64,000 nucleotides of DNA, taken from the NCBI GenBank assembly GCA_004017535.1, contig SAJS01000018.1, positions 1 through 64,000 on the forward strand, in the 5' to 3' direction. The translations under genes were made by a program, and so were the position numbers. Below, one piece after another: positions 1-64,000 of this stretch (the stretch's first letter is position 1; each line of letters begins with the position of its first letter). The DNA is from Mesorhizobium sp. GTDB taxonomy: Bacteria > Pseudomonadota > Alphaproteobacteria > Rhizobiales > Rhizobiaceae. The notes below the pieces were generated by a model. That model was not told the DNA's origin and ran no database searches. It was given only the letters and a program-made list of their open reading frames with translations.

Positions 1-857
1 AAATGCTTGTACTCGGTGATGCGGGTATAGGCTTCCGTCTGCGGATAGTTCACCACGGCTACCGGCTGAAATTGCTCACAGTCGAGGGTGACATGCTCGA
101 AACGCAGCGAGCGATAGGGAAGACGGCCGAGCCTCCAGTCAAAGAATTCATCGACCGGTCCGGTAAAGATCAGCCGCCGAAAGGGAATTCGCTCTCGGAC
201 CTCGCGATAATCCGTCTGCAGCATGATCTTGATGTTGGGACGGTCCAGCATACGTTCGAACATGCGCGTGTAGCCCCCGGCCGGCATCTGCTGGAAGCTG
301 TCGCCGAAATAGCGATCGTCGCGGTTCGTTCTCGTCGGGACGCGGGCCGTCACGGATTTGCTCAACTGGCTGGGATCGACACCCCACTGCTTTCTGGTGT
401 AGCCGCGGAAGCATTTCTCATAGAGCTCTCTGCCGACCGTACTGACGACGACGTCTTCGGCGGTGTGGATTTCCTCGACCGTTTCCCGACGCGAGGCGAA
501 GAACTCTTCCAGCTCTGCCGAGCTCAGCTCCAAACCGTAAAGACGGTTGATCGTATCGAGGTTGATCGGGATCGGCAGAAGCTTGCCGTCCACGAAAGCG
601 AGCACACGGTGCTCGTACGGGCGCCAGGCGGTGAATTGCGAGAGATAATCAACAATCGACTGGGCGTTCGTGTGGAATATATGCGGCCCATAGCGATGGA
701 TGAGAATTCCGGCCCCGTTGTAGCAGTCATAGGCGTTTCCACCGATGTGGTTGCGACGGTCGATGAGGAGAACGCTTTCGCCCCTTTGCGAGGCGATCCG
801 TTCCGCGAGCACACTGCCGGCAAAGCCAGCTCCGACGATCAGCCAGTCGAACATCAT
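1..857 (-). CDS. glf: UDP-galactopyranose mutase, 3' end cut by window edge
   Basis: Flavoenzyme that interconverts UDP-galactopyranose and UDP-galactofuranose in the cytoplasm, feeding Galf into surface polysaccharides. The visible part (about 285 of roughly 370-390 residues) begins MMFDWLIVGAGFAGSVLAE, a Rossmann FAD-binding motif. It continues with the family signatures IDRRNHIGGNAYD, GPHIFHT, PINLDTINRLYG and EKCFRGYTRKQWG. The start ATG at 857-855 overlaps the TGA of the upstream glycosyltransferase (ATGA), so the two are translationally coupled. The gene continues beyond base 1. Recognition is by motif and is firm; the link to a particular polysaccharide is inference. Confidence 0.93.
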   Translation of the reverse strand, partial: MMFDWLIVGAGFAGSVLAERIASQRGESVLLIDRRNHIGGNAYDCYNGAGILIHRYGPHIFHTNAQSIVDYLSQFTAWRPYEHRVLAFVDGKLLPIPINLDTINRLYGLELSSAELEEFFASRRETVEEIHTAEDVVVSTVGRELYEKCFRGYTRKQWGVDPSQLSKSVTARVPTRTNRDDRYFGDSFQQMPAGGYTRMFERMLDRPNIKIMLQTDYREVRERIPFRRLIFTGPVDEFFDWRLGRLPYRSLRFEHVTLDCEQFQPVAVVNYPQTEAYTRITEYKH

Positions 858-2026
858 GCGCTCCTGCGGAAGGGCACGACCTTCTTGCTTGCACCGGCTT
901 TCTTGATATGGGCGGCCATGGCGTCCCACGTCCGCTGCCAGGACATGTTGGCTAGGTAGGCGTCGACCGCCGGCAGGCGCGTATTGCGCGGTTGCGCCAG
1001 CGCGGAGCGCAGTTTGGCCTCGATGTCTTCGGCGTCCGCGATGTCGACGAGGCCGGCGGCAGCGTAGCTTCGCACCACATCGACAATCGCAGTCGAGACC
1101 ACAGGGAGGCCGGCGGCAAGGAATTCGGGAGTTTTCGTAGGGCTGATGAAGCGTGTTGCTTCGTTGAGGGCGAACGGCATCCACCCGACATCCCAATGCC
1201 GGAGGTAGTCGGGCAGTTCCTTGTAGGCTTTGCTGCCGAGCCAGTGCAGGTTATTGGCTCTGGGCAGGCTGTCCGGATCGATCTTGACGACCGGACCAAG
1301 CATCACGAAGTGCACGTCTGGCATCGCATTGGAAGCCTGCGCCACGAGGTCGATATCGAGGCGCTCGTCGATGACTCCAAAGAAGCCAACCCGAGGATGC
1401 GGGATGTTGAGTTGATCCGCCGGCTCCTCGCGGGGCGACCTCGCCTTGTGGAAGTGGTTGACGTCAATGCTGCTGGGGAAGGGATAGATCGCGCGATGCT
1501 GGGAGCGCTTGGCTTCAAACAGGCTTAAGCCGCCCGTGAAGACCACATCGGCGCGTTCGAAGAGCGCCCGTTCCAGGAGCGCAAGCTGGGCCGGCGCATT
1601 CTTGAACGCAGAAAGCTCGTCCATGCAGTCATAGATGCATATGTCGAAGTTGACATGCGCGCTGAAGCGCAGCGCCATCGGGGTATAATACCAAGCGGTC
1701 AACTGAGCGTGCGGTGTCGACGCGATGATCCGGTCAAGATATCTGCGCTGGATAGCGTCGGCCCTGGCGGGGCTGGTTCCGATCGGGAGCACAGGGGTGG
1801 CAACCCGAATGCCCGGCGCAGCGTCGCAAAGCTGAATGGACGAGTGGGAGCATTCTTCGAAAATGGGTTCCTCGAAGTAGACAATCTGGTGCTCTCTCGA
1901 AGCACGCGTGAGAATGTGCTGCGGACGTTGATAGACAAAATTCCATCGCAAGTGGGAGAAGCATATCAATAAATCTCGGTCTTTTTTGGTTTTAACGGTA
2001 GCATGTATTTTTATCGCCGCGTCCAT
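854..2026 (-). CDS. Glycosyltransferase (GT4-like, TuaH type)
   Basis: 390-residue predicted GT-B fold glycosyltransferase for surface polysaccharide assembly. The N-terminal half carries the WNFVYQRPQHIL motif seen in TuaH-like enzymes. The C-terminal half has the donor-binding stretch VGFFGVIDERLDIDL, then SPTKTPEFLAAGLPVVST, the usual GT4 nucleotide-sugar region. There is no signal peptide or membrane segment. It is first in an operon with glf, which it overlaps by four bases. That pairing makes a galactofuranosyl or nearby sugar transfer plausible, but the donor and acceptor cannot be read from the sequence. Confidence 0.82.
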   Translation of the reverse strand: MDAAIKIHATVKTKKDRDLLICFSHLRWNFVYQRPQHILTRASREHQIVYFEEPIFEECSHSSIQLCDAAPGIRVATPVLPIGTSPARADAIQRRYLDRIIASTPHAQLTAWYYTPMALRFSAHVNFDICIYDCMDELSAFKNAPAQLALLERALFERADVVFTGGLSLFEAKRSQHRAIYPFPSSIDVNHFHKARSPREEPADQLNIPHPRVGFFGVIDERLDIDLVAQASNAMPDVHFVMLGPVVKIDPDSLPRANNLHWLGSKAYKELPDYLRHWDVGWMPFALNEATRFISPTKTPEFLAAGLPVVSTAIVDVVRSYAAAGLVDIADAEDIEAKLRSALAQPRNTRLPAVDAYLANMSWQRTWDAMAAHIKKAGASKKVVPFRRSA

Positions 2027-2331
2027 ATAAGCTTTTCCCTGGTGACATTGCCGTTTAGACTGCGAATAACATTTGTTAATCGCGAGATGCAGGAAGCTAT
2101 TCCTGCCGCATGTCTAACTGCCCGCTGAGTTAGTTGTTCCAGCCAGCATGCGATATGCAGGCGGGCGTGCCGGGCCAGAGCGTCTGGCATCTCTGGCTGC
2201 AGCTTTCTGGGGACGGCCGCTCGGATGCCGCATTTTCGTTGAATCAGCAGCTAAAATATTCGATGGCTTGAATTGATTCGTCGGACCGACGCCAGCGGCG
2301 TTTAGCGGCCGACAATCGCTGGGGCAGACAG
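2027..2331. other. Divergent intergenic region
   Basis: About 305 bases between the leftward glycosyltransferase and the rightward GH43-like gene. It is more AT-rich than its flanks near 2060-2090 and 2240-2280, as expected for two divergent promoters. I found no convincing ORF, RNA gene or clear -35/-10 pair. Confidence 0.5.
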
Positions 2332-3249
2332 ATGAAGATCGATTTCGAGACGAATGTGTTCCCGTTGTTTCATCCGCAAGCGGTGGACGATCTCAAGGAT
2401 CCGTGCCCGGTTTATGACGGCCGGCTTTGGCATGTGTTCGGATCGAGCGGCACGGTGACCAGCGAGACTTGGAAGATTCTTCACGCCACGGCGCCGCAGT
2501 TGCATGGACCGTGGACGGAGCACGCGCCGATTGAGCTCCCTGTCGCGGGGTCGGGCGTCGCGGCGCCTGGCGTCGTGCACGAAGACGGCGTCTTCCACAT
2601 GTTCATCCAAACCGAGTTCATGAAATCCGGCGGTCGCTGCGAGCACGCGGTGTCAAATGACGGGTTCAACTGGGTTGTGCTCAATCCGGCAATTCTGTCC
2701 GTGCCGGACACGGATGAAGACGGCATCTACGACCCGCACCCGGCTCTCATCGGCGGCAAGCGCTACATCGTTTATTCCGCGATGCCGAAATTCACCCGCG
2801 TGCCGCAACCGGACATCTATCTGTCCCGGAGCCAGTCAGATTCATGGTTCGGACCCTGGAAGCGGCTGGGCAAGATCCTGGATCATAACGACCTTCCCCA
2901 CCACAACACGCGGGAAGACCCTGACTATGAATGGGGGATTGAAGGCGCCCAACTGGTGCAGCTTCCGGATGGTCGCGTGCTTCTCAACGCCACCTGCTTC
3001 CTTCCCAATGGACCTCGGGGTAGCCGGCAGCGGGTGTTTTTCGCCCTCGCAGACACCGTCGCCGGACCTTATGTCTCGATCGGGCCGGTGCTCGATCCGG
3101 GCGGGCCTGGAGAAAACGGCCATTCGACCGTGATGATTGATGGCGGGCGGCTGACCCTTTTCTACCAGAGCCGCGTTGCCGCCACGAACCATCGCTGGCG
3201 CTACGGGTTGGCGAGTTTTGACGTGTCCCTGCTTTCGAAGGCGGCCTGA
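2332..3249 (+). CDS. Five-bladed beta-propeller glycosidase-like protein (GH43 clan)
   Basis: 305-residue protein resembling the glycoside hydrolase 43/32/62/68 propeller group. Near the N-terminus, LKDPCPVYDGRLWHVFGS matches the blade-1 Asp-Pro motif that carries the catalytic base. GPWKRLG and EGAQLVQLPDGRVLLNA resemble later blades with the acidic residue. The C-terminus has GHSTVMIDGGRLTLFYQS, a typical last-blade turn. No signal peptide is seen, so it would act in the cytoplasm on small glycosides, or it could be a glycan phosphorylase relative. It stands divergent from the glycosyltransferase-glf pair. The substrate is unknown; the fold call is moderately sure. Confidence 0.7.
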   Translation: MKIDFETNVFPLFHPQAVDDLKDPCPVYDGRLWHVFGSSGTVTSETWKILHATAPQLHGPWTEHAPIELPVAGSGVAAPGVVHEDGVFHMFIQTEFMKSGGRCEHAVSNDGFNWVVLNPAILSVPDTDEDGIYDPHPALIGGKRYIVYSAMPKFTRVPQPDIYLSRSQSDSWFGPWKRLGKILDHNDLPHHNTREDPDYEWGIEGAQLVQLPDGRVLLNATCFLPNGPRGSRQRVFFALADTVAGPYVSIGPVLDPGGPGENGHSTVMIDGGRLTLFYQSRVAATNHRWRYGLASFDVSLLSKAA

Positions 3250-3335
3250 ACAGCTCGTCGCGAGATCGCCGGCAGTCCCCGCAAGTTTAGCGCCGCTTAG
3301 AGCTGCGACCGGTCCGCGGAACGAGATCGCGGTCG

Positions 3336-3360
3336 GGAACAATGTCTCTCGGACATGGTT
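3336..3360 (+). promoter_or_regulatory. EcfG/RpoE2-type promoter
   Basis: GGAAC at 3336-3340, a 16-base spacer, then GGTT at 3357-3360. This fits the alphaproteobacterial general-stress sigma consensus (GGAAC-N16/17-cGTT) with one mismatch. It faces the DUF3606 gene at 3503, with a leader of about 130 bases. Confidence 0.45.
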
Positions 3361-3502
3361 CGGTCGCGTCCATCAGAGAGCGGCCTTCTATGTACTTGCT
3401 GCAAAAAACCACGAAATTCCAGCGGGCGAGCAGGCTCGTTCTTGCTTGCTGTGCAGCCGTATCGTCCGGCAGGCCCGACCCACAAGCTGATGCGAGGATA
3501 TC

Positions 3503-3721
3503 GTGCGCGCTCGTGTGAACATTCTGAATTTCGGGACTGAAAGCGCTGATCCCGACGTCCGGGATCCAAATCGCATTTCGACAAGTGATCCAGAGCAGCT
3601 CGCCTATTTCTCCGCTGTGAACGGCATCACAGAGCAACAGGCCCGAGAGTTGATCCGAAAACATGGAGACAATCTTGCCGTGCTCGTCAAGGAAGCTCGG
3701 AAGCTGCGCGAGCTCGAGTGA
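3503..3721 (+). CDS. DUF3606-like small protein
   Basis: 72 residues starting at GTG, chosen because GAGG lies six bases upstream. The pattern RDPNRISTSDPEQLAYFSA followed by GITEQQARELIRKHGDNLA matches the DUF3606 layout (a D-x-x-R-I-N/S motif, then a small helical unit). Such proteins are common and numerous in rhizobia, and many belong to the general stress regulon, though their biochemical role is unknown. The upstream GGAAC-type site at 3336 fits that. It is a stand-alone gene. Confidence 0.7.
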   Translation: MRARVNILNFGTESADPDVRDPNRISTSDPEQLAYFSAVNGITEQQARELIRKHGDNLAVLVKEARKLRELE

Positions 3722-3855
3722 CGTCGGCGAGGTCAAGCAAGGACAATGCAGATCGGTCCTAGGAACATTTTTAACGAATACTGGTTCGGTATCGCGGCAC
3801 CCCGCTCCTTGCTATCCCCGGTGCCGAGTCGGAGCTCATCCCCGTTCTCCGGCAC

Positions 3856-3885
3856 AGGCCCGCCCGACGCCCAAAGGGCGGGCCT
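3856..3885. terminator. Perfect 10-bp hairpin, terminator-like
   Basis: AGGCCCGCCC and GGGCGGGCCT form a perfect 10-bp inverted repeat with a 10-base loop. It lies 135 bases beyond the DUF3606 stop. No T-run follows on either strand, so termination is plausible but not certain. Confidence 0.45.
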
Positions 3886-3892
3886 GCTTGGA

Positions 3893-4012
3893 CTAGAGAG
3901 TCACGGCCGCACGTAGGTGCCGTTCGCCTGGCGCCATCGACGGACGACCTTGGTAGGTGCGTTCAGTGAAGAAGACGGTGCCAACCACGAAAGATATGAT
4001 GGGCGCGGTCAT
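3893..4012 (-). CDS. Possible small hydrophobic protein
   Basis: A 39-codon ATG frame with a hydrophobic N-terminus (MTAPIISFVVGTVFF) that could span or insert in the membrane, followed by a charged tail. It ends next to the hairpin at 3856-3885, which could terminate it on this strand. I do not recognise a family, and the frame could be chance. Confidence 0.25.
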   Translation of the reverse strand: MTAPIISFVVGTVFFTERTYQGRPSMAPGERHLRAAVTL

Positions 4013-4117
4013 GCGCCAGAGCGAGGCCCTCGCATCGCGACCGATCGCACAATACACGGCTGGTAGGGGGGCGTTGGGGGATCTCTCGCATAAGTCGTTT
4101 GGCAGGTGAGTGTGGGT

Positions 4118-4225
4118 CTATTCGGAAAGAATGATAACCGTGTAGGTCGTGACCGGCCCGTTGTCGTCGGCGCCGCTGACCACCACCAATCCAGCAGCGG
4201 GGGGTATCGCGACCCGGTCCGGCAA
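4118..4225 (-). other. Protein-like frame upstream of the SIR2 gene, possible remnant
   Basis: A 35-codon frame from TTG that reads plausibly as protein and ends TTYTVIILSE-stop. The frame stays open a little upstream into the SIR2 coding region on the other strand. It could be a very small gene, the tail of an older gene cut off by the arrival of the SIR2 gene, or chance. Confidence 0.2.
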
Positions 4226-5088
4226 TGAGCGGCGATCCTCTCGTGGCGCTCGCAAACTCCATCAGGGAACGCGACGTCGTGCTTTTCGTGGGGGCGGGCG
4301 TCTCCATGAGCGTCGGCCTGCCGTCCTGGGAGAAACTGATCAAGCGAATGGCGGATGAACTCGGCCTGGAGGTGGACCTTGGCAAGCAGCGCGGTCGTTT
4401 TCAGACCCTGGCCGAGTATTACCGCATCAAGCATGGAAGCATCGGACCGCTTCGCAGTTGGATGGATCGGCACTGGACCGTTAGCCGCGATAAAATCGAG
4501 CAATCCGAATTGCACCGCCTCATCGTAGCGCTCAACTTTCCGGTGATCTATACCACGAATTACGATCGAAACCTCGAAGTTGCCTTTGAGATACATGGCG
4601 TCGAATACGTCAAAGTGGCCAATGCGCGGGATGTCTCGAAGGCTCGCAGGAATGTCCCCTACATCGTGAAATTCCATGGCGACTTTGATGACGATTCCTC
4701 CTTGGTTCTCACTGAAACCGACTACCTCGACCGGCTCTCATTCGACTCGCCGCTCGACGTGAGGTTTCGTTCGGACGCCTTGGGCAGCACGGTTTTGTTC
4801 ATCGGCTACAGCCTTTCCGACCTGAACATCCGGTTGCTCCTACACCGGCTCTGGCAGACCTGGAGCCGGTCGGGCTACGAGGCGGATCGGCCTCCCTCCT
4901 TCATCTTCATGGCGCATCGTGATCCCGTCGAGGAAGCGGTACTCGCGCGTTGGGGCATCACAGTGGTGACGGGCGACGACGATGATCCTGAAAAAGGGCT
5001 GCTGGGTTTCCTTTCTCGCCTTGCTGCCCTTGTCGAGGCGAACGCAACGGATCGACCCAGGCTGCTGTCAGGAGACGAACCACCGTGA
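4225..5088 (+). CDS. SIR2-domain protein (SIR2_2-like), possible defence NADase
   Basis: 287 residues made almost wholly of a SIR2-like Rossmann domain. It shows the NAD-binding motif LFVGAGVSMSVGLPSW near residue 20, TTNYDRNLE near 110, the candidate catalytic His in VKFHGDFDDDSS near 150, and FIGYSLSDLNIRLLL near 195. Proteins of this group occur as deacetylase relatives and, in bacterial immunity, as NAD-depleting effectors (as in Thoeris, DSR and SIR2-Argonaute systems). Here it stands alone: no Argonaute, TIR, HerA or DSR-type extra domain is adjacent. The next gene is a Crp/Fnr regulator. A defence role is inference. Confidence 0.78.
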   Translation: MSGDPLVALANSIRERDVVLFVGAGVSMSVGLPSWEKLIKRMADELGLEVDLGKQRGRFQTLAEYYRIKHGSIGPLRSWMDRHWTVSRDKIEQSELHRLIVALNFPVIYTTNYDRNLEVAFEIHGVEYVKVANARDVSKARRNVPYIVKFHGDFDDDSSLVLTETDYLDRLSFDSPLDVRFRSDALGSTVLFIGYSLSDLNIRLLLHRLWQTWSRSGYEADRPPSFIFMAHRDPVEEAVLARWGITVVTGDDDDPEKGLLGFLSRLAALVEANATDRPRLLSGDEPP

Positions 5089-5216
5089 TCGATTGACAGC
5101 GGCCCGCTGACCCGAGCTGAACAGCTTGCCGCTACGCAAGTTCGGTCTCGCATGGGATCGGCGCCCGGCAGCGTTGCTTCTGCTTTGCTTTGCCTGCGCT
5201 TCCCGACGGAGCCCGC

Positions 5217-5912
5217 ATGACCCCAAGCAACAAATTGTTGGCGAGATTGCCTCGCGCAGAGCTGGAAGCAGTAGCTCCCGATCTTGACCCTGTCCCGCTG
5301 CCGTTGAAAACAGTGTTGCATGAGGCTCTCCAGCCAATTGAGTACGTCTATTTCGTCGAACGCGGCGTCGCATCGATGGTCAACGAGCCCGAGACCGGCG
5401 ACATCGTCGAGTTCGCCACGATTGGTCCCGAGGGGATGGTCGGGTTCCCGGTGCTTCTCGGGACAGCTTCGGTCCCGAGTCGTGCCATGGTACAGATCCC
5501 AGGGCGTGCGCTTCGCATGAAGGTCCCGGACCTTGAACGGGCCTTGCGAAGCGCTCCGACGCTGCACAAGTTTCTGCTGCGATATTTGATGGCCCTGCTG
5601 AATCAGATCGCGCAGAACACGTCCTGCAACCGTCTGCATGAAGTGCAGGAGCGATGTGCTCGCTGGCTCCTCCAGACACACGATCGCGTTGACCGCGACG
5701 AATTTCCGCTCACCCAAGAGTTTCTTTCCCAGATGCTCGGTGTGCATCGCCCGAGCGTGAGTGTGGCCGCCGCAACCCTGCAGAGGGCAGGCCTGATCGA
5801 CTATTCGCGGGGAAATATCAGGATTGCCGACCGCAAGGGCCTCGAGGCCGCCTCCTGCACCTGTTACCGGGTAATCAAGCGTGAATATACCCGCCTTCTT
5901 GATGGCGAGTGA
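5217..5912 (+). CDS. Crp/Fnr-family transcription regulator
   Basis: 231 residues from the ATG at 5217; a TTG frame start 27 bases upstream is possible but lacks support. The N-terminal half is a cyclic-nucleotide-binding-type barrel (EYVYFVERGVASMV, then FATIGPEGMVGFPVLLG). The C-terminal half is a winged helix-turn-helix with QEFLSQMLGVHRPSVSVAA as the recognition region. There is no FNR-type cysteine cluster. The effector pocket lacks the classical GE...R cAMP signature, so the ligand may not be cAMP. It is a single gene abutting a convergent small gene. Targets are unknown. Confidence 0.85.
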   Translation: MTPSNKLLARLPRAELEAVAPDLDPVPLPLKTVLHEALQPIEYVYFVERGVASMVNEPETGDIVEFATIGPEGMVGFPVLLGTASVPSRAMVQIPGRALRMKVPDLERALRSAPTLHKFLLRYLMALLNQIAQNTSCNRLHEVQERCARWLLQTHDRVDRDEFPLTQEFLSQMLGVHRPSVSVAAATLQRAGLIDYSRGNIRIADRKGLEAASCTCYRVIKREYTRLLDGE

Positions 5913-6143
5913 CTACGTCAGGAACGTTTTCGAATTCTCTGGTCCCATCGAGGGTTCCGTCGCCTTCGGACGCCGCCGAACTTCGCTAGCTGGTCCGTGT
6001 GCTCCCCGGGCCTCAAGCCCAATTAGCAAGGCATAGCTGGCGGCGATGGTCCGCCACATGTCGCGGAACTCCGGCCAGTCCGCTCCATCCGCCTTTGCCT
6101 GGCAGTATTCGTGCAACCGCAAATATTCGTTAAGCCTGCTCAT
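5913..6143 (-). CDS. Conserved small hypothetical protein
   Basis: 76 residues beginning MSRLNEYLRLHEYCQAKAD, an amphipathic helix rich in charged residues, followed by WPEFRDMWRTIAASYALLI. Many rhizobial genomes encode short proteins of this MSRLxEYxRLxExCxA type with no known function. Its stop directly abuts the stop of the Crp/Fnr gene, so the pair is convergent with no spacer. No signal peptide is seen. The family resemblance is from memory and moderate. Confidence 0.6.
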   Translation of the reverse strand: MSRLNEYLRLHEYCQAKADGADWPEFRDMWRTIAASYALLIGLEARGAHGPASEVRRRPKATEPSMGPENSKTFLT

Positions 6144-6419
6144 TGTGGCGGTTTACCGGAACAAGGCCGAACTGTCTGTCGCCCGGAATACATAGCGCAT
6201 TGCAACTCAATCTCGCTAACTGAGACCGACTGGGGTTTATCGGCCCTCCTTAAACTGAGCATGCCTCCAGACCTGGACCCGTCGGTCTTCGGACACCCAC
6301 GATCGCAATTGGCCCAAACCGCCGAATCAAAGGACAGCTTCCTTGTAAACGTTTCGCAGCATTCGAGTCTGTCCCCTCACGGTCAGTGGAACATCACGGC
6401 ATCAAGCTTCTTAGGCGCG

Positions 6420-6569
6420 ATGAAAATCGTCCTGTTGTTTATGATTTTAACGTTGTTCCTCCTCATGAGGCGACGATCTCTTTCGATAAGAGCAAAGCTC
6501 GACGACGTTCACCGCGAGATAGCTCTTCGCGAGCGGAATAGCCGTGTTGGACGCAAGTTCGACGCCTGA
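6420..6569 (+). CDS. Possible small single-pass membrane protein
   Basis: 49 codons from ATG: MKIVLLFMILTLFLLMRRR is a clean transmembrane segment with positive residues on the inside. A charged helix follows (LDDVHREIALRERNSRVG). The frame stays open far upstream without convincing coding character, so the short form is preferred. No family is recognised. The rest of 6144-6650 shows nothing I can support. Confidence 0.4.
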   Translation: MKIVLLFMILTLFLLMRRRSLSIRAKLDDVHREIALRERNSRVGRKFDA

Positions 6570-6650
6570 GAGGCGGCCTCGAATTCGCATCGCCACCCGT
6601 TCGACGAGGCCTTAGCTGGATACGGCTGCTCAAATCCGACGACGGCGGCT

Positions 6651-6878
6651 CTATCGCCGCGATGGGTTCTTTTCCGTGAGTGCTTCGCCGATCGGTTTGT
6701 ATTCCCCTGTAAAGAAGTCTGCCGACCGAGATCGCCTCAACAGATTTTCGGACTGGCTAACCAGCTTCCGGCTCGCTGCGATGATCTGTTGCATCTCCGC
6801 AGTGTTCTTTCGCACCCGAGACTGAAGCTCGTGGACGCTTCGCAAAAGTTGTTCGCAGGGATGTTTGCGGGCAGCCAT
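6651..6878 (-). CDS. Small coiled-coil hypothetical protein
   Basis: 75 residues from MAARKHPCEQLLRSVHELQ. The central part, RVRKNTAEMQQIIAASRKLV, has heptad spacing and is likely a coiled coil. An upstream TTG could lengthen the protein by 21 residues. No domain is recognised. The stretch between this gene and 7265 holds only low-quality frames. Confidence 0.45.
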   Translation of the reverse strand: MAARKHPCEQLLRSVHELQSRVRKNTAEMQQIIAASRKLVSQSENLLRRSRSADFFTGEYKPIGEALTEKNPSRR

Positions 6879-7264
6879 CTGTCCAAACCTGTGAATCAAG
6901 GAATTGTTCAGCACGGAAGAACCCCAGGCAAAGGCGGTCAAAAAGGGCGCGCAGCTGACGGTTGACGCCTCCTTTGGCTAGATCTGCCCTGAATAGCAGA
7001 TGCTCGCGCTCTCTTGCTCTGCCTCCGCGAAGCGTTGTTGAAGCCCAAGGCGGGCCGCAGTTCCAAGCCACGCTTGCCGGTCGGCAGGTTTTTCTGTGAC
7101 GATCGGAACCAGAAGCGTCCAGGCGTAGTTTGAGCACGTCTGCGATGAGTTCCCCTCAAGCCTCGCAGATCGGTGTGCGACACCGGCCCGCGCCCTTGCC
7201 GAGGGGCGCGGGTTCCTCAGTTAGAGAGCGCAGGCTGGTCCATGCAATGCCGGCCCAATCCCGT

Positions 7265-7459
7265 TCACTGAAAGGCGTATTTGTAGACGACCCGATTCTG
7301 CTCGTCCGTCACCCTGACCCAAAGTTCTTCATTTGCTCGGATTCGCACTGCCCGCCCGGTTGCACGAGATGCCGCCGCAGCGGCGGTGTGCGCTTGGACC
7401 GACTGCTTGGATGTGACCACTTCCCCAGACGTCACTTCGACCACGTAGTTCTTCATCAA
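7265..7459 (-). CDS. Small hypothetical protein, paralogue A
   Basis: 64 residues, starting MMKNYVVEVTSGEVVTSKQ, with a second ATG one codon in. The ending WVRVTDEQNRVVYKYAFQ matches the end of the neighbouring gene at 7612 (WVRVTD...FKYAYN). The middle also aligns (ATGRAVRIR against VTGKAVHGR), so the two are tandem paralogues. The beta-rich sequence, no signal peptide and short length suggest a small cytoplasmic domain. No family name is known to me. Confidence 0.65.
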   Translation of the reverse strand: MMKNYVVEVTSGEVVTSKQSVQAHTAAAAASRATGRAVRIRANEELWVRVTDEQNRVVYKYAFQ

Positions 7460-7611
7460 ACATGGTTACGCCCGCGGCCGCCAATGGCGGAATAAGATTT
7501 GATGCAATTGCGGAAAAAAACCGCGTTATCTCGCCTCGTTGTATCGGTTTTTGCGCTTGGGGCTAGGGTGCCTTACTGAACGACGTACCGATATTTATGG
7601 GAGGACCACTC

Positions 7612-7812
7612 TCAGTTATACGCGTACTTGAACGTCGTTAGCGTCGCCTGATCCGTGACCCGTACCCAGAACGGCTCGTCACGCCGGCCATGGACAGCCT
7701 TGCCCGTGACTTTCGTCGCCGCGTCCCACGGCGTCTGCGCCTCAGCTACTTGACGCGACACGACTACGTGGCCGGCTATTTGTTCAACCCTGTAGATCTT
7801 CATTGTCTGCAT
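7612..7812 (-). CDS. Small hypothetical protein, paralogue B
   Basis: 66 residues (63 if the ATG of MKIYRVEQIAGHVVVSRQ is used). It is a tandem copy relative of the gene at 7265, with the shared core FWVRVTD and an aromatic C-terminus. A GGAAC-N17-AGTT site at 7833-7858 sits 20-45 bases upstream on this strand, which would make it a candidate general-stress gene. The spacer between the paralogues (7460-7611) has no further ORF. Confidence 0.65.
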   Translation of the reverse strand: MQTMKIYRVEQIAGHVVVSRQVAEAQTPWDAATKVTGKAVHGRRDEPFWVRVTDQATLTTFKYAYN

Positions 7813-7832
7813 CGCTCCGGGACCACTATCCT

Positions 7833-7858
7833 AACTTGGCCCGGGGACGGCTTGTTCC
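7833..7858 (-). promoter_or_regulatory. EcfG/RpoE2-type promoter (weak -10)
   Basis: Reading leftward: GGAAC (7858-7854), 17 bases, then AGTT (7836-7833). Position relative to the start of the gene at 7812 is right for a promoter; the -10 differs from CGTT by one base. Confidence 0.35.
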
Positions 7859-7978
7859 GGCGGGATCCTCGCGACCAGCGACTGCCACGTCGGGCCGGAT
7901 TGACCTCATCGGCGTTGCGTCCTGCGGCACCAGGGTTGAAGAGAACGGTGCTGCCGGCGCTATAGCATTCCGGAGCTT

Positions 7979-8003
7979 GGAACACTCGGACGGGCACCAG
8001 GTT
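7979..8003 (+). promoter_or_regulatory. EcfG/RpoE2-type promoter
   Basis: GGAAC at 7979-7983, 16 bases, GGTT at 8000-8003. It lies about 100 bases before the SDR-DoxX gene at 8100 and faces it. Confidence 0.5.
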
Positions 8004-8099
8004 CGATAGACGACGCAGAAAGCGTTGAGAACCTTGGTTCGAACCGGGAGAAAGGCCCATGACCGAGACGAGAGAGAACCTGATGGATTAATTAAACCC

Positions 8100-9386
8100 A
8101 TGATCGTTCTGGTCGTTGGCGCTTCGGGTCTGATCGGCGGGACTTTGTGCGCGCGCCTTGGGGCGGAGGGGCACGAGGTTGTCCGGGCTGTCCGTAGCCG
8201 CACATCGAACGGCCTGTTTAAGGGGCGAACCGTCATTATCGATATGGCGAAGGCGCTTGAGGCAGGAGTCTGGCTTCCACACCTTCATGGGGTCGACGCC
8301 GTCGTGAACTGCGCGGGTGTGTTGCAGGACAGTGCTCGGGACAATACGGACAAAGTTCATGCGGGCGGCGCCTCAGCCCTTTTTGCTGCCTGCGAGCGCG
8401 CCGGCGTTCGAAGAGTTATCCATTTCTCCGCGATCGGTGTTGACCGGGAACAGCCTTCAGCTTTCTCGGCCAGCAAACTGGCTGGAGATCATGCCTTAAT
8501 GAAGCGTGATCTCGATTGGGTAATCCTGCGGCCTTCAGTGGTGCTCGGGCGGCCAGCCTTCGGCGCAAGCGCCCTCTTTCGCGGACTCGCCGCCCTGCCT
8601 CTGCTGCCGAGAATGCCGGGCACGGGCCTCCTCCAGGTCGTGCAGCTCGACGACGTCGTTTCCACTGTTTTGATCCTCCTTGGCAAGGAAAGCCCGTCCC
8701 GCCTGACGCTCGAGCTCGCAGGGCCGGAAGCATTGACCATGAGCGACGTTGTCGCCCGCTACCGCGAGTGGCTGGGGTGGGGGAGGGCGAGGGAGTTTGT
8801 CCTGCCCCGTTGGGTCGCCGCGATGCTTTACCGGTCCGGGGACCTGGCGGGCCTCCTCGGTTGGCGACCTCCAATGCGGACCAACGCCGCCAGGGAAATC
8901 GCACGCGGCGCGACCGGCGCCTTGGAATCATGGAAGCTTGCAACGGGAATCCAGCCGTCCAGTCTCGCGTCCGCCTTGGCCGCCAATCCTCCCACCGTGC
9001 AAGAGCGCTGGTTCGCCGGGCTCTACTTCGTGAAGCCCGCCATCTTCTTGGTGTTGCCGTTCTTCTGGATCGCGACCGGTATCATCTCCCTCACTACCGG
9101 TTGGCGCAGCGGTGTGGAACTTCTGCTCAACACCGCCTTCGAGCCCTTGGCAGGCCCTGCTGTTGTCGCAGGCGCGTTGGCCGACATGGTCGTCGGCGCA
9201 ATGATCGCATGGCGTCCGGCCAGCCGGTTAGGGCTGTGGGGGGCGATCGCGGTCTCGTTCTTCTATGCGATTGCGGGAAGTATTCTGCGCCCGGACCTGT
9301 GGAATGAGCCCCTTGGGCCACTGATGAAAATCCTGCCTATCCTCGTCTTGCACTTCTGCGCGCTGGCGATCCTGGAGGAACGCTAA
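8100..9386 (+). CDS. SDR-family NAD(P)-binding protein fused to a DoxX-like membrane domain
   Basis: 428 residues from ATG 8100; the open frame runs further upstream but the NAD-binding motif starts right at this ATG (MIVLVVGASGLIGGTLCARL). Residues 1 to about 290 are an atypical/extended SDR fold (NmrA or complex I NDUFA9-like) with DAVVNCAGVLQD and HFSAIGVD. Residues about 320-428 hold four hydrophobic segments (for example PAIFLVLPFFWIATGIISL) and look like DoxX. Such fusions are annotated as SDR/DoxX-like oxidoreductases without a proven substrate. The stop overlaps the start of the DUF2269 gene (TAATG), so the two form an operon behind a stress-type promoter. Confidence 0.8.
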   Translation: MIVLVVGASGLIGGTLCARLGAEGHEVVRAVRSRTSNGLFKGRTVIIDMAKALEAGVWLPHLHGVDAVVNCAGVLQDSARDNTDKVHAGGASALFAACERAGVRRVIHFSAIGVDREQPSAFSASKLAGDHALMKRDLDWVILRPSVVLGRPAFGASALFRGLAALPLLPRMPGTGLLQVVQLDDVVSTVLILLGKESPSRLTLELAGPEALTMSDVVARYREWLGWGRAREFVLPRWVAAMLYRSGDLAGLLGWRPPMRTNAAREIARGATGALESWKLATGIQPSSLASALAANPPTVQERWFAGLYFVKPAIFLVLPFFWIATGIISLTTGWRSGVELLLNTAFEPLAGPAVVAGALADMVVGAMIAWRPASRLGLWGAIAVSFFYAIAGSILRPDLWNEPLGPLMKILPILVLHFCALAILEER

Positions 9387-9862
9387 TGCTCTACTTTGTG
9401 CTGAAATACTTGCACCTCATCGGCGCTGCTGTGCTGCTCGGCACCGGCGCGGGGATCGCATTCTTCATGCTCCTCGCCCACCGGACCGGCAGCGCCGCCA
9501 CGATTGCCGCCGTAGCCCGCATCGTCGTCATTGCCGACTTCCTTTTCACCGCTACCGCGGTCATTGCGCAACCGATAACCGGGGCCGCATTGGCCTGGCA
9601 ATCAGGCTATTCGCTCCGGGAGGGCTGGATCGTGCTGTCGATCCTGCTCTATGTCGTCACGGGCCTGTTCTGGCTACCTGTGGTATGGATGCAGATGCGC
9701 ATGCGGGATCTTGCGGCGGAAGCCGCCATGGCGGGCATCCCGCCGCCCAAGCGATACAACCAGCTCTTTCGGCTTTGGTTCGCTTTCGGGTTTCCGGCGT
9801 TTGCATCCGTGGCCGCGATCTATTGGCTGATGATCACACGGCCTGCGATCCAGCTGTTCTGA
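9386..9862 (+). CDS. DUF2269 family membrane protein
   Basis: 158 residues with four predicted transmembrane helices (YLHLIGAAVLLGTGAGIAFF; VARIVVIADFLFTATAVIAQ; IVLSILLYVVTGLFWLPVVW; and FAFGFPAFASVAAIYWLMI). The conserved His in the first helix (YLHLIG) is typical of DUF2269 and of haem-binding four-helix membrane proteins, but haem binding is not shown here. It overlaps the upstream SDR-DoxX gene by one base. Probably they work as a membrane redox pair; the function is unknown. Confidence 0.8.
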   Translation: MLYFVLKYLHLIGAAVLLGTGAGIAFFMLLAHRTGSAATIAAVARIVVIADFLFTATAVIAQPITGAALAWQSGYSLREGWIVLSILLYVVTGLFWLPVVWMQMRMRDLAAEAAMAGIPPPKRYNQLFRLWFAFGFPAFASVAAIYWLMITRPAIQLF

Positions 9863-9992
9863 CGGAGTTCGCGACGCTGCACGCTACCGACAGGCAGCGG
9901 CCAAATCCGGCAGCCAACGGTGACCAAGATCCAGCTCGCGCAGGCCAGTTGCTCGACACATCGGCGAAGGTGGCAAAGAAGGCGGTTCCGCG

Positions 9993-10020
9993 GCTACCCG
10001 TCAAGACGCCGACGGGTAGC
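9993..10020. terminator. Hairpin between convergent genes
   Basis: GCTACCCGTC and GACGGGTAGC pair perfectly over 10 bp with an 8-base loop. It lies between the convergent DUF2269 and catalase genes and could serve both; neither side has a strong T-run. Confidence 0.5.
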
Positions 10021-10037
10021 GGCAGAGCCGATCGGCC

Positions 10038-11006
10038 CTAACCCTGTTTTTTCTTGCGAGCAGTGGCTTCGGCCCGCGCAGGCGCCTCTTTGATGCTGGC
10101 AGCGCCGCCCATGTCGCCATTCCTGGTCCGTCCTGCTCCCGGCCCGGCACCCAGATCGGCACCTGTGGTCGGGTCGGCGGAGGGGTCAGAGAGCGTCCGC
10201 TCGCCCATCTTAGCTACGACCTTCATGTCCTTGGCCGCCAGTTTGACTGTTGCCGTCCCATCGCCATCGTCCGCCGGCATGACTTCCTCAAGATCGTCCA
10301 CGCGATCCCATTCGTCCCCTGAGTTCCATGGCCCGTTCATGTCCCCTTCGCCTTGCGACGTGTTGACGTACATGCTTGCAAATTTCTCAATGCCGGGAAG
10401 CTTGCCTGTGGGGAAGTTGTTCTCGATAGCGTACAACGCTTTCTCGAACGATTTTTGATGCGCGATTTCGCGCGTCATGAGGAAGCCCAGCGCATCCTTG
10501 ACGCCGGGATCGTCGGTAATATTGATCAGTCGCTCATAGACGATCTTGGCACGCGCCTCGGCGGCGATGTTGGACCTCAGGTCTACGGTGGGTTCGCCAC
10601 GGGAATCGATGTAGGCGGCAGTCCACGGCACGCCGGCCGAGTCGCAGAGCGCAGGTGCGCCGCCGAACAGGATGGACTCCTTCGCCGTCGTGCCGCTGGC
10701 GCCGACCATCAGATAGAGCTCGGCTTCTTTCATCTGTCCCTCGGCCAGCTGCGCCTTCAGGCCTTTGTTGAGCATGGTGACGATCGAGCCAACGACCTTG
10801 AGATGGCTGAGCTCTTCGGTCGCTATATCGAGCAGTATGTCCTTGCGGCCGACATCGTCCTCACCCAGTCCCTGGGTGAAATAGCGCATAGCCGCGGCAA
10901 GCTCGCCGTCGGCGCCGCCGAACTGCTCCATGATCATGCACGCCAGCCGCGGGTTGGGCTCGGAAACTCGAACAGTGTATTGCAGTCGCTTGTTGTGCAT
11001 GAACAT
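10038..11006 (-). CDS. Manganese catalase (non-haem)
   Basis: 322 residues. Di-manganese ferritin-like catalase that breaks H2O2 into water and oxygen in the cytoplasm. The family ligand-bearing helices are visible: ELAAAMRYFTQGLGEDD, DIATEELSHLKVVGSI (E-x-x-H), AEARAKIVYERLINITDDPG and LTREIAHQ-type MTREIAHQKSFEKAL (E-x-x-H). The C-terminal 80 residues are low-complexity and end in a lysine-rich tail, common in rhizobial members. SD GGAGG precedes the ATG at 11006, and an EcfG-type promoter lies at 11033-11057. It is a stand-alone gene, convergent with the DUF2269 operon. Confidence 0.93.
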   Translation of the reverse strand: MFMHNKRLQYTVRVSEPNPRLACMIMEQFGGADGELAAAMRYFTQGLGEDDVGRKDILLDIATEELSHLKVVGSIVTMLNKGLKAQLAEGQMKEAELYLMVGASGTTAKESILFGGAPALCDSAGVPWTAAYIDSRGEPTVDLRSNIAAEARAKIVYERLINITDDPGVKDALGFLMTREIAHQKSFEKALYAIENNFPTGKLPGIEKFASMYVNTSQGEGDMNGPWNSGDEWDRVDDLEEVMPADDGDGTATVKLAAKDMKVVAKMGERTLSDPSADPTTGADLGAGPGAGRTRNGDMGGAASIKEAPARAEATARKKKQG

Positions 11007-11032
11007 GGGGGGCCTCCAGGGTTGGGCCCCCT

Positions 11033-11057
11033 AACAGCGCACCACCTGGATTGTTCC
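11033..11057 (-). promoter_or_regulatory. EcfG/RpoE2-type promoter of the Mn-catalase gene
   Basis: Reading leftward: GGAAC (11057-11053), 16 bases, TGTT (11036-11033). The expected start of transcription near 11025 leaves a leader of about 20 bases before the ATG at 11006. A 7-bp GGGGGCC/GGCCCCC hairpin (11008-11014 with 11025-11031) overlaps both this start point and the ribosome binding site. Confidence 0.55.
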
Positions 11058-11190
11058 TTTGCAGAAGATCGAATAGCCTAGGGCGGGCGGGGCTTTCTGA
11101 ATCGACCGTTCACGCTGACGTCGCGTTCTCGTCCTGACCATCCTGCATGGCGATGCGGCAAGATCACCTTATGCAAGAATCGAGCGACGG

Positions 11191-12159
11191 TCAGAGCGCG
11201 CCGACACGTCGCCGTGTCAGCCGGGCCTGCAGCAAGACTACCGTGAGCAGGAACAGCCCTCGGATCACTGACTGCCAGTAGGCTGAAAGCGAAATCCATC
11301 CCATTCCATTCTCAAAGTTGAGAACATTGAAAAGGATGCCGAGGAGGAGCACGCCGGCGAGCGTGGTCACGACCGAGCCCGAGCCGCCGGTAAGCAGCGT
11401 GCCTCCGACCACGACGCCTGCGATGGCGAACAATTCCCAACCGACTCCCTCAATGGGCTGTCCCGCCCCGAACTGCGAGGCAAGGATGACCCCGGCGAGC
11501 CCCGCCAGTCCTCCGCTTGCGACATAGACCAAAAACTTCACACGATCGGTACGCAGTCCCATGAGGCGCGAAGCATCCTCGCCGCCGCCGATTGCCAGCA
11601 CTGCGCGTCCGGTGCCGGTGTAATTCAAGACCAGGGAACCGATGAGATATGCCACGACCGCGATGGTCGTAGGGATCGGAAACGTCCACAAGCTACCCTG
11701 GCCGATGGCGGTGAAGCCAGACTCATAGGAGACCGATACGGTCTGGTTGCCAGCAAGCAGAAGGGCTGAGCCACTGGCGGCCTGCATCGTGGCGAGAGTG
11801 GCTATGAACGGCATCAAATTGGCGCGTGTGACAAGAACCCCATTGATGAGCCCGGCGACCAGCCCAGCGCCTATTCCCGCGGCAAGACCGGGCACGATCC
11901 CATAGGGGCTCGCCAATGCCGAGGCTACACTGCCTAAGGCAGCGACGGAGCCCACGGATAGATCGATCCCCCCTGTCATGATGACGAAGCACATGCCAAG
12001 CGCCACCAGCGCGAACATGGAATTGTAGCGCAGGAGAGTCATCACATTGTAGTAGCTCAGAAACCGATCATAACGCAGGTACCCGAACAGAACGAGCGCA
12101 GCCAGCGCGATCAATACGCCGTAGGTGCCAATGATGCGGACGAGGCGGGCGCGATTCAT
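11191..12159 (-). CDS. Sugar ABC transporter permease (YjfF/RbsC family)
   Basis: 322-residue inner-membrane permease of the BPD_transp_2 family with eight to ten hydrophobic segments and the conserved FVIMTGGIDLSVGSVAALGS motif near residue 60. It is last in the importer operon and three bases downstream of a second, different permease. Two unlike permeases, one double ATPase and one binding protein is the layout of the galactofuranose importer YtfQRT-YjfF in E. coli; this one matches YjfF in size and position. The sugar is inferred, not shown. Confidence 0.85.
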   Translation of the reverse strand: MNRARLVRIIGTYGVLIALAALVLFGYLRYDRFLSYYNVMTLLRYNSMFALVALGMCFVIMTGGIDLSVGSVAALGSVASALASPYGIVPGLAAGIGAGLVAGLINGVLVTRANLMPFIATLATMQAASGSALLLAGNQTVSVSYESGFTAIGQGSLWTFPIPTTIAVVAYLIGSLVLNYTGTGRAVLAIGGGEDASRLMGLRTDRVKFLVYVASGGLAGLAGVILASQFGAGQPIEGVGWELFAIAGVVVGGTLLTGGSGSVVTTLAGVLLLGILFNVLNFENGMGWISLSAYWQSVIRGLFLLTVVLLQARLTRRRVGAL

Positions 12160-12162
12160 GGG

Positions 12163-13167
12163 CTACCCGCGATGCTGTTGTTGCAGCCACACGGCGAGCG
12201 CGATGATTCCTGCCTTGACCACCAGAGCAGCTGCGTCAGGCACCCCGTTCGCCAGAAGGGTGTAGCGCACAAGTTGTATGGTAAGCGCGCCAAGCAAGGT
12301 ACCGACGATGGTAGCCTTGCCGCCACTGAGGAGGGTGCCACCCACGGCAACCGCCGCAATTGCATCGAGCTCCATACCAAGGCCCACCAAGTTGGCGTCG
12401 CTGGAAGAGTTAATTGCGATCACGATCAGCCCGGCCAGCCCCGCGCAAAGGCCGCTTATGCCATAGACGGCAAGCTTGATCCTGGAGACGGCAATGCCGG
12501 CGAGTTCGGAAGCCCTTTCATTGCCGCCGACTGCCAATACGCACCGTCCGAACAGGGTTTTCTTCAAGACCCACGCAGCTGCCGCGACGATGACAGCCAT
12601 GATGATGACTTGCGCTGGGATGTCCAAAGGCCGGGCAAGGCCGATCCATTGAAATTCCGGCACGCGAAAGGTCTGCAGGTTCCCATTTGTCATCACCTGA
12701 GCAATGCCGCGGCCGGCGATGAACAGGACCAGTGTCGCAACAATGGGCTGGATACGGAAGCGGGCGACCAACCAGCCATTGAAGAGCCCCAACAGTCCGG
12801 CCACCAATACCGACATTATCATCGCGGCAGCCACGCTCAGGTAGATGCTTCCGATCGGAAGGATCTTGCCCAGGAAGATCATCGGTGCCAACGCACCCGA
12901 AATAGCCATCAGAGAACCAACCGAGAGATCGATGCCGCCCGTGGCTATCACGAGCGTCATTCCGACGGCTACGACGACGATCGTGCAGACCTGGGTGAGG
13001 TTGACGTTGAGTGTCTGCATTGTCGCGAAATTGCGGGTGAAAGCCAGGTTGAACGCAACCAGCAAAACCAGCGCGATCACGGTTCCGTAGCGCGACAAAA
13101 AACCGAAGAGATCGAAGCTGCGCGCGACGGCATCCCGATCCGCGTATGATCTCGGCAGCTCGGTCAC
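12163..13167 (-). CDS. Sugar ABC transporter permease (YtfT/RbsC family)
   Basis: 334-residue permease with the motif LVIATGGIDLSVGSLMAISG near residue 85 and FRIQPIVATLVLFIAGRGIA near 140, both typical of ribose/galactofuranose-type permeases. It overlaps the ATPase gene by four bases, which suggests translational coupling. With the permease at 11191 it would form a heterodimeric channel in the inner membrane. The N-terminal extension before the first helix is short and charged. Assignment to YtfT rather than another carbohydrate system rests on context. Confidence 0.85.
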   Translation of the reverse strand: MTELPRSYADRDAVARSFDLFGFLSRYGTVIALVLLVAFNLAFTRNFATMQTLNVNLTQVCTIVVVAVGMTLVIATGGIDLSVGSLMAISGALAPMIFLGKILPIGSIYLSVAAAMIMSVLVAGLLGLFNGWLVARFRIQPIVATLVLFIAGRGIAQVMTNGNLQTFRVPEFQWIGLARPLDIPAQVIIMAVIVAAAAWVLKKTLFGRCVLAVGGNERASELAGIAVSRIKLAVYGISGLCAGLAGLIVIAINSSSDANLVGLGMELDAIAAVAVGGTLLSGGKATIVGTLLGALTIQLVRYTLLANGVPDAAALVVKAGIIALAVWLQQQHRG

Positions 13168-14723
13168 GCCGCGGCCTCCGACGAAGCGCTCGCTCCATGC
13201 GCCATCGCGGTCAGCACCTTTTCTTCATTGGCGTCTGCTGCTTGCAACTCAGTCACGCTGACGCCATCGCGCAGAACGAATATCCGATCCGCGCCTTCGA
13301 TGATTTCCTCCAGCTCCGAGGAAATCATGAGCACCCCGAGGCCCTGGTCTGCAAGTCCACGGATCAGACGCTGGATCTCGCCCTTGGCACCCACGTCGAT
13401 TCCCCTTGTAGGCTCGTCAAGTATGAGCAGCTTCGGGTTCATCGCCAGCCAACGGGCAAGCAGCACTTTCTGCTGGTTCCCGCCCGAGAGCTCTCGCACC
13501 TTTTGATGAGGGCCCGAACATTTTATGCCGAGCTCGCGGATGAACCGCTCGACGACTTCGCGCTGGCGCTGCTCGTCCAATACGCCGTTGCGGCTGATCT
13601 TAGGAAGCAACGCAAGGGTGAGGTTTTCCGCCACAGTCATCTCCGGCACGATGCCTTCGCTCTTCCGATCCTCGGTGCAAAACCCCATGCCGGCGACAAT
13701 CCCGTCGGCGGGACTCTGAGGATTGTAGGCAGCGCCTTCCATCGTCATCTCGCCGGCGTTCGCGCGATCGGCTCCGAACACGAGCCTTGCGGTCTCTGTA
13801 CGACCTGCGCCCAGCAGGCCGGCAAAGCCCGCGATCTCGCCGCGCCGGAGATTGAAGCTTACATCGCGGACGGCCTGCCCGGCTCTAAGCCCGCGGGCCG
13901 AAAACATCATATGCCCGATCCTAGAGCGGTCGCGCTCGCCGAAGGCTGTGGCGTGCCCCTCGACAGCCGCGACATCGCGGCCAAGCATAGCTGCGACAAG
14001 TTCCAGCTTGCCGATCTCTTCCATCGCGGCGCTGCGCACAGTGCGGCCGTCGCGCATGATCGTGACCTGGTCGCAAACTTCATACAGCTCATCGAGCTTG
14101 TGGCTTACAAAAATAAGCGATACCCCTTCAGCCTTCAGCTGACGGATGACGCTAAACAGCGCTCCCACTTCGCGTTCATCAAGGGACGAGGTCGGCTCGT
14201 CCATAATGACAAGGCGAGCGGAGAACCCTATGGCCCGGGCGATCGCCACCATCTGCTGTGTTGCGGTGTTGAATTCACCCAGCGGACGGCGAACATCGAT
14301 GCCAATCGAGAATCGGCTCAGCAGGCGCTCGGCTTCCGCGTGCATGGCATTCCAGTCGAGCAGGCCGTAGCGGCGCTTTTCCCGACCCAGGCAAATGTTC
14401 TCCGTCACCGAACGCAGCGGGACCAGGTTGATCTCCTGGTAGATCGTGCTGATGCCGTTGACTTGTGCCTGGTGGGGCGAGTGGACCTCAAAAGGCTTGC
14501 CTTCGAACAGCACTTGCCCGGCATCCTTGCGGTGGTACCCGGTCAAGACCTTGATCAGCGTCGATTTGCCCGCGCCGTTCTGGCCGATCAGGGCATGGAC
14601 CTCGCCTGAGCGCACGGAAAGCGACGCGTCCACCAGCGCGGGTATCCCGGCGAAGCGCTTTTGGATGTCGCGCATGTCGAGAAGCAGCGGGGAGGGCCCA
14701 TCCGGCGGCCGCGTCATTGGCAA
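13164..14723 (-). CDS. Sugar ABC transporter ATPase, duplicated (RbsA/YtfR type)
   Basis: 519 residues with two nucleotide-binding domains. The first has Walker A GQNGAGKSTLIKVLTG near residue 42 and Walker B LVIMDEPTSSLD. The second has GLLGAGRTETARLVFG (a degenerate P-loop, normal for RbsA-type second domains), LSGGNQQKVLLARWLA and LLILDEPTRGIDVG. It powers import through the two permeases encoded after it. An intrinsic terminator at 14731-14759 separates it from the binding-protein gene, so it should be expressed at a lower level. Confidence 0.92.
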   Translation of the reverse strand: MPMTRPPDGPSPLLLDMRDIQKRFAGIPALVDASLSVRSGEVHALIGQNGAGKSTLIKVLTGYHRKDAGQVLFEGKPFEVHSPHQAQVNGISTIYQEINLVPLRSVTENICLGREKRRYGLLDWNAMHAEAERLLSRFSIGIDVRRPLGEFNTATQQMVAIARAIGFSARLVIMDEPTSSLDEREVGALFSVIRQLKAEGVSLIFVSHKLDELYEVCDQVTIMRDGRTVRSAAMEEIGKLELVAAMLGRDVAAVEGHATAFGERDRSRIGHMMFSARGLRAGQAVRDVSFNLRRGEIAGFAGLLGAGRTETARLVFGADRANAGEMTMEGAAYNPQSPADGIVAGMGFCTEDRKSEGIVPEMTVAENLTLALLPKISRNGVLDEQRQREVVERFIRELGIKCSGPHQKVRELSGGNQQKVLLARWLAMNPKLLILDEPTRGIDVGAKGEIQRLIRGLADQGLGVLMISSELEEIIEGADRIFVLRDGVSVTELQAADANEEKVLTAMAHGASASSEAAA

Positions 14724-14730
14724 AGCTCCG

Positions 14731-14759
14731 AAAAGCCTCCCCGCCGAAGCCGGGGAGGC
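14731..14759 (-). terminator. Attenuating terminator between binding protein and ATPase genes
   Basis: On the minus strand GCCTCCCC...GGGGAGGC (14759-14752 with 14742-14735, extendable by one pair) is followed at once by TTTT. It lies inside the operon, the usual place for partial termination that lets the binding protein outnumber the membrane complex. Confidence 0.7.
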
Positions 14760-14777
14760 AGTTTTAACCAGACGACC

Positions 14778-15758
14778 TCAGAACGCCGTACCAATCTTAT
14801 CCTTTGCGTTGGTGCCGTCGTAGAAGTCGTCGTCGTTCTTGATGAAAGGCGGGATTTGCTTCCCGGCGGCATAGTCGGCCATCGTGGCGAAAGCCTTCGG
14901 TCCGAAAAGCGGGCTGCAGCCGCAGATGGCGCCGATCTTGCCGTCGACGATTGCTTGCACGCCGTCCTTTTCGCCATCGATCGAGACAATCAGCACGTCT
15001 TTTCCCGGCGTCTTGCCGGCCGCCTCGAGAGCTGCGATCGCGCCGAGCGCCATCTCGTCATTATGGGCGTAGATGATGTCGGCTTCAGGATGCGCCTGTA
15101 GCAATGTCTCGGCTACCTGGCGGCCCTTGTCGCGGGCGAAGTCGCCCGACTGTGAGGCGACAATCTTGAACTCCGAGTGCTTGGCGATGATATCGTCGAA
15201 ACCCTTCTTACGGTCGTTGGCTGGTGAGGAACCGGTGGTGCCTTCCAGCTCGATGATCTTCGATTTTCCATTGGCGTTCTTCACCACCCATTCGGCAATG
15301 CGGTTACCCTCATTGATGAAGTCGGAACCGATGAAGGTGACGTAATCCTGTCCAGGCTTGGCCATGGTGTGGTCGACATCGCGGTCGATCAGGAAGACTG
15401 GGATTCCGGCATCACGCGCGGCCAGGATGACTGGCACCAGCGGCTTGTCCTCGCGCGGAGGCAGGAAAATGGCATCGACCCCCTGCGCGATCATGGAGTT
15501 TACGTCGGAAGCCTGCTTGGCCGAGGACCCGGCGGCATCAGTATAGACGAGCTGATGGCCGAGCTTTGCAGCCTCGTCCTGCATGCTCTTGGTTTCAGCC
15601 AGCCGCCATGGGTTGTTGCTCTCGGTTTGGGCAAAGCCGACCTTGTATTTGTCTTTCTTGGCTAGCGGCGGGAGCGCGGCGAAGGCGCGCGGAGCGAACG
15701 TAAGAGCGGCCACGCCGACGGCGGAACCTACCAACAATTTCCGACGGGTGATGATCAT
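14778..15758 (-). CDS. Periplasmic sugar-binding protein (YtfQ-like)
   Basis: 326 residues from ATG 15758, chosen because AAGGAGGAAAA sits just upstream; the frame remains open further back but without support. N-terminal MIITRRKLLVGSAVGVAAL resembles a Tat signal with twin arginines. The mature part is a type I periplasmic binding fold. The stretches RKKGFDDII, SQSGDFARDKGRQV and IYAHNDEMALGAIAALEAAG closely resemble E. coli YtfQ, the galactofuranose-binding protein, from memory. It delivers sugar to the permeases downstream. The gene follows the GMC oxidoreductase gene by about 60 bases. Confidence 0.87.
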   Translation of the reverse strand: MIITRRKLLVGSAVGVAALTFAPRAFAALPPLAKKDKYKVGFAQTESNNPWRLAETKSMQDEAAKLGHQLVYTDAAGSSAKQASDVNSMIAQGVDAIFLPPREDKPLVPVILAARDAGIPVFLIDRDVDHTMAKPGQDYVTFIGSDFINEGNRIAEWVVKNANGKSKIIELEGTTGSSPANDRKKGFDDIIAKHSEFKIVASQSGDFARDKGRQVAETLLQAHPEADIIYAHNDEMALGAIAALEAAGKTPGKDVLIVSIDGEKDGVQAIVDGKIGAICGCSPLFGPKAFATMADYAAGKQIPPFIKNDDDFYDGTNAKDKIGTAF

Positions 15759-15817
15759 GCTTTTCCTCCTTGGTTGTCGCGTTTTGACGACGTTGAATTT
15801 TGCTAGCCTATGGCAGG

Positions 15818-17479
15818 TTAGGTCATCTCGCTTGCAGGCACCCCGTGCGATTGAGTCAGTGTGCCCCCTCCCAAAATGAAGTCCGCGCAGCGATCGCCCA
15901 GCATCATGGCGGGGGCAGCGGTGTTCCCGGCGTTGATGTTCGGGCAGGCCGACATGTCGGCGACGCGCAGGTTCTCTATCCCGCGCACCCGCATGGCCGC
16001 GTCCAGGACGGCCCTCCGATCGCTGTCCGGACCCATGCGGCACGTGCCGGCCGGATGGTAATTCGTTTTGACGAAGCGCTTGCAGTGCCTTTCCAGGGCC
16101 TCGTCGCTGAGGTCGTCTTCCCTGGGAACCGCCACAGCCTTGATACGGTCCGCCAGAGGCTTGGCGTGGAATGCCTTCAGGAAATAGCGCTGGCCGGCAA
16201 TCATCTCCTTCATGTCATCTTGATGTTTGAGCAGATGCGGAGACACGACCGGCATGTCGTTCGGATCTGCCGAACGCAGCTTCACGAAGCCACGGGACTT
16301 CGGTTTGACAACCACTGTCGTCACGGTAAGCCCGTAGGTATTCTGCACCAACGTCAGGATATCGCGATCCAGGTAGACATGTGGGACGCAAAACGCCTGG
16401 ATCGTCGGGTCGCCGTCCGGATCGGCCGGATTGACAAAAGCTCCAGCCTCGACTCCCGCTGACAGGATCGTGCCGGCGCCGAACAGCTTGAAATGCAAGC
16501 CGTTCTTGACCATCCGCCAACCCTGGCCCTGCTTAAAGTAGCCGTAGGGCCCGTTCATCGTGGCTATGATGGGCACTTCCGGATGGTCGATCAGATTCTG
16601 GCCTACGCCTGGAAGGTCGGCGATGCAGGCGATGTCATGTCTGGCAAGCTCGTCGGCCGGGCCAATACCTGACAGCATCAGAAGTTTCGGGGTGACAAGT
16701 GCGCCCGACGAGACGATCACATCGCCCTGGGCATAGGCCTGGTGTTCGGTTCCTGATTGATCGGTATAGCTTACACCCTTTGCGCGCTCGTTCTGGATCA
16801 GCAGGCGCCTCGCGGCGGAATTCAACCTGAGCGTCAGCCTGGGATCATTCGCCAATGGCTCGATGAAGGCATAAGCCGCGCTGCTGCGCTTCCCCCGCCG
16901 GTTCATGAACTGATAGAAGCCCACTCCGCGTTGCGACGGTCCGTTGAAGTCATGATTGTAGGGTAGTCCGAGGCGTTGTACCGCTTGCACGAACCAGCGC
17001 GAAACGTCGTCAATGTGACCGGCGTCAGAGACGAGCAGCGGTCCTTCGCTGCCATGCAAGTCGCCGCTAAGGCGATTGTTGTCTTCCATGCCCGTGAAGT
17101 GGGGCAGCACAGCCTGCCAATTCCAGCGGATGCCGGCATTGTTGCCGCGCAGCAACTCGTCCCATTCGTCGTAATCCGAGGCGCGGCCGCGCATGTAGAC
17201 CTGAGCGTTGACCGAGGTGCCGCCGCCCAGCACGTTGCCCTGCGAGATTTCGTGTTGACGGCCATCCAGATGCTGTTGCGGTTCGGTGCGGTAATAGCGC
17301 ATGAATTTCGAACCGTTGATCATCTTGAAAATGCCTGGCGGCATATCGAGCAGCGGGTGGTGATGCGAATGCCCCGCCTCGAGAAGCAGCACCCGCCGTC
17401 CTGCTCTCACCAGGCGTGCCGCGACCACGCAACCCGCTGCTCCGCCGCCCACCACGATATGATCGTAGGTCTGCGTCAT
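15818..17479 (-). CDS. GMC-family FAD oxidoreductase (choline dehydrogenase-like)
   Basis: 553 residues, the normal length for bacterial GMC alcohol dehydrogenases. It shows the ADP-binding motif HIVVGGGAAGCVVAARLV at the N-terminus, signature 1 GNVLGGGTSVNAQVYMRG near residue 85, and signature 2 GALVTPKLLMLSGIGP near 255. The catalytic region near the C-terminus has NYHPAGTCRMG and INAGNTAAPAMMLGDRCA (His/Asn pair). It oxidises a primary alcohol or sugar hydroxyl using FAD. It is encoded 12 bases after the GntR regulator and before the sugar-binding protein, so the substrate is likely the imported sugar or a derivative. Confidence 0.9.
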   Translation of the reverse strand: MTQTYDHIVVGGGAAGCVVAARLVRAGRRVLLLEAGHSHHHPLLDMPPGIFKMINGSKFMRYYRTEPQQHLDGRQHEISQGNVLGGGTSVNAQVYMRGRASDYDEWDELLRGNNAGIRWNWQAVLPHFTGMEDNNRLSGDLHGSEGPLLVSDAGHIDDVSRWFVQAVQRLGLPYNHDFNGPSQRGVGFYQFMNRRGKRSSAAYAFIEPLANDPRLTLRLNSAARRLLIQNERAKGVSYTDQSGTEHQAYAQGDVIVSSGALVTPKLLMLSGIGPADELARHDIACIADLPGVGQNLIDHPEVPIIATMNGPYGYFKQGQGWRMVKNGLHFKLFGAGTILSAGVEAGAFVNPADPDGDPTIQAFCVPHVYLDRDILTLVQNTYGLTVTTVVVKPKSRGFVKLRSADPNDMPVVSPHLLKHQDDMKEMIAGQRYFLKAFHAKPLADRIKAVAVPREDDLSDEALERHCKRFVKTNYHPAGTCRMGPDSDRRAVLDAAMRVRGIENLRVADMSACPNINAGNTAAPAMMLGDRCADFILGGGTLTQSHGVPASEMT

Positions 17480-17491
17480 TGTCGCCGGGCC

Positions 17492-18247
17492 TCAGGGCAT
17501 TTCAAATGTGCCACGGACATACTCCCAGGCCGCGGAAAGATGATTAAGCAGAGCCCGCTCGGCGCCATCTGGATCTCGCTCGATGATCGCCGTGCAGATT
17601 TCGCGGTGGCTCAGGAAATTAATCCGGTTGCGCTCTGGTGATCGGGGCATGCGCAGCCAATGCGGCGACAGCCATGCAGTGAATGCCTTATGCACCGCGG
17701 GCATGACGGGGTTGCGCGTGATCTGGTAGAGCACGGCATGGAATCCTACGTCGGTGGCATAGAATTTTTCCGAATCCGGTATCGCCGCCTCGTTCATCTC
17801 GAGCGCTGATCTGAGCGTGGCCACGTCGTCCTTGCGCGCGTGGATGGCGGCGTTGCGCGCAAGGGCGGCTTCAAGAAAGACCCGGGTGTCGTAGAGGTTC
17901 TTCACTCCCGCCTGAGCGCTCAGCAGGTGGCCGACAACACCTTCCAAAGCGCCGAGCGCCGCGTCCAGCCCCGGTCGGCGCACCACCGGGCGAAAGCGCG
18001 GACGCGCTTCGACAAGACCGCGGCTTGCCAGGCGGGCGACCGCTTCCCGCACAACGCCGCGGCCGACGCCATACTCGGCCATTAATTCGCGCTCGGCCGG
18101 CAGGAAGCTGCCGTCACCGAGCTTGCCGGAGGCGATGTCCGCTTCGATTCCGGCCACCATGGCGTCCGCGGCGCGCGCAGCGCCGCGCGTGGCCCGCGTC
18201 CCAAGATGCTGCGCTGTACTTAACAAGGCGTCCTCCACGTGACTCAT
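17492..18247 (-). CDS. GntR-family regulator with FCD domain
   Basis: 251 residues. The N-terminal winged helix-turn-helix (GSFLPAERELMAEYGVGRGVVREAVARL, near residues 45-75) is typical GntR. The C-terminal all-helical FCD ligand-binding domain contains the metal-ligand pattern around YDTRVFLEAALARNA, TDVGFHAVLYQ and NFLSHREICTAI. It is the first gene of the importer operon and is divergent from the dehydratase gene 112 bases away, so it probably controls both by sensing a sugar acid. I see no obvious operator palindrome in the gap. Confidence 0.88.
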   Translation of the reverse strand: MSHVEDALLSTAQHLGTRATRGAARAADAMVAGIEADIASGKLGDGSFLPAERELMAEYGVGRGVVREAVARLASRGLVEARPRFRPVVRRPGLDAALGALEGVVGHLLSAQAGVKNLYDTRVFLEAALARNAAIHARKDDVATLRSALEMNEAAIPDSEKFYATDVGFHAVLYQITRNPVMPAVHKAFTAWLSPHWLRMPRSPERNRINFLSHREICTAIIERDPDGAERALLNHLSAAWEYVRGTFEMP

Positions 18248-18359
18248 TCATTAAGGCGCAGATCAGACCAAAGCACAAGGTCCAGCGAGCTATCATCGGA
18301 CCAAACGCTTCAAAATTGTTGAGCTAGTTGCGATCTGCTCTTCTGAGTGCAATTATGGT

Positions 18360-19496
18360 ATGACAAAAAGTGGATCGAGCGACGAGAGCCTCGCAATGCG
18401 CGATACAGCAATCACGGACGTAATGGTTCGGCTTTTCCGGGTGCCGCTGCGTGAGGTCATGACCGACGCCAAGCATGGCGCCCACACGCATTTCGAGCTG
18501 GTGACCGTGACCCTCACGCTGGCCGACGGCAGCAAAGGGACGGGCTACACCTACACTGGCGGCAAAGGCGGGCATGCGATTGGAGCCATGATCGTTCACG
18601 ATCTGACGCCGTTCCTGAAAGGACGTGACGCGACGGAGATCGAAGCGCTCTACGATGGGATGTTATGGCACATCCATTACGTTGGGCGCGGCGGCATCGC
18701 GTCGTTTGCAATTTCTGCACTCGACATAGCGCTTTGGGATCTCCAGGGCCGGCGCATCGGCCGGTCACTCTGGGAAATGGCCGGAGGCGCCGGAAAGACA
18801 ACCAAGGCATATCGCGGCGGCATCGACCTGAACTTCTCCCTCGACGAGTTGCGGGCGAGCATCGACTCCTATCTCGCCGCCGGGTTCAATGCCGTGAAGA
18901 TCAAGGTCGGCAAAGATGACCTCGCTGAGGATGTCGCCCGTATAAAGGCTATCCGCGAGCGCATCGGGCCGGAGACCCCGTTCATGGTGGACGCCAATTA
19001 TGCGCTCGACGTTCATCGGGCGATCGAGGCGGCGAACGCATTCGCGCCTTACGATCTGCTGTGGTTCGAGGAGCCTATCATACCCGACGATTATGAGGGC
19101 TATGCTGCCATTGCCAAGGCGACGGGCATGCCTCTGGCCATGGGTGAGAACTTGCATATCATCGAAGAATTCGAGCATGCCTTCGCTTGGTCGAACCTCT
19201 CCTACATCCAGCCCGACGCTTCGAACTGTGGCGGCATCACAGGCTGGTTGCGGGTGGCCGAGCTTTCCCGCAAGGCTGGAATTCCAGTGTGCAGCCACGG
19301 GATGCAGGAATTGCATGTCAGTTTGGTCGCGGGTCAACCAAACTCTGGTTGGGTGGAGGCGCACAGTTTCGACATCGACCAGTATACCACTCGTCCCCTT
19401 AGGTTGCAGGATGGGCTAGCAGTCGCCCCAGACGAACCTGGCATTGGTATCAGCTTTGACTGGCGTAAGCTGGTTGCATATGAGGAGAAGGTCTAG
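18360..19496 (+). CDS. Enolase-superfamily sugar acid dehydratase (mandelate racemase subgroup)
   Basis: 378 residues: an alpha/beta capping domain (1 to about 130), then a TIM-barrel. Catalytic signatures of the MR subgroup are present: [13 protein letters not shown] (Lys-x-Lys), [11 protein letters not shown] (metal Asp), [11 protein letters not shown] (Glu), LAMGENLH (Glu), and [10 protein letters not shown] (the His of the His-Asp dyad). Such enzymes dehydrate acid sugars such as galactarate, talarate or related aldonates after abstracting the alpha proton. It is divergent from the GntR-GMC-importer operon, consistent with a sugar oxidation and dehydration pathway. Its TAG stop lies inside the terminal repeat of the element at 19493-19588. 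Confidence 0.87.
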
Positions 19497-19588
19497 CAGG
19501 TTGATGAAAAAGTCCGGAGATTCCCGTTTTGACTGTGATCTGTGTCGGGTTGATTGTCGGTGACAAAACAGTTTTTCAAACCTGCTAG
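19493..19588. mobile_element. 96-bp MITE-like or IS-end element
   Basis: CTAGCAGGTT at 19493-19502 is matched by its exact complement AACCTGCTAG at 19579-19588. The similarity continues inward with a two-base offset (GATGAAAAAG against TGAAAAACTG). The outer CTAG could be a target duplication. There is no room for a transposase, so it would be a non-autonomous element or the joined ends of a deleted IS. It can also fold as a hairpin with a T-rich arm and end transcription of the dehydratase gene. Confidence 0.5.
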
Positions 19589-19640
19589 CCCTGGGAGCAT
19601 GGCGCGTAGCTAGGCGGTGACAATGGTATCGGCGCATCGA

Positions 19641-19868
19641 CTAGCTCCTCAACTTCTCGTCATGGAGCCATGCAGGTGATGGACTTAGAAGCAAGTGGTC
19701 CGTGCGCAGGCCGGAGCTTCGGTCGTAGCCGGATGGGAGAGGTGGCAATAGGTGTAGATACCCTTTGCACGGCGGATCCGGCGCATCGCGTCTACCCAGC
19801 CCAGCCCCAGCTTGCGGGTGTACGTGTTCCTGCTGGCCGGCAATGAGACGGCCTCGCCCAGCGGGCAC
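19641..19868 (-). pseudogene. Remnant of exonuclease III (xthA-like), 3' part, frameshifted
   Basis: On the minus strand one frame reads GLGWVDAMRRIRRAKGIYTY. A second frame then reads YDRSSGLRTDHLLLSPS. Together these match the exonuclease III order LGWVDA...G-YT-W...R..GLR-DHLLLSP near the C-terminus of that enzyme. A frameshift joins the two, and both the catalytic N-terminal part and the final DHAP motif are missing. It is a decayed fragment between the 96-bp element and the DMT transporter. Identification is by motif from memory and is moderate. Confidence 0.5.
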
Positions 19869-19922
19869 GGACTACGGCGCCGATCTCGGTGGGGGCGACA
19901 GGCGCAGATGGTGGTTCGAGCG

Positions 19923-20846
19923 CTATTCCGCGGGAGATCGGTTTTTCGGCTCCCGCAAAGCTAGGAAAGCAGCCGAGAGCAGGACCGTCATACCCGTAAT
20001 TTCGGCCGGACCAATCTTCTCGCCACGGGTGACGATGCCGAGCAGCACCGCAATAACGGGCGAAACGAACGCGAAGGCGCCGGCGCGGGAGGCGCCGATG
20101 TCACGCAGAAGCTGCATGAATAGAGTGTAGCCGACGAGTGAACCGAACAGGACCAGAAAAAGCCAGCCAGCCCATGCCGGCCAGCCCCAGTCGCCCTGAA
20201 GCGCCGAAAGACTGCTGGGTTCGAGAACGAGGGAGCCTAGAATGAGCAGGAGGCCGCCGAGAAGCGTCGTCGAACCGGCTACGAAATCGGCCGGATAAGC
20301 GGCAAGAAGTGGCCTGGCGAGTACCGAACCATAGGCATACACGACAGCCGCCGACGCGACGGCACATGACCCGACCAACCTCATAAAGCTCGACTGGTCC
20401 GCCGCGGCCGCGGCGGTGCTATAGATCTCCGGCGCAAACAGCACGCACAGCCCCGCAACTCCCATGATGATCGCCAGTATCCTTCGGCCCTCGAAGGGCT
20501 CATCGCCGAGAAGCAATGCGAAGCCGAGCAAAGCCACGGGCGTAAGTGAAAGCTCAAGCACCGCGGCCGTTCCTGAATCGACATAGAGCATGCCCCAAAA
20601 CAACGGGCCGTAGCAGAGCGGGATCATCAACAGCGAAACTATCAGCAGCCTCGGCGCGTCGCTGTGGGAAACCCTGGGCAACTTCCCTCGGCAATACGCT
20701 ATGAAAAGTAAGATGGCGCCCGCCGCGGCAAAGCGCGTGCCGGCGAACAGCAGAGGCGGGACCGCATCGATGCCTTGTTTGATGGCAAGCCATGTCGTGC
20801 CCCAGATCACGCAAAGGACCAGGAACTTGATCGTGTCACGCGTCAT
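19923..20846 (-). CDS. DMT-family (EamA) transporter
   Basis: 307 residues from ATG 20846; the frame extends 17 codons upstream but the natural N-terminus MTRDTIKFLVLCVIWGTTW begins with the first EamA helix. Ten hydrophobic segments in two EamA halves, with a conserved WGTTWLAIKQGID start and a second-half RAGAFAFVSPVIAVLLGI. It is a likely inner-membrane exporter of metabolites or drugs. It is divergent from the CGNR regulator gene, its likely controller. An EcfG-type promoter at 20892-20916 is well placed for it. Confidence 0.88.
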   Translation of the reverse strand: MTRDTIKFLVLCVIWGTTWLAIKQGIDAVPPLLFAGTRFAAAGAILLFIAYCRGKLPRVSHSDAPRLLIVSLLMIPLCYGPLFWGMLYVDSGTAAVLELSLTPVALLGFALLLGDEPFEGRRILAIIMGVAGLCVLFAPEIYSTAAAAADQSSFMRLVGSCAVASAAVVYAYGSVLARPLLAAYPADFVAGSTTLLGGLLLILGSLVLEPSSLSALQGDWGWPAWAGWLFLVLFGSLVGYTLFMQLLRDIGASRAGAFAFVSPVIAVLLGIVTRGEKIGPAEITGMTVLLSAAFLALREPKNRSPAE

Positions 20847-20891
20847 GAGGTTTCGGTCATGTTGCGAGTGAAATTGGTTTTCCCCGTTACA

Positions 20892-20916
20892 AACCACCTA
20901 TTGCCTCTTGGGTTCC
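20892..20916 (-). promoter_or_regulatory. EcfG/RpoE2-type promoter of the DMT transporter gene
   Basis: Reading leftward: GGAAC (20916-20912), 16 bases, GGTT (20895-20892). The expected transcription start near 20884 is about 38 bases before the ATG at 20846. Confidence 0.55.
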
Positions 20917-20935
20917 GCAGACCAATCTTCAGGTG

Positions 20936-21547
20936 ATGGAGCATGAGAAAACAGTCACCCGAATGCGCATGGTCGGCGGACATCCCTGCTTGGACTTCGT
21001 TAATACGGTTGATGCGCGAGTCGGCACCTGGGGGCCGGATCTGCTTCGCAACTATGACGATCTCCTCGCCTGGGCTGAGCGCGTCGAGGTGATAACGCCT
21101 ACCGAGAGGAACGAGCTAATTGCCTTGGCAGTCGATAATCGGTTGCTCGCCACAAAGGCTCTGGAAAGAGCCAAGGTCTTGCGCGAGTCGCTTTATGCAA
21201 TTTTGCGGGCCGAAGCTTTGCAGACCAATGTACCGCCGGACGAAGTCAACACTGTCCAGAAGGCCGTTGTGGAATCCTTGCGCAAGCGCGCGCTTTGCGA
21301 GGCCAATGGTTTGTTTTTCTGGGGGTGGACAAACGACGGTAGCCTTGAAGCCGTTTGGGTCCGCGTAGCGCTTAGCGCAGCCTCGTTTTTAGCGGGTCGG
21401 CACCTTCGCCGTAGCGTGCGCGAATGCCCGGGACCGAACTGCGGCTGGCTTTTTCTTGATACCTCCAAGGCAGGCCGCCGACGATGGTGTTCGGACGAGA
21501 GCTGTGGGTCGCGCAGTCGGGTAAGGCGCTTTAGGGCAAGAGTATGA
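20936..21547 (+). CDS. CGNR zinc-finger (ABATE domain) regulator
   Basis: 203 residues from ATG 20936 (a GTG one codon earlier is also possible). The N-terminal ABATE domain has GGHPCLDFVNTVDAR and the LLRNYDDLLAWA helix. The C-terminal zinc-finger is seen in CPGPNCGWLFLDTSKAGRRR then WCSDESCGSRSRVRRFRAR, where CGSR replaces the usual CGNR. Such proteins are predicted stress-linked transcription regulators. It starts 90 bases from the divergent DMT transporter gene, which it probably controls. Confidence 0.85.
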   Translation: MEHEKTVTRMRMVGGHPCLDFVNTVDARVGTWGPDLLRNYDDLLAWAERVEVITPTERNELIALAVDNRLLATKALERAKVLRESLYAILRAEALQTNVPPDEVNTVQKAVVESLRKRALCEANGLFFWGWTNDGSLEAVWVRVALSAASFLAGRHLRRSVRECPGPNCGWLFLDTSKAGRRRWCSDESCGSRSRVRRFRARV

Positions 21548-21595
21548 TTTAGAAGACGACCGGACGGTGAGCCCAAGGGCGTTTTTTGCGCGGAG

Positions 21596-22168
21596 TTAAC
21601 TCGGCGTTTGGCGCTCGCCCACTTCTTCGATCTTGTCCAGAACAGCTTCAGGTGCCACGTCGCGCTTGAGCTCCTTCAACTCGTCGTCGGCGTCCGTGTT
21701 TACGTTCAGGCGCTTGGCAATCTCCTCTACCAGCTTGATGAGATGGGTCGTCTCATGTTCGTTCAAAAGGCTGACCTGCAGATCGAGGTCTGCCCTGGCG
21801 TCGTCCTCGGCCGCCATGCGGTTCTGGTTGATCAGCACGAAGGTCGACAGAAAGATTGCCTCGACCGAAGCAAACATGGCCAGGATTACCAAGGATGGAT
21901 CAAACGGCTTGATAAACGTCACGACGCCGAGATTGAGTGCAATCCATGCTCCAAAGAAGGCGAGGTGGATGTAGACGAAGGCCATGCTGCCGGCGAACCT
22001 GCTGATGGCAGCGGCCGTGCGTTCCTCCAAGGACGCTGTCGCGGCGTCACGTTTTCGCCTCTCGACCAGTGCCTCGATGTTCCGCGCCAGGGCAGGCGCC
22101 AGGCCTTCCGCCGCCGGGGTGGTTGGCGTGGCGGAGTCCATGGTTGCAGGGTGGGGTTTGGGATTCAT
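21596..22168 (-). CDS. DUF1003 membrane protein
   Basis: 190 residues from ATG 22168, preceded by GGGAG; the frame is open further upstream without a better start. Two adjacent transmembrane helices (GSMAFVYIHLAFFGAWIALN and PSLVILAMFASVEAIFLSTF) are followed by INQNRMAAEDDARADLDLQV, the DUF1003 signature. The C-terminal third is charged and probably cytoplasmic (HLIKLVEEIAKRLNV). The function is unknown. It is a stand-alone gene in the stress-gene block. Confidence 0.85.
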   Translation of the reverse strand: MNPKPHPATMDSATPTTPAAEGLAPALARNIEALVERRKRDAATASLEERTAAAISRFAGSMAFVYIHLAFFGAWIALNLGVVTFIKPFDPSLVILAMFASVEAIFLSTFVLINQNRMAAEDDARADLDLQVSLLNEHETTHLIKLVEEIAKRLNVNTDADDELKELKRDVAPEAVLDKIEEVGERQTPS

Positions 22169-22431
22169 TCTGTGTCTCCCATCTAGGCAGCCTAACTCGC
22201 TGTTCGACAAATCGCTCCATCGGCGGCGCGGCACAGCCACGAGATGTGCATTCCAGTCGGGAGATCCTGCCACCTCGCAGGCCCCCTCAGCGCTGCCGCT
22301 CGCCGTGTTGAGTTAGGTTGGCCCGAGACCTACTTAACGCGGAGGCTGACGCCGAATAATCGAGCCGAATACAGAATTGATTGCAGAGTGGTCGCCCTCC
22401 GCGTGCCCGCTGCCAGCGGCGGCCGGATGGT
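22169..22431. other. Intergenic region upstream of the DUF1003 gene
   Basis: About 260 bases that should hold the promoter of the DUF1003 gene. I found no GGAAC-type site or other clear signal and no convincing ORF. Confidence 0.4.
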
Positions 22432-22575
22432 TTGGATGCCTGTGTCGAAGCGGCAAGGGCGGCCTTTCAGACGCAGTGCAGGACGTCGAAGGACTTCGGT
22501 GACCCGCGCGAAGTGGAGGACATTCTTACAATGTCACCTGAGGAGCAGTACCGTTGGCCGAGCGGCGTTTGCTGA
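22432..22575 (+). CDS. Possible small hypothetical protein
   Basis: A 47-codon frame from TTG. The sequence DACVEAARAAFQTQCRTS and EVEDILTMSPEEQYRW reads like a compact helical protein, but no clear SD or family is seen. It ends two bases from the convergent gene at 22578. It may be real, a remnant, or chance. Confidence 0.28.
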   Translation: MDACVEAARAAFQTQCRTSKDFGDPREVEDILTMSPEEQYRWPSGVC

Positions 22576-22577
22576 GG

Positions 22578-22841
22578 CTACGCGGGCAGAACCACAGACA
22601 ACAACCTGATCTTGGATAATCTCTTCAGCGCCAGCCGCCGAGCCGCCTCCAAAGCCCCACCTCCGAACGCTTCGGCAACGAATGCCAGTGTCAGCATATC
22701 GATGAGAAAATCATCGACGGCGGCCGAAACCATTTCAGAGCCACGGCGATCGATTTCCGCCAACAGCGATCTGGCTTCCCCGACCGCCGCAGAGGCATCC
22801 TCTGCGTGGACCAGCGCTTCGAGCGTGTCGAATATTCGCAA
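22578..22841 (-). CDS. Small helical hypothetical protein
   Basis: 87 residues from TTG, with a G-rich stretch (GGGGGGAC) a few bases upstream as SD. The sequence is alanine- and leucine-rich and mostly helical (LVHAEDASAAVGEARSLLAE; VSAAVDDFLIDMLTLAFVAE). There is no signal peptide, and I do not recognise a family. Coding quality (third-position GC) is good, so it is likely real. Confidence 0.5.
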   Translation of the reverse strand: MRIFDTLEALVHAEDASAAVGEARSLLAEIDRRGSEMVSAAVDDFLIDMLTLAFVAEAFGGGALEAARRLALKRLSKIRLLSVVLPA

Positions 22842-23088
22842 CCAACGTCCCCCCGTTTGGCTGGCTTAACTTCGCAGGCCGCCGAAAGTTCCGCTGACCG
22901 CCGCCAAGGAGAGGGCCAAACCAAAAACGAGCGGCTGCATTTAGCCTTCAAACACCAAGACGGCCATTTGCGGGGTAATCCGATTCTATGCAGGCTCGCA
23001 GCCCAGTGGAATTGTTAGCGCCTGTCTGATTGTTCGTACACAAATCATCTGTTATCCGCTACGTTACGACCTGCCGTAGGGGAAGAGA

Positions 23089-23271
23089 ATGGCGTTACAC
23101 GAACATCATGCAGTTGAGCTGATAAGGGAGAGGAAATGGGCGGTCCGTGTGACCTCCTATGGAGAGACTCTCACATTTCCCTTTGAAGCTGAGGACTATG
23201 CCCGTTCGTACGCCGATGGACAGGCCTTCCGCCTAGGGGTTCAGGTGACGGAATTGAAGCGGAGCGCCTAG
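23089..23271 (+). CDS. Small hypothetical protein
   Basis: 60 residues from ATG, with GGGGAAGAGA directly upstream as SD. The composition KWAVRVTSYGETLTFPFEAE, followed by EDYARSYADGQAFRLGVQV, suggests a small beta-rich domain of the kind many rhizobia encode in multiple copies. No family name is known to me. It stands alone. Confidence 0.55.
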   Translation: MALHEHHAVELIRERKWAVRVTSYGETLTFPFEAEDYARSYADGQAFRLGVQVTELKRSA

Positions 23272-23393
23272 TGGCTTCCGGCGAGGCAGCTGACGCCAGC
23301 GGCCAACCGTGAGTGCTCAGTAGTAACCCGTCCGCTGCTCTCGCTACGTCTAAGCTTCCCGGCAGCCTGGACTTTGGCGCGATCACTTGCCGG

Positions 23394-23699
23394 CTAGATC
23401 AACGTGATAGGCATATAGCGGATGATGACCTTCTCCTGTCGGAACCGCCGCTCGAGTGCAGTGCGGCGATCACGCCACTCGAGGAGGTCGACCTCATCGG
23501 TCATGACTTCGAAGATGACGATCTGGTCGGCATTCGCCTCGGCACCCTTCCTCCACAGACCATCTGCAGGAGCCTGGAGGTAAGCGGTAACGCCATTAAA
23601 TCGGGCCGCGAGCTCTTCCTTTACCCTCTCGAAGTCTTCGTGGCCGAAGGGCTCCCCTTCGTTGTCCCTGCATGGGAGTAGAATCTGAACAAGGTGCAT
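23394..23699 (-). CDS. Conserved hypothetical protein (MHLVQILLP family)
   Basis: 101 residues from the ATG at 23699; the frame continues 13 codons upstream, but MHLVQILLPCRDNEGEPF is the normal start of this family as I recall it. Other recognisable segments are ELAARFNGVTAYLQAPADGLW and IVIFEVMTDEVDLLEW, then ERRFRQEKVIIRY at the end. Members are widespread in proteobacteria with no assigned function. It is a stand-alone gene. Confidence 0.7.
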   Translation of the reverse strand: MHLVQILLPCRDNEGEPFGHEDFERVKEELAARFNGVTAYLQAPADGLWRKGAEANADQIVIFEVMTDEVDLLEWRDRRTALERRFRQEKVIIRYMPITLI

Positions 23700-23961
23700 G
23701 GCGATCAACGGTGGAAGGCAGTGTTTGTTCAAGGTCATAGTGAATGTCGGGCGGCTGCCATGGCTGGTTGACCGTGAGGGTCTACTTCACCGCATAACAC
23801 GAAACCGGCACCTTGATCCGAGCGGTAGACCATTCGGCAAGATAAGGCGTCAGTCGCTTGTCTCGACCTGCACGAGTGCCGTCCTCAATATCGTCAATCG
23901 CCAACGCAGGTGCCAGCGAACTCGCTGCGGATACGCCTAGCTAGGGCCTCTCATATTGTCG

Positions 23962-23989
23962 CCGGGTAGTGGGTCGGACCACTACCCGG
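23962..23989 (+). terminator. Strong hairpin with T-rich tail, no obvious gene in front
   Basis: CCGGGTAGTGG pairs perfectly with CCACTACCCGG over 11 bp around a 6-base loop, and the + strand continues tggccgtctttatttat. It lies 65 bases before the ArsR-type gene. No gene on the + strand ends nearby, so it may close a small RNA in the preceding 220 bases. Confidence 0.6.
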
Positions 23990-24053
23990 TGGCCGTCTTT
24001 ATTTATATCTGATCTTCTGATACATTAACCTTGAGTGACGAGTGCGGGGTCAT

Positions 24054-24980
24054 ATGTCGAATGAAATCCTGGTTGTCGATCCGCTCGAGCGGCTTGAACT
24101 GTTGAAAAGCCTCGCGAGCGAGGTCCGGGTCCGGATTCTCGATCTGCTGCACCGCAAGGGACCGAAAAACGTCAATCAGGTGGCCGAGGAACTCGGTCTT
24201 CCGCAATCGACGATCTCCGCCAACATCCAGGTTCTTGTCGATGTCGGTCTGATCGAGACGAAATCACAGAAGGCGCGCAAGGGAAGCCAGAAGGTTTGCT
24301 ATTCGACCTTCTCCGAGCTGGTTGTCGTCTTTAAGGATCGCGCCCCGGGGCAGGATCTCGGCGTCATAGAAGTGGCGATGCCGCTTGGACTCTATACGAG
24401 ATGCGAAGTCTCCGCTCCCTGCGGCCTGTGTTCAAAGGACGGCGTCATCGGACTTCTCGATGTGCCAGACACCTTCCTCGATCCTGGCCGCATGCGGGCG
24501 GGGCTGCTATGGTTCACGCGCGGCTTCGTCGAATACCAGTTCCCCAACAATGCGACGCTTGCCAATGCCAAAGTCGGTGGGTTGGAACTGGCGATGGAGC
24601 TTTCGTCGGAGGTGCCGGGCACGTCGCAGCATTGGCCGTCGGACATCACGATCGCGATCAATGGACACGAGATAGACACCTGGACGGCGCCGGCCGACTA
24701 TGGCGACAAGCGCGGCAAGCATACGCCCGGCTGGTGGAAGCTGGCCGGATCGCAGTACGGCGACCTTACACACTGGCGCGTCACGAACGATGGCACCTAT
24801 CGTAACAACGACAGGGTATCCAAATGCTCGCTGGATGATTTGGAACTCGACCGGCACCGCTCGATCCGGATGAGAATCGGCGTGAAGGAAGATGCGCGTC
24901 ACCCCGGCGGCGTAAATATCTTCGGCAACGGCTTCGGCAACTACAGCAACGACATTGTTCTGCGCCTGCTGAAGGCTTGA
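24054..24980 (+). CDS. ArsR-type helix-turn-helix regulator with large C-terminal domain
   Basis: 308 residues from ATG 24054. Residues about 10-85 form an ArsR-type winged helix (LLKSLASEVRVRILDLLHRK, then VNQVAEELGLPQSTISANIQ). The remaining 220 residues form a domain with a cysteine-bearing stretch (CEVSAPCGLCSKDG) and a beta-rich region rich in Trp and Gly (DYGDKRGKHTPGWWKL). Similar long ArsR-like proteins in rhizobia sit beside sugar-use genes, so the C-terminal part may bind a small ligand or metal. No neighbouring target is evident. Confidence 0.75.
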   Translation: MSNEILVVDPLERLELLKSLASEVRVRILDLLHRKGPKNVNQVAEELGLPQSTISANIQVLVDVGLIETKSQKARKGSQKVCYSTFSELVVVFKDRAPGQDLGVIEVAMPLGLYTRCEVSAPCGLCSKDGVIGLLDVPDTFLDPGRMRAGLLWFTRGFVEYQFPNNATLANAKVGGLELAMELSSEVPGTSQHWPSDITIAINGHEIDTWTAPADYGDKRGKHTPGWWKLAGSQYGDLTHWRVTNDGTYRNNDRVSKCSLDDLELDRHRSIRMRIGVKEDARHPGGVNIFGNGFGNYSNDIVLRLLKA

Positions 24981-25291
24981 GGGCATATCAGCCCCTTGAC
25001 GGTCGGTGCGCCGCTTCGACCGACGGTGCGCTGGCCGTTTGCGGCTGCCGTGCTGGAAGTGACCTCGGAGAAGCCGGCTACATCTCTCGTCAGAAAAGTC
25101 GCGCTCTTACTTTTGCCTTATTCTCCCTTGCGCCTGCGTCCCGAAGCTCGCGGCAAATTGCCTTTGTCGATGTGCTTCGGAGCCCGCGCGATCGCCGATC
25201 CATGGAAAGGACAAATGCGTAAGACGCGACAGAGGAGGCTGGCCGCGGCCATTATCCTCGGCATCGACCCGCTGCGATGCCAGCCCTCATG
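24981..25291. other. Intergenic region without clear features
   Basis: About 310 bases between the ArsR-type gene and the stress promoter at 25292. Open frames here are short and poorly biased. I see no RNA gene or repeat. Confidence 0.4.
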
Positions 25292-25316
25292 GGAACTTAG
25301 CACCGCCGTCTAGGTT
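25292..25316 (+). promoter_or_regulatory. EcfG/RpoE2-type promoter
   Basis: GGAAC at 25292-25296, 16 bases, GGTT at 25313-25316. The predicted start near 25325 is about 20 bases before the ATG at 25345. Confidence 0.5.
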
Positions 25317-25344
25317 GATCTGGGATAAACTCCGGAGCACCGCC

Positions 25345-25524
25345 ATGACCGATCCCACGAACAGAAAACCCGAAGACGCAACCCGCCTGCGCACCAGACC
25401 GGCAACACCCTCGCCGGCAACGGAGAAAGTCGCGGGGGCCGGCCCCGCGATCGCCGAGCATTCCAAGGATGCCAAGGCGCCCAAGGGCGGCCGTCAACCC
25501 GGCGCCTACGTCAAGGACAACTGA
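25345..25524 (+). CDS. Small disordered hypothetical protein
   Basis: 59 residues from ATG 25345, preceded by CGGAG. Rich in Pro, Lys, Ala and Thr (MTDPTNRKPEDATRLRTR), ending GGRQPGAYVKDN, and probably unstructured. Its TGA overlaps the ATG of the next gene (TGATG), so the two are co-translated. A general-stress-type promoter lies just upstream. The function is unknown. Confidence 0.6.
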   Translation: MTDPTNRKPEDATRLRTRPATPSPATEKVAGAGPAIAEHSKDAKAPKGGRQPGAYVKDN

Positions 25525-25832
25525 TGAACGTCGCCAACCTACAGCTCGAGGGGCTGATGATGGCGCTGGCGGCCATCAACAATGCGCTTGTGCACCATGG
25601 CGTGCTCTCGATCGACGCCATTGACGATGCACTGCGCAAGGCCGAAGCATCAGTCACGGCTGACGAGCGCGTCTACCAAGATATGTCGACGGCCCACCGC
25701 GAAGCGATCTGCTTCCCCTTGCGGTTGCTGCAGCTTGCCAATCTGTCTCAGGATGAGACCGGCGTGCCGCCTTTTGCCGAACTCGCGCGCCAAGTCGGCC
25801 GGACCAAGGATGCTTCCGGCGATCTGGCATGA
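25524..25832 (+). CDS. Small helical hypothetical protein
   Basis: 102 residues, almost wholly helical: MNVANLQLEGLMMALAAIN, then SIDAIDDALRKAEASVT and ICFPLRLLQLANLS. It overlaps the preceding small gene by one base, so it belongs to the same stress-type operon. I do not recognise a named domain, but conserved relatives in rhizobia seem likely given the good codon bias. Confidence 0.6.
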   Translation: MNVANLQLEGLMMALAAINNALVHHGVLSIDAIDDALRKAEASVTADERVYQDMSTAHREAICFPLRLLQLANLSQDETGVPPFAELARQVGRTKDASGDLA

Positions 25833-25889
25833 CTGGATCCGGCAGGCGCCGCGCGAAAACGATTCCATGGATACACGCTTTGCCGCGCT

Positions 25890-26100
25890 GGAGAGCTGCC
25901 AAGCGACTTTGCCCACGCCCATCAGCGTCCCGTAGCGGCGGCCCATCTCGTAATGTTCAACCGCCTGCGCCGCACCGACGAGGCCGGCGTCGAGGGACAG
26001 CGAGCCTTTGTACTCTTCGATCGGCACGCAGGTCTTCCCGCGGGCCGGCTTGCCGACGATGCCGAAGATCGATCTGCTCAAGACGCTCCATTGGCCTTAG
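25890..26100 (-). pseudogene. Remnant of a DUF892 (YciE/YciF-type) ferritin-like protein
   Basis: The minus strand reads ERLEQ in one frame, then IFGIVGKPARGKTCVPIEE and SLDAGLVGAAQAVEHYEMG, then YGTLM in the shifted frame. These are the conserved middle motifs of DUF892 proteins (ERLEQVFE-IGK-ARGKTC, then DA-L-AAAQ-VEHYEI--YGTL). The linker between IEE and SLDAG is shorter than normal, the N-terminal helix pair is absent and the C-terminal part is lost. It is a frameshifted, internally deleted relic. Intact relatives are stress proteins often found near Mn-catalase genes. Confidence 0.65.
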
Positions 26101-26281
26101 GTTTCGGCGCGGTTTTTCTCAAAGACCGCGCTGACCTCCTCACCTTCGGCGCCCCTTCGCCATCTTCGGCAAGGTTCTGAGGACTATCCTTCAGACCGTC
26201 GAGGGGCGGCGCAGACCGCCCCGGAACCAAATTCCGGCCTCTCCATTTCTGCAAAGTTTCCCCATTCCACCAGGACTTCCA

Positions 26282-26686
26282 ATGGAAAAAACCTTCAATC
26301 GCCTTGCGACGGTCGTCGCACACGCTTCCGGCCGGCCATGGGCCTTTGCGTTGTGCCTGGCGTCGGTGTTGATCTGGGCCGTAACCGGGCCGGTCTTCCA
26401 CTACTCCGAAACCTGGCAGCTGATCATAAATACGGGTACGACAATCGTCACATTCCTCATGGTCTTTTTAATCCAGAACACGCAGAACCGCGACGGCGCG
26501 GCCATCCAGGCCAAGCTTGATGAGTTGATCCGCTCCGGTGCCGCCAAGAATGCCTTCATTGGCATCGAGCACCTGACCGAGGCCGAGGTCGAAGAGTTCC
26601 GCGCTTTGTGCGCTCGAGCTAAGGAAAGCAACGAACGAGCAGGGGGGAAACGCCCTAGGCAGCGGCTTAACGCCCGGCAGGTTTGA
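26282..26686 (+). CDS. Low-affinity iron permease-like membrane protein
   Basis: 134 residues. Two transmembrane helices (PWAFALCLASVLIWAVTGPV and LIINTGTTIVTFLMVFLIQN) are followed by TQNRDGAAIQAKLDELIRS, the signature of the Fet4-like 'low affinity iron permease' family of bacteria. The C-terminal third is charged. Bacterial members are short compared with fungal Fet4 and iron transport is not proven for them. It stands alone in the stress-gene block. Confidence 0.8.
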   Translation: MEKTFNRLATVVAHASGRPWAFALCLASVLIWAVTGPVFHYSETWQLIINTGTTIVTFLMVFLIQNTQNRDGAAIQAKLDELIRSGAAKNAFIGIEHLTEAEVEEFRALCARAKESNERAGGKRPRQRLNARQV

Positions 26687-26792
26687 ATGCTTCATGCCTA
26701 GCCAGCACCGAACCTGCGGCTATTTGCAGTTGCGACAGATCAAGCCGAAGACTTCCCCTGGATTGCTCGATAGCATGCAGGACCTTCATCAT
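26667..26792 (-). other. Possible small ORF or decayed gene tail
   Basis: A minus-strand frame with protein-like composition (REPERLARRLRIPVPAKW, MMKVLHAIEQSRGSLRLDL) ending ARHEAFKPAGR-stop. The frame is open for about 78 codons but has an ATG only 41 codons from the end. It overlaps the end of the iron permease gene. It is either a short gene or a truncated remnant; no family is recognised. Bases 26793-27192 hold nothing else I can support. Confidence 0.3.
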
Positions 26793-27192
26793 CCATTTCG
26801 CGGGTACTGGAATACGCAAACGGCGGGCAAGTCGCTCCGGCTCGCGGAACCCGCCTGATATTCCGGCCCATCTTTTGGCCGTCTGGCATAGTGCTTGTTC
26901 TCAATCAGACGTGAATGTCTCCTGCCGGTCTCTTCAATTGTGACCTGCCACTGTCCGTTGACTTCCCTTATCGCAACTGCGCCGGACCGCTAACCAGGGG
27001 AGCGTCTGCGCCAAGACGGCTTCCGAGAACTATCAATGGAGCTGCTCTGCTCAGGGCGATGACGGTCCTGTCGTGGGACGACTGGTGCGCGCCGCCAATG
27101 AGGTCCTGAGACATGACTTTCTGTGGTCTATCGCAGACGGGAGTTCAGTCGGCGTCCTCTCAGCCGGCAGGTGCCTTCATCATAGCGCCGCG

Positions 27193-27218
27193 GGAACAAA
27201 CCTAAGCGTGTCGCCGCT
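27193..27218 (+). promoter_or_regulatory. Weak EcfG/RpoE2-like promoter
   Basis: GGAAC at 27193-27197, 17 bases, CGCT at 27215-27218 (consensus CGTT). It lies about 55 bases before the small gene at 27274. Confidence 0.3.
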
Positions 27219-27273
27219 TTCTTCGGAGATGCTAAAATAGAGTTCGATTCGTCTGGAATGGGCGAGAGGTCTG

Positions 27274-27453
27274 ATGCATCCGGATGTAAAGGTGGAGGAC
27301 TTGCGGTTGGCGTCGGCGATGTTGAAGCAAATCCGCAAGAAGACAAGCGCAGCGGGCGAGGACCTGCTGAGCTATCTTATTGACATTGCTTCCGCTGAAG
27401 CTGACGAGCGCGTGCGGGCCATGCAATCCGAAATCAAGGGTCGGCTGTCGTGA
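27274..27453 (+). CDS. Small helical hypothetical protein
   Basis: 59 residues from ATG with GAGAGG as SD. The sequence (MHPDVKVEDLRLASAMLKQ, then LLSYLIDIASAEADERVRAM) is helical and soluble, with strong codon bias. No family is recognised. It is followed at 27523 by another small gene and may share its transcript. Confidence 0.5.
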   Translation: MHPDVKVEDLRLASAMLKQIRKKTSAAGEDLLSYLIDIASAEADERVRAMQSEIKGRLS

Positions 27454-27522
27454 CGCCTTGACCCTGAAGGCGAAACCTATCGTGCGCCGCCGCGTTGAGG
27501 ACGACAGCGGGATCGGAGAGAG

Positions 27523-27750
27523 ATGGGCATGCGAGGCATCAAAGCGACCGGAATGGACTGGGAGAACGCTTACGATCCCGCCGAATTTGCGGAAAAACAT
27601 GGCCTGACACTCGGCCAAGCCAAGATCGTGCTGAATTCGAACGGTCCATCTCGGCACAAATGCGATATGGCGGCGGTGGCGTTTCGGCGGGTGCTGGACT
27701 TAAAGCGCCAAAAGGCGGTCCTGCCCTCGCGTTCCGCGACGGAGGGATAG
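27523..27750 (+). CDS. Small hypothetical protein
   Basis: 75 residues from ATG with GGAGAGAG upstream. The segment YDPAEFAEKHGLTLGQAKIV, followed by SNGPSRHKCDMAAVAFRR, resembles the helix-turn arrangement of DUF3606-like and other small rhizobial proteins. It lies 70 bases after the gene at 27274 in the same direction. Confidence 0.5.
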   Translation: MGMRGIKATGMDWENAYDPAEFAEKHGLTLGQAKIVLNSNGPSRHKCDMAAVAFRRVLDLKRQKAVLPSRSATEG

Positions 27751-27799
27751 CGCTTAGCTCGCTCAGCTCGAGGGCGAGGAGCGTCACCAATCACCACCT

Positions 27800-28855
27800 T
27801 TAATCTTCGAGCGTGCCAGACCTCGCATCGTTGCTGCGCCTATCGCCGGCGAGCTTCAAAAGGTCCTCGCCGGCGCGGATGATGCGCCGGGAGCGACGTG
27901 TCAGGATGAAACCCGATTGCGGGGCAAAGACCTCGGTGCGGCCGCCGGCCTCGCCGGGCGCGTGCACGATCGTCGCTAGCCTGTCGCCCTTCTTGACGCG
28001 GTCGCCGGGCTTGACGTCGTAGAGGATCGCGCCGGCCCTGGGCGAGGGCATCATGTCGATATTTTCCAGCGGCACGACCAGTCCGGAAAACTTCTCGAAT
28101 GTCGGCACGGATGGGTCCAGAACGACACCGCGCGTCACCAGCAGGCGGTAGAGTCCCTCGGCATCGCCCGCGGCCAGCGCCCCATCGACATCCAGCATGC
28201 CGCGATATTCGACCGTGGTGACGACGCGCCGGTCGAAACGCGCGATGCTCGCGGGCACGTTCTGGTAGGGCATGATGGAGGCTCCCTCGAAGGTGCCGGT
28301 GCTGTCCTCGCTCCACAAGAGGACAGCCTCGGCGCCCATGGCAGCCGCGCAGTCTGCCATTTGCGGCCACAGGCTTGTGTGGATGTAGAGATAGGCAAGG
28401 CCCTCGTCGTCGCAATGGAGGTCGAGCACGATATCCTGCCCAAGCGACAGCTGGACCAGCCGGTTCTTCAGCCGATGATCGGCGCCGCTGAGGCTGACAT
28501 CCGGCAACAGCCTGGCATCGGGCGCCGCGAGCAGCGGAAAGGAGCGGTTGAAATTTGTCCTTGTGCTGAGGTTGAAGCGGCCCTGATGCTCGCCGAAATG
28601 ATATTGCGCGCGGCCGATCGGATTGGCCCAGGGCACGACCGTGATCGGGCCTCTGATGCGGCCCTCGGCCTCCGCCTTGGTCAGCATCGGCATCAACGCG
28701 TCGATGGCGACGACGCCGGGCAACTCGCCGGCATGCAGGGCTGCCTGCAGATAGGCGGACGGCGCTGCATTGTCCTTGCCCTCGAAGCGGAAGACTGGGA
28801 ATTCGTAGATGGTGCCTTCGGCGTCGCCGGCGATGCGTTCGGTGGTCTTCTGCAT
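27800..28855 (-). CDS. Succinylglutamate desuccinylase/aspartoacylase family zinc hydrolase
   Basis: 351 residues. M14-like carboxypeptidase fold with the zinc ligands visible as ALHAGELPG (H-x-x-E) near residue 40 and VLDLHCDDEG (His) near 143. It also has TVVPWANPIG and FNLSTRTNFNRSFP, family landmarks. The C-terminal 100 residues form a beta-barrel lid with GAILYDVKPGDRVKKGD, a biotinyl-like turn common in this group. It probably hydrolyses an N-acyl amino acid or related amide. The start ATG at 28855 directly follows a 9-10-bp hairpin that contains the SD. Confidence 0.87.
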   Translation of the reverse strand: MQKTTERIAGDAEGTIYEFPVFRFEGKDNAAPSAYLQAALHAGELPGVVAIDALMPMLTKAEAEGRIRGPITVVPWANPIGRAQYHFGEHQGRFNLSTRTNFNRSFPLLAAPDARLLPDVSLSGADHRLKNRLVQLSLGQDIVLDLHCDDEGLAYLYIHTSLWPQMADCAAAMGAEAVLLWSEDSTGTFEGASIMPYQNVPASIARFDRRVVTTVEYRGMLDVDGALAAGDAEGLYRLLVTRGVVLDPSVPTFEKFSGLVVPLENIDMMPSPRAGAILYDVKPGDRVKKGDRLATIVHAPGEAGGRTEVFAPQSGFILTRRSRRIIRAGEDLLKLAGDRRSNDARSGTLED

Positions 28856-28877
28856 GGGGCCTCCAAATGGAGGCCCC
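28856..28877 (-). promoter_or_regulatory. Hairpin that buries the ribosome binding site
   Basis: GGGGCCTCC and GGAGGCCCC are perfect complements around a 4-base loop (9 bp; a tenth pair is possible). On the mRNA the SD GGAGG is in the 3' arm and the AUG follows the stem at once. As drawn, initiation would be blocked unless the hairpin opens. Confidence 0.6.
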
Positions 28878-28880
28878 CAA

Positions 28881-29110
28881 ATGCCTGTGTGGGACTGGGA
28901 TGTCGAGTGGTCCAGCCAAGCCGCGCCGTGGGCGCAGCACGGCTACGACGAACCGAGCCTAGCTGCGGCACACCGAGCTTTATTCAGCCGGCTGTGCCCG
29001 AGGATGGCGAGGCGGTCGAGCGCTTGCGTGCCCTGGCGAGCGTAGCGGCGAGGTTCGGCCGTTCGGCGGCAGCCTGGACGCACGGATCTGCAGCGGCGGC
29101 GCGACGATGA
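28881..29110 (+). other. Possible decayed coding fragment
   Basis: One + frame reads MPVWDWDVEWSSQAAPWAQH up to ALFSRL. Another continues PEDGEAVERLRALASVAARF to a stop at 29110. The two would join with one frameshift. The composition is protein-like but no family is recognised, so this may be a remnant or chance in GC-rich DNA. The remaining 29111-29222 shows nothing. Confidence 0.25.
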
Positions 29111-29222
29111 AGATCAGTGTGACCAAGCTATTGGGTCTCCAAAACCGCAGCTCCTAAGTGGCCTTCTCCTCAGTTGTGCACGACATAGCGTTCACCGCAG
29201 CCCGACGCGCCACTCCCCTGAA

Positions 29223-30284
29223 TTAAGCAGCCCTCGCCGCGTGGATAGCGTGAAGCGTCTCGGGCTTCAGATGTGTGTAGCGGCGCAGCATCTTCCAATC
29301 TTTGTGCCCAGTAACCAACGCTACCTGTTCAATTGTGAACCCAGCTTCAAACAGGCGGCTCGTTCCTTCATGCCGCAAGTCGTGAAAATGAAGATCGTGT
29401 ATGTCTAGGTCACCGCAACCTCGACGGAAGGCGGTGCCGACGGACTTATGATTGAACGGGAAAATTCGATCGTCATCATTGCTGCGCTTTGCCCGCTGCT
29501 CCTCGACGATGGCCCACGCGTCATATCCAGTGGCCGCGAACAGCGGTATGCGCTGATTGTTGCCGTTCTTGTTTCGAGGGTCCTTCCTGTCGCGGATCAG
29601 GAGCATCCGCGTGCGAGATTCCAGATCAGACCAACGCACCTTGCAGATCTCCTCCTGGCGCATCGCGGTCGCGACTGCGAAACGAATGATCTGGCCAATC
29701 GGCGCAGTTTGGCGAGGGTTCGCGTCGAAATGACTAATCAGCTTGTCGAGTTCATCCTGCGTCGGCCGTCTGTCGCGCTGCTGGCCTTTGCCAACCAGAC
29801 CGAGCCTCTTTAGGGCGATACGCGCCAGATCAACCGGCTCGACCTTGACCGGTAGGCCGTGGACGGCCGCAGCATGAGACAGGATAAGCTTTATAAACCC
29901 GATATCGATGCCGAGCGTCATCGGTCCGGCACCTTGGGCGGCTCGCTCGCGACCAAAAAGGATGAGCCGTTCGCGATCGAGAGCCGCGATGTTGCATTTC
30001 CCCAGGTGTCGTTGGAGCATATCGAGCGCGGCGGCCTTGGAGCGGCGAGGGGACTTGCCTACATCGCACATGTCGTCGATATGGAGGTCGATGAGTTCGC
30101 CGAAAGTTTTAAGGCGCGCTACACGAGACTTGGTCGGTGTCTCGCCGCGGTCGACTTGGCGTTCGGTTTCGGTTGCCCATCGCCTTGCATCGTCTCGGCG
30201 CAAGAACGTCTCGCTGACATAGCGACCTTTGCGACGGACTTGCACGCGCCAGGAACCGGATGAGAGCTTTGTGTAGGTGGCCAT
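29223..30284 (-). CDS. Tyrosine recombinase/phage-type integrase
   Basis: 353 residues. The N-terminal part has an AP2/arm-binding-like start (SSGSWRVQVRRKGRYVSETF) and a SAM-like core-binding domain (residues about 60-150). The catalytic domain shows ATAMRQEEICKVRWSDL (Arg I), HFHDLRHEGTSRLFEAG (His-x-x-Arg) and VTGHKDWKMLRRYTHLKPE (Gly-His and the Tyr nucleophile), so it is intact. It starts 115 bases from the 5' end of dusA, a documented attachment target for integrases of genomic islands and prophages. No other phage genes are present in the window. Confidence 0.92.
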   Translation of the reverse strand: MATYTKLSSGSWRVQVRRKGRYVSETFLRRDDARRWATETERQVDRGETPTKSRVARLKTFGELIDLHIDDMCDVGKSPRRSKAAALDMLQRHLGKCNIAALDRERLILFGRERAAQGAGPMTLGIDIGFIKLILSHAAAVHGLPVKVEPVDLARIALKRLGLVGKGQQRDRRPTQDELDKLISHFDANPRQTAPIGQIIRFAVATAMRQEEICKVRWSDLESRTRMLLIRDRKDPRNKNGNNQRIPLFAATGYDAWAIVEEQRAKRSNDDDRIFPFNHKSVGTAFRRGCGDLDIHDLHFHDLRHEGTSRLFEAGFTIEQVALVTGHKDWKMLRRYTHLKPETLHAIHAARAA

Positions 30285-30289
30285 TTTTT

Positions 30290-30365
30290 CGTGTGCGCTC
30301 CGTGTGCACTGAGAGATCGAAACGTGGCGAAAAGGGTCGTATTTTGGCGTAAATTCGTGTGCACT
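30290..30365 (+). repeat. Direct repeats CGTGTGCRCT between integrase and dusA
   Basis: CGTGTGCGCT at 30290-30299 and CGTGTGCACT at 30301-30310 and 30356-30365. Short spaced direct repeats beside an integrase are typical of arm-type recombinase binding sites. The integrase and dusA promoters also lie in this gap. Confidence 0.5.
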
Positions 30366-30399
30366 CGGCAGGTTCTAAGAATTTGATGTTAAACGAAAA

Positions 30400-31449
30400 A
30401 TGCTGAAAAATCAAGAGCATAGAGTGGCCGTTGCGCCCATGATGGATTGGACGGATCGGCACTGCCGGTTCTTCCACCGCCAGTTGACGGGCCGCGGGCT
30501 GCTTTACACCGAGATGATTGTGGCCGACGCGGTGATCCACGGCGCACGCGAGCGACTGCTCGGTTTCGACGATGTCGAACACCCGGTTGCACTGCAGCTT
30601 GGCGGATCGGATCCGGCAAAACTTGCCGAGGCCGCGCGGATCGGCGAGGCCTTCGGTTATGACGAGATCAACCTCAATGTCGGCTGCCCGTCCGACCGCG
30701 TCCAGTCGGGGACGTTCGGCGCCTGCCTGATGAAGACGCCGGCCTTGGTCGCCGACTGCGTGGCGGCCATGAAAGCCTCGGTGAAAATTCCCGTCACGGT
30801 CAAATGCCGCATCGGCGTGGACGAGCAGGATCCCGAACCCGCGCTCGATACTCTTGCCGACGGCGTGCTTGCCGCTGGCGCCGACGCGATCTGGGTGCAT
30901 GCCCGAAAGGCCTGGCTGGAAGGGCTGAGCCCCAAGGAGAATCGCGACATCCCGCCGCTCGACTATCCGCGCGTCTATCGGCTGAAGGCCAGAAAGCCGA
31001 ATGAATTCATTGGCATCAACGGCGGCATTCAATCGCTTGCCGAAGCGTCGGCGCATCTCGGCCATGTTGACGGCGTGATGCTCGGCCGCGCCGCCTATCA
31101 TACGCCCGGCATCTTGACCGGCGTCGATGCCGCATTCTACGGCGAATTGGCAACCGCCTTCGACTATCCGGGCCTGATCGACGCCATGGCCGGCTACGCC
31201 GCTCGCCACATCGAGCGGGGCGGGCGGCTCGGCCACATCACCCGCCATATGGTCGGGCTGTTCCACGGCCTGCCCGGCGCGCGCCGCTTCCGGCAGATTC
31301 TTTCCACGGATGCGAACAAACCCTGCGCCGGGCCGGAGGTGCTGAGGACCGCGTTCGCAGCGATTGATTTCACGGCCGCGGAGCCGAAGCGGCCTGACTT
31401 TCGGTCAATCTCGCAGGATCATGCGGTCGCCGCGCACGTCGAAGCCTGA
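30400..31449 (+). CDS. dusA: tRNA dihydrouridine synthase A
   Basis: 349 residues. FMN enzyme that reduces uridine 20/20a in tRNA D-loops. Signatures: VAVAPMMDWTDRHCRFFHRQ at the N-terminus, INLNVGCPSDRVQSGTFGAC with the catalytic Cys, and VTVKCRIGVD. Then follow WVHARKAWLEGLSPKENR (DusA-specific) and GINGGIQSL. The first few residues (MLKNQEHR) may be supplied by the inserted element, because the integrase abuts this end. The last 45 bases overlap the convergent protease gene. Confidence 0.95.
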   Translation: MLKNQEHRVAVAPMMDWTDRHCRFFHRQLTGRGLLYTEMIVADAVIHGARERLLGFDDVEHPVALQLGGSDPAKLAEAARIGEAFGYDEINLNVGCPSDRVQSGTFGACLMKTPALVADCVAAMKASVKIPVTVKCRIGVDEQDPEPALDTLADGVLAAGADAIWVHARKAWLEGLSPKENRDIPPLDYPRVYRLKARKPNEFIGINGGIQSLAEASAHLGHVDGVMLGRAAYHTPGILTGVDAAFYGELATAFDYPGLIDAMAGYAARHIERGGRLGHITRHMVGLFHGLPGARRFRQILSTDANKPCAGPEVLRTAFAAIDFTAAEPKRPDFRSISQDHAVAAHVEA

Positions 31450-32109
31450 CAACGACCCGATGAAGTTCATGCCGAGCAGGCTTTGCTCAAGCATGCCCGG
31501 CGCGGCGACCATCACCGTCATGTCCTTGCGCACGATGCCGCCGATCGCCACCTCGTTGGTCCTGACCGTCGCTGCGCGCGCCATGCCGTTGGCGGTGGAG
31601 ACGTCGACGCTGTAGCTGAGCGCCGCCGGGTTGAAACCCGCGGCCTGGGCGTCTTCCGATGTCAGCACGGTGCTGGTCGCGCCGGTGTCGACGACGGCGC
31701 GCACCGGCGCGCCGTTGACCAGGATGCGGGCCTCGAAATGGCCATTGTCGGCCTTGTCGAGCGTGACGGTCGGTCGGCCATTCTCCACACCGAGCGCCAG
31801 CGGGCTGCCCGGCACCAGGCCGGCGGTCACGCGGCTCACGACATCCTGCAGCTCGTAGCGATACTGATAGCCGGCGATCAGCACGAGGATCAGTGCGGCC
31901 CAGACACCGATATTGCGTGCCATGTCGCCAAGCGGCCGGCCTGAGCGGAGCAGGCTCGCGCCGATCACCATGACCAGCACGCCGACCCAGATCAGCCGGC
32001 CGAAATCATTGTTGTTCATGCCGAAAGTGTGGCCGGCCGAGTTGTTGAGCATCAGCAGCACCAGCCCGGCGCCGATCACCGCCATGACGATCCAGAACAG
32101 CCGGTTCAT
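31405..32109 (-). CDS. Retropepsin-like aspartic protease (clan AA, TIGR02281 type)
   Basis: 234 residues from ATG 32109. Three hydrophobic N-terminal segments (LFWIVMAVIGAGLVLLML; LIWVGVLVMVIGASLL; IGVWAALILVLIAGYQY) anchor it in the membrane. A periplasmic domain of about 130 residues has the active site AVVDTGATSTVLT and the second motif LLGMNFIGSLSGFDV. It is probably dimeric like other retropepsin relatives. It sits 10 bases after the DUF1289 gene as an operon and overlaps the end of dusA by 45 bases on the opposite strand. Confidence 0.88.
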   Translation of the reverse strand: MNRLFWIVMAVIGAGLVLLMLNNSAGHTFGMNNNDFGRLIWVGVLVMVIGASLLRSGRPLGDMARNIGVWAALILVLIAGYQYRYELQDVVSRVTAGLVPGSPLALGVENGRPTVTLDKADNGHFEARILVNGAPVRAVVDTGATSTVLTSEDAQAAGFNPAALSYSVDVSTANGMARAATVRTNEVAIGGIVRKDMTVMVAAPGMLEQSLLGMNFIGSLSGFDVRGDRMILRD

Positions 32110-32119
32110 CAGTTTCTTC

Positions 32120-32350
32120 TCACAGAACGCCGCGTTCGCGCGCCATGCGGGCACGCCGGGTTTCGCGGCGCGGCCGGCGCTCCACCGTTTCGAGCCGCGC
32201 CGGCAGCTCGGCCATCACCGCCCGGCGCGTTTCGTGGGTCATCGTCAGCCAGCCGGAAATCTCGTCGCGCGTGCGTCCGCAACCGAAGCAGAACCCGGTT
32301 TTCATATCGATCGAACAGACCAGGATGCAGGGGGATTCGATGGCGTTCAT
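32120..32350 (-). CDS. DUF1289 small cysteine-rich protein
   Basis: 76 residues. Four cysteines in [20 protein letters not shown] follow the DUF1289 pattern, suggestive of a metal or Fe-S site. [20 protein letters not shown] completes the family motif, and the tail is arginine-rich. It is first of two genes with the membrane protease and is divergent from cobT. The function is unknown. Confidence 0.87.
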
Positions 32351-32515
32351 AGTGTTCTCTTGCGTTCATTCCACATGGTGCAACCGCCGGAGCAATGCAA
32401 GCCCTTCGCAATGCGCCGCAAGGCAACGCGTTCGCGGCATCGTCAGGCGGTTGTGCCGGCTCGAGAAGGCGGCTATGCCGCTTGCGATTTCCGCAACGAA
32501 CCGCGACCGACGCAA

Positions 32516-33511
32516 ATGCCTGCTAAGCCTTTCGATGATTTCCGAAGCCTCCTGACGGCGCTGCCGCCTGCCGATGACGCGGCGGCCGCGCGTGTCCGCG
32601 CGCTGTTTGCCAAGGCGGACAAGCCGAACGAATCGCTGGGCAGGATCGAGGACGTCGCGGCCTGGATTGCCGCCTGGAGCGGGCGGGCGCCGCCGGCGAT
32701 CAACCGGCCGCTGGTGGCGATCTTCGCCGCCAATCACGGCGCCGTCAGGCATGGCATTTCGCCGCGGCGTGTGGCGGCGACCGCCAATGAGGTCGAGCTC
32801 TGCGCCGCCGGCGGGGCCGCGATCAACCAGGTCTGCATCGCCAACGATCTCGGCCTGAAAGTCTTCGACCTGGCATTGGATATCCCCACAGGCGACATCA
32901 CCGAGGAAGCCGCGCTCGACGAACGCGGCTGCGCCGCGACCATGGCCTTCGGCATGGAGGCGGTCGCCGGCGGCGCCGACCTGTTGTGCCTGGGTGATCT
33001 CGGGGTTGGCAATTCGACCATTGCGGCTGCGCTCTGCGCCGCGCTGTTCGGCGGCAATGGAGTGGATTGGGTGGGGCCGGGGTCTGGCGCCGATGCGGCG
33101 ACGATGGCGCGAAAAGCCGAGGTCGTGGACCGGGCGCTGGCATTCCATGGTTCCGGTCTCGGCGATCCGCTGGAGGCTCTGCGACGGGTCGGCGGGCGCG
33201 AGTTCGCGGCGATCTGCGGCGCCATTCTTGCGGCCCGCATGGAGAAGATTCCCGTTTTGCTCGATGGATTCGTGGCGACCGCCGCGGCCGCTGTTCTGCA
33301 CGCGGCCAACCCCGGCACGCTCGATCACTGTCTGCTTGCCGGTCTGTCGCCCGAGCCTGGCCATGCCAAGGCTGCCGAAAGGCTCGGACTGCGGCCGCTG
33401 CTCGACTTCGGCATCAGCCACGGCGAAGGGGTAGGGGCTGCGCTCGCTGCCGGCATCGTCAAGGCCGCGGCACTGACCAGCTCAGGCATGGCGATGGCTG
33501 TCCGGCTATAA
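32516..33511 (+). CDS. cobT: Nicotinate-nucleotide-dimethylbenzimidazole phosphoribosyltransferase
   Basis: 331 residues from ATG 32516; the frame is open for 600 bases upstream but that part is antisense to other genes. It makes alpha-ribazole phosphate, the lower-ligand step of cobalamin synthesis. Motifs: PLVAIFAANHGAVRHGISPR, GGAAINQVC, CLGDLGVGNSTIAAAL and PVLLDGFVATAAAAVLHA. Near the C-terminus GLRPLLDFGISHGEGVGAAL holds the catalytic Glu region. No other cob gene and no cobalamin riboswitch is visible next to it. Confidence 0.95.
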   Translation: MPAKPFDDFRSLLTALPPADDAAAARVRALFAKADKPNESLGRIEDVAAWIAAWSGRAPPAINRPLVAIFAANHGAVRHGISPRRVAATANEVELCAAGGAAINQVCIANDLGLKVFDLALDIPTGDITEEAALDERGCAATMAFGMEAVAGGADLLCLGDLGVGNSTIAAALCAALFGGNGVDWVGPGSGADAATMARKAEVVDRALAFHGSGLGDPLEALRRVGGREFAAICGAILAARMEKIPVLLDGFVATAAAAVLHAANPGTLDHCLLAGLSPEPGHAKAAERLGLRPLLDFGISHGEGVGAALAAGIVKAAALTSSGMAMAVRL

Positions 33512-33525
33512 CGCCGCGGATGACT

Positions 33526-35049
33526 TCAGCGGCGGCCGCGCGTGGCGACCGTCTTGGTTGGCAGGGCAGGCAGTTCCTCCATTACCCGGCTCAGCGGGAA
33601 AATGGCGATCGCCTCGGTGCCTTCACGCAATTTGGAATGAAGCTCGAACGCGCCGCCATGCATGGCGAGCAGGCCCTGCACGATCGGCAGGCCGAGGCCA
33701 GTTCCCTGTTCGGCGCTCTTGATCGCGATGGAGCCCTGGCCGAAGGCGGACAGCACCACCGGGATTTCCTCTTCCGGTATGCCCGGTCCATTGTCCTTGA
33801 CCGAAATGTACTGGCCGCCGCCGGCGGTCCAGCCGACGCGCACGCGCACTTCGCCGCCGGACGGGGTGAATTTGATCGAGTTGGACAGGAGGTTGAGCGT
33901 GATCTGACGCACCGCGCGCTCGTCGGCGAAGAGGCGCGGCAAGGTCTCCTCGAACTCCTGGACGATGCGGATGTCCTTGTTGCGGGCCCGCAATTCCATC
34001 ATGTGGCAGCAGTCCTCGACGATGGTCACCAGCATCACCGGCTCCTCATTGAGCTGGTAGCGGCCGGCCTCGATGCGCGACAGGTCGAGGATCTCGTTGA
34101 TCAGGTCGAGCAAATGCTGGCCGGACTCGTGCACGTCATGGGCATAGTCGCGATAGGTCGGATTGTTCATTGGACCCAGCACTTCATTGGCCATGACTTC
34201 GGAGAAGCCAAGGATGGCATTGAGGGGCGTCCTGAGCTCGTGGCTCATCGAGGCGAGAAAGCGCGATTTCGCAAGGTTGGCATCTTCGGCGCGCCGCCTT
34301 GCTTCGTCCGACATCGATTTCGCCGTCTCCACCTCGGCGATGAGCGCGTCCTTCTCCGAGCGGAAGGACAGCACCATCAACGAGGCCTGATTGAGGTTGC
34401 GCGCCAGATAGCCGAAGAACGGAAGCGCTGCGATGAGCAATGCCGCCATCGTGGCTTCGATCGGCGTCCACAGATGCATAATGGTGTAGACATAAACGGC
34501 AACAGGAATGGCGAAGGTCGCGAACAGGGCGCCGCCAAGCGAGGAGGCCAAGACCGCCGTCGTCGCCATGGCGACCAGGATCACCATGGCCTTGGCCACA
34601 TGGAACTGATCGATCTGACATGTGTCGCAGCCGATCCAGGCGAACCACGACCAGCCGAGGCCGCACAGGAAATGGCCGATCAGGAAGTCGCGGCGCGTCT
34701 GCACCGGGTCGAGCTCGGCCGCTTCGGTCCGCTCCACGCGACGCGCCATGAAAGCGACGATGGTGTAGCAAAGCAGCGTCGCCAAAGCCCAGATGGTGAC
34801 TTGGCCGTCCATGCCCGCCAGCCGGCCGATGGCCGCTACGGCGAGCACGAGCAGGGGAATCGCGACCGCGCTGACCACCATGGTGCGCGCATGCAGCTTC
34901 AGCAGTTCACGGTCGAAGTCGAGACTGCCCGCCTGCTGCGAAAGGCGGTCGCGCGTCTTGCGCACCGCGCGCGCCACATCGCTGTTGCGGTGCGGTTTAC
35001 GGCGGTCCACAATGAATTTATCCGCTGTGTTCGAGCGTAGCAAAGGCAT
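33526..35049 (-). CDS. Membrane sensor histidine kinase (PleC/PdhS-like)
   Basis: 507 residues. Five or six transmembrane helices between about residues 55 and 215 (for example MVVSAVAIPLLVLAVAAIG), then a short coiled coil. The kinase core has the H-box FLASMSHELRTPLNAILGFS with the phospho-accepting His, N-box LNLLSNSIKFTPSGG, G1 VKDNGPGIP and G2 GTGLGLPIVQGLL. There is no receiver domain and no partner response regulator nearby, so it is an orphan kinase. The H-box is of the HisKA type found in alphaproteobacterial cell-cycle kinases. The signal is unknown. Confidence 0.9.
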   Translation of the reverse strand: MPLLRSNTADKFIVDRRKPHRNSDVARAVRKTRDRLSQQAGSLDFDRELLKLHARTMVVSAVAIPLLVLAVAAIGRLAGMDGQVTIWALATLLCYTIVAFMARRVERTEAAELDPVQTRRDFLIGHFLCGLGWSWFAWIGCDTCQIDQFHVAKAMVILVAMATTAVLASSLGGALFATFAIPVAVYVYTIMHLWTPIEATMAALLIAALPFFGYLARNLNQASLMVLSFRSEKDALIAEVETAKSMSDEARRRAEDANLAKSRFLASMSHELRTPLNAILGFSEVMANEVLGPMNNPTYRDYAHDVHESGQHLLDLINEILDLSRIEAGRYQLNEEPVMLVTIVEDCCHMMELRARNKDIRIVQEFEETLPRLFADERAVRQITLNLLSNSIKFTPSGGEVRVRVGWTAGGGQYISVKDNGPGIPEEEIPVVLSAFGQGSIAIKSAEQGTGLGLPIVQGLLAMHGGAFELHSKLREGTEAIAIFPLSRVMEELPALPTKTVATRGRR

Positions 35050-35125
35050 ACGGATTTCAATTTCTGCGCGCAGCGATTTTCAGTTCGTTAAGCTACGTTC
35101 GAATGATTAAGAGACTGTTTGCCAT

Positions 35126-35749
35126 ATGAGCCGCTTCGGGCCGCGAGGACCGCGCCGGCGCTATGCGGCAAGCCCGCCGCGCAGCCTGTGGCGCAAGCTG
35201 CTGGACTATGGGCTGGCCTTCCTCTTGCTCGGGTTGCTGATCCTGGTGGCGGCGCGGCTCGATCGCTTCGAGACTCGCAAGGAGCAAGGCACGGCGATCG
35301 TCAATGACGGCGATTCGATCACGCTCGGGACCGAGCGCATCCGCATGCGCGGCATCGATGCTCCCGAGTACCAGCAGACCTGCCAGAAGGCCGGCGCCGA
35401 CTATCCCTGCGGCAAGCTGGCGCGGCAATCGCTGGTACGGCTGATCGCCGGCAGGCCGGTTTCCTGCAGCGGCTGGCAGCGCGACCGCTACGGCCGGCTG
35501 CTTGGCGACTGCAGGGCAGGCGATACCGACCTCAACCGTGCCCAGGTGCGGGCCGGGTGGGCGGTTGCCTTTGGCGATTTCGAGACCGAGGAAGCGGCGG
35601 CGAGAGCGGCCAAGGTCGGCATCTGGGCAGGCGCCTTCGAGGAACCGCGGGACTGGCGCGACAGCCATCGTGACGCGCCGGTCGAGAGAAAGCACGGTGT
35701 GCTGGCCTCGGTCGGCGATGCGTTGCGTGAATTTGTTCGCTTCTGGTGA
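35126..35749 (+). CDS. Thermonuclease (SNase-like) family protein, membrane-anchored
   Basis: 207 residues. One N-terminal membrane helix (LLDYGLAFLLLGLLILVAAR) is followed by an OB-fold nuclease domain. NDGDSITLGTERIRMRGIDA then PEYQQTC gives the Asp/Arg active-site strand, and WQRDRYGRLLGDC carries the second Arg. Rhizobia have several such proteins, some with a disulphide as suggested by the cysteines here. It would act outside the cytoplasm. The gene is divergent from the histidine kinase. Confidence 0.85.
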   Translation: MSRFGPRGPRRRYAASPPRSLWRKLLDYGLAFLLLGLLILVAARLDRFETRKEQGTAIVNDGDSITLGTERIRMRGIDAPEYQQTCQKAGADYPCGKLARQSLVRLIAGRPVSCSGWQRDRYGRLLGDCRAGDTDLNRAQVRAGWAVAFGDFETEEAAARAAKVGIWAGAFEEPRDWRDSHRDAPVERKHGVLASVGDALREFVRFW

Positions 35750-35796
35750 TGGGCGGACCCAGGCCCTATGATCCGGTGCAGAAGCTGGAGGATTGA

Positions 35797-36408
35797 ATGA
35801 AGCTGTTCGACGGCGGCCGCGCGCCCAATCCCCGACGTGTGCGTGTCTTCCTTGCCGAGAAGGGGCTGACGGTGCCGCTTGTGTCCGTCGACATGGTTGC
35901 GCTGGAGCATCGCGGCGAAGAGGTGGCGCAGCGCAATCCACTGCGGCGCCTGCCGGTGCTCGAGCTCGATGACGGCACGATCATCACCGAATCGATCGCG
36001 ATCTGCCGCTATTTCGAGGAGTTGCACCCCGAGCCCGCGCTGTTCGGCACGGGCGCGCTCGGCAAAGCAATGGTCGAGATGTGGCAAAGGCGCCTGGAAC
36101 TGAACCTGATGGCCAGCGTCGCCGCGGCATTTCGGCATGTCCATCCGGCGATGAAGGAATGGGAGGTGCCGCAAATCCCGGAATGGGGCGAGGCCAACAA
36201 GCCGAAGGCGATCGAGTTCCTGCATCTCCTCGACCGGGAACTGGCCGAGCGGGAATTCGCCGCGGGCGATGCCTATTCAGTTGCCGATATCACCGGAATG
36301 ATCGCCATTGATTTCATGAAGCCGGCCCGCATCAAGGTGCCTGAGGAATGCACGAACGTGCTGCGCTGGTACGCGGCGCTGACGAGCCGGCCAAGCGCGA
36401 CGGCCTGA
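35797..36408 (+). CDS. Glutathione S-transferase family protein
   Basis: 203 residues: an N-terminal thioredoxin-like domain (MKLFDGGRAPNPRRVRVFLA, then RRLPVLELDDGTIITESIAI with the cis-Pro and Glu-Ser glutathione-binding pair) and a helical C-terminal domain with GDAYSVADITGMIAIDF (the N-capping box). It is likely a cytoplasmic detoxification or thiol-transfer enzyme. It starts 47 bases after the nuclease gene and may be co-transcribed. Confidence 0.88.
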   Translation: MKLFDGGRAPNPRRVRVFLAEKGLTVPLVSVDMVALEHRGEEVAQRNPLRRLPVLELDDGTIITESIAICRYFEELHPEPALFGTGALGKAMVEMWQRRLELNLMASVAAAFRHVHPAMKEWEVPQIPEWGEANKPKAIEFLHLLDRELAEREFAAGDAYSVADITGMIAIDFMKPARIKVPEECTNVLRWYAALTSRPSATA

Positions 36409-36436
36409 GCGACGAAGATTGGATAACCCGCCCGAT

Positions 36437-37054
36437 ATGAGCCAAGCATTGGAGCGCCTCACCGCGAGGGCGCGGGCCTGCCGCATCTGCGTCGACCAGC
36501 CGCTTGGCCGGCCCTTGCCGCACGAGCCGCGTCCGGTATTGAGGCCGTCCTCGAGCGCCCGCATTCTGCTCGCCAGCCAGGCGCCGGGCACCAAGGTTCA
36601 CATCTCGGGCATGCCCTTCACAGACGCTTCCGGAGATCGCCTCAGAAGCTGGCTCGGCGTCAGCAGCGAAGAGTTCTACGACACGGAAAAGTTCGCCATC
36701 GTGCCGATGGGCTTTTGTTTTCCCGGACAGGATGCAAAGGGCGGCGACCTGCCGCCGCGCCGCGAATGCGCGCCGGCCTGGCGCCGGGACCTGATGGCGC
36801 TAATGCCGCAGATCGATCTGGTGCTGACCATCGGCGGCTACGCGCAGGCCTGGCACATGGGCACGACGCGACTGCCGTCGCTGACCGAGACGGTCAGGAA
36901 CTGGCGCGCCGTCTGGGATGCTCCGGCCAGCCCAAAAGTGTTGCCGCTGCCGCATCCGTCGTGGCGAAACACCGGCTGGCTGAAGAAGAATCCCTGGTTT
37001 GAAATGGATTTGCTGCCCTTCCTCAGGTCGGAAATCCGCTATCGCATTGGTTAG
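36437..37054 (+). CDS. Uracil-DNA glycosylase family protein
   Basis: 205 residues from ATG 36437 (a TTG six codons earlier is possible). It belongs to the UDG superfamily group close to families 4/5: ARILLASQAPGTKVHISG then MPFTDASGDRLRSWLGV replaces the active-site loop, and LPHPSWRN carries the conserved HPS motif. Only one Cys pair (ACRIC) is seen near the start, rather than the four of Fe-S UDGs, so true glycosylase activity is uncertain. It is probably in a short operon with the GST gene. Confidence 0.8.
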   Translation: MSQALERLTARARACRICVDQPLGRPLPHEPRPVLRPSSSARILLASQAPGTKVHISGMPFTDASGDRLRSWLGVSSEEFYDTEKFAIVPMGFCFPGQDAKGGDLPPRRECAPAWRRDLMALMPQIDLVLTIGGYAQAWHMGTTRLPSLTETVRNWRAVWDAPASPKVLPLPHPSWRNTGWLKKNPWFEMDLLPFLRSEIRYRIG

Positions 37055-37080
37055 GCATTCCGCAAGATATCACTCGCTTT

Positions 37081-37108
37081 TGCCGCCTTCGGCAGAATTT
37101 CTTTCTTG
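37081..37108 (+). terminator. Short hairpin after the UDG-family gene
   Basis: TGCCG-CCTT-CGGCA (37081-37094) followed by the T-rich stretch gaatttctttctt. The 5-bp stem is short but correctly placed. Confidence 0.4.
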
Positions 37109-37162
37109 TGAAAGGCTCCGATAAAAGGGATTATAGCCAAACTATTCCCCTGGAGCCTCCCC

Positions 37163-37654
37163 ATGGATCGCCTCGACAGAAAAATTCTCCGCCTCCTGCA
37201 GGAGGACGCCACGCTTGCGGTGGCCGACGTCGCCAAGAAAGTTGGCCTGTCGACCACGCCGTGCTGGCGGCGTATCCAGAAGCTCGAGGAAGAGGGCGTC
37301 ATCAAGCGGCGCGTCGCCATCCTCGACCATGAGAAGGTCAATGTGCGCGTCACCGTCTTCGTGTCGATCCGCACCAATTCGCACAGCCATGAATGGCTGC
37401 GGCGCTTCTCCGAGGTCATCCAGGAATTTCCGGAGGTGGTCGAGTTCTACCGCATGAGCGGCGACGTCGATTACTTGCTGCGCGTCGTGGTGCCCGACAT
37501 CGCCGCCTATGACGCCTTCTACAAGCGCCTGATCGCCAAGATCGAGATCCGCGACGTGTCCTCGTCCTTCGCCATGGAGCAGATCAAGTACACGACGGAA
37601 ATTCCGCTCGATTACATGGTACTGGACAAGGAATCGGGCGCTAACGCCGCGTGA
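37163..37654 (+). CDS. Lrp/AsnC-family transcription regulator
   Basis: 163 residues. The N-terminal helix-turn-helix is DRLDRKILRLLQEDATLAVA then VGLSTTPCWRRIQKLEEEGV. The C-terminal RAM/AsnC ligand-binding domain contains VVEFYRMSGDVDYLLRVVVP and the DVSSSFAMEQIKYTTEIPL ending. Such regulators sense an amino acid. The target is not obvious from the neighbours; many Lrp genes control themselves and a divergent transporter, but here the neighbour is on the same strand. SD GGAG lies before the ATG. Confidence 0.92.
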   Translation: MDRLDRKILRLLQEDATLAVADVAKKVGLSTTPCWRRIQKLEEEGVIKRRVAILDHEKVNVRVTVFVSIRTNSHSHEWLRRFSEVIQEFPEVVEFYRMSGDVDYLLRVVVPDIAAYDAFYKRLIAKIEIRDVSSSFAMEQIKYTTEIPLDYMVLDKESGANAA

Positions 37655-37699
37655 GCGGCGGGCGCTGCCCGCCGGTTGTTATTGCGTGGGGCGGCGAGC

Positions 37700-38272
37700 T
37701 TAGTTCTTCTTCTTGTTGAGAAAACTCCACGGCGAGTTGACCGGCAGGGTGACTGCGTCCGGTACTCTGTCGACGCTCGCCACGTCCGCCTTGCGCACCG
37801 TGTAGCCGGACTGGACGACCGAGACGCCGTCGAGGATGAAGAGTTGGCTCTTTTCCATGCCAGGCTGCAACACGCCGGTGATGGCGACCGGGTCGTAAGC
37901 CTCTTTCATCTTGTAGGGATGCGCCGGCGTCACCAGCACGATCTGGTTGGGCGGCGGCGTCGGCATGTGGCTGCAGGCGCCTGTCCACGGCACCAGCAGG
38001 AACTGGTAGACGAGGTCGCCGTCGCGATCGACCGGCAACGCATAGCCGGCTAATTGTATGGCCTTGTCCTGCAGATTGAGCGACAGTGTCTCGCCGTGGT
38101 CGGGCAGTTTTGCCGCGATCATCGGCAGATTCGCGTCCTCGGCGACGGCTTGCGTGGCGGGGCGCAGATCCTTCCAGAGGATATGCGCGACATCGGTTGC
38201 CGCATCGGCTCCCGAAGCGGCGAGCGAAAGCACGGCGGCCAGCGTCGCGCATGATTTGAACCGCTTGCTCAT
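37700..38272 (-). CDS. DUF3299 periplasmic protein
   Basis: 190 residues with a signal peptide (FKSCATLAAVLSLAASGADA). The family core is seen as LAGYALPVDRDGDLVYQFLL followed by VPWTGACSHMPTPPPNQIVL, with a single cysteine, then YDPVAITGVLQPGMEKSQLF. DUF3299 proteins are predicted exported, sometimes lipoproteins near ABC exporters; the function is unknown. It ends KKKN and is convergent with the Lrp gene. Confidence 0.83.
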   Translation of the reverse strand: MSKRFKSCATLAAVLSLAASGADAATDVAHILWKDLRPATQAVAEDANLPMIAAKLPDHGETLSLNLQDKAIQLAGYALPVDRDGDLVYQFLLVPWTGACSHMPTPPPNQIVLVTPAHPYKMKEAYDPVAITGVLQPGMEKSQLFILDGVSVVQSGYTVRKADVASVDRVPDAVTLPVNSPWSFLNKKKN

Positions 38273-38311
38273 CGCTGCCTCATTTTCAATTGCTGCAATT
38301 CCTAGTCAAAG

Positions 38312-39016
38312 TCAGGTCTTTGCGGCTGCGAGCCTGGCGAGCTGTTTGGCATCCGTCAGTTCCTTCACCGCATCTCTGCCGATCCAACGCGCCGTCCTGT
38401 CGGGCGATGCCGCCAGTTTTTGCGCCAGCGCAAGGGCAGGGGCGTGCAGGCTCATCGAGCGCTTGCCGATCTGCCGCAGCGCCCAATTCACCGCCTTGCG
38501 GACGAAATTGCGCGGATCGCGGGCATGCTTCTCGATCAGCGGCAGATAGGCAAGGAAGGTCGCGTCCGGCTCTTTCTTGAGATGCACTGCGCTCCAGGCT
38601 AGCATAGCAAAGGCGGTGCGGCGGACGAATTCGCGGTCGTCTTCGGCGAATTCGTCGATCAGGTCGCGCCAGAATGGCGTTTCGGCAAACAGGTCGGCGA
38701 CGGTGTCGACAATCTCCCAGCTGTCGAAATCCGCGGCCCAGCGCCGGCACTGGTCGATGTCTACCTTCTTCGGCTCGCCGGTAAAGGCCGCCATCAGCCG
38801 AGCTTCCCGGACACCGCTGTCCCACAGCAGAAGCGACCGCTCGTGGTTCTTCTTCAGCTTGCGCGCCAGCGGCCGCAAGTCGGAATTGCCGATGCCAAGA
38901 GCGCTCGACGTGTTGATGCCGAAGCGCGCCATGCCTGCCAGGTTCGCCTGCGTGCCGATGGCGCGCAGGTGCGCGACGATGTCGTCGGCGCTCCAGCTCG
39001 AATCGGGCGGCGTCAT
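38312..39016 (-). CDS. DNA alkylation repair protein (AlkD-like HEAT repeat)
   Basis: 234 residues, wholly helical, matching the AlkD family: MARFGINTSSALGIGNSDLR (the conserved G-I motif), LWDSGVREARLMAAF, WAADFDSWEIVDTVADLF and FVRRTAFAMLAW. Then follows NFVRKAVNWALRQIGKRS. AlkD-like enzymes excise N3/N7-alkylated bases or bind bulky lesions. It follows the dehydrogenase gene by about five bases in the same direction, so they probably share a transcript although they are functionally unrelated. Confidence 0.87.
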   Translation of the reverse strand: MTPPDSSWSADDIVAHLRAIGTQANLAGMARFGINTSSALGIGNSDLRPLARKLKKNHERSLLLWDSGVREARLMAAFTGEPKKVDIDQCRRWAADFDSWEIVDTVADLFAETPFWRDLIDEFAEDDREFVRRTAFAMLAWSAVHLKKEPDATFLAYLPLIEKHARDPRNFVRKAVNWALRQIGKRSMSLHAPALALAQKLAASPDRTARWIGRDAVKELTDAKQLARLAAAKT

Positions 39017-39021
39017 GTCGC

Positions 39022-39891
39022 CTATTTTTCCAGGCGGGCAAGCAGCGAGGACGTATCCCAGCGCTTGCCGCCCATGTCCTGCACGTCCTTGTAGAATTGG
39101 TCGATAAGCGCCGTCACCGGCAGCTTGGCGCCATTGCGGTTGGCTTCGGCCAGGCAGATGCCGAGATCCTTGCGCATCCAGTCGATGGCGAAGCCGAAAT
39201 CATATTTGCCGGCATTCATCGTCTTGTGGCGGTTCTCCATCTGCCAGGAGCCGGCTGCCCCCTTGGAGATCACCTCGACCACCTTTTCGATGTCGAGGCC
39301 GGCCCTCTTGCCGAAATGAATGCCTTCGGCCAAACCCTGGACGAGGCCAGCGATGCAGATCTGATTGATCATTTTTGTCAATTGGCCGGCGCCAGCCGAG
39401 CCCATCAGCCCAACCATGCGGGCGTAGCCATCAATGACCGGCTTGGCTTTGTCGAAGGCCGACTGCTCGCCGCCGACCATGACGGTCAGGACGCCGTTCT
39501 CGGCGCCGGCCTGGCCGCCTGACACGGGCGCGTCGAGGAAGGAGAAACCTGCCTTGCGCGCCGCTTCGTCCAGCTCGCGCGCGACCTCGGCCGAGGCGGT
39601 GGTGTTGTCGATGAAGACGGCCCCCTTCTTCATCGCGGCGAAGGCGCCGTTGGCACCGGTGGTGACCGAGCGCAGATCGTCGTCATTGCCGACGCAGGAG
39701 AAGACGAAGTCCTTGCCTTCGGCTGCTTCGGCCGGCGTCAGCGCCAGTTTGCCGCCATGCTGGGCCACCCACTGCTCGGCCTTTGCTTTGGTGCGGTTGT
39801 AGACGGTGACGTCGTGGCCGCCCTTGTTCCTTAGGTGCCCGGCCATGGGATAGCCCATGACGCCAAGACCGAGAAATGCAACCGATGCCAT
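39022..39891 (-). CDS. NAD(P)-dependent oxidoreductase, 3-hydroxyisobutyrate dehydrogenase family
   Basis: 289 residues from ATG 39891. Beta-hydroxyacid dehydrogenase fold: the Rossmann motif VAFLGLGVMGYPMAGHL at the N-terminus, FLDAPVSGGQAGAENGVLTV as the substrate loop, and GAGQLTKMINQICIAGLVQG with the catalytic Lys. Substrates of this family include 3-hydroxyisobutyrate, tartronate semialdehyde and succinic semialdehyde; which applies here cannot be read. Confidence 0.9.
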   Translation of the reverse strand: MASVAFLGLGVMGYPMAGHLRNKGGHDVTVYNRTKAKAEQWVAQHGGKLALTPAEAAEGKDFVFSCVGNDDDLRSVTTGANGAFAAMKKGAVFIDNTTASAEVARELDEAARKAGFSFLDAPVSGGQAGAENGVLTVMVGGEQSAFDKAKPVIDGYARMVGLMGSAGAGQLTKMINQICIAGLVQGLAEGIHFGKRAGLDIEKVVEVISKGAAGSWQMENRHKTMNAGKYDFGFAIDWMRKDLGICLAEANRNGAKLPVTALIDQFYKDVQDMGGKRWDTSSLLARLEK

Positions 39892-40004
39892 AGACCTGCC
39901 TTCCAACAAATAGAGGTTTCAGTGCCGGAACGTCTAGGCCATGCAGCGAATTCGTCAAGCCGCGGCAAGCCGCATCGACTGGCACAGACCTGCAACGGCT
40001 TAAT

Positions 40005-40829
40005 CTATCGATGCAGGTGGATGGTGATGCGGCGCTCGATCCATTCGACACCGTGGCGCAGGATTTCGACCATCACAAGATAGACGATCGCCACCCAGAT
40101 ATAGGCCTGGATGTCGAAGGATTTCGCATAGGCGAGCTTGGCGTTGCCCATTAGGTCGTAAACGGTGATGATGGCAACGATCGCCGAGGCCTTGATCATC
40201 AGGATGAGCTCGTTGCCGTAGGGCCTGAGCGCGACGATGATCGCCTGCGGCAGGATAACCTTGCGCAGCGTCTGCAATGTGTGCAGGCCGAGCGAGGCCG
40301 CACCCTCCCATTGTCCGCGCGGCACGCTTTCGATGGCGCCGCGCAAGATTTCGGCTTGGTAGGCGGCGGTGTTGAGCGAGAAGGCAAAGACACCGCAATA
40401 GAAGGCCTCGCGGAAGAACCACCACAATCCTACCGTTTCCAGCTCCGGCCGGAAGGAACCGACGCCGTAATAGACGAGATAGGTCTGCACGAGCAGCGGC
40501 GTGCCGCGGAAGAAATAGACGTAGCAATAGGCAAGCCCGGACAGGATCCAGTTCTTCGACATGCGCCCATAGGCGACCGGCAGCGAGAAGATCGCTCCCA
40601 GCACCATCGAGATGGACACCAGCGACAGGGTCGTTCCGAGGCCCTGCAGATAGGCCGGCGCGTAACGGGCGAAGAACTCTGGATTCCAGGCGTAGACGAG
40701 GTAGGCGACGATGCCGAGACCGAAGAGGATCCATATGCCGACCAGTGAGTAGCCGACGATGCGGGCGCGCGGCCAACCGCGGGCCAGAGGGGGCGGCTTG
40801 TCGACGACGATGGCCTGGCTGACGCTCAT
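40005..40829 (-). CDS. Polar amino-acid ABC transporter permease
   Basis: 274 residues from ATG 40829, four bases inside the preceding permease gene (ATGA overlap). HisM/GlnP family: an N-terminal extension with a membrane helix (ARIVGYSLVGIWILFGLGIV), YVYFFRGTPLLVQTYLVYYG, and the EAA loop EILRGAIESVPRGQWEGAAS, which contacts the ATPase. It would pair with the permease at 40826. There is no ATPase gene in the operon, so a shared or distant ATPase must be used. Confidence 0.9.
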   Translation of the reverse strand: MSVSQAIVVDKPPPLARGWPRARIVGYSLVGIWILFGLGIVAYLVYAWNPEFFARYAPAYLQGLGTTLSLVSISMVLGAIFSLPVAYGRMSKNWILSGLAYCYVYFFRGTPLLVQTYLVYYGVGSFRPELETVGLWWFFREAFYCGVFAFSLNTAAYQAEILRGAIESVPRGQWEGAASLGLHTLQTLRKVILPQAIIVALRPYGNELILMIKASAIVAIITVYDLMGNAKLAYAKSFDIQAYIWVAIVYLVMVEILRHGVEWIERRITIHLHR

Positions 40830-41542
40830 CGCACCGCCCTCCGGCCGAGATGACGCAGAATATGGCCGGTGGCGATCGACGACAGGATGGCGAGAGCCAG
40901 GAAGATCAGTGCCGCCACGCTGTAGAACAGGAAGGCATGCTTGGTGACGCGCGCCGCGACGCCGGACTGGCGCAAGGTCTCGGCGAGATTGACCACCGAG
41001 ACCAGCGAGGTGTCCTTCAGCAGGCTCAGCCAGCAATTCTCGAGGCCGGGAAAGGCAATGCGTATCAGCTGCGGCAGGATGATCAGCCGCATCGTCTGCC
41101 ATTTTGATAAGCCGATGGCGTAGCCGCCCTCATACTGGCCTTTCGGAATGGCACGAAACGCGGAAAGGAAGACCTCGCTCGCATAGGACGAGAAGATCAG
41201 CGACAGCACGATCATGCCGGCGATGAAGCTGTTGACGTCGATCGTGGCATTCGGATTGAACAGCCGCACTATGTATTGCAACAGAAGCGGCATGCCGAAG
41301 AAGAACAGGAAGAGCGTGACCAGCTCCGGCAGGCCACGGAAAACCGTGGTGTAGATGTTGGCGGCGAGCCGCAGGGAAGGCTCTTCATGCTGCTTGGCGA
41401 AGGCGACGAAAAATCCGATCGTCAGGCCGATCGGCAGTGTGGCGAGCGCCAGCACGATGGTAACCAGAACGCCAGACGCAATGTCGTCACTCCAGCCATC
41501 CGGTCCCCAGCTGAGAAGTGTCCAAATGCTTTCGGCCGGCAT
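40826..41542 (-). CDS. Polar amino-acid ABC transporter permease
   Basis: 238 residues of the HisQ/ArtQ type with five hydrophobic segments (GVLVTIVLALATLPIGLTIG is the first). Motifs are NIYTTVFRGLPELVTLFLFF and the EAA loop EVFLSAFRAIPKGQYEGGYA. It lies between the binding-protein gene (79 bases upstream) and the second permease, with which it overlaps by four bases. Together they form the heterodimeric channel. Confidence 0.9.
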   Translation of the reverse strand: MPAESIWTLLSWGPDGWSDDIASGVLVTIVLALATLPIGLTIGFFVAFAKQHEEPSLRLAANIYTTVFRGLPELVTLFLFFFGMPLLLQYIVRLFNPNATIDVNSFIAGMIVLSLIFSSYASEVFLSAFRAIPKGQYEGGYAIGLSKWQTMRLIILPQLIRIAFPGLENCWLSLLKDTSLVSVVNLAETLRQSGVAARVTKHAFLFYSVAALIFLALAILSSIATGHILRHLGRRAVR

Positions 41543-41620
41543 TGACGGGTCGTGTCTCCGTGGCGATCCCGGGAGAAGAGATGGGCGGCGAGGGGTGCCT
41601 CACCGCCCTTGGTGTAACGA

Positions 41621-42406
41621 TCAGGATTCGGCGCCGTAGACGTCGAACTTGAAGTACTTGTCGTTGATTTCCTTGTATTTTCCGTTCTTGCGGATGGTGT
41701 CGATCGCTTGGTTCAGCTTGTTGACCAGATCGGTCTCGCCCTTGCGCACGGCAATGCCGGCGCCCGGTCCGAAGATCTCGACCGGCTGCGGCGAGGGTTG
41801 GCCGAGGATCTTGCAGCAGGCGCCGTCCGGCGTATCCAGCCATTGCTGCAACACGACGATGTCGTCCTCTATCGCGTCGAGACGGCCATTGGCGAGGTCG
41901 GCCTGCTCCTCGGGGCTGCTCGGATAGCCCTTGATGGTGCTGTCCGTGTAGGTCTTGGAAGCGTAATTGTAGTGCGTTGTCGTGGTGGCGACGCCGATAT
42001 TCTTGCCGGCGAGGTCTTCCTTGGTCACGCCCTTGAGCGGCGAATCCTTCGGCACGGCGATGGCCGACGGGGTGTTGTAGTATTTGTGGGTGAAGTCGAC
42101 CTTTTCCTGGCGCTCGGGCGTGATCGACATCGAGGCGACGATGGCGTCGAACTTGCCGGCCTGGAGCGCCGGGATGATGCCGTCCCAGTCCTGCGCGACG
42201 AAGGTGCACTTCACCTTCATCTCGTCGCAGAGCGCCTTGGCGATATCGATGTCGAAGCCGACCAACTGGCCGTCCGAGGTCAGGTTGTTGAAGGGCGGGT
42301 ACGCGCCTTCGGTGCCGATCCTCAGAGTCTTTTCCTGAGCCTGGGCGACGCCGAGTGTCAGCAGCGCGGCCGAAGCGGCAAGCGCGATACGCAGTGCAAT
42401 ACGCAT
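41621..42406 (-). CDS. Amino-acid-binding periplasmic protein (HisJ/ArgT family)
   Basis: 261 residues with a Sec signal peptide (MRIALRIALAASAALLTLGV, cut after AQA). SBP family 3 landmarks are LRIGTEGAYPPFNNLTSDGQ, VGFDIDIAKALCDEM, QDWDGIIPALQAGKFDAIVA and SMSITPERQEKVDFTHKYY. This resembles lysine/arginine/ornithine or histidine binders; DGACC may form a disulphide. It is first gene of the three-gene importer. Confidence 0.92.
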   Translation of the reverse strand: MRIALRIALAASAALLTLGVAQAQEKTLRIGTEGAYPPFNNLTSDGQLVGFDIDIAKALCDEMKVKCTFVAQDWDGIIPALQAGKFDAIVASMSITPERQEKVDFTHKYYNTPSAIAVPKDSPLKGVTKEDLAGKNIGVATTTTHYNYASKTYTDSTIKGYPSSPEEQADLANGRLDAIEDDIVVLQQWLDTPDGACCKILGQPSPQPVEIFGPGAGIAVRKGETDLVNKLNQAIDTIRKNGKYKEINDKYFKFDVYGAES

Positions 42407-42557
42407 GATAATCCTCTCATATTGTCATGGCCGCTGTCCCGTGCGGCTCTTGTGGGCGGAGCTTCTTTACCGCCCGCTGAGGCGGATACTCCCACTCTTT
42501 GCGAGAAAAAAGCAACTGCAAATCAACGGCAAGCGACAATCGGGAAGTGCCGCTGCG

Positions 42558-43073
42558 TTACTTGGTTCGAGCGCCGAGACCTGCGCTGCGCTCGACAAAG
42601 TCGGCTATCGATTTCGTGTCGTCGAGGTCGAAAACCGGCAGGTCTTCGCCTTCGACCGTAAAGTCGGCGGCGACCGCGACGATGTTGGGATCGTGGGCGG
42701 AAAGCGGCGTCCGGTCCTTGGCTTCGAGCCGCCTTGCCTCGATCTTCTTGTGCGCCTCGCGCTTGTAGCCCTCGACCAGCACGATGTCCGAGGGCGACAG
42801 CCGCGCCAGGATGTCGTCCAGCGTGGGTTCGTCCTCGCCGCGCAATTCGTGCATCAGCGCCCAGCGCCGGCCGGAGACGATGGCGACCTCGGTGGCGCCC
42901 GCCTGCCGATGGCGAAAGGAGTCAGCGCCCGGCTTGTCGATGTCGAAGTCATGGTGGGCATGCTTCACCGTCGAAACCGTCCAGCCGCGCGCCACCAGCT
43001 CGGTGACCAGCTTTTCCGTCAGGGTCGTCTTGCCGGAATTCTTCCAGCCGGTGATGCCGAATACGCGTCTCAT
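42558..43073 (-). CDS. mobB: Molybdopterin-guanine dinucleotide biosynthesis adaptor protein
   Basis: 171 residues from ATG 43073, which overlaps the TGA of mobA. The P-loop VFGITGWKNSGKTTLTEKLV opens the protein. TVKHAHHDFDIDKPGADS, DIVLVEGYKREAHKKIE and DLDDTKSIADFVE are family features. It binds GTP and assists MobA in attaching GMP to molybdopterin. It is second in the mobA-mobB pair, which follows the DMT transporter gene. Confidence 0.93.
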   Translation of the reverse strand: MRRVFGITGWKNSGKTTLTEKLVTELVARGWTVSTVKHAHHDFDIDKPGADSFRHRQAGATEVAIVSGRRWALMHELRGEDEPTLDDILARLSPSDIVLVEGYKREAHKKIEARRLEAKDRTPLSAHDPNIVAVAADFTVEGEDLPVFDLDDTKSIADFVERSAGLGARTK

Positions 43074-43702
43074 GGCCTGAGGCTTTGCAACAGACGCTCC
43101 GCCACCGCAAGGTCGTCGGGCGTGTTGACGTTGAAGAACGGGTCGATCTTTTGGCCGCCCGCCTCGATCATCGGGAATTCGACCTCGACATGGCCATGGC
43201 GCTCCATGAAGGCGGAAACCCGGCGGTTCTCCTCGTCGATCAGGAAATGATGCAAGGCGTCGCGCAGGCCGAGCGGCCAGAGCGCGAAGGTCGGATGCCA
43301 CCTGCCGCCCGAACTGGCGACGGCAATCGCGTCTGGCCGCTCGCGGGTTGCGGCGGCCAGGCGCCCGACGAGGTTGTCGGGGAAGAACGGCGTGTCGCCG
43401 GCGGCGCTCATCAGCCATCGGGAGCCTTTCTGCCCGGCCGCCCATTCGAGGCCGGCGAGGATGCCTGCCAGCGGTCCGGCATGGCCCGGCACCGTGTCCT
43501 CGATCACCGGCAGCCCCATACCGGCAAATCGCGCAGGATCGCCATTCGCGTTGACCCCAAGCATCGCGACCTGTGGCTTCAATCGCGCGGCGACATGGTC
43601 GATCAACCTGGCTTTGCCCAGTGAAAGCAGCGGCTTGTCGCCGCCGCCCATTCGGCGCGCCTGGCCTCCCGCCAGAATGATGCCCGCTACATTTCGGTCC
43701 AT
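43070..43702 (-). CDS. mobA: Molybdenum cofactor guanylyltransferase
   Basis: 210 residues from ATG 43702. The nucleotidyltransferase signature AGIILAGGQARRMGGGDKPL is at the N-terminus, MSAAGDTPFFPDNLVGRL carries the metal-binding Asp, and FFNVNTPDDLAVAE is near the end. It adds GMP to molybdopterin to give MGD for enzymes of the DMSO reductase family. Overlap with mobB and a four-base spacing after the DMT gene show one transcript. moaA lies 2 kb away in the same direction. Confidence 0.95.
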   Translation of the reverse strand: MDRNVAGIILAGGQARRMGGGDKPLLSLGKARLIDHVAARLKPQVAMLGVNANGDPARFAGMGLPVIEDTVPGHAGPLAGILAGLEWAAGQKGSRWLMSAAGDTPFFPDNLVGRLAAATRERPDAIAVASSGGRWHPTFALWPLGLRDALHHFLIDEENRRVSAFMERHGHVEVEFPMIEAGGQKIDPFFNVNTPDDLAVAERLLQSLRP

Positions 43703-43706
43703 CGGC

Positions 43707-44627
43707 CTATATGCCGTCCGGCGCCATGTCGGGTCCAGCGCTTTCGGCGGCAGGTTGCTGCCTGCCGACGACGCGCTCGCGGTAGAGCGCATAGAGGCCG
43801 GAGCCGATGATGATGGCGGCGCCAATGATCATCGGCAGGTCGGGAACATCGCCGAAAATAACGAGGCCGAGCAGGATCGACCACAGCAGGGCGGTGTAGC
43901 GGAAGGGCGCGATGAAGGAGATGTCGCCCGAGCGCATCGCCATGATGATGAACTGATAGCCGATGAGCACCAGCACCGCCGCGAGCGCCAGAAGCATGGT
44001 CGACCGGCCGCTCATCGGCGTCCAGCCGCCCATCGGCGACAAAAGCAGCGCGCCCAGCACGGTCATGGCGAGCGCGGTCGCCGTCGACACGAGCATGGTC
44101 GGGATCGCGTGTGGGATGCGCTTGGTGGAAAGGTCGCGCACCGCGCAGCAGGCGACGCTGGCCAATGCCACCAGCGAATAGACGCTGAACCCTTCGAAAC
44201 CCGGCCGCACGATGATGAGCACGCCGACGAAGCCGGCGGCAATGGCGGCCCAGCGTCGCCAGCCGACACTTTCGCCGAAGACCAAGGCCGCGCCCATGGT
44301 GACCGCCAGAGGCAATGCCTGCATGACGGCGGAGACATTGCCGATCGGCAGATGCGCAAGCGCGATCAGGAACGACACCGTTGCGCCGGCTTCGCCGGCG
44401 ACGCGCATGGCCACCATCGGCTGCAGCATGGTGCCCGGATTGATCAGCGCGCCGCGCCGCCAGGCAAGCAGGCCGACGAAGAAGGACGCGAAGGCGCCGC
44501 GCACCAGCATGACCTGCGCCATGTTCATCGATTCGGAGGAAAATTTGGTGATCGCATCGTTCAAGGTGAAGCCGACCATGGCCACGATCATGAACAGCGC
44601 GCCGCGCAGGTTTGGCGAGAGAGGCAA
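43707..44627 (-). CDS. DMT-family (EamA) transporter
   Basis: 306 residues from a TTG start with GGAAA upstream; no other start lies between it and the preceding in-frame stop, except an internal ATG 12 codons in. Ten hydrophobic segments in two EamA halves: NLRGALFMIVAMVGFTLND, ASFFVGLLAW, and second-half AAVLVLIGYQFIIMAMR. It probably exports a metabolite. It is directly upstream of mobA (four bases), so it is transcribed with the cofactor genes, but a role in that pathway is not implied. Confidence 0.85.
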   Translation of the reverse strand: MPLSPNLRGALFMIVAMVGFTLNDAITKFSSESMNMAQVMLVRGAFASFFVGLLAWRRGALINPGTMLQPMVAMRVAGEAGATVSFLIALAHLPIGNVSAVMQALPLAVTMGAALVFGESVGWRRWAAIAAGFVGVLIIVRPGFEGFSVYSLVALASVACCAVRDLSTKRIPHAIPTMLVSTATALAMTVLGALLLSPMGGWTPMSGRSTMLLALAAVLVLIGYQFIIMAMRSGDISFIAPFRYTALLWSILLGLVIFGDVPDLPMIIGAAIIIGSGLYALYRERVVGRQQPAAESAGPDMAPDGI

Positions 44628-44746
44628 AGGCGTTTCCGGATTCTATTTTGGATCGAACCTGTAGCAGGTCACCGCAAACAGCAACGCCAAAAGAAATGGG
44701 CCACGAATTCCTGCGTGGCCCATCGATTTGCCGAGGTTTCGAAGAC

Positions 44747-45103
44747 TCACTTCGGCGTCAGCACTTCGGTGCCGTTGCCGTTTTGGCCGGCGATGGTCCA
44801 AAGCCCGTGCAGAGAGCCGTCCTTCTCGATCTTGTAGACGACGAGGCCGACTTCCTTGCCCATCGCATAGCCGGCGGAAAACGCATTGTCGTTCCGCATG
44901 CAGATGCCGTCCGAGGTCGAGCCGCCGGTTTCCCAGTGGATCGTGCAGGTGGTGTCGCTGGTCAGAGTAATGGTTGCCTCGCCACCATATTTCGAACCAT
45001 CGAAATTGGTGCCGGCGACGGTGTAGGTGCCGCCGATCGACTGAGCGGCGGCCGGCATGGAAGCAATCCCAAACATTGCAAGTGAAAGCATGATTGTGCG
45101 CAT
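44747..45103 (-). CDS. Secreted small hypothetical protein
   Basis: 118 residues from ATG 45103 (GTG two codons earlier also possible). A signal peptide (MRTIMLSLAMFGIASMPAAA) is followed by a beta-rich mature part with GGTYTVAGTNFDGSKYGGEA and two cysteines (TTCTIHWE, DGICMR) that could form a disulphide. LHGLWTIAGQNGNGTEVLTP closes it. Rhizobial relatives of this GTY-VxGTN-DGS type are likely periplasmic; the function is unknown. Confidence 0.75.
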   Translation of the reverse strand: MRTIMLSLAMFGIASMPAAAQSIGGTYTVAGTNFDGSKYGGEATITLTSDTTCTIHWETGGSTSDGICMRNDNAFSAGYAMGKEVGLVVYKIEKDGSLHGLWTIAGQNGNGTEVLTPK

Positions 45104-45192
45104 GTGCACTCCCCCTAGAGCGAAAATCGCGCTTCGAAGGCTAGGCCGGAAAAGACCGGCGGTAAATCGGGCGGAGGGTGGTGGCGAGCGGT

Positions 45193-45687
45193 TTATTTCC
45201 AGTGTGGGCCGGACGCCTCGTGCAGGCTCGCAGCAATGGTGCCGACCAGCGGGTCGTATTTCGCCTTGAGCGCAGCCGGATACTCGATGAAGACGCTGTG
45301 GATCACGCCCTCCTTGCCGAACACGGACCGCCGATAGAAGATCTTGTCGCCCTTCGTACCCGACAGCACCGCCCAGTTCTTGCCGGCCTTGCCGTAGGTG
45401 ACTTCTTCACCTGGCTCCGGGCTGGCTTTTTCGTTCTCGACGAGGCTCTTGGGCGTGTCGTCGAGCGCATTGTAGCTGCCGTAACAGGCCACGCTGGCGC
45501 CGTCGGCGCTGTGCCACTCCAGGCCGTCGCCGTTTTCCGGCCCGGGCATGCGCTGCGTGAAAATCTGGTCCGGGAAAGTGCACACGGTGCCGAAGCGCGC
45601 GTTGACATAGGTGAACGGCTTGGCCAGCGCCGTTGTCGTCAAGAACAGAAGCGCGGCAAACAAGCCGATGCGCCGAAGATTCAGCAT
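45193..45687 (-). CDS. Secreted hypothetical protein
   Basis: 164 residues from the ATG at 45687, preceded by GGGGGGAAC; an earlier frame start 14 codons upstream has no SD. Signal peptide IGLFAALLFLTTTALA, then FTYVNARFGTVCTFPDQIF and SVACYGSYNALDDTPKSLV with two cysteines. The tail contains GVIHSVFIEYPAALKAKYDP, resembling the DUF-type periplasmic proteins in which a stress-like domain follows a lipoprotein-like leader. No named domain is certain. Confidence 0.72.
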   Translation of the reverse strand: MLNLRRIGLFAALLFLTTTALAKPFTYVNARFGTVCTFPDQIFTQRMPGPENGDGLEWHSADGASVACYGSYNALDDTPKSLVENEKASPEPGEEVTYGKAGKNWAVLSGTKGDKIFYRRSVFGKEGVIHSVFIEYPAALKAKYDPLVGTIAASLHEASGPHWK

Positions 45688-45742
45688 GTTCCCCCCTTTG
45701 GCCTCTGACCAAAGGCGATCATGCATCAAGCCGTTGAAAAAA

Positions 45743-46738
45743 TTAGCCGCCGGTGACGCTCATATGCCGGGACACCGAAGGACGGCTGGTGCGGCGGTCG
45801 ATGATGAAATCATGGCCCTTGGGCTTGCGGCCGATGGCCTCGTCGATGGCCGCGTCGAGCAGTTCGTTGCCTTCGGAGGCGCGCAACGGTGCCCTCAGAT
45901 CCGCAGCGTCCTCCTGGCCGAGGCACATATAGAGCGTGCCGGTGCAGGTCAGCCGCACGCGGTTGCAGCTCTCGCAGAAATTATGCGTCATCGGCGTTAT
46001 GAAGCCGAGCCGGCCGCCGGTCTCGGCGACATGGACGTAGCGGGCAGGGCCGCCGGTCTTGTAGGGGATATCGGCGAGCGTGAACTGGCGCTCCAGCGAG
46101 GCGCGCAGCATCGACAGCGGCAGATACTGGTCGGTGCGGTCGGCCTCGATCTCGCCCATCGGCATCGTCTCGATGAGGGTGAGGTCCATGCCGCGGCCAT
46201 GCGCCCAGCGCATCAGCTCGGGGATCTCGGCATCGTTGAAGTCGCGCAGCGCAACCGCGTTGAGCTTGATCTTCAGCCCGGCCTTCTGCGCGGCGTCGAT
46301 GCCTTCCATCACCTTGCCGAGATTGCCCCAGCGCGTGATCTGGTGGAATTTTTCGGCATCGAGCGTATCGAGCGAGACATTGATGCGTTTGACGCCGCAG
46401 TCGGCGAGCTCGGCGGCGAAGCGCGACAACTGCGAGCCGTTGGTGGTCAGCGTCAGCTCTTCCAGCGCGCCGCTTTGGAGATGCCGCGACAGCTGGCGCA
46501 CCAGATGCATGATGTTCTTGCGCACCAGCGGCTCGCCGCCGGTCAGCCTGAGCTTCTTCACGCCCTTTTCGACGAAGACGGTACAGAGCCGGTCGAGCTC
46601 TTCGAGCGACAGCAGATCCTTCTTCGGCAGGAAGGTCATGTCCTCGGCCATGCAATAGGTGCAGCGGAAATCGCAGCGGTCGGTGACCGATACGCGCAGA
46701 TAGCTGACCGTGCGACCGAAGGGGTCGATCATGTCCAT
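45743..46738 (-). CDS. moaA: GTP 3',8-cyclase
   Basis: 331 residues. Radical SAM enzyme that converts GTP to the 3',8-cyclo intermediate in molybdopterin synthesis. The first cluster is [16 protein letters not shown] (C-x3-C-x2-C), the SAM motif [12 protein letters not shown] follows, and the C-terminal cluster is [20 protein letters not shown]. The protein ends in GG, as functional MoaA proteins do. It stands near mobAB but is separated by two secreted-protein genes. Confidence 0.96.
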
Positions 46739-46920
46739 TGCAAGCTTTTCCCGTGGCCTGAGCGGCGTCGTTATATACGGCTATGTGATACGATCCAATG
46801 CCGCATTCAAGATAGAAGCTCTCGGTCTTTAGTAACATTCCCCGACCGACATCGTATGTCGGCTGGCCTCAAGTGGCTTTCCGCATCGCGCGAAGCGGCG
46901 TAGGGAAGGGCGCAACCCAG

Positions 46921-47028
46921 AGCATGATGCCGAAAAGTGTGAAGTGGTTTTCGGACGACATCATGCTCTATCTCTTTGACTTAGGGACGGATTCAGATTT
47001 CAGGTCGATTCGACCTGAAATCATCCGT
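46921..47028. repeat. Double palindromic repeat of rhizobial type
   Basis: Two palindromes in tandem. The first pairs AGCATGATG (46921-46929) with CATCATGCT (46959-46967) plus inner CGAAAA/TTTTCG. The second is a near-perfect one: GATTTCAGGTCGA, one base, then its complement (46996-47022), with outer ACGGAT/ATCCGT arms (46987-47028). The first sequence type is, from memory, very common between genes in Mesorhizobium and relatives. It lies just before the DUF971 gene; 46739-46920 should hold the moaA promoter. Confidence 0.75.
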
Positions 47029-47046
47029 CTCTAGACAGGACCAGTC

Positions 47047-47400
47047 ATGACCGCGCCAAAGGAACTCAGGGTCTCGAAGGACCGCAAGCTCTTGACCGTG
47101 ACCTTTCCGGGCCATCAGCCGTTCGAATTGCCGGCGGAGTTCCTGCGCGTGGCTTCGCCATCGGCGGAAGTGCAGGGTCATTCGCCGGAGCAGCGGGTGA
47201 CGGTCCCCGGCAAGCGCAATGTCGCAATCCTCAAGATCGAGCCGGTCGGGAACTACGCGGTGCGCATCACCTTCGACGATTTCCATGACACCGGCATCTT
47301 CACCTGGTCCTATCTGCATACGCTCGGCCACGAGAAGGATGAGCGCTGGGACGCCTACCTTGCCGAACTGGCTAAGAAGGGACTGAGCCGGGAGCGCTAG
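47047..47400 (+). CDS. DUF971 family protein
   Basis: 117 residues. The DUF971 fold is visible as RKLLTVTFPGHQPFELPAEF followed by KRNVAILKIEPVGNYAVRIT and FDDFHDTGIFTWSYL. The domain is also found fused to Fe-S assembly and Mrp-type proteins, and in gamma-butyrobetaine hydroxylase N-termini. In this stand-alone form its role is unknown. It starts 19 bases after the palindromic repeat. Confidence 0.88.
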   Translation: MTAPKELRVSKDRKLLTVTFPGHQPFELPAEFLRVASPSAEVQGHSPEQRVTVPGKRNVAILKIEPVGNYAVRITFDDFHDTGIFTWSYLHTLGHEKDERWDAYLAELAKKGLSRER

Positions 47401-47492
47401 CTCGGCGCCTGGCAACCCAATTCGGCAGCCGGCTGTCGTCAAGGCGTCATGGACATGGCGTAGCGCCGGCAAAAGGTCAGGAGGCAAAGAGG

Positions 47493-48104
47493 ATGTCGCG
47501 CATCACATCGGTCGAACAGCTCGAGGCGCTTTACGGGCTGCCGGGCGAGGCTTCGGTCGTCAAGGAACTCGACCATGTGATTCCCGAATATGCCGCCTTC
47601 ATCGAGGCCTCGCCCTTCGTGGCGCTGGCGACCAGCGGGCCGGAGGGGCTCGACTGCTCGCCGCGCGGGGATCTCGCCGGCTTCGTGCGCCTCGTCGACG
47701 ACAAGACGCTGATGATGCCGGACAGGCGCGGCAACAACCGCGCCGATTCGCTGAGAAACATCATTCGCGATCCGCGCGTGGGACTGCTCTTCCTAGTGCC
47801 GGGCTCGGGCATCACGCTGCGCGTCAACGGCCGCGCGCATATCACCACTGATGCCGGGCTTTGCGCCTCCTTCATGGTCGACGGCAAGCCGGCCCGCTCG
47901 GTCACCGTCATCGCTGTCGACACGGTCTATTTCCAGTGCGCCCGGGCCATCGTGCGCTCGGAACTCTGGAACCCGGCCAGGCATGTCGACCCGAAGTCGC
48001 TGCCGACGCCCGGCCAGATCCTCGAGATCACCAGCCGCAAGAACATCGACGGCGAGAAGTACGACCAGGAATGGCCGGAAAGAGCAAAGAAAACGATGTG
48101 GTGA
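47493..48104 (+). CDS. Pyridoxamine 5'-phosphate oxidase family FMN-binding protein
   Basis: 203 residues. Split-barrel flavin-binding fold: EASPFVALATSGPEGLDCSP then RGDLAGFVRLVDDKTLMMPD and RGNNRADSLRNIIRDPRVGL, the typical FMN-phosphate contacts of the 'MSMEG_1061-type' PPOX group. The C-terminal YFQCARAIVRSELWNPARH is characteristic of this subfamily. It is a probable oxidoreductase with unknown substrate. It follows the DUF971 gene by 92 bases. Confidence 0.88.
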   Translation: MSRITSVEQLEALYGLPGEASVVKELDHVIPEYAAFIEASPFVALATSGPEGLDCSPRGDLAGFVRLVDDKTLMMPDRRGNNRADSLRNIIRDPRVGLLFLVPGSGITLRVNGRAHITTDAGLCASFMVDGKPARSVTVIAVDTVYFQCARAIVRSELWNPARHVDPKSLPTPGQILEITSRKNIDGEKYDQEWPERAKKTMW

Positions 48105-48114
48105 CAGGTGCCCC

Positions 48115-48236
48115 GATATTTCGGTGAGGCCGGCCTGCAAATGGCGGGTTCCTGCGCTTCCGGTGCTCACGTACCTTGAGTACGCTCCGCTCCGGTTCTC
48201 GGAGCCCACCATTTTCGACTCGGCCTGACCGAAATC
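48115..48236. repeat. Long imperfect hairpin repeat between convergent genes
   Basis: GATATTTCGGTGAGGCCG (48115-48132) pairs imperfectly with CGGCCTGACCGAAATCTC at about 48221-48238. Inside, AAATGGCGGGTTCC pairs with GGAGCCCACCATTTT, and GTAC-CTTGA-GTAC closes the tip. The whole folds into a stem of about 120 bases. It lies between the convergent PPOX and MarR genes and may act as terminator; the sequence type appears to be a rhizobial intergenic repeat. Confidence 0.6.
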
Positions 48237-48272
48237 TCAGCGCACCTGAGCCAAGTCTTGGCAAACCTGTGC

Positions 48273-48725
48273 TCAGGCTTCCTTCAGCACGTCGGCGATC
48301 TTGCGCATCTGCTCGCCGATCATGTCGCACTGTTCCGGCGTCGACTGGCTCATCGCCTTCTCGATCAGCGCCATGTGAACCTTCAGCGCCTTCATCAGCA
48401 AGGCCTCGCCGGCCTCGGTGAGGTTCAGCCGCAGGACGCGCTTGTCCTTCTCGTCGCCTTCGCGCCGCAGCAGGCCGCGCCCCTCGAGCTGCGGCAACAG
48501 CATCGTGATGTTTGAGCGGCCGACCAGGAGCTTGCGGGCAAGGTCGTGCTGCGACATGCCGGGATGGCGGTAGAGGTTCATCAGCACGTCGAGCTGCGCC
48601 GGCTTGAGATCGAGCGGCGCCAGCTTCACCGCAAGCGTGCGCTCCAGCACATGGCAGGCGCGCGCAACCGCGACCCAGTTGCGAAAACGCGGGTTATCCC
48701 AGGGCAGCTCTTGCTTAATGTTCAT
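48273..48725 (-). CDS. MarR-family transcription regulator
   Basis: 150 residues from ATG 48725. Winged helix: LDVLMNLYRHPGMSQHDLAR then KLLVGRSNITMLLPQLEGRG and LLRREGDEKDKRVLRLNLT (the beta wing). It is divergent from an alpha/beta hydrolase gene across a 47-base gap holding two copies of GTTCATGYTTGAAC. One copy covers its own start codon, so it very likely represses itself and the hydrolase until a ligand binds. Confidence 0.92.
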   Translation of the reverse strand: MNIKQELPWDNPRFRNWVAVARACHVLERTLAVKLAPLDLKPAQLDVLMNLYRHPGMSQHDLARKLLVGRSNITMLLPQLEGRGLLRREGDEKDKRVLRLNLTEAGEALLMKALKVHMALIEKAMSQSTPEQCDMIGEQMRKIADVLKEA

Positions 48726-48753
48726 GTTTGAACTATTATGTTCATGCTTGAAC
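48720..48753. promoter_or_regulatory. Tandem MarR operators
   Basis: GTTCATGTTTGAAC (48720-48733) and GTTCATGCTTGAAC (48740-48753): two 14-bp sites, each with GTTCA/TGAAC ends, spaced exactly 20 bp start to start (two helical turns). They fill the space between the divergent MarR and hydrolase genes. Confidence 0.72.
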
Positions 48754-48772
48754 GAATGGATGGACTGCCAAT

Positions 48773-49681
48773 ATGGCATCATTTGGAATGAAGGTCATCC
48801 GGGGCGTTTTTGGCGCGGCCGAGCATGTCGCGCCGCGTCTCAGCGGACGCGCCGCGTTCGAATTGTTTTGCCGGACCCCCAGCGTAAAGGCGTTGAGCGA
48901 CGGCGAACGCCGGGCCGTCGAACGCGCATCAGCCTTCATGGCCGAGGCGCGCCATCACCGGCTGAAGACAAGGATGGATTGCGTGGCCGTGCACGAATTC
49001 CGGCCGGAGCCGGGCAGGGAGCCGCGCGGCACCGTGCTCGTCATCCATGGCTGGCGCTCGCGCACGGAATATATGCGCGCTCTGATCGAAGGGTTCCGCG
49101 GCGCCGGCTACAAGGTCGTCTCGCTCGACCTGCCCGGGCATGGCCATTCGCTCGGCCGCCATCTCAACATGGTGAATGCGGTGGAAGCGGTGCGTGTCAC
49201 AGGCGAATGGTTCGGTCCTTTCGCCGCCGTGGTCGGCCACTCCTTCGGCGGCGCGGTTGCCGCCAATGCCGCCGCCGCATCGGTCAAGGGCATGCCGCCG
49301 CTCAAGGTGCAAAAGCTGGTCTTGATTGCCGCGCCGAGCTCGCTGCCGGCAATCTTCGACGATTTCAGCCACAGGCTCAATGTCGGGCCGCGCTCTCGCG
49401 TCGCGATGGCGGACAGGGTGAAACACCTTTCGGGCCGGCCGCTCAGCGAATTCACCGGCGACCGCCAACTGGCCGAGGCGCCGGTGCCGACGCTGATCAT
49501 CCACGCGCCGGACGATCGCGAGGTCCACGCCGACCATGCCAGGCGTTACGCGGGCGCCGGCGAGCACGTCCACCTGCACTGGGCCGAAGGGCTAGGCCAC
49601 CGCCGTATCCTCGCCGACAGGAATGTCGTTGCACGCGCGGTTGGCTTCGTGACCGGGCAGCGGGAAGCGATCCTGCACTAG
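48773..49681 (+). CDS. Alpha/beta hydrolase
   Basis: 302 residues. Core motifs: VLVIHGWRSRTEYMRALIEG (oxyanion HG), SLDLPGHGHS, the nucleophile elbow VVGHSFGGAVAANAA (Ser), LIIHAPDDREV (Asp) and EGLGHRRILADRNV (His). There is no signal peptide. It probably hydrolyses an ester or lactone. The divergent MarR regulator and shared operators suggest induction by a phenolic or lipid-like compound that may be the substrate. Confidence 0.9.
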   Translation: MASFGMKVIRGVFGAAEHVAPRLSGRAAFELFCRTPSVKALSDGERRAVERASAFMAEARHHRLKTRMDCVAVHEFRPEPGREPRGTVLVIHGWRSRTEYMRALIEGFRGAGYKVVSLDLPGHGHSLGRHLNMVNAVEAVRVTGEWFGPFAAVVGHSFGGAVAANAAAASVKGMPPLKVQKLVLIAAPSSLPAIFDDFSHRLNVGPRSRVAMADRVKHLSGRPLSEFTGDRQLAEAPVPTLIIHAPDDREVHADHARRYAGAGEHVHLHWAEGLGHRRILADRNVVARAVGFVTGQREAILH

Positions 49682-49682
49682 T

Positions 49683-50372
49683 CTAGGAGATTTGCGAGCC
49701 AGCGTTCGGCCTTGGGCTGCTATGGCCAAGGCGCGGCTCTGTCCGGGCGAGCAGCCGTTGAATATTGGCGCGATGGCGCACAATCACGTAGAGGCTGCCG
49801 GCGATCACCAGCAACCGATAGGGCAATGGTTGCTCCAAGCCGCAGATAAGAGTGACCGCCGTCAGTGCGGCCAACATCGAACTGAGGGAAACGATCCGGA
49901 AAAGAGCGAGTGAGGCCGCAAATGTAACCGCGGCGCCCACTCCTACGGGCCAGGACATCGCCAGCAACACGCCTAGCCCAGTCGCTGCGGATTTTCCGCC
50001 CGTGAAATTCAACCAGATCGATCGGCCGTGCCCAAGCAGCACGGCAAGTCCAGCCAAGCAAATGGCCCATGGCAGTAAGGCCAGCAGGCTAGGCGCGCTC
50101 GGCGGCTCGGCGGACGAGATCGTATAGCACCAGGGATAGAACCAGCGGGCAAAGACAACCGCCGCAACGCCTTTCAGCACATCGACTACGAGCACCGCCA
50201 GCGCGGGCCATTTTCCCAGGGTTCTCAGCACATTGGTCGCGCCGGTGGATTTGGAGCCGTGCTCGCGTATATCGGTGCCCTTGAGAAGTTTGCCGGCCAG
50301 ATAGCCGGTGGGCGTGGAACCGAGCAGATAGGCAACTGCCGATACAACCGCACTCGCTATCCAGAAAACCAT
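49683..50372 (-). CDS. plsY: Glycerol-3-phosphate acyltransferase PlsY
   Basis: 229-residue membrane enzyme that acylates glycerol-3-phosphate with acyl-phosphate, the first step of phospholipid synthesis. Motifs: YLLGSTPTGYLAGKLLKG, DIREHGSKSTGATNVLRTLG, WLNFTGGKSAATGLGVLL and VRHRANIQRLLARTEPRLG. The wording of the last two resembles, from memory, cyanobacterial PlsY more than typical alphaproteobacterial PlsY (GGKGVAT...). It follows the rhodanese gene by about 40 bases. It could be a second, transferred plsY copy. Confidence 0.87.
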   Translation of the reverse strand: MVFWIASAVVSAVAYLLGSTPTGYLAGKLLKGTDIREHGSKSTGATNVLRTLGKWPALAVLVVDVLKGVAAVVFARWFYPWCYTISSAEPPSAPSLLALLPWAICLAGLAVLLGHGRSIWLNFTGGKSAATGLGVLLAMSWPVGVGAAVTFAASLALFRIVSLSSMLAALTAVTLICGLEQPLPYRLLVIAGSLYVIVRHRANIQRLLARTEPRLGHSSPRPNAGSQIS

Positions 50373-50411
50373 TGGCGTCGATTTGATCCCAGGCGTCGCA
50401 GAAGATTTTGT

Positions 50412-50813
50412 TCAGTCCGCCTTCATTTTCTGCCCCGGCTCGACCGGCAGGCCGGCCGCCTTCCAGGCGGTGTAGCCGCCGAGGATATGTTTGACCGGCG
50501 TCAGGCCCATGTCCTGCGCCGTCTTGGTGGCTAAAGCCGAGCGCCAGCCGCCGGCGCAGAAGAAGACGAAGGTCTTGCCCGAGGCGAAGAACGGCTTGTG
50601 GTAGGGGCTTTCGGGGTCGATCCAGAACTCCAGCATGCCGCGCGTCACATGCTTGGCGCCGGGGATCTTGCCGTCGCGCTCGACCTCGCGCGGGTCGCGC
50701 AGATCGACGAAGATCGTGTCGTCATCCTCCAGCAGCCCCGCGGCCTCCTCCGGCGACACAACCTCGATCTCGGCATTCGCCTCGTCGAGAAGCTGGCGAT
50801 AGCCTTTCTTCAC
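50412..50813 (-). CDS. Rhodanese-like domain protein
   Basis: 133 residues from a GTG start at 50813, chosen because AGGAGG sits six bases upstream; a longer ATG frame would begin 16 codons earlier without an SD. Single rhodanese domain: EEAAGLLEDDDTIFVDLRDP, then GKTFVFFCAGGWRSALATKT with the active-site Cys in CAGGWRS, and ILGGYTAWKAAGLPV. It is a sulfurtransferase or persulfide carrier of the cytoplasm. It is first in a probable operon with plsY. Confidence 0.88.
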   Translation of the reverse strand: MKKGYRQLLDEANAEIEVVSPEEAAGLLEDDDTIFVDLRDPREVERDGKIPGAKHVTRGMLEFWIDPESPYHKPFFASGKTFVFFCAGGWRSALATKTAQDMGLTPVKHILGGYTAWKAAGLPVEPGQKMKAD

Positions 50814-51111
50814 GGCAATCCTCCTAGCCACCTTTGCTGCGACCGCCGGAATCTCGATCACAAAGCCTGGCGTTTGTCACGCGGGTCAGGCGAGGACGCC
50901 GCCAACGCCTGATTGTTTTCGATGCCGGGGCGATCGCCGCTTCGGGTCTCACGATGATGTGAAACTGTTCTGCAACACGGCTTTGAAAATTTATGGAAGC
51001 TTAACGAAATCGGTATGAATCGGTATAGTCACGTCATACATCCGCCATGCGGAGGGCGGGACCGTCCAGCGGCGCGGAACGGGAACCGGCCACAACCGGT
51101 GCGGGTGAAGC
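50814..51111. other. Divergent intergenic region
   Basis: About 300 bases between the rhodanese and L,D-transpeptidase genes. AATCGGTAT occurs twice in direct repeat at 51008-51016 and 51018-51026, near the expected promoter of the transpeptidase. Nothing else is supported. Confidence 0.4.
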
Positions 51112-52995
51112 ATGAAAATCCTCGGAAACAAAAAAGCCGTCCTGCCGATCGCGATCGCGGCAACGATAGCTCTTGGGCAGCAGCCGGCCAGCGCGCAGGG
51201 GCTGTTCGACATGCTGTTCGGCGGCGGCATCCGGCACAACCCGCAAGGCGAATTTCCGCCGCCGCCGAAGCCACGCAAGATACGGCCAGGTCCGGACGGC
51301 GAGGGTGGCGGCGGCGCCCGAATCAGCAGCCCGACCTACAACACTTACAGGGCCGACAAGCTCGTGCGCGTCGACTTCAAGGCGCTGGTGCCTGCGACGC
51401 CGCCCGCAACGGCGCAGGATGCCGCCTTCGTGCCGTCAGTGACGAGCACCGCGTTCCGCGATGCCGTTGCCGGCCTGAGCGACTACGAGCTGTTCGCCGA
51501 GCCCGACATCGCCAAGGCGCTGATCGCCTATTACTCGGCCAATCCGGATTTTATCTGGGTGGGCGACAACGCCCCCAACAGCAGGGCGCAGGATGCGGTG
51601 CGCGTGCTGGGCGAGGCGGCGAGCTACGGTCTGACGCCGGCCGACTATTCCGTCGATATTCCGGCGGCCGCGACTTCCGCCGCGCCGGAAGAGCGGACCA
51701 GGGAACTGGTTCGGTTCGAGATGGCGCTGTCGGCGCGCGTGCTGCGCTACGCCCATGATGCCCAGAGCGGCCGTGTCGATCCCAACCGGATGACCGGCTA
51801 CTATGATTTCCCCGCCAAGCCGTTCGATCTGGAAGGCGCGCTGAAGACACTGGCGCATACCCAGGAGGTCCGCACCTATCTGGAGTCGCGGCATCCGCAA
51901 AATCCGGAATACCAGGCGCTGCGCGTCGAACTGGAAGCGCTCGAGGCCAGCGAGGAAAACGAGATCGTCGTTGATCCCAAGCTGTTGCTCAAGCCGGGTG
52001 AGAGCAGCCCGGAACTGCCCAAGTTGCTGACGCTGATTGTCCGCAATCTCGATGACGAAATGGGCGGTAATTACGGCGAGGTTCTTGCAAGGCTTGGCAA
52101 GAGCGAAGTCTACGAACCCGAGCTGGTGCCGGTGATCAAGGCGGTGCAGCAGCGGGAAGGCATGAAGGGCGATGGCGTCATCGGGCCGCGGACGGTGGCT
52201 TCGCTTGCCGGCGCTTCGAAGGCCGACAGGATCGAGAAGGTCAAGGTGGCGCTTGAGGAGCTGCGCTGGCTGCCGTCCGATCTCGGCAGTCCGCGCGTCT
52301 TCATCAACCAGCCCGCCTTCACCGCCAGCTATATCGACAGTGGCGAGGAGAAGCTGAAGACCCGCGTCGTCATCGGCCGGGTTACCAACCAGACCGCCTT
52401 CTTCTACGACCAGATCAAGCAGGTCGACTTCCATCCCTATTGGGGCGTGCCGCAGTCGATCATCGTCAACGAGATGCTGCCGAGACTGCGCAGCGATCCC
52501 GGCTATCTCGATCGCGCCGGCTATGAGGTGACGGATTCGCGCGGCAGGCAGATCCCGTCGTCAGAGGTGGACTGGGGCGCCTATGGCTCTAAGATCCCAT
52601 TCAGCGTGCGTCAGCAGCCGAGCGAGGCCAATGCGCTGGGCGAATTGAAGATACTCTTCCCCAACAAGCACGCCATCTACATGCATGACACGCCGCAGAA
52701 GTCTTTCTTCGCGCGCGACATGCGGGCGCTCAGCCATGGCTGCGTCCGGCTGCAGGATCCGCGCGGCATGGCCGCCGCAGTGCTTGGAACCTCTGTCGAC
52801 GACATTGCCGAGAAGCTGAAGCACGGCCATTCGACCGAGAATGTCACGCGCGTCATTCCGGTCTATGTCGCCTATTTCACCGCCTGGCCCGATATGTCCG
52901 GCAAGGTCGAGTATTTCGACGACGTCTATGACCGCGATTCCAAGCTGATGCAGGCGCTGGACGCGACTGAAGCGGTGCGCACGCCGTCAAGCTGA
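51112..52995 (+). CDS. L,D-transpeptidase (YcbB-like)
   Basis: 627 residues with a signal peptide (AVLPIAIAATIALGQQPASA). A proline-rich linker follows, then an alpha-helical scaffold domain (residues about 100-300), a peptidoglycan-binding unit (AVQQREGMKGDGVIGPRTVA, near 345) and a YkuD catalytic domain. The active site is ALSHGCVRLQDP with His542 and Cys544. The order matches YcbB/LdtD-type enzymes that make 3-3 cross-links in peptidoglycan in the periplasm. It is the only cell-wall gene nearby and is expressed alone. Confidence 0.92.
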   Translation: MKILGNKKAVLPIAIAATIALGQQPASAQGLFDMLFGGGIRHNPQGEFPPPPKPRKIRPGPDGEGGGGARISSPTYNTYRADKLVRVDFKALVPATPPATAQDAAFVPSVTSTAFRDAVAGLSDYELFAEPDIAKALIAYYSANPDFIWVGDNAPNSRAQDAVRVLGEAASYGLTPADYSVDIPAAATSAAPEERTRELVRFEMALSARVLRYAHDAQSGRVDPNRMTGYYDFPAKPFDLEGALKTLAHTQEVRTYLESRHPQNPEYQALRVELEALEASEENEIVVDPKLLLKPGESSPELPKLLTLIVRNLDDEMGGNYGEVLARLGKSEVYEPELVPVIKAVQQREGMKGDGVIGPRTVASLAGASKADRIEKVKVALEELRWLPSDLGSPRVFINQPAFTASYIDSGEEKLKTRVVIGRVTNQTAFFYDQIKQVDFHPYWGVPQSIIVNEMLPRLRSDPGYLDRAGYEVTDSRGRQIPSSEVDWGAYGSKIPFSVRQQPSEANALGELKILFPNKHAIYMHDTPQKSFFARDMRALSHGCVRLQDPRGMAAAVLGTSVDDIAEKLKHGHSTENVTRVIPVYVAYFTAWPDMSGKVEYFDDVYDRDSKLMQALDATEAVRTPSS

Positions 52996-53056
52996 GCCTG
53001 TAACTTCAAGCAATTCCGGACGGAAGGCTACGGCGATACCGCCCGGCCTGGCGGCT

Positions 53057-53542
53057 TCACACTTTTCCTGGAATTGCTTTGTTGAGCGGCCGGCGGAAGC
53101 CGGCGTCGCGCCCGGCAATCAGCCAGTAGATCAGGCCGGCCACGAGGCCGGCGCCCGCTATGATGCCCATGTCGGCCCAGCGTTCCGGTTCATCGGCAGC
53201 GTCAGGCCAGATCAGGATAAAGCCGGCCGCCGCGGCGGCGGCGCCGAAGACCATGTGCAGCCAAAAGCTGCGCAGCGAAAAGAACTCCGCGATCAAGGCG
53301 AAGACCAGCGTCTGCATCCCCGTCAGGATGATCGTCAGGAAATAGACGAACATGCCGAGCGGCGGCACGACCAGCACGGCGACGGGGGTGAATTCCATAA
53401 GTCCGAAGTAGCCCGGCGCATTGGGCAGCGAGCTCAATATGGCGTAGATCACCACCACCGCGATCAACCCGGCAAGCACCGCGACCAGATAGCCGACGAG
53501 CACCATGAGGATGCGCTTCAGGACGTGGCCGATCATTGCCAT
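53057..53542 (-). CDS. Multi-pass membrane hypothetical protein
   Basis: 161 residues from ATG 53542, with GGGGG as SD. Four predicted helices: MVLVGYLVAVLAGLIAVVVI, TPVAVLVVPPLGMFVYFLTI, WLHMVFGAAAAAAGFILIWP and MGIIAGAGLVAGLIYWLIAG. It ends with a basic tail. Relatives in rhizobia are uncharacterised. It is convergent with the L,D-transpeptidase gene. Confidence 0.75.
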   Translation of the reverse strand: MAMIGHVLKRILMVLVGYLVAVLAGLIAVVVIYAILSSLPNAPGYFGLMEFTPVAVLVVPPLGMFVYFLTIILTGMQTLVFALIAEFFSLRSFWLHMVFGAAAAAAGFILIWPDAADEPERWADMGIIAGAGLVAGLIYWLIAGRDAGFRRPLNKAIPGKV

Positions 53543-53643
53543 GCACCCCCGTGCCCGCAATCAGTAGGGGGCAGTCAGCCACCAAAGTTGTGACGATGCA
53601 AGGGCGGCCCATCGCGCTAGACTCCATGGCGGCGCCGAGGTCC

Positions 53644-54372
53644 TCAGGCGCCACCGCACATATGCTGCGAGTCCGGCAGGGCCCATGCGCCTTTGGTGGC
53701 GAGGTCGACAGCGTAGTAAACCCTGCCGCGCAGATCGTCTTTCGGACAGTCGCGTGGGATTGCGATCAGGCACATGACGACCGGATCGCCGACCTTGGAA
53801 CTCGCCAGTCCCGGCTCGCGGTCATAGGAGACAGCCGTGCCGCCATTGGTGAACGTCGCCGCGCTGCCGGCATCCGGGCTGGCGGTTTCCAGCGGATCGT
53901 CGCCAAGCCTTCCCGTCAGCGTCTTGATGCGGGTGAAGCCGCAATTTCCGATCGACGCGGGCAGGGGCTGGTCGGTTGGCTTCGACGTCTTTGCCGCGAA
54001 TTCGAGTGCCTTCCTGCCGATCAGCGCGATGTTGTAGTCCTGCACCCATGACGGCGCGCTGCCATATGTCTGCAACGCATTGTTCTGGGCGCTGACGATG
54101 CAGGCAACATCCGTCTTGCAGGCATTCCGGTCAGCGACCAACTCCCTGGCGATCTTGCGCTTGTCGCCGCCGAAAGCAGGTTCAAAACCGCCACAGGCCT
54201 TGGCGACCAAAGCGTCGATGGCTGAAATTTGCGGGTCGGCGCAGATCGCCTTTTCGGTGGGCAACCGCGCCTTTCGGCAATCGAAGGACGGGCCATCCGC
54301 CCGCGCCAAGCCGGACATCTCCACAATCGACGCGGTCACAATCAGGGCGCTCGCCCAGGTATGAAGCCGCAT
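53644..54372 (-). CDS. Secreted protein with LprI/DUF1311-like N-terminal motif
   Basis: 242 residues from ATG with GAGGAG as SD. A signal peptide is followed by SFDCRKARLPTEKAICADPQ and ISAIDALVAKAC, the DUF1311/LprI pattern (F-D-C...E..IC..P.L..LD), known from lysozyme-inhibitor-like lipoproteins. The remaining 150 residues hold six more cysteines (GNCGFTRIKT, VVMCLIAIPRDCPKDD) and are unassigned. It is predicted to be periplasmic. Confidence 0.78.
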   Translation of the reverse strand: MRLHTWASALIVTASIVEMSGLARADGPSFDCRKARLPTEKAICADPQISAIDALVAKACGGFEPAFGGDKRKIARELVADRNACKTDVACIVSAQNNALQTYGSAPSWVQDYNIALIGRKALEFAAKTSKPTDQPLPASIGNCGFTRIKTLTGRLGDDPLETASPDAGSAATFTNGGTAVSYDREPGLASSKVGDPVVMCLIAIPRDCPKDDLRGRVYYAVDLATKGAWALPDSQHMCGGA

Positions 54373-54456
54373 GTTCTCCTCAGGCGCTTGTTTCGACGAT
54401 CGAGTCCTTGCCGGATGCCAAGCCCGCGGAAGGGCAGCGGGGCAAGCGATCGCGGC

Positions 54457-54714
54457 CTATTTGGGCTCGCCGGTCACCGGATCGTAGGTGATTTGGACCT
54501 TGGCCTTGTCTGTCGTGTAGTAGGTGATGGTGTAGCCGTCGCTATCCCAACCGACTTCCTTCACATAGCGGAAGTCGGTGCGGTGCTCGACCTTGGCGAT
54601 GATCTCCGAGAGTTTCTTGGCATTTTGCGGCGGCAGTGGCTTGTCGTCCGCCGCAAGGGCCGATCCGCCGGCAAGGAAGGCCGCGAAACCGGTTGCTAAA
54701 ACAATAGTGCGCAT
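54457..54714 (-). CDS. PepSY-like small periplasmic protein
   Basis: 85 residues from ATG 54714 (the open frame extends 64 codons upstream without coding character). Signal peptide VLATGFAAFLAGGSALA, then AKKLSEIIAKVEHRTDFRYV and DGYTITYYTTDKAKVQITYD, ending PVTGEPK, typical of PepSY-type domains that bind calcium or peptides. It is stand-alone and functionally unknown. Confidence 0.8.
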   Translation of the reverse strand: MRTIVLATGFAAFLAGGSALAADDKPLPPQNAKKLSEIIAKVEHRTDFRYVKEVGWDSDGYTITYYTTDKAKVQITYDPVTGEPK

Positions 54715-55156
54715 AGGAGCCCTCAAATCGCGTATGTGGCCAGGTTTCGTACGGGCCTGGGTGCCGTCAGAAACCAGCACGCGGCCAGGTTGGTTCCGTA
54801 GCGTGGAAATAACGCATTGTGAAGCGTCTGGCTCCACGTGACCGACCTTCGGCTGACAGCAGTCAAACTCGGCATTGTGTGACGACAAATAATCGCTCGA
54901 TTTCAACGCGTGACGGCACGATGCGGATGTAACTTCCGATATAACGAATGACTAACCATGCGCCGGACAGGGCGTTCGCCATATTAGCTGTTCTTGGTAG
55001 AGCTTTCGGCAAGACCCTGATAGAATTCTAGCCATAACAGGGTGGCAACGGCGCGCCGGGCCTGCCGGGATATCCATCGGCAGACGGCGACGCGTTTCTT
55101 TTGAGCGCAGGTCGGTCGCCCGTTCTGGACTGGAAGCGGGGACTGGGGGCTCGATC
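54715..55156. other. Divergent intergenic region before the cyclase gene
   Basis: About 440 bases with the promoters of the PepSY-like gene and the adenylate cyclase gene. It is AT-richer around 54880-55010. I see no ORF, RNA gene or clear CRP-type palindrome. Confidence 0.4.
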
Positions 55157-56938
55157 ATGGCTGAACGGAATTACACCCGTCAGCTTGCGACAATCATTTC
55201 GATCGACGCCGTAGGATTCTCGAGGCTGATGGGCATCGACGACGAGCTCGCCGTTGCCGCGTTCGAGGAGAGGCGCGACATCATCGCCGGCAGCTGCGGC
55301 GCATTTGGCGGGCGCACATTCGGCGATGCCGGCGACAGCATCATGGCCGAATTCGGCAATCCGATCGAAGCCTTGCTGGCGGCCTTCGATTTCCAGGCGC
55401 GGATCGCAGCGCTGAATGCCGCGGTTGCCGAGAACATGCGCATGCCGTTTCGCGCCGGAATCAATACCGGCGATGTGATTGTCCGCGAGGGTCGTCTCTA
55501 CGGCGACGACGTGAACATCGCCGCCCGGCTTCAGGAATTCGCGCCCCACGACGGCGTCGCCATCTCGGCGACGACCTGGCATCACGTGAAGGACAAGACA
55601 GCAGCAGTCTTTACCGATCTCGGCGAGTTCAGCCTGAAAAACATTGCCTTGCCGGTGCGGGTCCTGATCGCGGGCCGCGGCGGCAACGGGCCTGCCACGC
55701 CGGCCTCCTTCGCTTCTATCCCGGCCGCGCCCGGCCATTACAAACCCGTCCCCAAGGGGCCACCGGCAATCGCGGTGCTGCCGTTCCAGGGCAATGGGAG
55801 CGAACCGAACGTTGGCTATATGGCCGACGGTATCGCCGAGGACATCATCTACGGTCTTTCCAACACGCGCTGGCTTTCGGTCATCGCCAAGGGATCCAGC
55901 TTCCAGTTTCGCGACGATAGCCTGGGCACAAGGCTCATCGGCAATGCGCTTGGCGCGCGCTACATCGTCAGCGGCACGCTGGCGCGCCACGACAGGCATA
56001 TCCGTCTCAACGCATCGCTCACAGACACTTCGAACGGGCGCCTGGTCTGGTCGCAACGCTTCGACCGCGACCTTGTCGACATCTTCAGCCTGCGCGACCA
56101 GATCGGCAGTGAGATCGTTTCCATCCTCGACAAGGAGGTCGATCGCGCCGAGCAGGCGCGCACCTTCCAGGTGCCGTGGGAGAGCCTCGAAACGTGGCAA
56201 CTGGTCAGGCGCGGCCGCTGGCACATGAACAGGCGCACACGCCGCGACACCGACATCGCGCTCGACTTCTTCGACAGAGCCTATCGGGACGATCCGAACT
56301 CGAGCGCCGTGCTCAACGAGCTGGCCTGGTGGTATTTCTGGCGGGCGTGGCTGCGTTTCGGCGACAGCGACGACCTGGAAAAAGTAGAGGAGCTTGCGCG
56401 CAAGGCGCTGCTGATGGACAGCCTCGACGCGCGCCCGCATGCCTATCTCGGCGCGGCCGACATCATGCGCGGCCTGCCGGCATTGGCGGCCGAGCACCTT
56501 GCCGAGGCGATCCACATCAATCCGAGCTTTGCCTTCGCCCGCTCGGCCATGGGCAGCGCGCGCCTTTTGCTTGGCGACGCGGCCGGCGCGATCCCGTTCT
56601 TCCTCGATACCGAGCGGTTGAGCCCGTTCGACCTCTATCGCTTCCATAATCTGGGCGAACTGGCCGCCGCCTATTGCTTCGTCGAGGACTGGCCGGCCGC
56701 GATCGCCACAGCCGAGCGCTCGCTCAACTTGTCGCCAAGTTACTTCTACGCCAGGTTCCTGAAGATAGGCGCCCTGATCAGAAGCGGCAGGCATGACGAG
56801 GCAGAGCGCGAGCTTGCGATTTTTTTGACCCGGCATCCTGACTTTTCCGAGCAGAGGATACGCTGGATACCGTTCGTTGACCCGGCCAAGAACAATTTCC
56901 TGATCGCTAATTTCGATCGGGCCAAGTCAGCCGCATGA
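55157..56938 (+). CDS. Class III adenylate cyclase with TolB-like and TPR regions
   Basis: 593 residues. The N-terminal cyclase domain (about 1-170) has ATIISIDAVGFSRLMGID with the metal Asp17 and FGDAGDSIMAEF with the second Asp at 60. FRAGINTGDVIVREGRLYGD follows, then DVNIAARLQEFA with the transition-state Asn/Arg. Residues about 195-320 form the TolB-like domain common in rhizobial cyclases (PAIAVLPFQGNGSEPNVGYM, LGARYIVSGTLARHDRHIRL). The last 250 residues are TPR-like helices. It makes cAMP in the cytoplasm, and a Crp-type regulator is encoded 5 kb away. The giant haem protein follows 117 bases downstream. Confidence 0.92.
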   Translation: MAERNYTRQLATIISIDAVGFSRLMGIDDELAVAAFEERRDIIAGSCGAFGGRTFGDAGDSIMAEFGNPIEALLAAFDFQARIAALNAAVAENMRMPFRAGINTGDVIVREGRLYGDDVNIAARLQEFAPHDGVAISATTWHHVKDKTAAVFTDLGEFSLKNIALPVRVLIAGRGGNGPATPASFASIPAAPGHYKPVPKGPPAIAVLPFQGNGSEPNVGYMADGIAEDIIYGLSNTRWLSVIAKGSSFQFRDDSLGTRLIGNALGARYIVSGTLARHDRHIRLNASLTDTSNGRLVWSQRFDRDLVDIFSLRDQIGSEIVSILDKEVDRAEQARTFQVPWESLETWQLVRRGRWHMNRRTRRDTDIALDFFDRAYRDDPNSSAVLNELAWWYFWRAWLRFGDSDDLEKVEELARKALLMDSLDARPHAYLGAADIMRGLPALAAEHLAEAIHINPSFAFARSAMGSARLLLGDAAGAIPFFLDTERLSPFDLYRFHNLGELAAAYCFVEDWPAAIATAERSLNLSPSYFYARFLKIGALIRSGRHDEAERELAIFLTRHPDFSEQRIRWIPFVDPAKNNFLIANFDRAKSAA

Positions 56939-57055
56939 TTGCCGGGCCGACAACAGATGACTGTGAGCGAATTCACATACGCCGGACCGATGCAAACCTA
57001 GGCCAGACTGTGCCGGCACCGCATTGACGTGGACAGCCGGGGGGCTTGAACGCGC

Positions 57056-60000
57056 ATGATCACACTGAAGTACTTCGCCGCTGTCCGGGCCGCCCAGAAG
57101 TGCCAGCGCCCCGTTGCCGAAATGCCGCCGTTCGACATCTATCGGCTGCGTTCCAAGGGCGGCATTGCCTCGCGCATCGCCGGCTTTCTTCTCGGCGATC
57201 CGCGCTGGCTGCTGGCGCTGCTGCGCCGCTTCTGGCCAAATCTCGGCTTTGGCAATTTCCTGCTCGTCACCAAGGGCGCGGATGTGCGCGACATATTGGA
57301 GCGCGGCGACGAGTTCGAGACGCCTTACGGGCCGGAAATGGCCGAGCTGGCGAGGGGCTCGAATTTCATTCTCGGCATGCAGGACGGCGCCGCATACCGG
57401 CAGATGAAATCAGCCGTGTTGAGCGCGTTCCCGCCGGCGGAGGTCGAAGCCACCGTCAGGCCGATCGCCGAGCGCCATTCGCGCGAGATCATGACCCGCG
57501 CCAGCCCCGGCTTCGATTCCATTGCAGGCTTGATGAAGGTTGTGCCGGTGCGCATCTGCCGCGACTATTTCGGCCTTCAGATCGACGATGAGACAGAATT
57601 CGCCGACTGGTCGATCGCGCTCAGCGCGCTGTTCTTTTCCGATCCGACGGCAAATCCCACCACGCGCCAGCTTGCCGTGGTCGGGGGAGATCGCCTGATC
57701 AAAATTATCGACCGCTCGATCGCCGCGGTCCGGGAAAAGGCGGGCAAGGATGACAGGCCGCTGGCCCGCTTGGTCGCGCTGATGGACCAGGGACGCCTGT
57801 CGCTGCCCGACATTCATTCCATCATGCTCGGCATGGTCGCCGGCTTCGTGCCGACCAATGTGCTCGCCGGCAGCAATTGCCTGGATGTGATCCTGTCGCG
57901 AACCGATGCACGGCAGGCCGTGGATGAGGCCCTCGGCGCCGGCGACACCGGCAAGCTCGACCGGGCGATCATGGAAGCCATGCGCTTCAAGCCGATCTGG
58001 ATCGGACCCTGGCGCTACACCAGGCGTGACGCGGTCATCGGCAAGGGCACCCGTCGCGAGCGCCTGGTCAAAGCCGGAACGGTCGTCATGCCGGCGACGC
58101 TTTCGGCGATGTTCGATCCGGAGATCGTGCAGCGGCCGAACCAGTTCGATACGTCGCGCCCGCATCGCGACTACATGGTTTTCGGTTACGGCATCCATTT
58201 GTGCATCGGCGCGGAAATCGCCCGCATTCAGATCGGTGAATGCATCCGCGCCCTGTTCAGCAAGCCGAAGCTGACCCGGGCGCGGGGCAGGGCCGGCAAG
58301 ATGGTCAATGTCGGCGCCTACCCGGCAAGCCTGAAGGTCGATTTCGAGCGCTCGCCGCTTTGCCGCACCGCCGAGCAGTCGATGGTGACCGTGGTCTGCC
58401 CGATCACCCGACCGATCCCGCTCGATACGGTGCGCGACAAGGTCGCGGATCTCGGCAATCCGGCGATCGGCGAAATCAGCGCCGCGCTCGACAAGGTCGG
58501 CACCATCCATTTCACCAGCCTGGCCGTCGCTCCCACCGGCAAAGACGAAAAATCGGGGACCGAGACCGGCGCGCTGGTGTTGGAAATCTCCGGCGACGGC
58601 AGCACCGACGATGTCATTGCCGCCATAGCGCACGCGATCGGTAACCGGCTGCGGCCGATCTTCAGGGATGTCTGCGGCCTCCCGGATGGCGGTTCGCTGG
58701 AAGAGTTCTTGAAGAGGAAGCACATCGAGATATCGCCGTCTTTCGGCAGCGCCGCCGGGCTGGTTTTCTCCGGCACGCCGGGACATTCCGTGCGGCGGAT
58801 CCTGGCCGAGGCCAAGCTCGCTGACAGCGTGCGTGAGATCGTCGAAAAGCCGCGCGCGGGCGCCGGCAATGCGATGGATGTGCTTGCCGAGGCGCGCCAC
58901 CATGTCCGGTGCCTCGGGCAATTCGGCTGGGCATTCGAGCCCGCCGAAAGCCTGCTGGAAAGACCGCCCGGCCACTGGTCGCGGGCGCTGACGACGACGC
59001 TGCTGACGCCGGCGATGTTCGCCACCGTCGCGATCGTCATTCTGGCCTTCTGGCGCATGACTTATGTGCTCGTGTTCGGAAACCCGCATGGGATCACCTT
59101 CACCAACATCGCGATTGCGGGCACCTCGCTTCTGCTTTCAGTCCTCGGTCTGCTGGCCATTCTCGCCCTGTTCGTCGGGCTTTGCTTCCTGGCGTTGCGG
59201 CGGCTGGAGGACAAGGACCAGCCGGCGAGTACCCCTGTCGAGATCGGCGCGCTCGAAAAGATCCTCGCCCATGAGGACCACACCGCGCAGAACAATCTGA
59301 CGGCGATCTCGACGATGAAGGCGGGCATCTTGCGGCGGCTGGCGCTGCGGCTCTCCTTCTATCTGATCTCGATATCGGCGCAGAAGGTGTTCAGGCCAGG
59401 CTTCCTCGCCACCATCAACACCATTCATTTCGCCCGCTGGGTGCTGTTGCCCGGCACCAACAGGCTGATGTTCTTCTCCAATTACGGAGGCAGTTGGGAA
59501 AGCTATCTCGAGGACTTTATCGCCAAGGCCTCGGCCGGCCTGACCGGTGTGTGGAGCAACACCGACGGCTATCCGCGCACGCGCTGGCTGTTCCTGGATG
59601 GCGCGCGCGACGGCGATCGCTTCAAGCGCTGGGCGCGGCGCCAGCAGGTGCCGACGCTGTTCTGGTACACCGCCTATCCGCACCTCAACACCACGCGTAT
59701 CCGCATCAACTCCAGGATCAGGCGCGGCATCGCCTCGGCTACCGGCAATGAGGCGCGCGACTGGCTGAGCCTTTTCGGTTCGCTGGCGCGTCCGCAAGCG
59801 CGGCCGGCGGATGCGGGGAGCCTGCCGGAGCCCCCGTCCTCGCCCCTCGAAGAGCTGGAATCCGGCGAAATCCAGTCGATCTTCTTCGGGCCGTTCGGCG
59901 CGCTGGGCGACGCGCATATGCTTGGGATCAAGGTGCCGGACGGTCTGCCGGCGGCGAAGCGCAAGGCGTGGCTCGATTTCGTCATCGGCAAAACCAGCTT

Positions 60001-61282
60001 CGGCGACGGGTTGCCCGCGGGCCGCGCCATGACGGTGGCGTTCGGCCCCAACGGACTGCGCCGGCTTGGGCTCGAAGGCGGCGTCGACGACGAACCGCTG
60101 GACACGTTCCCGGTCGCCTTCCGGGAAGGCATGGGCACGCCCGAGCGCAGCCGCATCCTCAACGACACCGGCCCTGACGCGCCCGACAAGTGGCAGTGGG
60201 GGTCTTCCGCCAAGCCCGTCGATGTCGTCATCGTCTGCTATGCCGAGACGCCGGCCCTGCTGAAGGCCGAGATCACGGCCATGAAGCGACAGACGGCAGG
60301 CGCCGGGATGTCGGTGACCGCCGAACTGCCGCTGAAGGTGAAGCGCGAAGGCAAGCGGGCGGTCGAGCATTTCGGCTTCGTCGACGGCATCTCGCAACCG
60401 ATCGTTCGGGGTACGGCGCGCGCCGCCAAGGGAGCCGCGCCCATGCATCTGCTAGCGCCGGGCGAGTTCCTGTTCGGTTATCGCGACGAGCATGGCTTCT
60501 ACCCGTCTTCGCCCTCGGTCGAGGCGGCGCTGGATCGCGCCGGCATCCTGTCGCAGGTGCGGCGCAACCGCCAGATACCCGGGCAACCGCCTCCGCCGCG
60601 CGATTTCGGCCGCAACGGCACGTTCCTCGTCATGCGCCAGTTCGAGCAGCATGTCGAATTGTTCGACGATTATTGCAGGCGGGCGGCGACGCAGGCCGCA
60701 AATGAGACCGGCGATCCCGCCGTCGATCAACGCTGGGTGGCCGCGAAGATGCTCGGCCGCTGGCAGGACGGCAGCTCGCTCGTGCGCAATCCGAACGGGC
60801 GGCCGGGCCGCGGCGTCGACAATGATTTCGCGCTCGGCGCCGAGGATCCGCAGGGGCACGCCTGTCCACTCGGCTCCCACATACGCCGTTCCAACCCGCG
60901 CGATTCGCTCGGTGAGGACCGCGATACGCAGATCAGGATCGGCAAGCGCCATCGCATCCTGCGCGTCGGCCGCACCTACGAGAAAAAGGACAGAAGCGGG
61001 AAGACAGAGAAGGGACTGCTCTTCATGTGTCTCAACGCCGATATCGAGCGCCAATACGAGTTCATCCAGCAGACCTGGGTCTCGTCGAGCTCGTTCCAGG
61101 GTCTTGTCGGGGAGACGGATCCGACGATCGGGGCAAGGGGCGGCGGCGGCCGGTTCTCGATCCCGTCCTGGGAAAAGGTCACCGTGCTCAAGGATGTGCC
61201 GAAGTTCGTCACCACGAAAGGCGGCGGCTATTTCTTCATGCCGAGCCGCTCGGCGCTGCGCTACATGATCTCGCGGTTGTGA
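57056..61282 (+). CDS. Cytochrome P450 - membrane - DyP-type peroxidase fusion protein
   Basis: 1408 residues in one uninterrupted frame. Residues 1 to about 430 are a cytochrome P450: I-helix GMVAGFVPTNVLAG (Thr267), E-x-x-R at Glu307-Arg310 (MEAMRFKP), a PERF-like PNQFDTSRP, and the haem loop FGYGIHLCIGAE with Cys383. Residues about 440-620 and about 770-870 hold two copies of an alpha/beta domain (TIHFTSLAVAP at 483; TIHFARWVLLPG at 789). Between them are two transmembrane helices (about 649-675 and 681-715). Residues about 920-1408 form a DyP-type peroxidase: HFGFVDGISQP with the distal Asp1110, GRNGTFLVMRQFEQHV, and the proximal His1275 in LGSHIRRSNPRD. It should carry two haems and sit on the inner membrane. 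The substrate is unknown. It follows the cyclase gene in the same direction. Confidence 0.9.
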   Translation: MITLKYFAAVRAAQKCQRPVAEMPPFDIYRLRSKGGIASRIAGFLLGDPRWLLALLRRFWPNLGFGNFLLVTKGADVRDILERGDEFETPYGPEMAELARGSNFILGMQDGAAYRQMKSAVLSAFPPAEVEATVRPIAERHSREIMTRASPGFDSIAGLMKVVPVRICRDYFGLQIDDETEFADWSIALSALFFSDPTANPTTRQLAVVGGDRLIKIIDRSIAAVREKAGKDDRPLARLVALMDQGRLSLPDIHSIMLGMVAGFVPTNVLAGSNCLDVILSRTDARQAVDEALGAGDTGKLDRAIMEAMRFKPIWIGPWRYTRRDAVIGKGTRRERLVKAGTVVMPATLSAMFDPEIVQRPNQFDTSRPHRDYMVFGYGIHLCIGAEIARIQIGECIRALFSKPKLTRARGRAGKMVNVGAYPASLKVDFERSPLCRTAEQSMVTVVCPITRPIPLDTVRDKVADLGNPAIGEISAALDKVGTIHFTSLAVAPTGKDEKSGTETGALVLEISGDGSTDDVIAAIAHAIGNRLRPIFRDVCGLPDGGSLEEFLKRKHIEISPSFGSAAGLVFSGTPGHSVRRILAEAKLADSVREIVEKPRAGAGNAMDVLAEARHHVRCLGQFGWAFEPAESLLERPPGHWSRALTTTLLTPAMFATVAIVILAFWRMTYVLVFGNPHGITFTNIAIAGTSLLLSVLGLLAILALFVGLCFLALRRLEDKDQPASTPVEIGALEKILAHEDHTAQNNLTAISTMKAGILRRLALRLSFYLISISAQKVFRPGFLATINTIHFARWVLLPGTNRLMFFSNYGGSWESYLEDFIAKASAGLTGVWSNTDGYPRTRWLFLDGARDGDRFKRWARRQQVPTLFWYTAYPHLNTTRIRINSRIRRGIASATGNEARDWLSLFGSLARPQARPADAGSLPEPPSSPLEELESGEIQSIFFGPFGALGDAHMLGIKVPDGLPAAKRKAWLDFVIGKTSFGDGLPAGRAMTVAFGPNGLRRLGLEGGVDDEPLDTFPVAFREGMGTPERSRILNDTGPDAPDKWQWGSSAKPVDVVIVCYAETPALLKAEITAMKRQTAGAGMSVTAELPLKVKREGKRAVEHFGFVDGISQPIVRGTARAAKGAAPMHLLAPGEFLFGYRDEHGFYPSSPSVEAALDRAGILSQVRRNRQIPGQPPPPRDFGRNGTFLVMRQFEQHVELFDDYCRRAATQAANETGDPAVDQRWVAAKMLGRWQDGSSLVRNPNGRPGRGVDNDFALGAEDPQGHACPLGSHIRRSNPRDSLGEDRDTQIRIGKRHRILRVGRTYEKKDRSGKTEKGLLFMCLNADIERQYEFIQQTWVSSSSFQGLVGETDPTIGARGGGGRFSIPSWEKVTVLKDVPKFVTTKGGGYFFMPSRSALRYMISRL

Positions 61283-61331
61283 TCAGGGGCGCTTAGGCTG
61301 TCTGCTGCTTGGGCGAAGTCGCCGAGCCTGC

Positions 61332-62015
61332 TCAGTCGTCGTCCTGCGATTCGGCGATGTGGGTCAGCGCCGCGGCGTTGATGATGCGCAGGCCGCCGCG
61401 CTTGATGGCGATCATCTGCCGGTTGCGCCAGTCGTTGAGCGTCTTGTTGACGGATTCGCGCGTCGCGCCGAGGAATTCGCCTAGCTCGGATTGCGAAATC
61501 GGAATCCAACCGGCGGAGTCGGCCATGACCCCGCTCAGGAACACCAGCCGCTTCGCCAGCCGGGCCTCGATGCCGAAAAAGGCCTGGTCGCCCAACTCGC
61601 CGCTGACCCAGCGCAGCCGCGTGCACAGCAATTCGATCATCGCTCGCGCGAGAGACGGGTTTTTCTCAATGCGGTCAAAGAGTTGTGTCCGGCTCAGCGA
61701 AACCAGCTCGCAGGCCGTGAGACAGCTCGCGGTGGCCGTGCGCGGGCGTCCGTCCAGTGCCCCGATCTCGCCGACAAGGCTGCGCGACAGCTCGATATTG
61801 GCCACCAGCTTCTGCCCGCCCGGCGAGTAGATCGAGATCTCGACCGTGCCGCTCATCACACCATAGATGCGGTCGGACGCATCCTCCTGGACGAACAAAT
61901 GCTGGCCGGCGGCGTAGCGCTCCAGCTTGCAGCCGCCGAACAACAGGTCGAACTGGCGCGGATCGATGCGCGCCAGGCGCGGCAGGTTGCTGTCGTCCGC
62001 CCCATTTGTAGCCAT
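61332..62015 (-). CDS. Crp/Fnr-family regulator, cAMP-type
   Basis: 227 residues from ATG 62015 (the frame continues 59 codons upstream with poor coding character). The cyclic-nucleotide-binding barrel has IYGVMSGTVEISIYSPGGQK and SLVGEIGALDGRPRTATASC, where the Gly-Glu and Arg-Thr-Ala positions match the cAMP-contacting cassette. The DNA-binding part has ISQSELGEFLGATRESVNKT. It is convergent with the P450-DyP gene. Together with the cyclase gene it suggests a local cAMP circuit, though this is inferred from proximity only. Confidence 0.88.
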   Translation of the reverse strand: MATNGADDSNLPRLARIDPRQFDLLFGGCKLERYAAGQHLFVQEDASDRIYGVMSGTVEISIYSPGGQKLVANIELSRSLVGEIGALDGRPRTATASCLTACELVSLSRTQLFDRIEKNPSLARAMIELLCTRLRWVSGELGDQAFFGIEARLAKRLVFLSGVMADSAGWIPISQSELGEFLGATRESVNKTLNDWRNRQMIAIKRGGLRIINAAALTHIAESQDDD

Positions 62016-62518
62016 GATACGATTCCGCCTCTGGTTAGACGGAAATTGTAGGACAAGTGCATGCTCGATCAAAGCGTCGTCTCCTTCTACGGGGGCTCTC
62101 CGAAATCGGCGGGTGGCTGACAGAAGTTTCAATGTCATGCCCGAGACGTCGAAACCGGATAAGCCGGCAAACTGTAAGGAGACCGGGCGCACTGGCGGTT
62201 ACGTACCGATCCTTCGAGAACGCCGTCCGCGCGCTTGGGTGGGAGGTACCCAGCGCGCAGGCAGCAAATCTGAAAATGGCTAGGTGATCAAAATCCCTTC
62301 CTGCGGAACCGCATCCAGTTCGGAGGCCGTCTTCGAACCTTGCAAGTCGGTCAGGTCCTTGGTGCCGCCGTTGCCTTATCTGCGTGCAAAGCCTGCCGGA
62401 CGTATGTGAAGGCGGTCACAGATCGCCACTGGGCCGATTGCGAAAAATCGAAAACCGCTCTATGGAGCGATCGGCCGAATTGAGGGCGGCCTGTCAACAC
62501 ATTGCACAAGGTCGCCCC
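62016..62518. other. Intergenic region without supported genes
   Basis: About 500 bases upstream of the Crp-type gene on one side and of a small membrane protein on the other. Short frames exist (for example one of about 48 codons from 62138), but none has a clear SD or recognisable product. No hairpin or repeat stands out. Confidence 0.4.
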
Positions 62519-62689
62519 ATGCCCGATGCCTTCTCCCGCGTCATCGCCTTCCTTGCCGTGGTCACGGCCCTTTTGTTTGCCGGGCTGCACTTCCACCAGG
62601 GCCACATCATCGCCACGCTCTATTTCATGACCGGCGCAGTCCTGGTGACCGCCGTGACGCGCATGAATGTGAGACGGGGGCTGATTTAG
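62519..62689 (+). CDS. Small two-helix membrane protein
   Basis: 56 residues from ATG 62519. Two hydrophobic helices: VIAFLAVVTALLFAGLHFHQ and IIATLYFMTGAVLVTAVTRM, with a basic C-terminus (NVRRGLI). The longer open frame upstream lacks an SD, so the short form is preferred. It lies 112 bases before the tRNA gene. The function is unknown. Confidence 0.55.
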   Translation: MPDAFSRVIAFLAVVTALLFAGLHFHQGHIIATLYFMTGAVLVTAVTRMNVRRGLI

Positions 62690-62800
62690 GCGCCTGCGTG
62701 ATCGAGGTTTGGTGGCCTTGAACGATCGTCGGCAGATCGCCTTGACTTCGAGAGCCTGCCTCCCTTATATCGCGGCTCGCTTGGCCTTCGGGCGACGAGC

Positions 62801-62875
62801 GGGCGATTAGCTCAGCGGGAGAGCACACCCTTCACACGGGTGGGGTCGTAGGTTCAATCCCTACATCGCCCACCA
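62801..62875 (+). tRNA. tRNA-Val (anticodon CAC), CCA encoded
   Basis: Full cloverleaf: acceptor GGGCGAT/ATCGCCC, D-arm with TAGCTCAGCGGGAGAGC, anticodon arm ACCC-TTCACAC-GGGT (anticodon CAC, reading GUG) and T-arm with GTAGGTTCAATCCCTAC. The 3' ACCA is encoded in the DNA. No integrase lies next to it. Confidence 0.96.
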
Positions 62876-62876
62876 T

Positions 62877-62900
62877 CCAACCTTATGAAAAGGCTGGATG
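62877..62900 (+). terminator. Hairpin after tRNA-Val
   Basis: ATCCAACCTT and AAGGCTGGAT pair over 9 of 10 bases with a short AT-rich loop just after the tRNA CCA end. There is no long T-run, so it may also be a processing signal. Confidence 0.45.
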
Positions 62901-62941
62901 ATCCCACGAATTTTCATTGAGTACAGTTCGGCATCTAAGGC

Positions 62942-63622
62942 TCAGCCCGCCGCCGCGATCAGCCGTCCCGCCACGTCCGGCGTCAGTGTGTCGAAATGCG
63001 AGATCACCAGGGTTGGCTCGAATTCGCTCACATGACGGTCGGTGTAGCCGAAATCGACCGCGACCACGGGAATTCCGGCTGCCTTGGCGGTGTCGATGTC
63101 GGTCTGCGAATCGCCGACCATCACGGCGCTGTTCGGATCGCCACCGGCCAGCCGGATGGTCTCAGTGAGATGGCGCGGGTCGGGCTTGCGGAAGGCAAAC
63201 GTATCCTGGCCGCAGATCGCGGCAAAATAGTCCGACATGCCAAGCGCGCCGATCAGCGTCGCGGAATTGGCTTCGTATTTGTTGGTGCACACCGCCATCA
63301 GGTATCCGGCGGCCTGGAAACGGTCGAGCGCGGCGATCACGCCGGGGTAGGGGCGCGACTTTCCGGGGATGTTCAGCGTGTAATGGTCGAGGAAGAGCTT
63401 CAGCAGCCGGTCGTGCTCTTCGGCCATCAGCGCCTTGTTCTGCGCGGCATGCGCGCGTTCGATCATGACGCGGCCGCCATGGCCGACGAAGCGCCTGAAA
63501 CCGGCTTCGTCGACGGCGGCCAGATCACTCGCCGCCAGGCTGTGATTGAGGCTGTCGAGCAAGTCCGGCGCGGTGTCGACCAGCGTACCGTCGAGGTCGA
63601 AGACAATGATCGGGCGGGTCAT
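62942..63622 (-). CDS. gph: Phosphoglycolate phosphatase
   Basis: 226 residues from ATG 63622; the frame remains open far upstream but the HAD motif starts here. HAD hydrolase: motif [21 protein letters not shown] with the nucleophile Asp, a helical cap, motif [10 protein letters not shown], motif [11 protein letters not shown] and motif [21 protein letters not shown]. It removes phosphate from 2-phosphoglycolate in the cytoplasm. It is divergent from rpiA, a pairing common in Rhizobiales. Confidence 0.9.
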
Positions 63623-63782
63623 GGGCGGTCCTGCGAAATTCTCGTTGCCGCAGCCGATACAGGCTGGCCAGGGTTCAAGCAAGAAGCCTCGATCGGTCCA
63701 CAGAGCCTTTGACGAGGTAGCCTTTGACGGGACAGGCAAAAATGCTAGGAGGCGCGCGAAACCGGCGAAATCAGGGCTCCCC

Positions 63783-64000
63783 ATGGATGCAAGGCAGTTG
63801 AAGGTCGAAGCCGCGCGGGCAGCACTCGCCCATGTCGGCGGCGGCATGCGGCTCGGCATCGGCACCGGCACCACGGCGGAAGAGTTCGTGCGGCTGCTGG
63901 CCGAGAAGGTTGCGACCGGCCTCAAGGTCATCGGCGTGCCGACTTCCGAGCGCACCGCGGCGCTCTGTCGCGAGCTGGGTGTGCCGCTGTCCACGCTTGA
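63783..64000 (+). CDS. rpiA: Ribose-5-phosphate isomerase A, 3' end cut by window edge
   Basis: The first 72 or so codons only, of about 230. [20 protein letters not shown], then [20 protein letters not shown], the phosphate-binding loop of RpiA, and [20 protein letters not shown]. It interconverts ribose-5-phosphate and ribulose-5-phosphate in the pentose phosphate pathway. It is divergent from gph. Confidence 0.93.

Follow-up and report, generated by a model that had tools for sequence, protein, structure and literature searches.

The 64,000-nucleotide stretch of DNA analysed here (the window) comes from a soil bacterium and encodes a single protein in which a cytochrome P450 and a DyP-type peroxidase are joined through a large middle domain. 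Each of the two haem domains is present, modelled with confidence and highly conserved. Genes for a cyclase and a Crp regulator, together with a Crp box, are linked to the fusion gene. With a probability of roughly one half, the product is a two-haem oxidoreductase, held by a hairpin at the inner membrane face, in which a P450 lacking the usual acid would work on peroxide or hydroperoxide, and the expression of which would be switched by the cyclase and Crp. Many related bacteria have retained the protein, which probably acts as a regulated oxidation machine. The features of the locus are collected in Table 1.

Table 1. Features of the fusion locus, in positions of the window
Feature	Position	Strand	Basis
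Regulator gene upstream of the fusion, 593 aa: class III adenylate/guanylate cyclase, putative TolB-like stretch, TPR repeats	55157..56938	+	Pfam
Perfect Crp box TGTGA-N6-TCACA, in the 117 bp between cyclase gene and fusion	56962..56977	+	consensus match
Fusion gene, 1408 aa, P450-MIDa-TM hairpin-MIDb-DyP	57056..61282	+	single open frame
Cytochrome P450 domain, residues 1-440	57056..58375	+	Pfam profile, sequence and fold matches
I-helix Pro266-Thr267, at the acid-alcohol position or beside it, precise register uncertain	57851..57856	+	101/101 fused ORFs
P450 haem-ligand Cys383	58202..58204	+	101/101 fused ORFs
MIDa, first half of middle domain, about residues 441-638, predicted alpha+beta fold	58376..58969	+	model
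Two-helix membrane hairpin, about residues 651-720	59006..59215	+	model, fused-ORF alignment
MIDb, second half of middle domain, about residues 735-912, conserved GSWESYLEDF	59258..59791	+	conserved columns
DyP-type peroxidase domain, residues 925-1408	59828..61279	+	Pfam/NCBIfam profiles, fold match
DyP distal Asp1110	60383..60385	+	54/54
DyP proximal His1275	60878..60880	+	54/54
Arg1303, likely DyP distal arginine	60962..60964	+	54/54; role by motif
Crp/Fnr-family regulator, convergent with fusion, true start perhaps near 62015	61332..62192	-	Pfam
Second perfect Crp box, upstream of crp gene	62405..62420	+	consensus match

The fusion gene is uninterrupted over its 1408 codons. A scan with the middle domain left 80 loci, and at 70 of them all four parts share one frame, which rules out two genes joined by a sequencing or assembly error. 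The preliminary description of this DNA had proposed one protein with a P450, two membrane helices and a DyP, and had suggested a search for the same architecture in other genomes; the 70 fused loci bear this architecture out. At seven further loci (L010, L034, L041, L112, L115, L120 and L129) the pieces are encoded by separate neighbouring genes, an arrangement that fits parts working together. The tree comprised 73 rows, 13 near-identical Mesorhizobium loci having been excluded beforehand, and its rows labelled split at L071, L073, L084 and L126 are either broken or truncated at a contig end. Residues of the P450 half were counted in 101 fused ORFs, a set that includes the window itself and counts some genomes twice. 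No description of a bacterial P450-DyP fusion was present among the literature matches listed, subscription journals lying mostly outside the search. Of three fused database records, two are named “cytochrome P450” and one “Dyp-type peroxidase domain-containing protein”; such names hide the fusion.

The P450 half scores 40.8 bits with the Pfam p450 profile (cut-off 22.8), and its predicted structure matches the P450 fold with TM-scores on the target of 0.80 (3zkp) and 0.85 (3eje). The profile search proposed in the preliminary description thus places the domain over the cut-off, and the haem signature given there, Cys383 with E307-x-x-R310, recurs across the fused ORFs: Cys383 and Arg310, together with Pro266 and Thr267, occur in 101/101 fused ORFs and Glu307 in 100/101. 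At the centre of the I helix (residues 257-272) an acidic residue is found in 1/101 fused ORFs versus 30/30 control P450s, from which L140, L154 and L161, with no ORF recognised, were excluded. The aligned acid column is acidic in 29/30 controls; the remaining one, L157, has valine there and aspartate four residues on, and is counted in the former tally only. The acid-alcohol pair is aligned with V265-P266 in the HMMER alignments to EryK, 8rtv and 4mm0 and in the profile alignments of L003 and L011, and with P266-T267 in the MAFFT alignment and the profile alignments of L112, L115 and L120. Whichever register holds, these alignments place no acid at the acid-alcohol position of the I helix, and the acid normally used for O2 activation is, as judged from them, lost from the fusion P450.

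This loss favours, without proving, the use of peroxide or hydroperoxide without a reductase. No FMN, FAD or FeS reductase domain was matched by Pfam in the fusion chain at E up to 1, and no ferredoxin gene was recognised by a pattern and phmmer scan in the available flanks of the 70 fused loci, in agreement with the earlier remark that none adjoins the window's gene; the ferredoxin of the L011 operon, serving as positive control, was recovered. Thirteen plant-type ferredoxin pattern matches in the flanks were rejected, all of them overlapping a longer ORF and resembling its out-of-frame translation. The second-best PDB sequence match of the P450 is EryK, whose I helix (AGHITT) also lacks the acid and which is still named a hydroxylase, so that acid loss is no proof of peroxide use. 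A search of the window's own genome with two Pfam families revealed 13 places over the Fer2 cut-off, one of them in a 122-codon frame on contig C12, and one Fer4_13 match beside another P450 gene on contig C13; any of these candidates could feed the fusion P450. In Methylorubrum (L011) a ferredoxin, a reductase, a P450 (AGHETT), a catalase-family gene, a MIDb-like gene and a DyP stand in a row, and the split P450s beside the MID-DyP genes of L112, L115 and L120 retain D-T-T, hence partnership with MID-DyP does not require acid loss. These observations speak for an ordinary P450 dependent on O2 and NAD(P)H and supplied by a ferredoxin encoded at some other place in the genome, with the DyP only destroying leaked H2O2. 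Such an arrangement is possible but rather unlikely, given the acid missing from 100/101 fused ORFs, the proline fixed in all 101, and fused genes near which no ferredoxin gene is recognised. The proposal of the preliminary description that the P450 is driven by peroxide without a reductase therefore stands in part, being favoured by the acid counts and the flanks and weakened by EryK and by the ferredoxins elsewhere. If true, it would offer a natural design for peroxide-driven oxidation. In some loci reductase-like matches lie 4-5 kb downstream; by their gene order they are probably glutathione reductase.

In the I helix of CYP152 enzymes the characteristic arginine is followed by proline; the fusion possesses the proline, whereas arginine at 262-268 is found in 0/101 fused ORFs. 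According to PMC10988616, the arginine is Arg245 in OleT, and P450 peroxygenases lack the acid-alcohol pair. This lack is common to CYP152 (OleT, P450BSbeta) and the fusion P450, the former being single-domain and the latter part of a multi-domain protein. Among the 50 listed of 1482 fold matches to the model of residues 1-912, no CYP152 peroxygenase is present by name.

The predicted structure of the C-terminal part matches the DyP-type peroxidase fold. The nearest solved DyP is that of Deinococcus radiodurans (8re2/8re3), which stands alone, whereas here the DyP forms the C-terminal third of a membrane protein. Structure alignments used 54/77 and 49/69 of the available rows, near-copies being chiefly omitted; D1110 (the distal Asp of the GxxDG motif), H1275 and R1303 each occur in 54/54 sequences, which confirms the Asp1110 and His1275 named previously. 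Arg1303 is presumably the distal arginine, an assignment made from the DyP motif. The profile check suggested for this domain gave a divided outcome, as the Pfam C-terminal profile exceeds its cut-off (22.3 versus 20), while the Pfam N-terminal profile (13.6 versus 27.5) and the NCBIfam profile (95.1 versus 100.5) remain below theirs.

Known DyPs are peroxidases; we know of none that makes hydroperoxides, and of no DyP lipid dioxygenase. This weighs against a hydroperoxide made by the DyP half and against a tandem hydroperoxide pathway, in which the DyP would oxygenate a lipid and the P450 would rearrange the resulting hydroperoxide in the manner of the fungal PpoA and linoleate diol synthases. 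Those enzymes also carry a haem peroxidase and a P450 in one chain, the same logic (PMC4420034 and PMC5041501), and the proline in place of the usual I-helix pair, the absent acid and the membrane hairpin would suit such a pathway. It is nevertheless improbable: the DyP is unrelated to the fungal peroxidase, which belongs to the cyclooxygenase superfamily and stands at the N-terminus (PMC4420034), so that the domain order is reversed. Moreover, regulators aside, no gene family is commonly found in the neighbourhoods of the fused loci, which leaves no pointer to a lipid. The membrane middle domain further distinguishes the bacterial protein. The fungal oxylipin fusions, regarded in the preliminary description as the nearest concept, thus remain an analogy, with a peroxidase of another superfamily at the other end. 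A DyP is likewise joined to another enzyme in the DyP-PFL fusions, where the partner is a glycyl-radical enzyme domain and the DyP is N-terminal (PMC5041501).

The middle domain, about 470 residues in two parts, was absent from the preliminary description; it encloses the two membrane helices reported there, which are confirmed as a hairpin. Its presence makes the protein a P450-DyP fusion with a large domain outside Pfam's named families. For the MIDa stretch of the window protein, Pfam gives no match at E up to 1 and the PDB no credible sequence match. MIDa and MIDb are weakly alike (hhalign, E 0.0046); hhalign links neither of them to the DyP halves and also misses the link between the two DyP halves, so the power of this comparison is low. 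Seven middle-domain relatives gave scattered weak Pfam matches, the best at E 0.0016 (EI24, one member). In fold searches with the structure models the match lists were filled by P450 and DyP, and a viral fold library yielded 15 matches at E 0.001 or better, mostly P450 by name.

The proposed peroxide-using oxidoreductase would be anchored to the inner face of the cytoplasmic membrane via the helical hairpin within the middle domain. Both haem domains would be cytoplasmic, since the ends of the hairpin are on one side and no export signal is seen by eye. The DyP half would contain an ordinary peroxide-activated haem site, and the P450 half would have abandoned the acid-assisted way in which P450s fed by a reductase activate O2; its oxidant may be either a peroxide or some organic hydroperoxide that the DyP half makes or handles, and its substrate a hydrophobic compound drawn from the membrane. 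The conserved DyP haem site would equally serve a protective enzyme, the two haems of which would only clear away organic hydroperoxides at the membrane and form no specific product. This we regard as very doubtful, as it leaves the conserved P450 unexplained and as the apparent cAMP/Crp control would, by general knowledge, be unusual for a peroxide-stress gene. A bolder and unlikely version of the proposal is that a cAMP-gated membrane DyP and acid-less P450 exchange (hydro)peroxide to form a dedicated lipid or signal under their own cyclase-Crp switch, as a bacterial counterpart, of independent evolutionary origin, to the fungal psi-factor synthases.

The linked cyclase, the Crp gene and the Crp box were absent from the preliminary description. 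In the 593-residue regulator Pfam matches Guanylate_cyc (25.5 bits versus a cut-off of 21.9) and TPRs; the stretch after the cyclase domain, which has no profile match, is putatively TolB-like. D17, D60, N120, R124 and K161, the presumed catalytic residues, are present in 44/44 linked cyclases, the window's included. The Crp/Fnr regulator matches cNMP_binding (60.4 bits) and HTH_Crp_2 (52.1 bits). A regulator gene lies directly upstream of the fusion in 62/64 testable loci, the other two being L128 and L074, at the latter of which the regulator is overlapped by a fused ORF of excessive drawn length. Among 60 fused loci, 42 have both cyclase and Crp (the latter detected by direct tblastn at six cyclase loci), 18 neither and 0 one alone; the loci being related, this association comes down to two changes on the tree.

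The box TGTGA-N6-TCACA follows the E. coli-type Crp consensus. A box of at least 9/10 precedes the fusion in 41/44 cyclase-class loci, versus 0.10 expected from shuffles, and in 1/23 of the other class, numbers that overstate the evidence because the box loci are close relatives and that depend on imperfect class labels (the “cyclase” of L077 is another, more distant gene; L128, placed in the other class, carries a Crp gene, with no regulator detected; the regulator of L081 is cut off by a contig end). The cyclase-class loci below 9/10 are L077, L082 (8/10) and L089 (6/10). Such boxes occur more than once in the window: 4 sites deviate from the consensus at one position or none (3 perfect), versus 0.74 expected, and 1/100 shuffles reached 4. 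Within 450 bp upstream of crp, where the second box lies, 23/45 loci reach at least 9/10 as a raw count. Upstream of the cyclase gene a box occurs in 7/7 loci of Nitratireductor, Chelativorans and M. liriopis and in 2/36 elsewhere (7.8% expected per locus), the window's own cyclase gene having none.

The linked regulatory genes look like the fusion's own cyclic-AMP switch: the cyclase would make cAMP (or cGMP), which the neighbouring Crp would bind, and occupation of the box would lead to expression of the fusion. Cyclic AMP, a Crp-family regulator and rhizobial hosts are common to this locus and the Sinorhizobium cyclase-Clr system; there the Clr sites are HGTYHCNNNNGRWACA (PMC10127613), in place of the box described above, and the Crp gene next door is a difference of the fusion locus. 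In rhizobia, many cyclases can share one messenger; S. meliloti has 28 putative cyclase genes (PMC10127613). For matching cyclases to targets in rhizobia, the present locus brings one cyclase, Crp, box and enzyme together and is directly testable.

Relatives that lack the cyclase may rely instead on a regulator that shares the C-terminal part and has a different N-terminal domain. At L057 this domain is the transcription-activator domain BTAD, with no cyclase match in Pfam, and the non-cyclase regulators of L006, L007, L053, L055, L062 and L063 have no N-terminal family in Pfam. The L006 regulator is annotated as SARP, and the non-cyclase class is called SARP-like here.

When genome contigs were scanned with the middle domain, 243 stretches were confirmed and the 80 best were retained; 70 of these carry P450, MIDa, MIDb and DyP in the same one-frame arrangement, which rules out the sequencing error joining two genes that the preliminary description had considered. 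In a plasmid collection, tblastn also recovered fused relatives, which are 51% identical in Pararhizobium, 33% in Novosphingobium and about 30% in Sulfitobacter. A DNA probe for the middle domain gave a strong match in 74 of 146 Mesorhizobium genomes, own included, and just weak matches (at most 45.5 bits) in six. The middle domain is rarer outside the genus: its profile matched 10 of 385 genomes sampled across the class and, at phylum level, 26 of 398, both counts including the own genome and several weak or partial matches.

The N-terminal part of the fusion is a P450 by all superfamily tests applied. The 101 fused ORFs whose P450 part is nearly complete all share Cys383, His381, Arg310, Gly259, Gly263, Pro266 and Thr267, and 100 of them keep Glu307. 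The C-terminal part is a DyP by its fold and haem residues; two of three DyP profiles score below their cut-offs for the protein. Asp1110, His1275 and Arg1303 are invariant across 54 DyP parts, and PMC8230527 describes DyPs as conserving an aspartate and an arginine on the distal side of the haem and a histidine on the proximal side.

According to PMC10988616, an acid-alcohol pair carries protons to bound O2 in usual P450s and is absent in P450 peroxygenases. An acidic residue within the I-helix centre (residues 257-272) occurs in one of the 101 fused ORFs (L106) and in all 30 control P450s, of which 26 come from the class outside the own genome, three are encoded in the own genome itself and one is from Methylorubrum. 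Asp or Glu occupies the one alignment column of the acid in 29 controls, the exception (L157) having Val; in the fusion, the acid is absent in both possible registers of Pro266-Thr267, the exact register being uncertain. Pro-Thr is also present in P450s split from, or lacking, MID-DyP (L034, L129, L045, L038, L041), L010 has PPQP, and split P450s L112, L115 and L120 retain D-T-T; E-T-T is retained in L050, a relative whose locus has neither MID nor DyP. EryK also lacks the acid; its loss is thus compatible with the use of peroxide or a hydroperoxide by the P450 half, and is no proof. The chief alternative is that an ordinary P450 is fed by ferredoxin, the DyP being a built-in peroxide scavenger. 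The absence of a nearby ferredoxin gene, earlier taken to fit peroxide use, extends to the flanks of 70 fused loci, where none was recognised (the Methylorubrum operon ferredoxin was recovered as a positive control), and the chain contains no reductase domain; ferredoxins do exist elsewhere in the own genome, with 13 places over the Fer2 cut-off (one in a 122-codon frame) and one match to Fer4_13, beside another P450 gene.

The gene immediately 5' of the fusion encodes a class III cyclase domain with TPR repeats. Of 64 fused loci that could be tested, 62 have a gene with the C-terminal part of this protein next to the fusion, the N-terminal part being either a cyclase or something else; the non-cyclase kind has a recognised BTAD activator domain in L057 and is annotated SARP in Novosphingobium. 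The residues that we take to be catalytic are kept in all 44 linked cyclases. The own genome holds 15 more matches to the cyclase-TPR protein (26-37% identity), and the linked cyclase is retained next to the fusion across genera. Among the 60 fused loci for which both flanks were available, the cyclase and a converging Crp gene occur together in 42, neither occurs in 18, and in none does one occur alone.

Of the 44 cyclase-class loci, 41 have a Crp box of at least 9/10 5' of the fusion, where shuffling predicts 0.10; many of the loci are close relatives and the counts are not independent. Such a box occurs in 1 of 23 loci of the other class, and that one (L128) has a Crp gene. The window has three perfect sites, one of them upstream of crp; allowing one mismatch brings the total to four, where 0.74 would be expected. 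A box of at least 9/10 lies within 450 bp upstream of crp in 23 of 45 loci. In L082, which belongs to another clade, the locus has a cyclase of its own and a Crp just 21% identical to that of the window, together with an 8/10 site 5' of the fusion and a perfect box ahead of the Crp gene. Even with L082, the cyclase-Crp association amounts to two changes on the tree, a number that does not permit a significance test. The Clr consensus given for S. meliloti in PMC10127613 differs from the fusion-locus box. Separately, an inverted repeat precedes the cyclase gene; of 43 upstream regions compared, 15 contain such a repeat, namely that of the window and those of 14 Mesorhizobium loci. It is a possible operator.

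Coordinates of sites and genes in the window and in loci of other genomes
Feature	Position	Location	Basis
Crp box, perfect	56962-56977	window, 5' of fusion	window site scan
Third perfect TGTGA-N6-TCACA site	3616-3631	window	
Inverted repeat CCCTG-N18-CAGGG	55015-55042	window, 114 bp 5' of cyclase gene	
Different cyclase gene (zinc ribbon, cyclase, AAA ATPase, TPR)	3981-7322	L034, upstream of split P450 / MID-DyP	
Different cyclase gene (same domains)	3869-7258	L129, upstream of split P450 / MID-DyP	
Ferredoxin, reductase, P450, catalase-family, MIDb-like, DyP row	4818-10791	L011, Methylorubrum populi plasmid	
Second P450 of fusion kind	8768-10453	L045, a Mesorhizobium genome	

From sequence, models and conserved neighbours, we infer that the hairpin would keep the two haem domains on the same face of the membrane, presumably the cytoplasmic one, and that the TPR-cyclase would sense a signal, its cAMP loading Crp and thereby switching on the fusion. 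The chemistry is proposed by inference alone: the DyP haem would react with peroxide, and the acid-less P450 might act on a hydrophobic substrate with either peroxide or some organic hydroperoxide. To the whole mechanism, a membrane-held, cAMP/Crp-controlled, peroxide-using two-haem enzyme, we give a probability of about one half. The parallel drawn earlier with the fungal peroxidase-P450 oxylipin enzymes perhaps applies, by analogy, to the way of working and does not extend to membership, as their peroxidase belongs to another superfamily and their domain order is reversed. Unlike CYP152, the fusion P450 lacks the characteristic Arg of that family. No bacterial P450-DyP fusion was described among the matches listed from the open literature.

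In a tree built by a quick method from 73 MIDb+DyP rows, four changes are needed between the fused and split states, and the Rhizobiales fused clade (starred, 100) adjoins a group of nine split rows. A P450 gene followed by a separate MID-DyP gene occurs in L034, L112, L115, L120 and L129; the order is MID, DyP, P450 in L010 and MIDb, one more gene, DyP, P450 in L041. No P450 was detected in the examined flanks of some Rhizobium, Bosea and Roseibium MID-DyP loci, nor MID or DyP beside the L045 P450, whose I helix reads SSFAPTN. The P450 of the L011 row has the normal I-helix acid. The own genome carries one other DyP gene, on contig C22 (L133), which matches the DyP C-terminal profile strongly (177 bits). 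In three Rhizobium/Sinorhizobium plasmid loci (L008, L009, L012) a MID-DyP protein without P450 lies at most about 5 kb from a DNA/RNA non-specific endonuclease gene, and in two of them near an endonuclease/exonuclease/phosphatase-family gene. In L039, L042, L047, L048 and L049 a stand-alone MIDb-like gene (weak profile matches) lies directly 5' of the DyP gene, near a DUF4331-type gene recognised by Pfam in L049 and by look-alike sequence in the other four.
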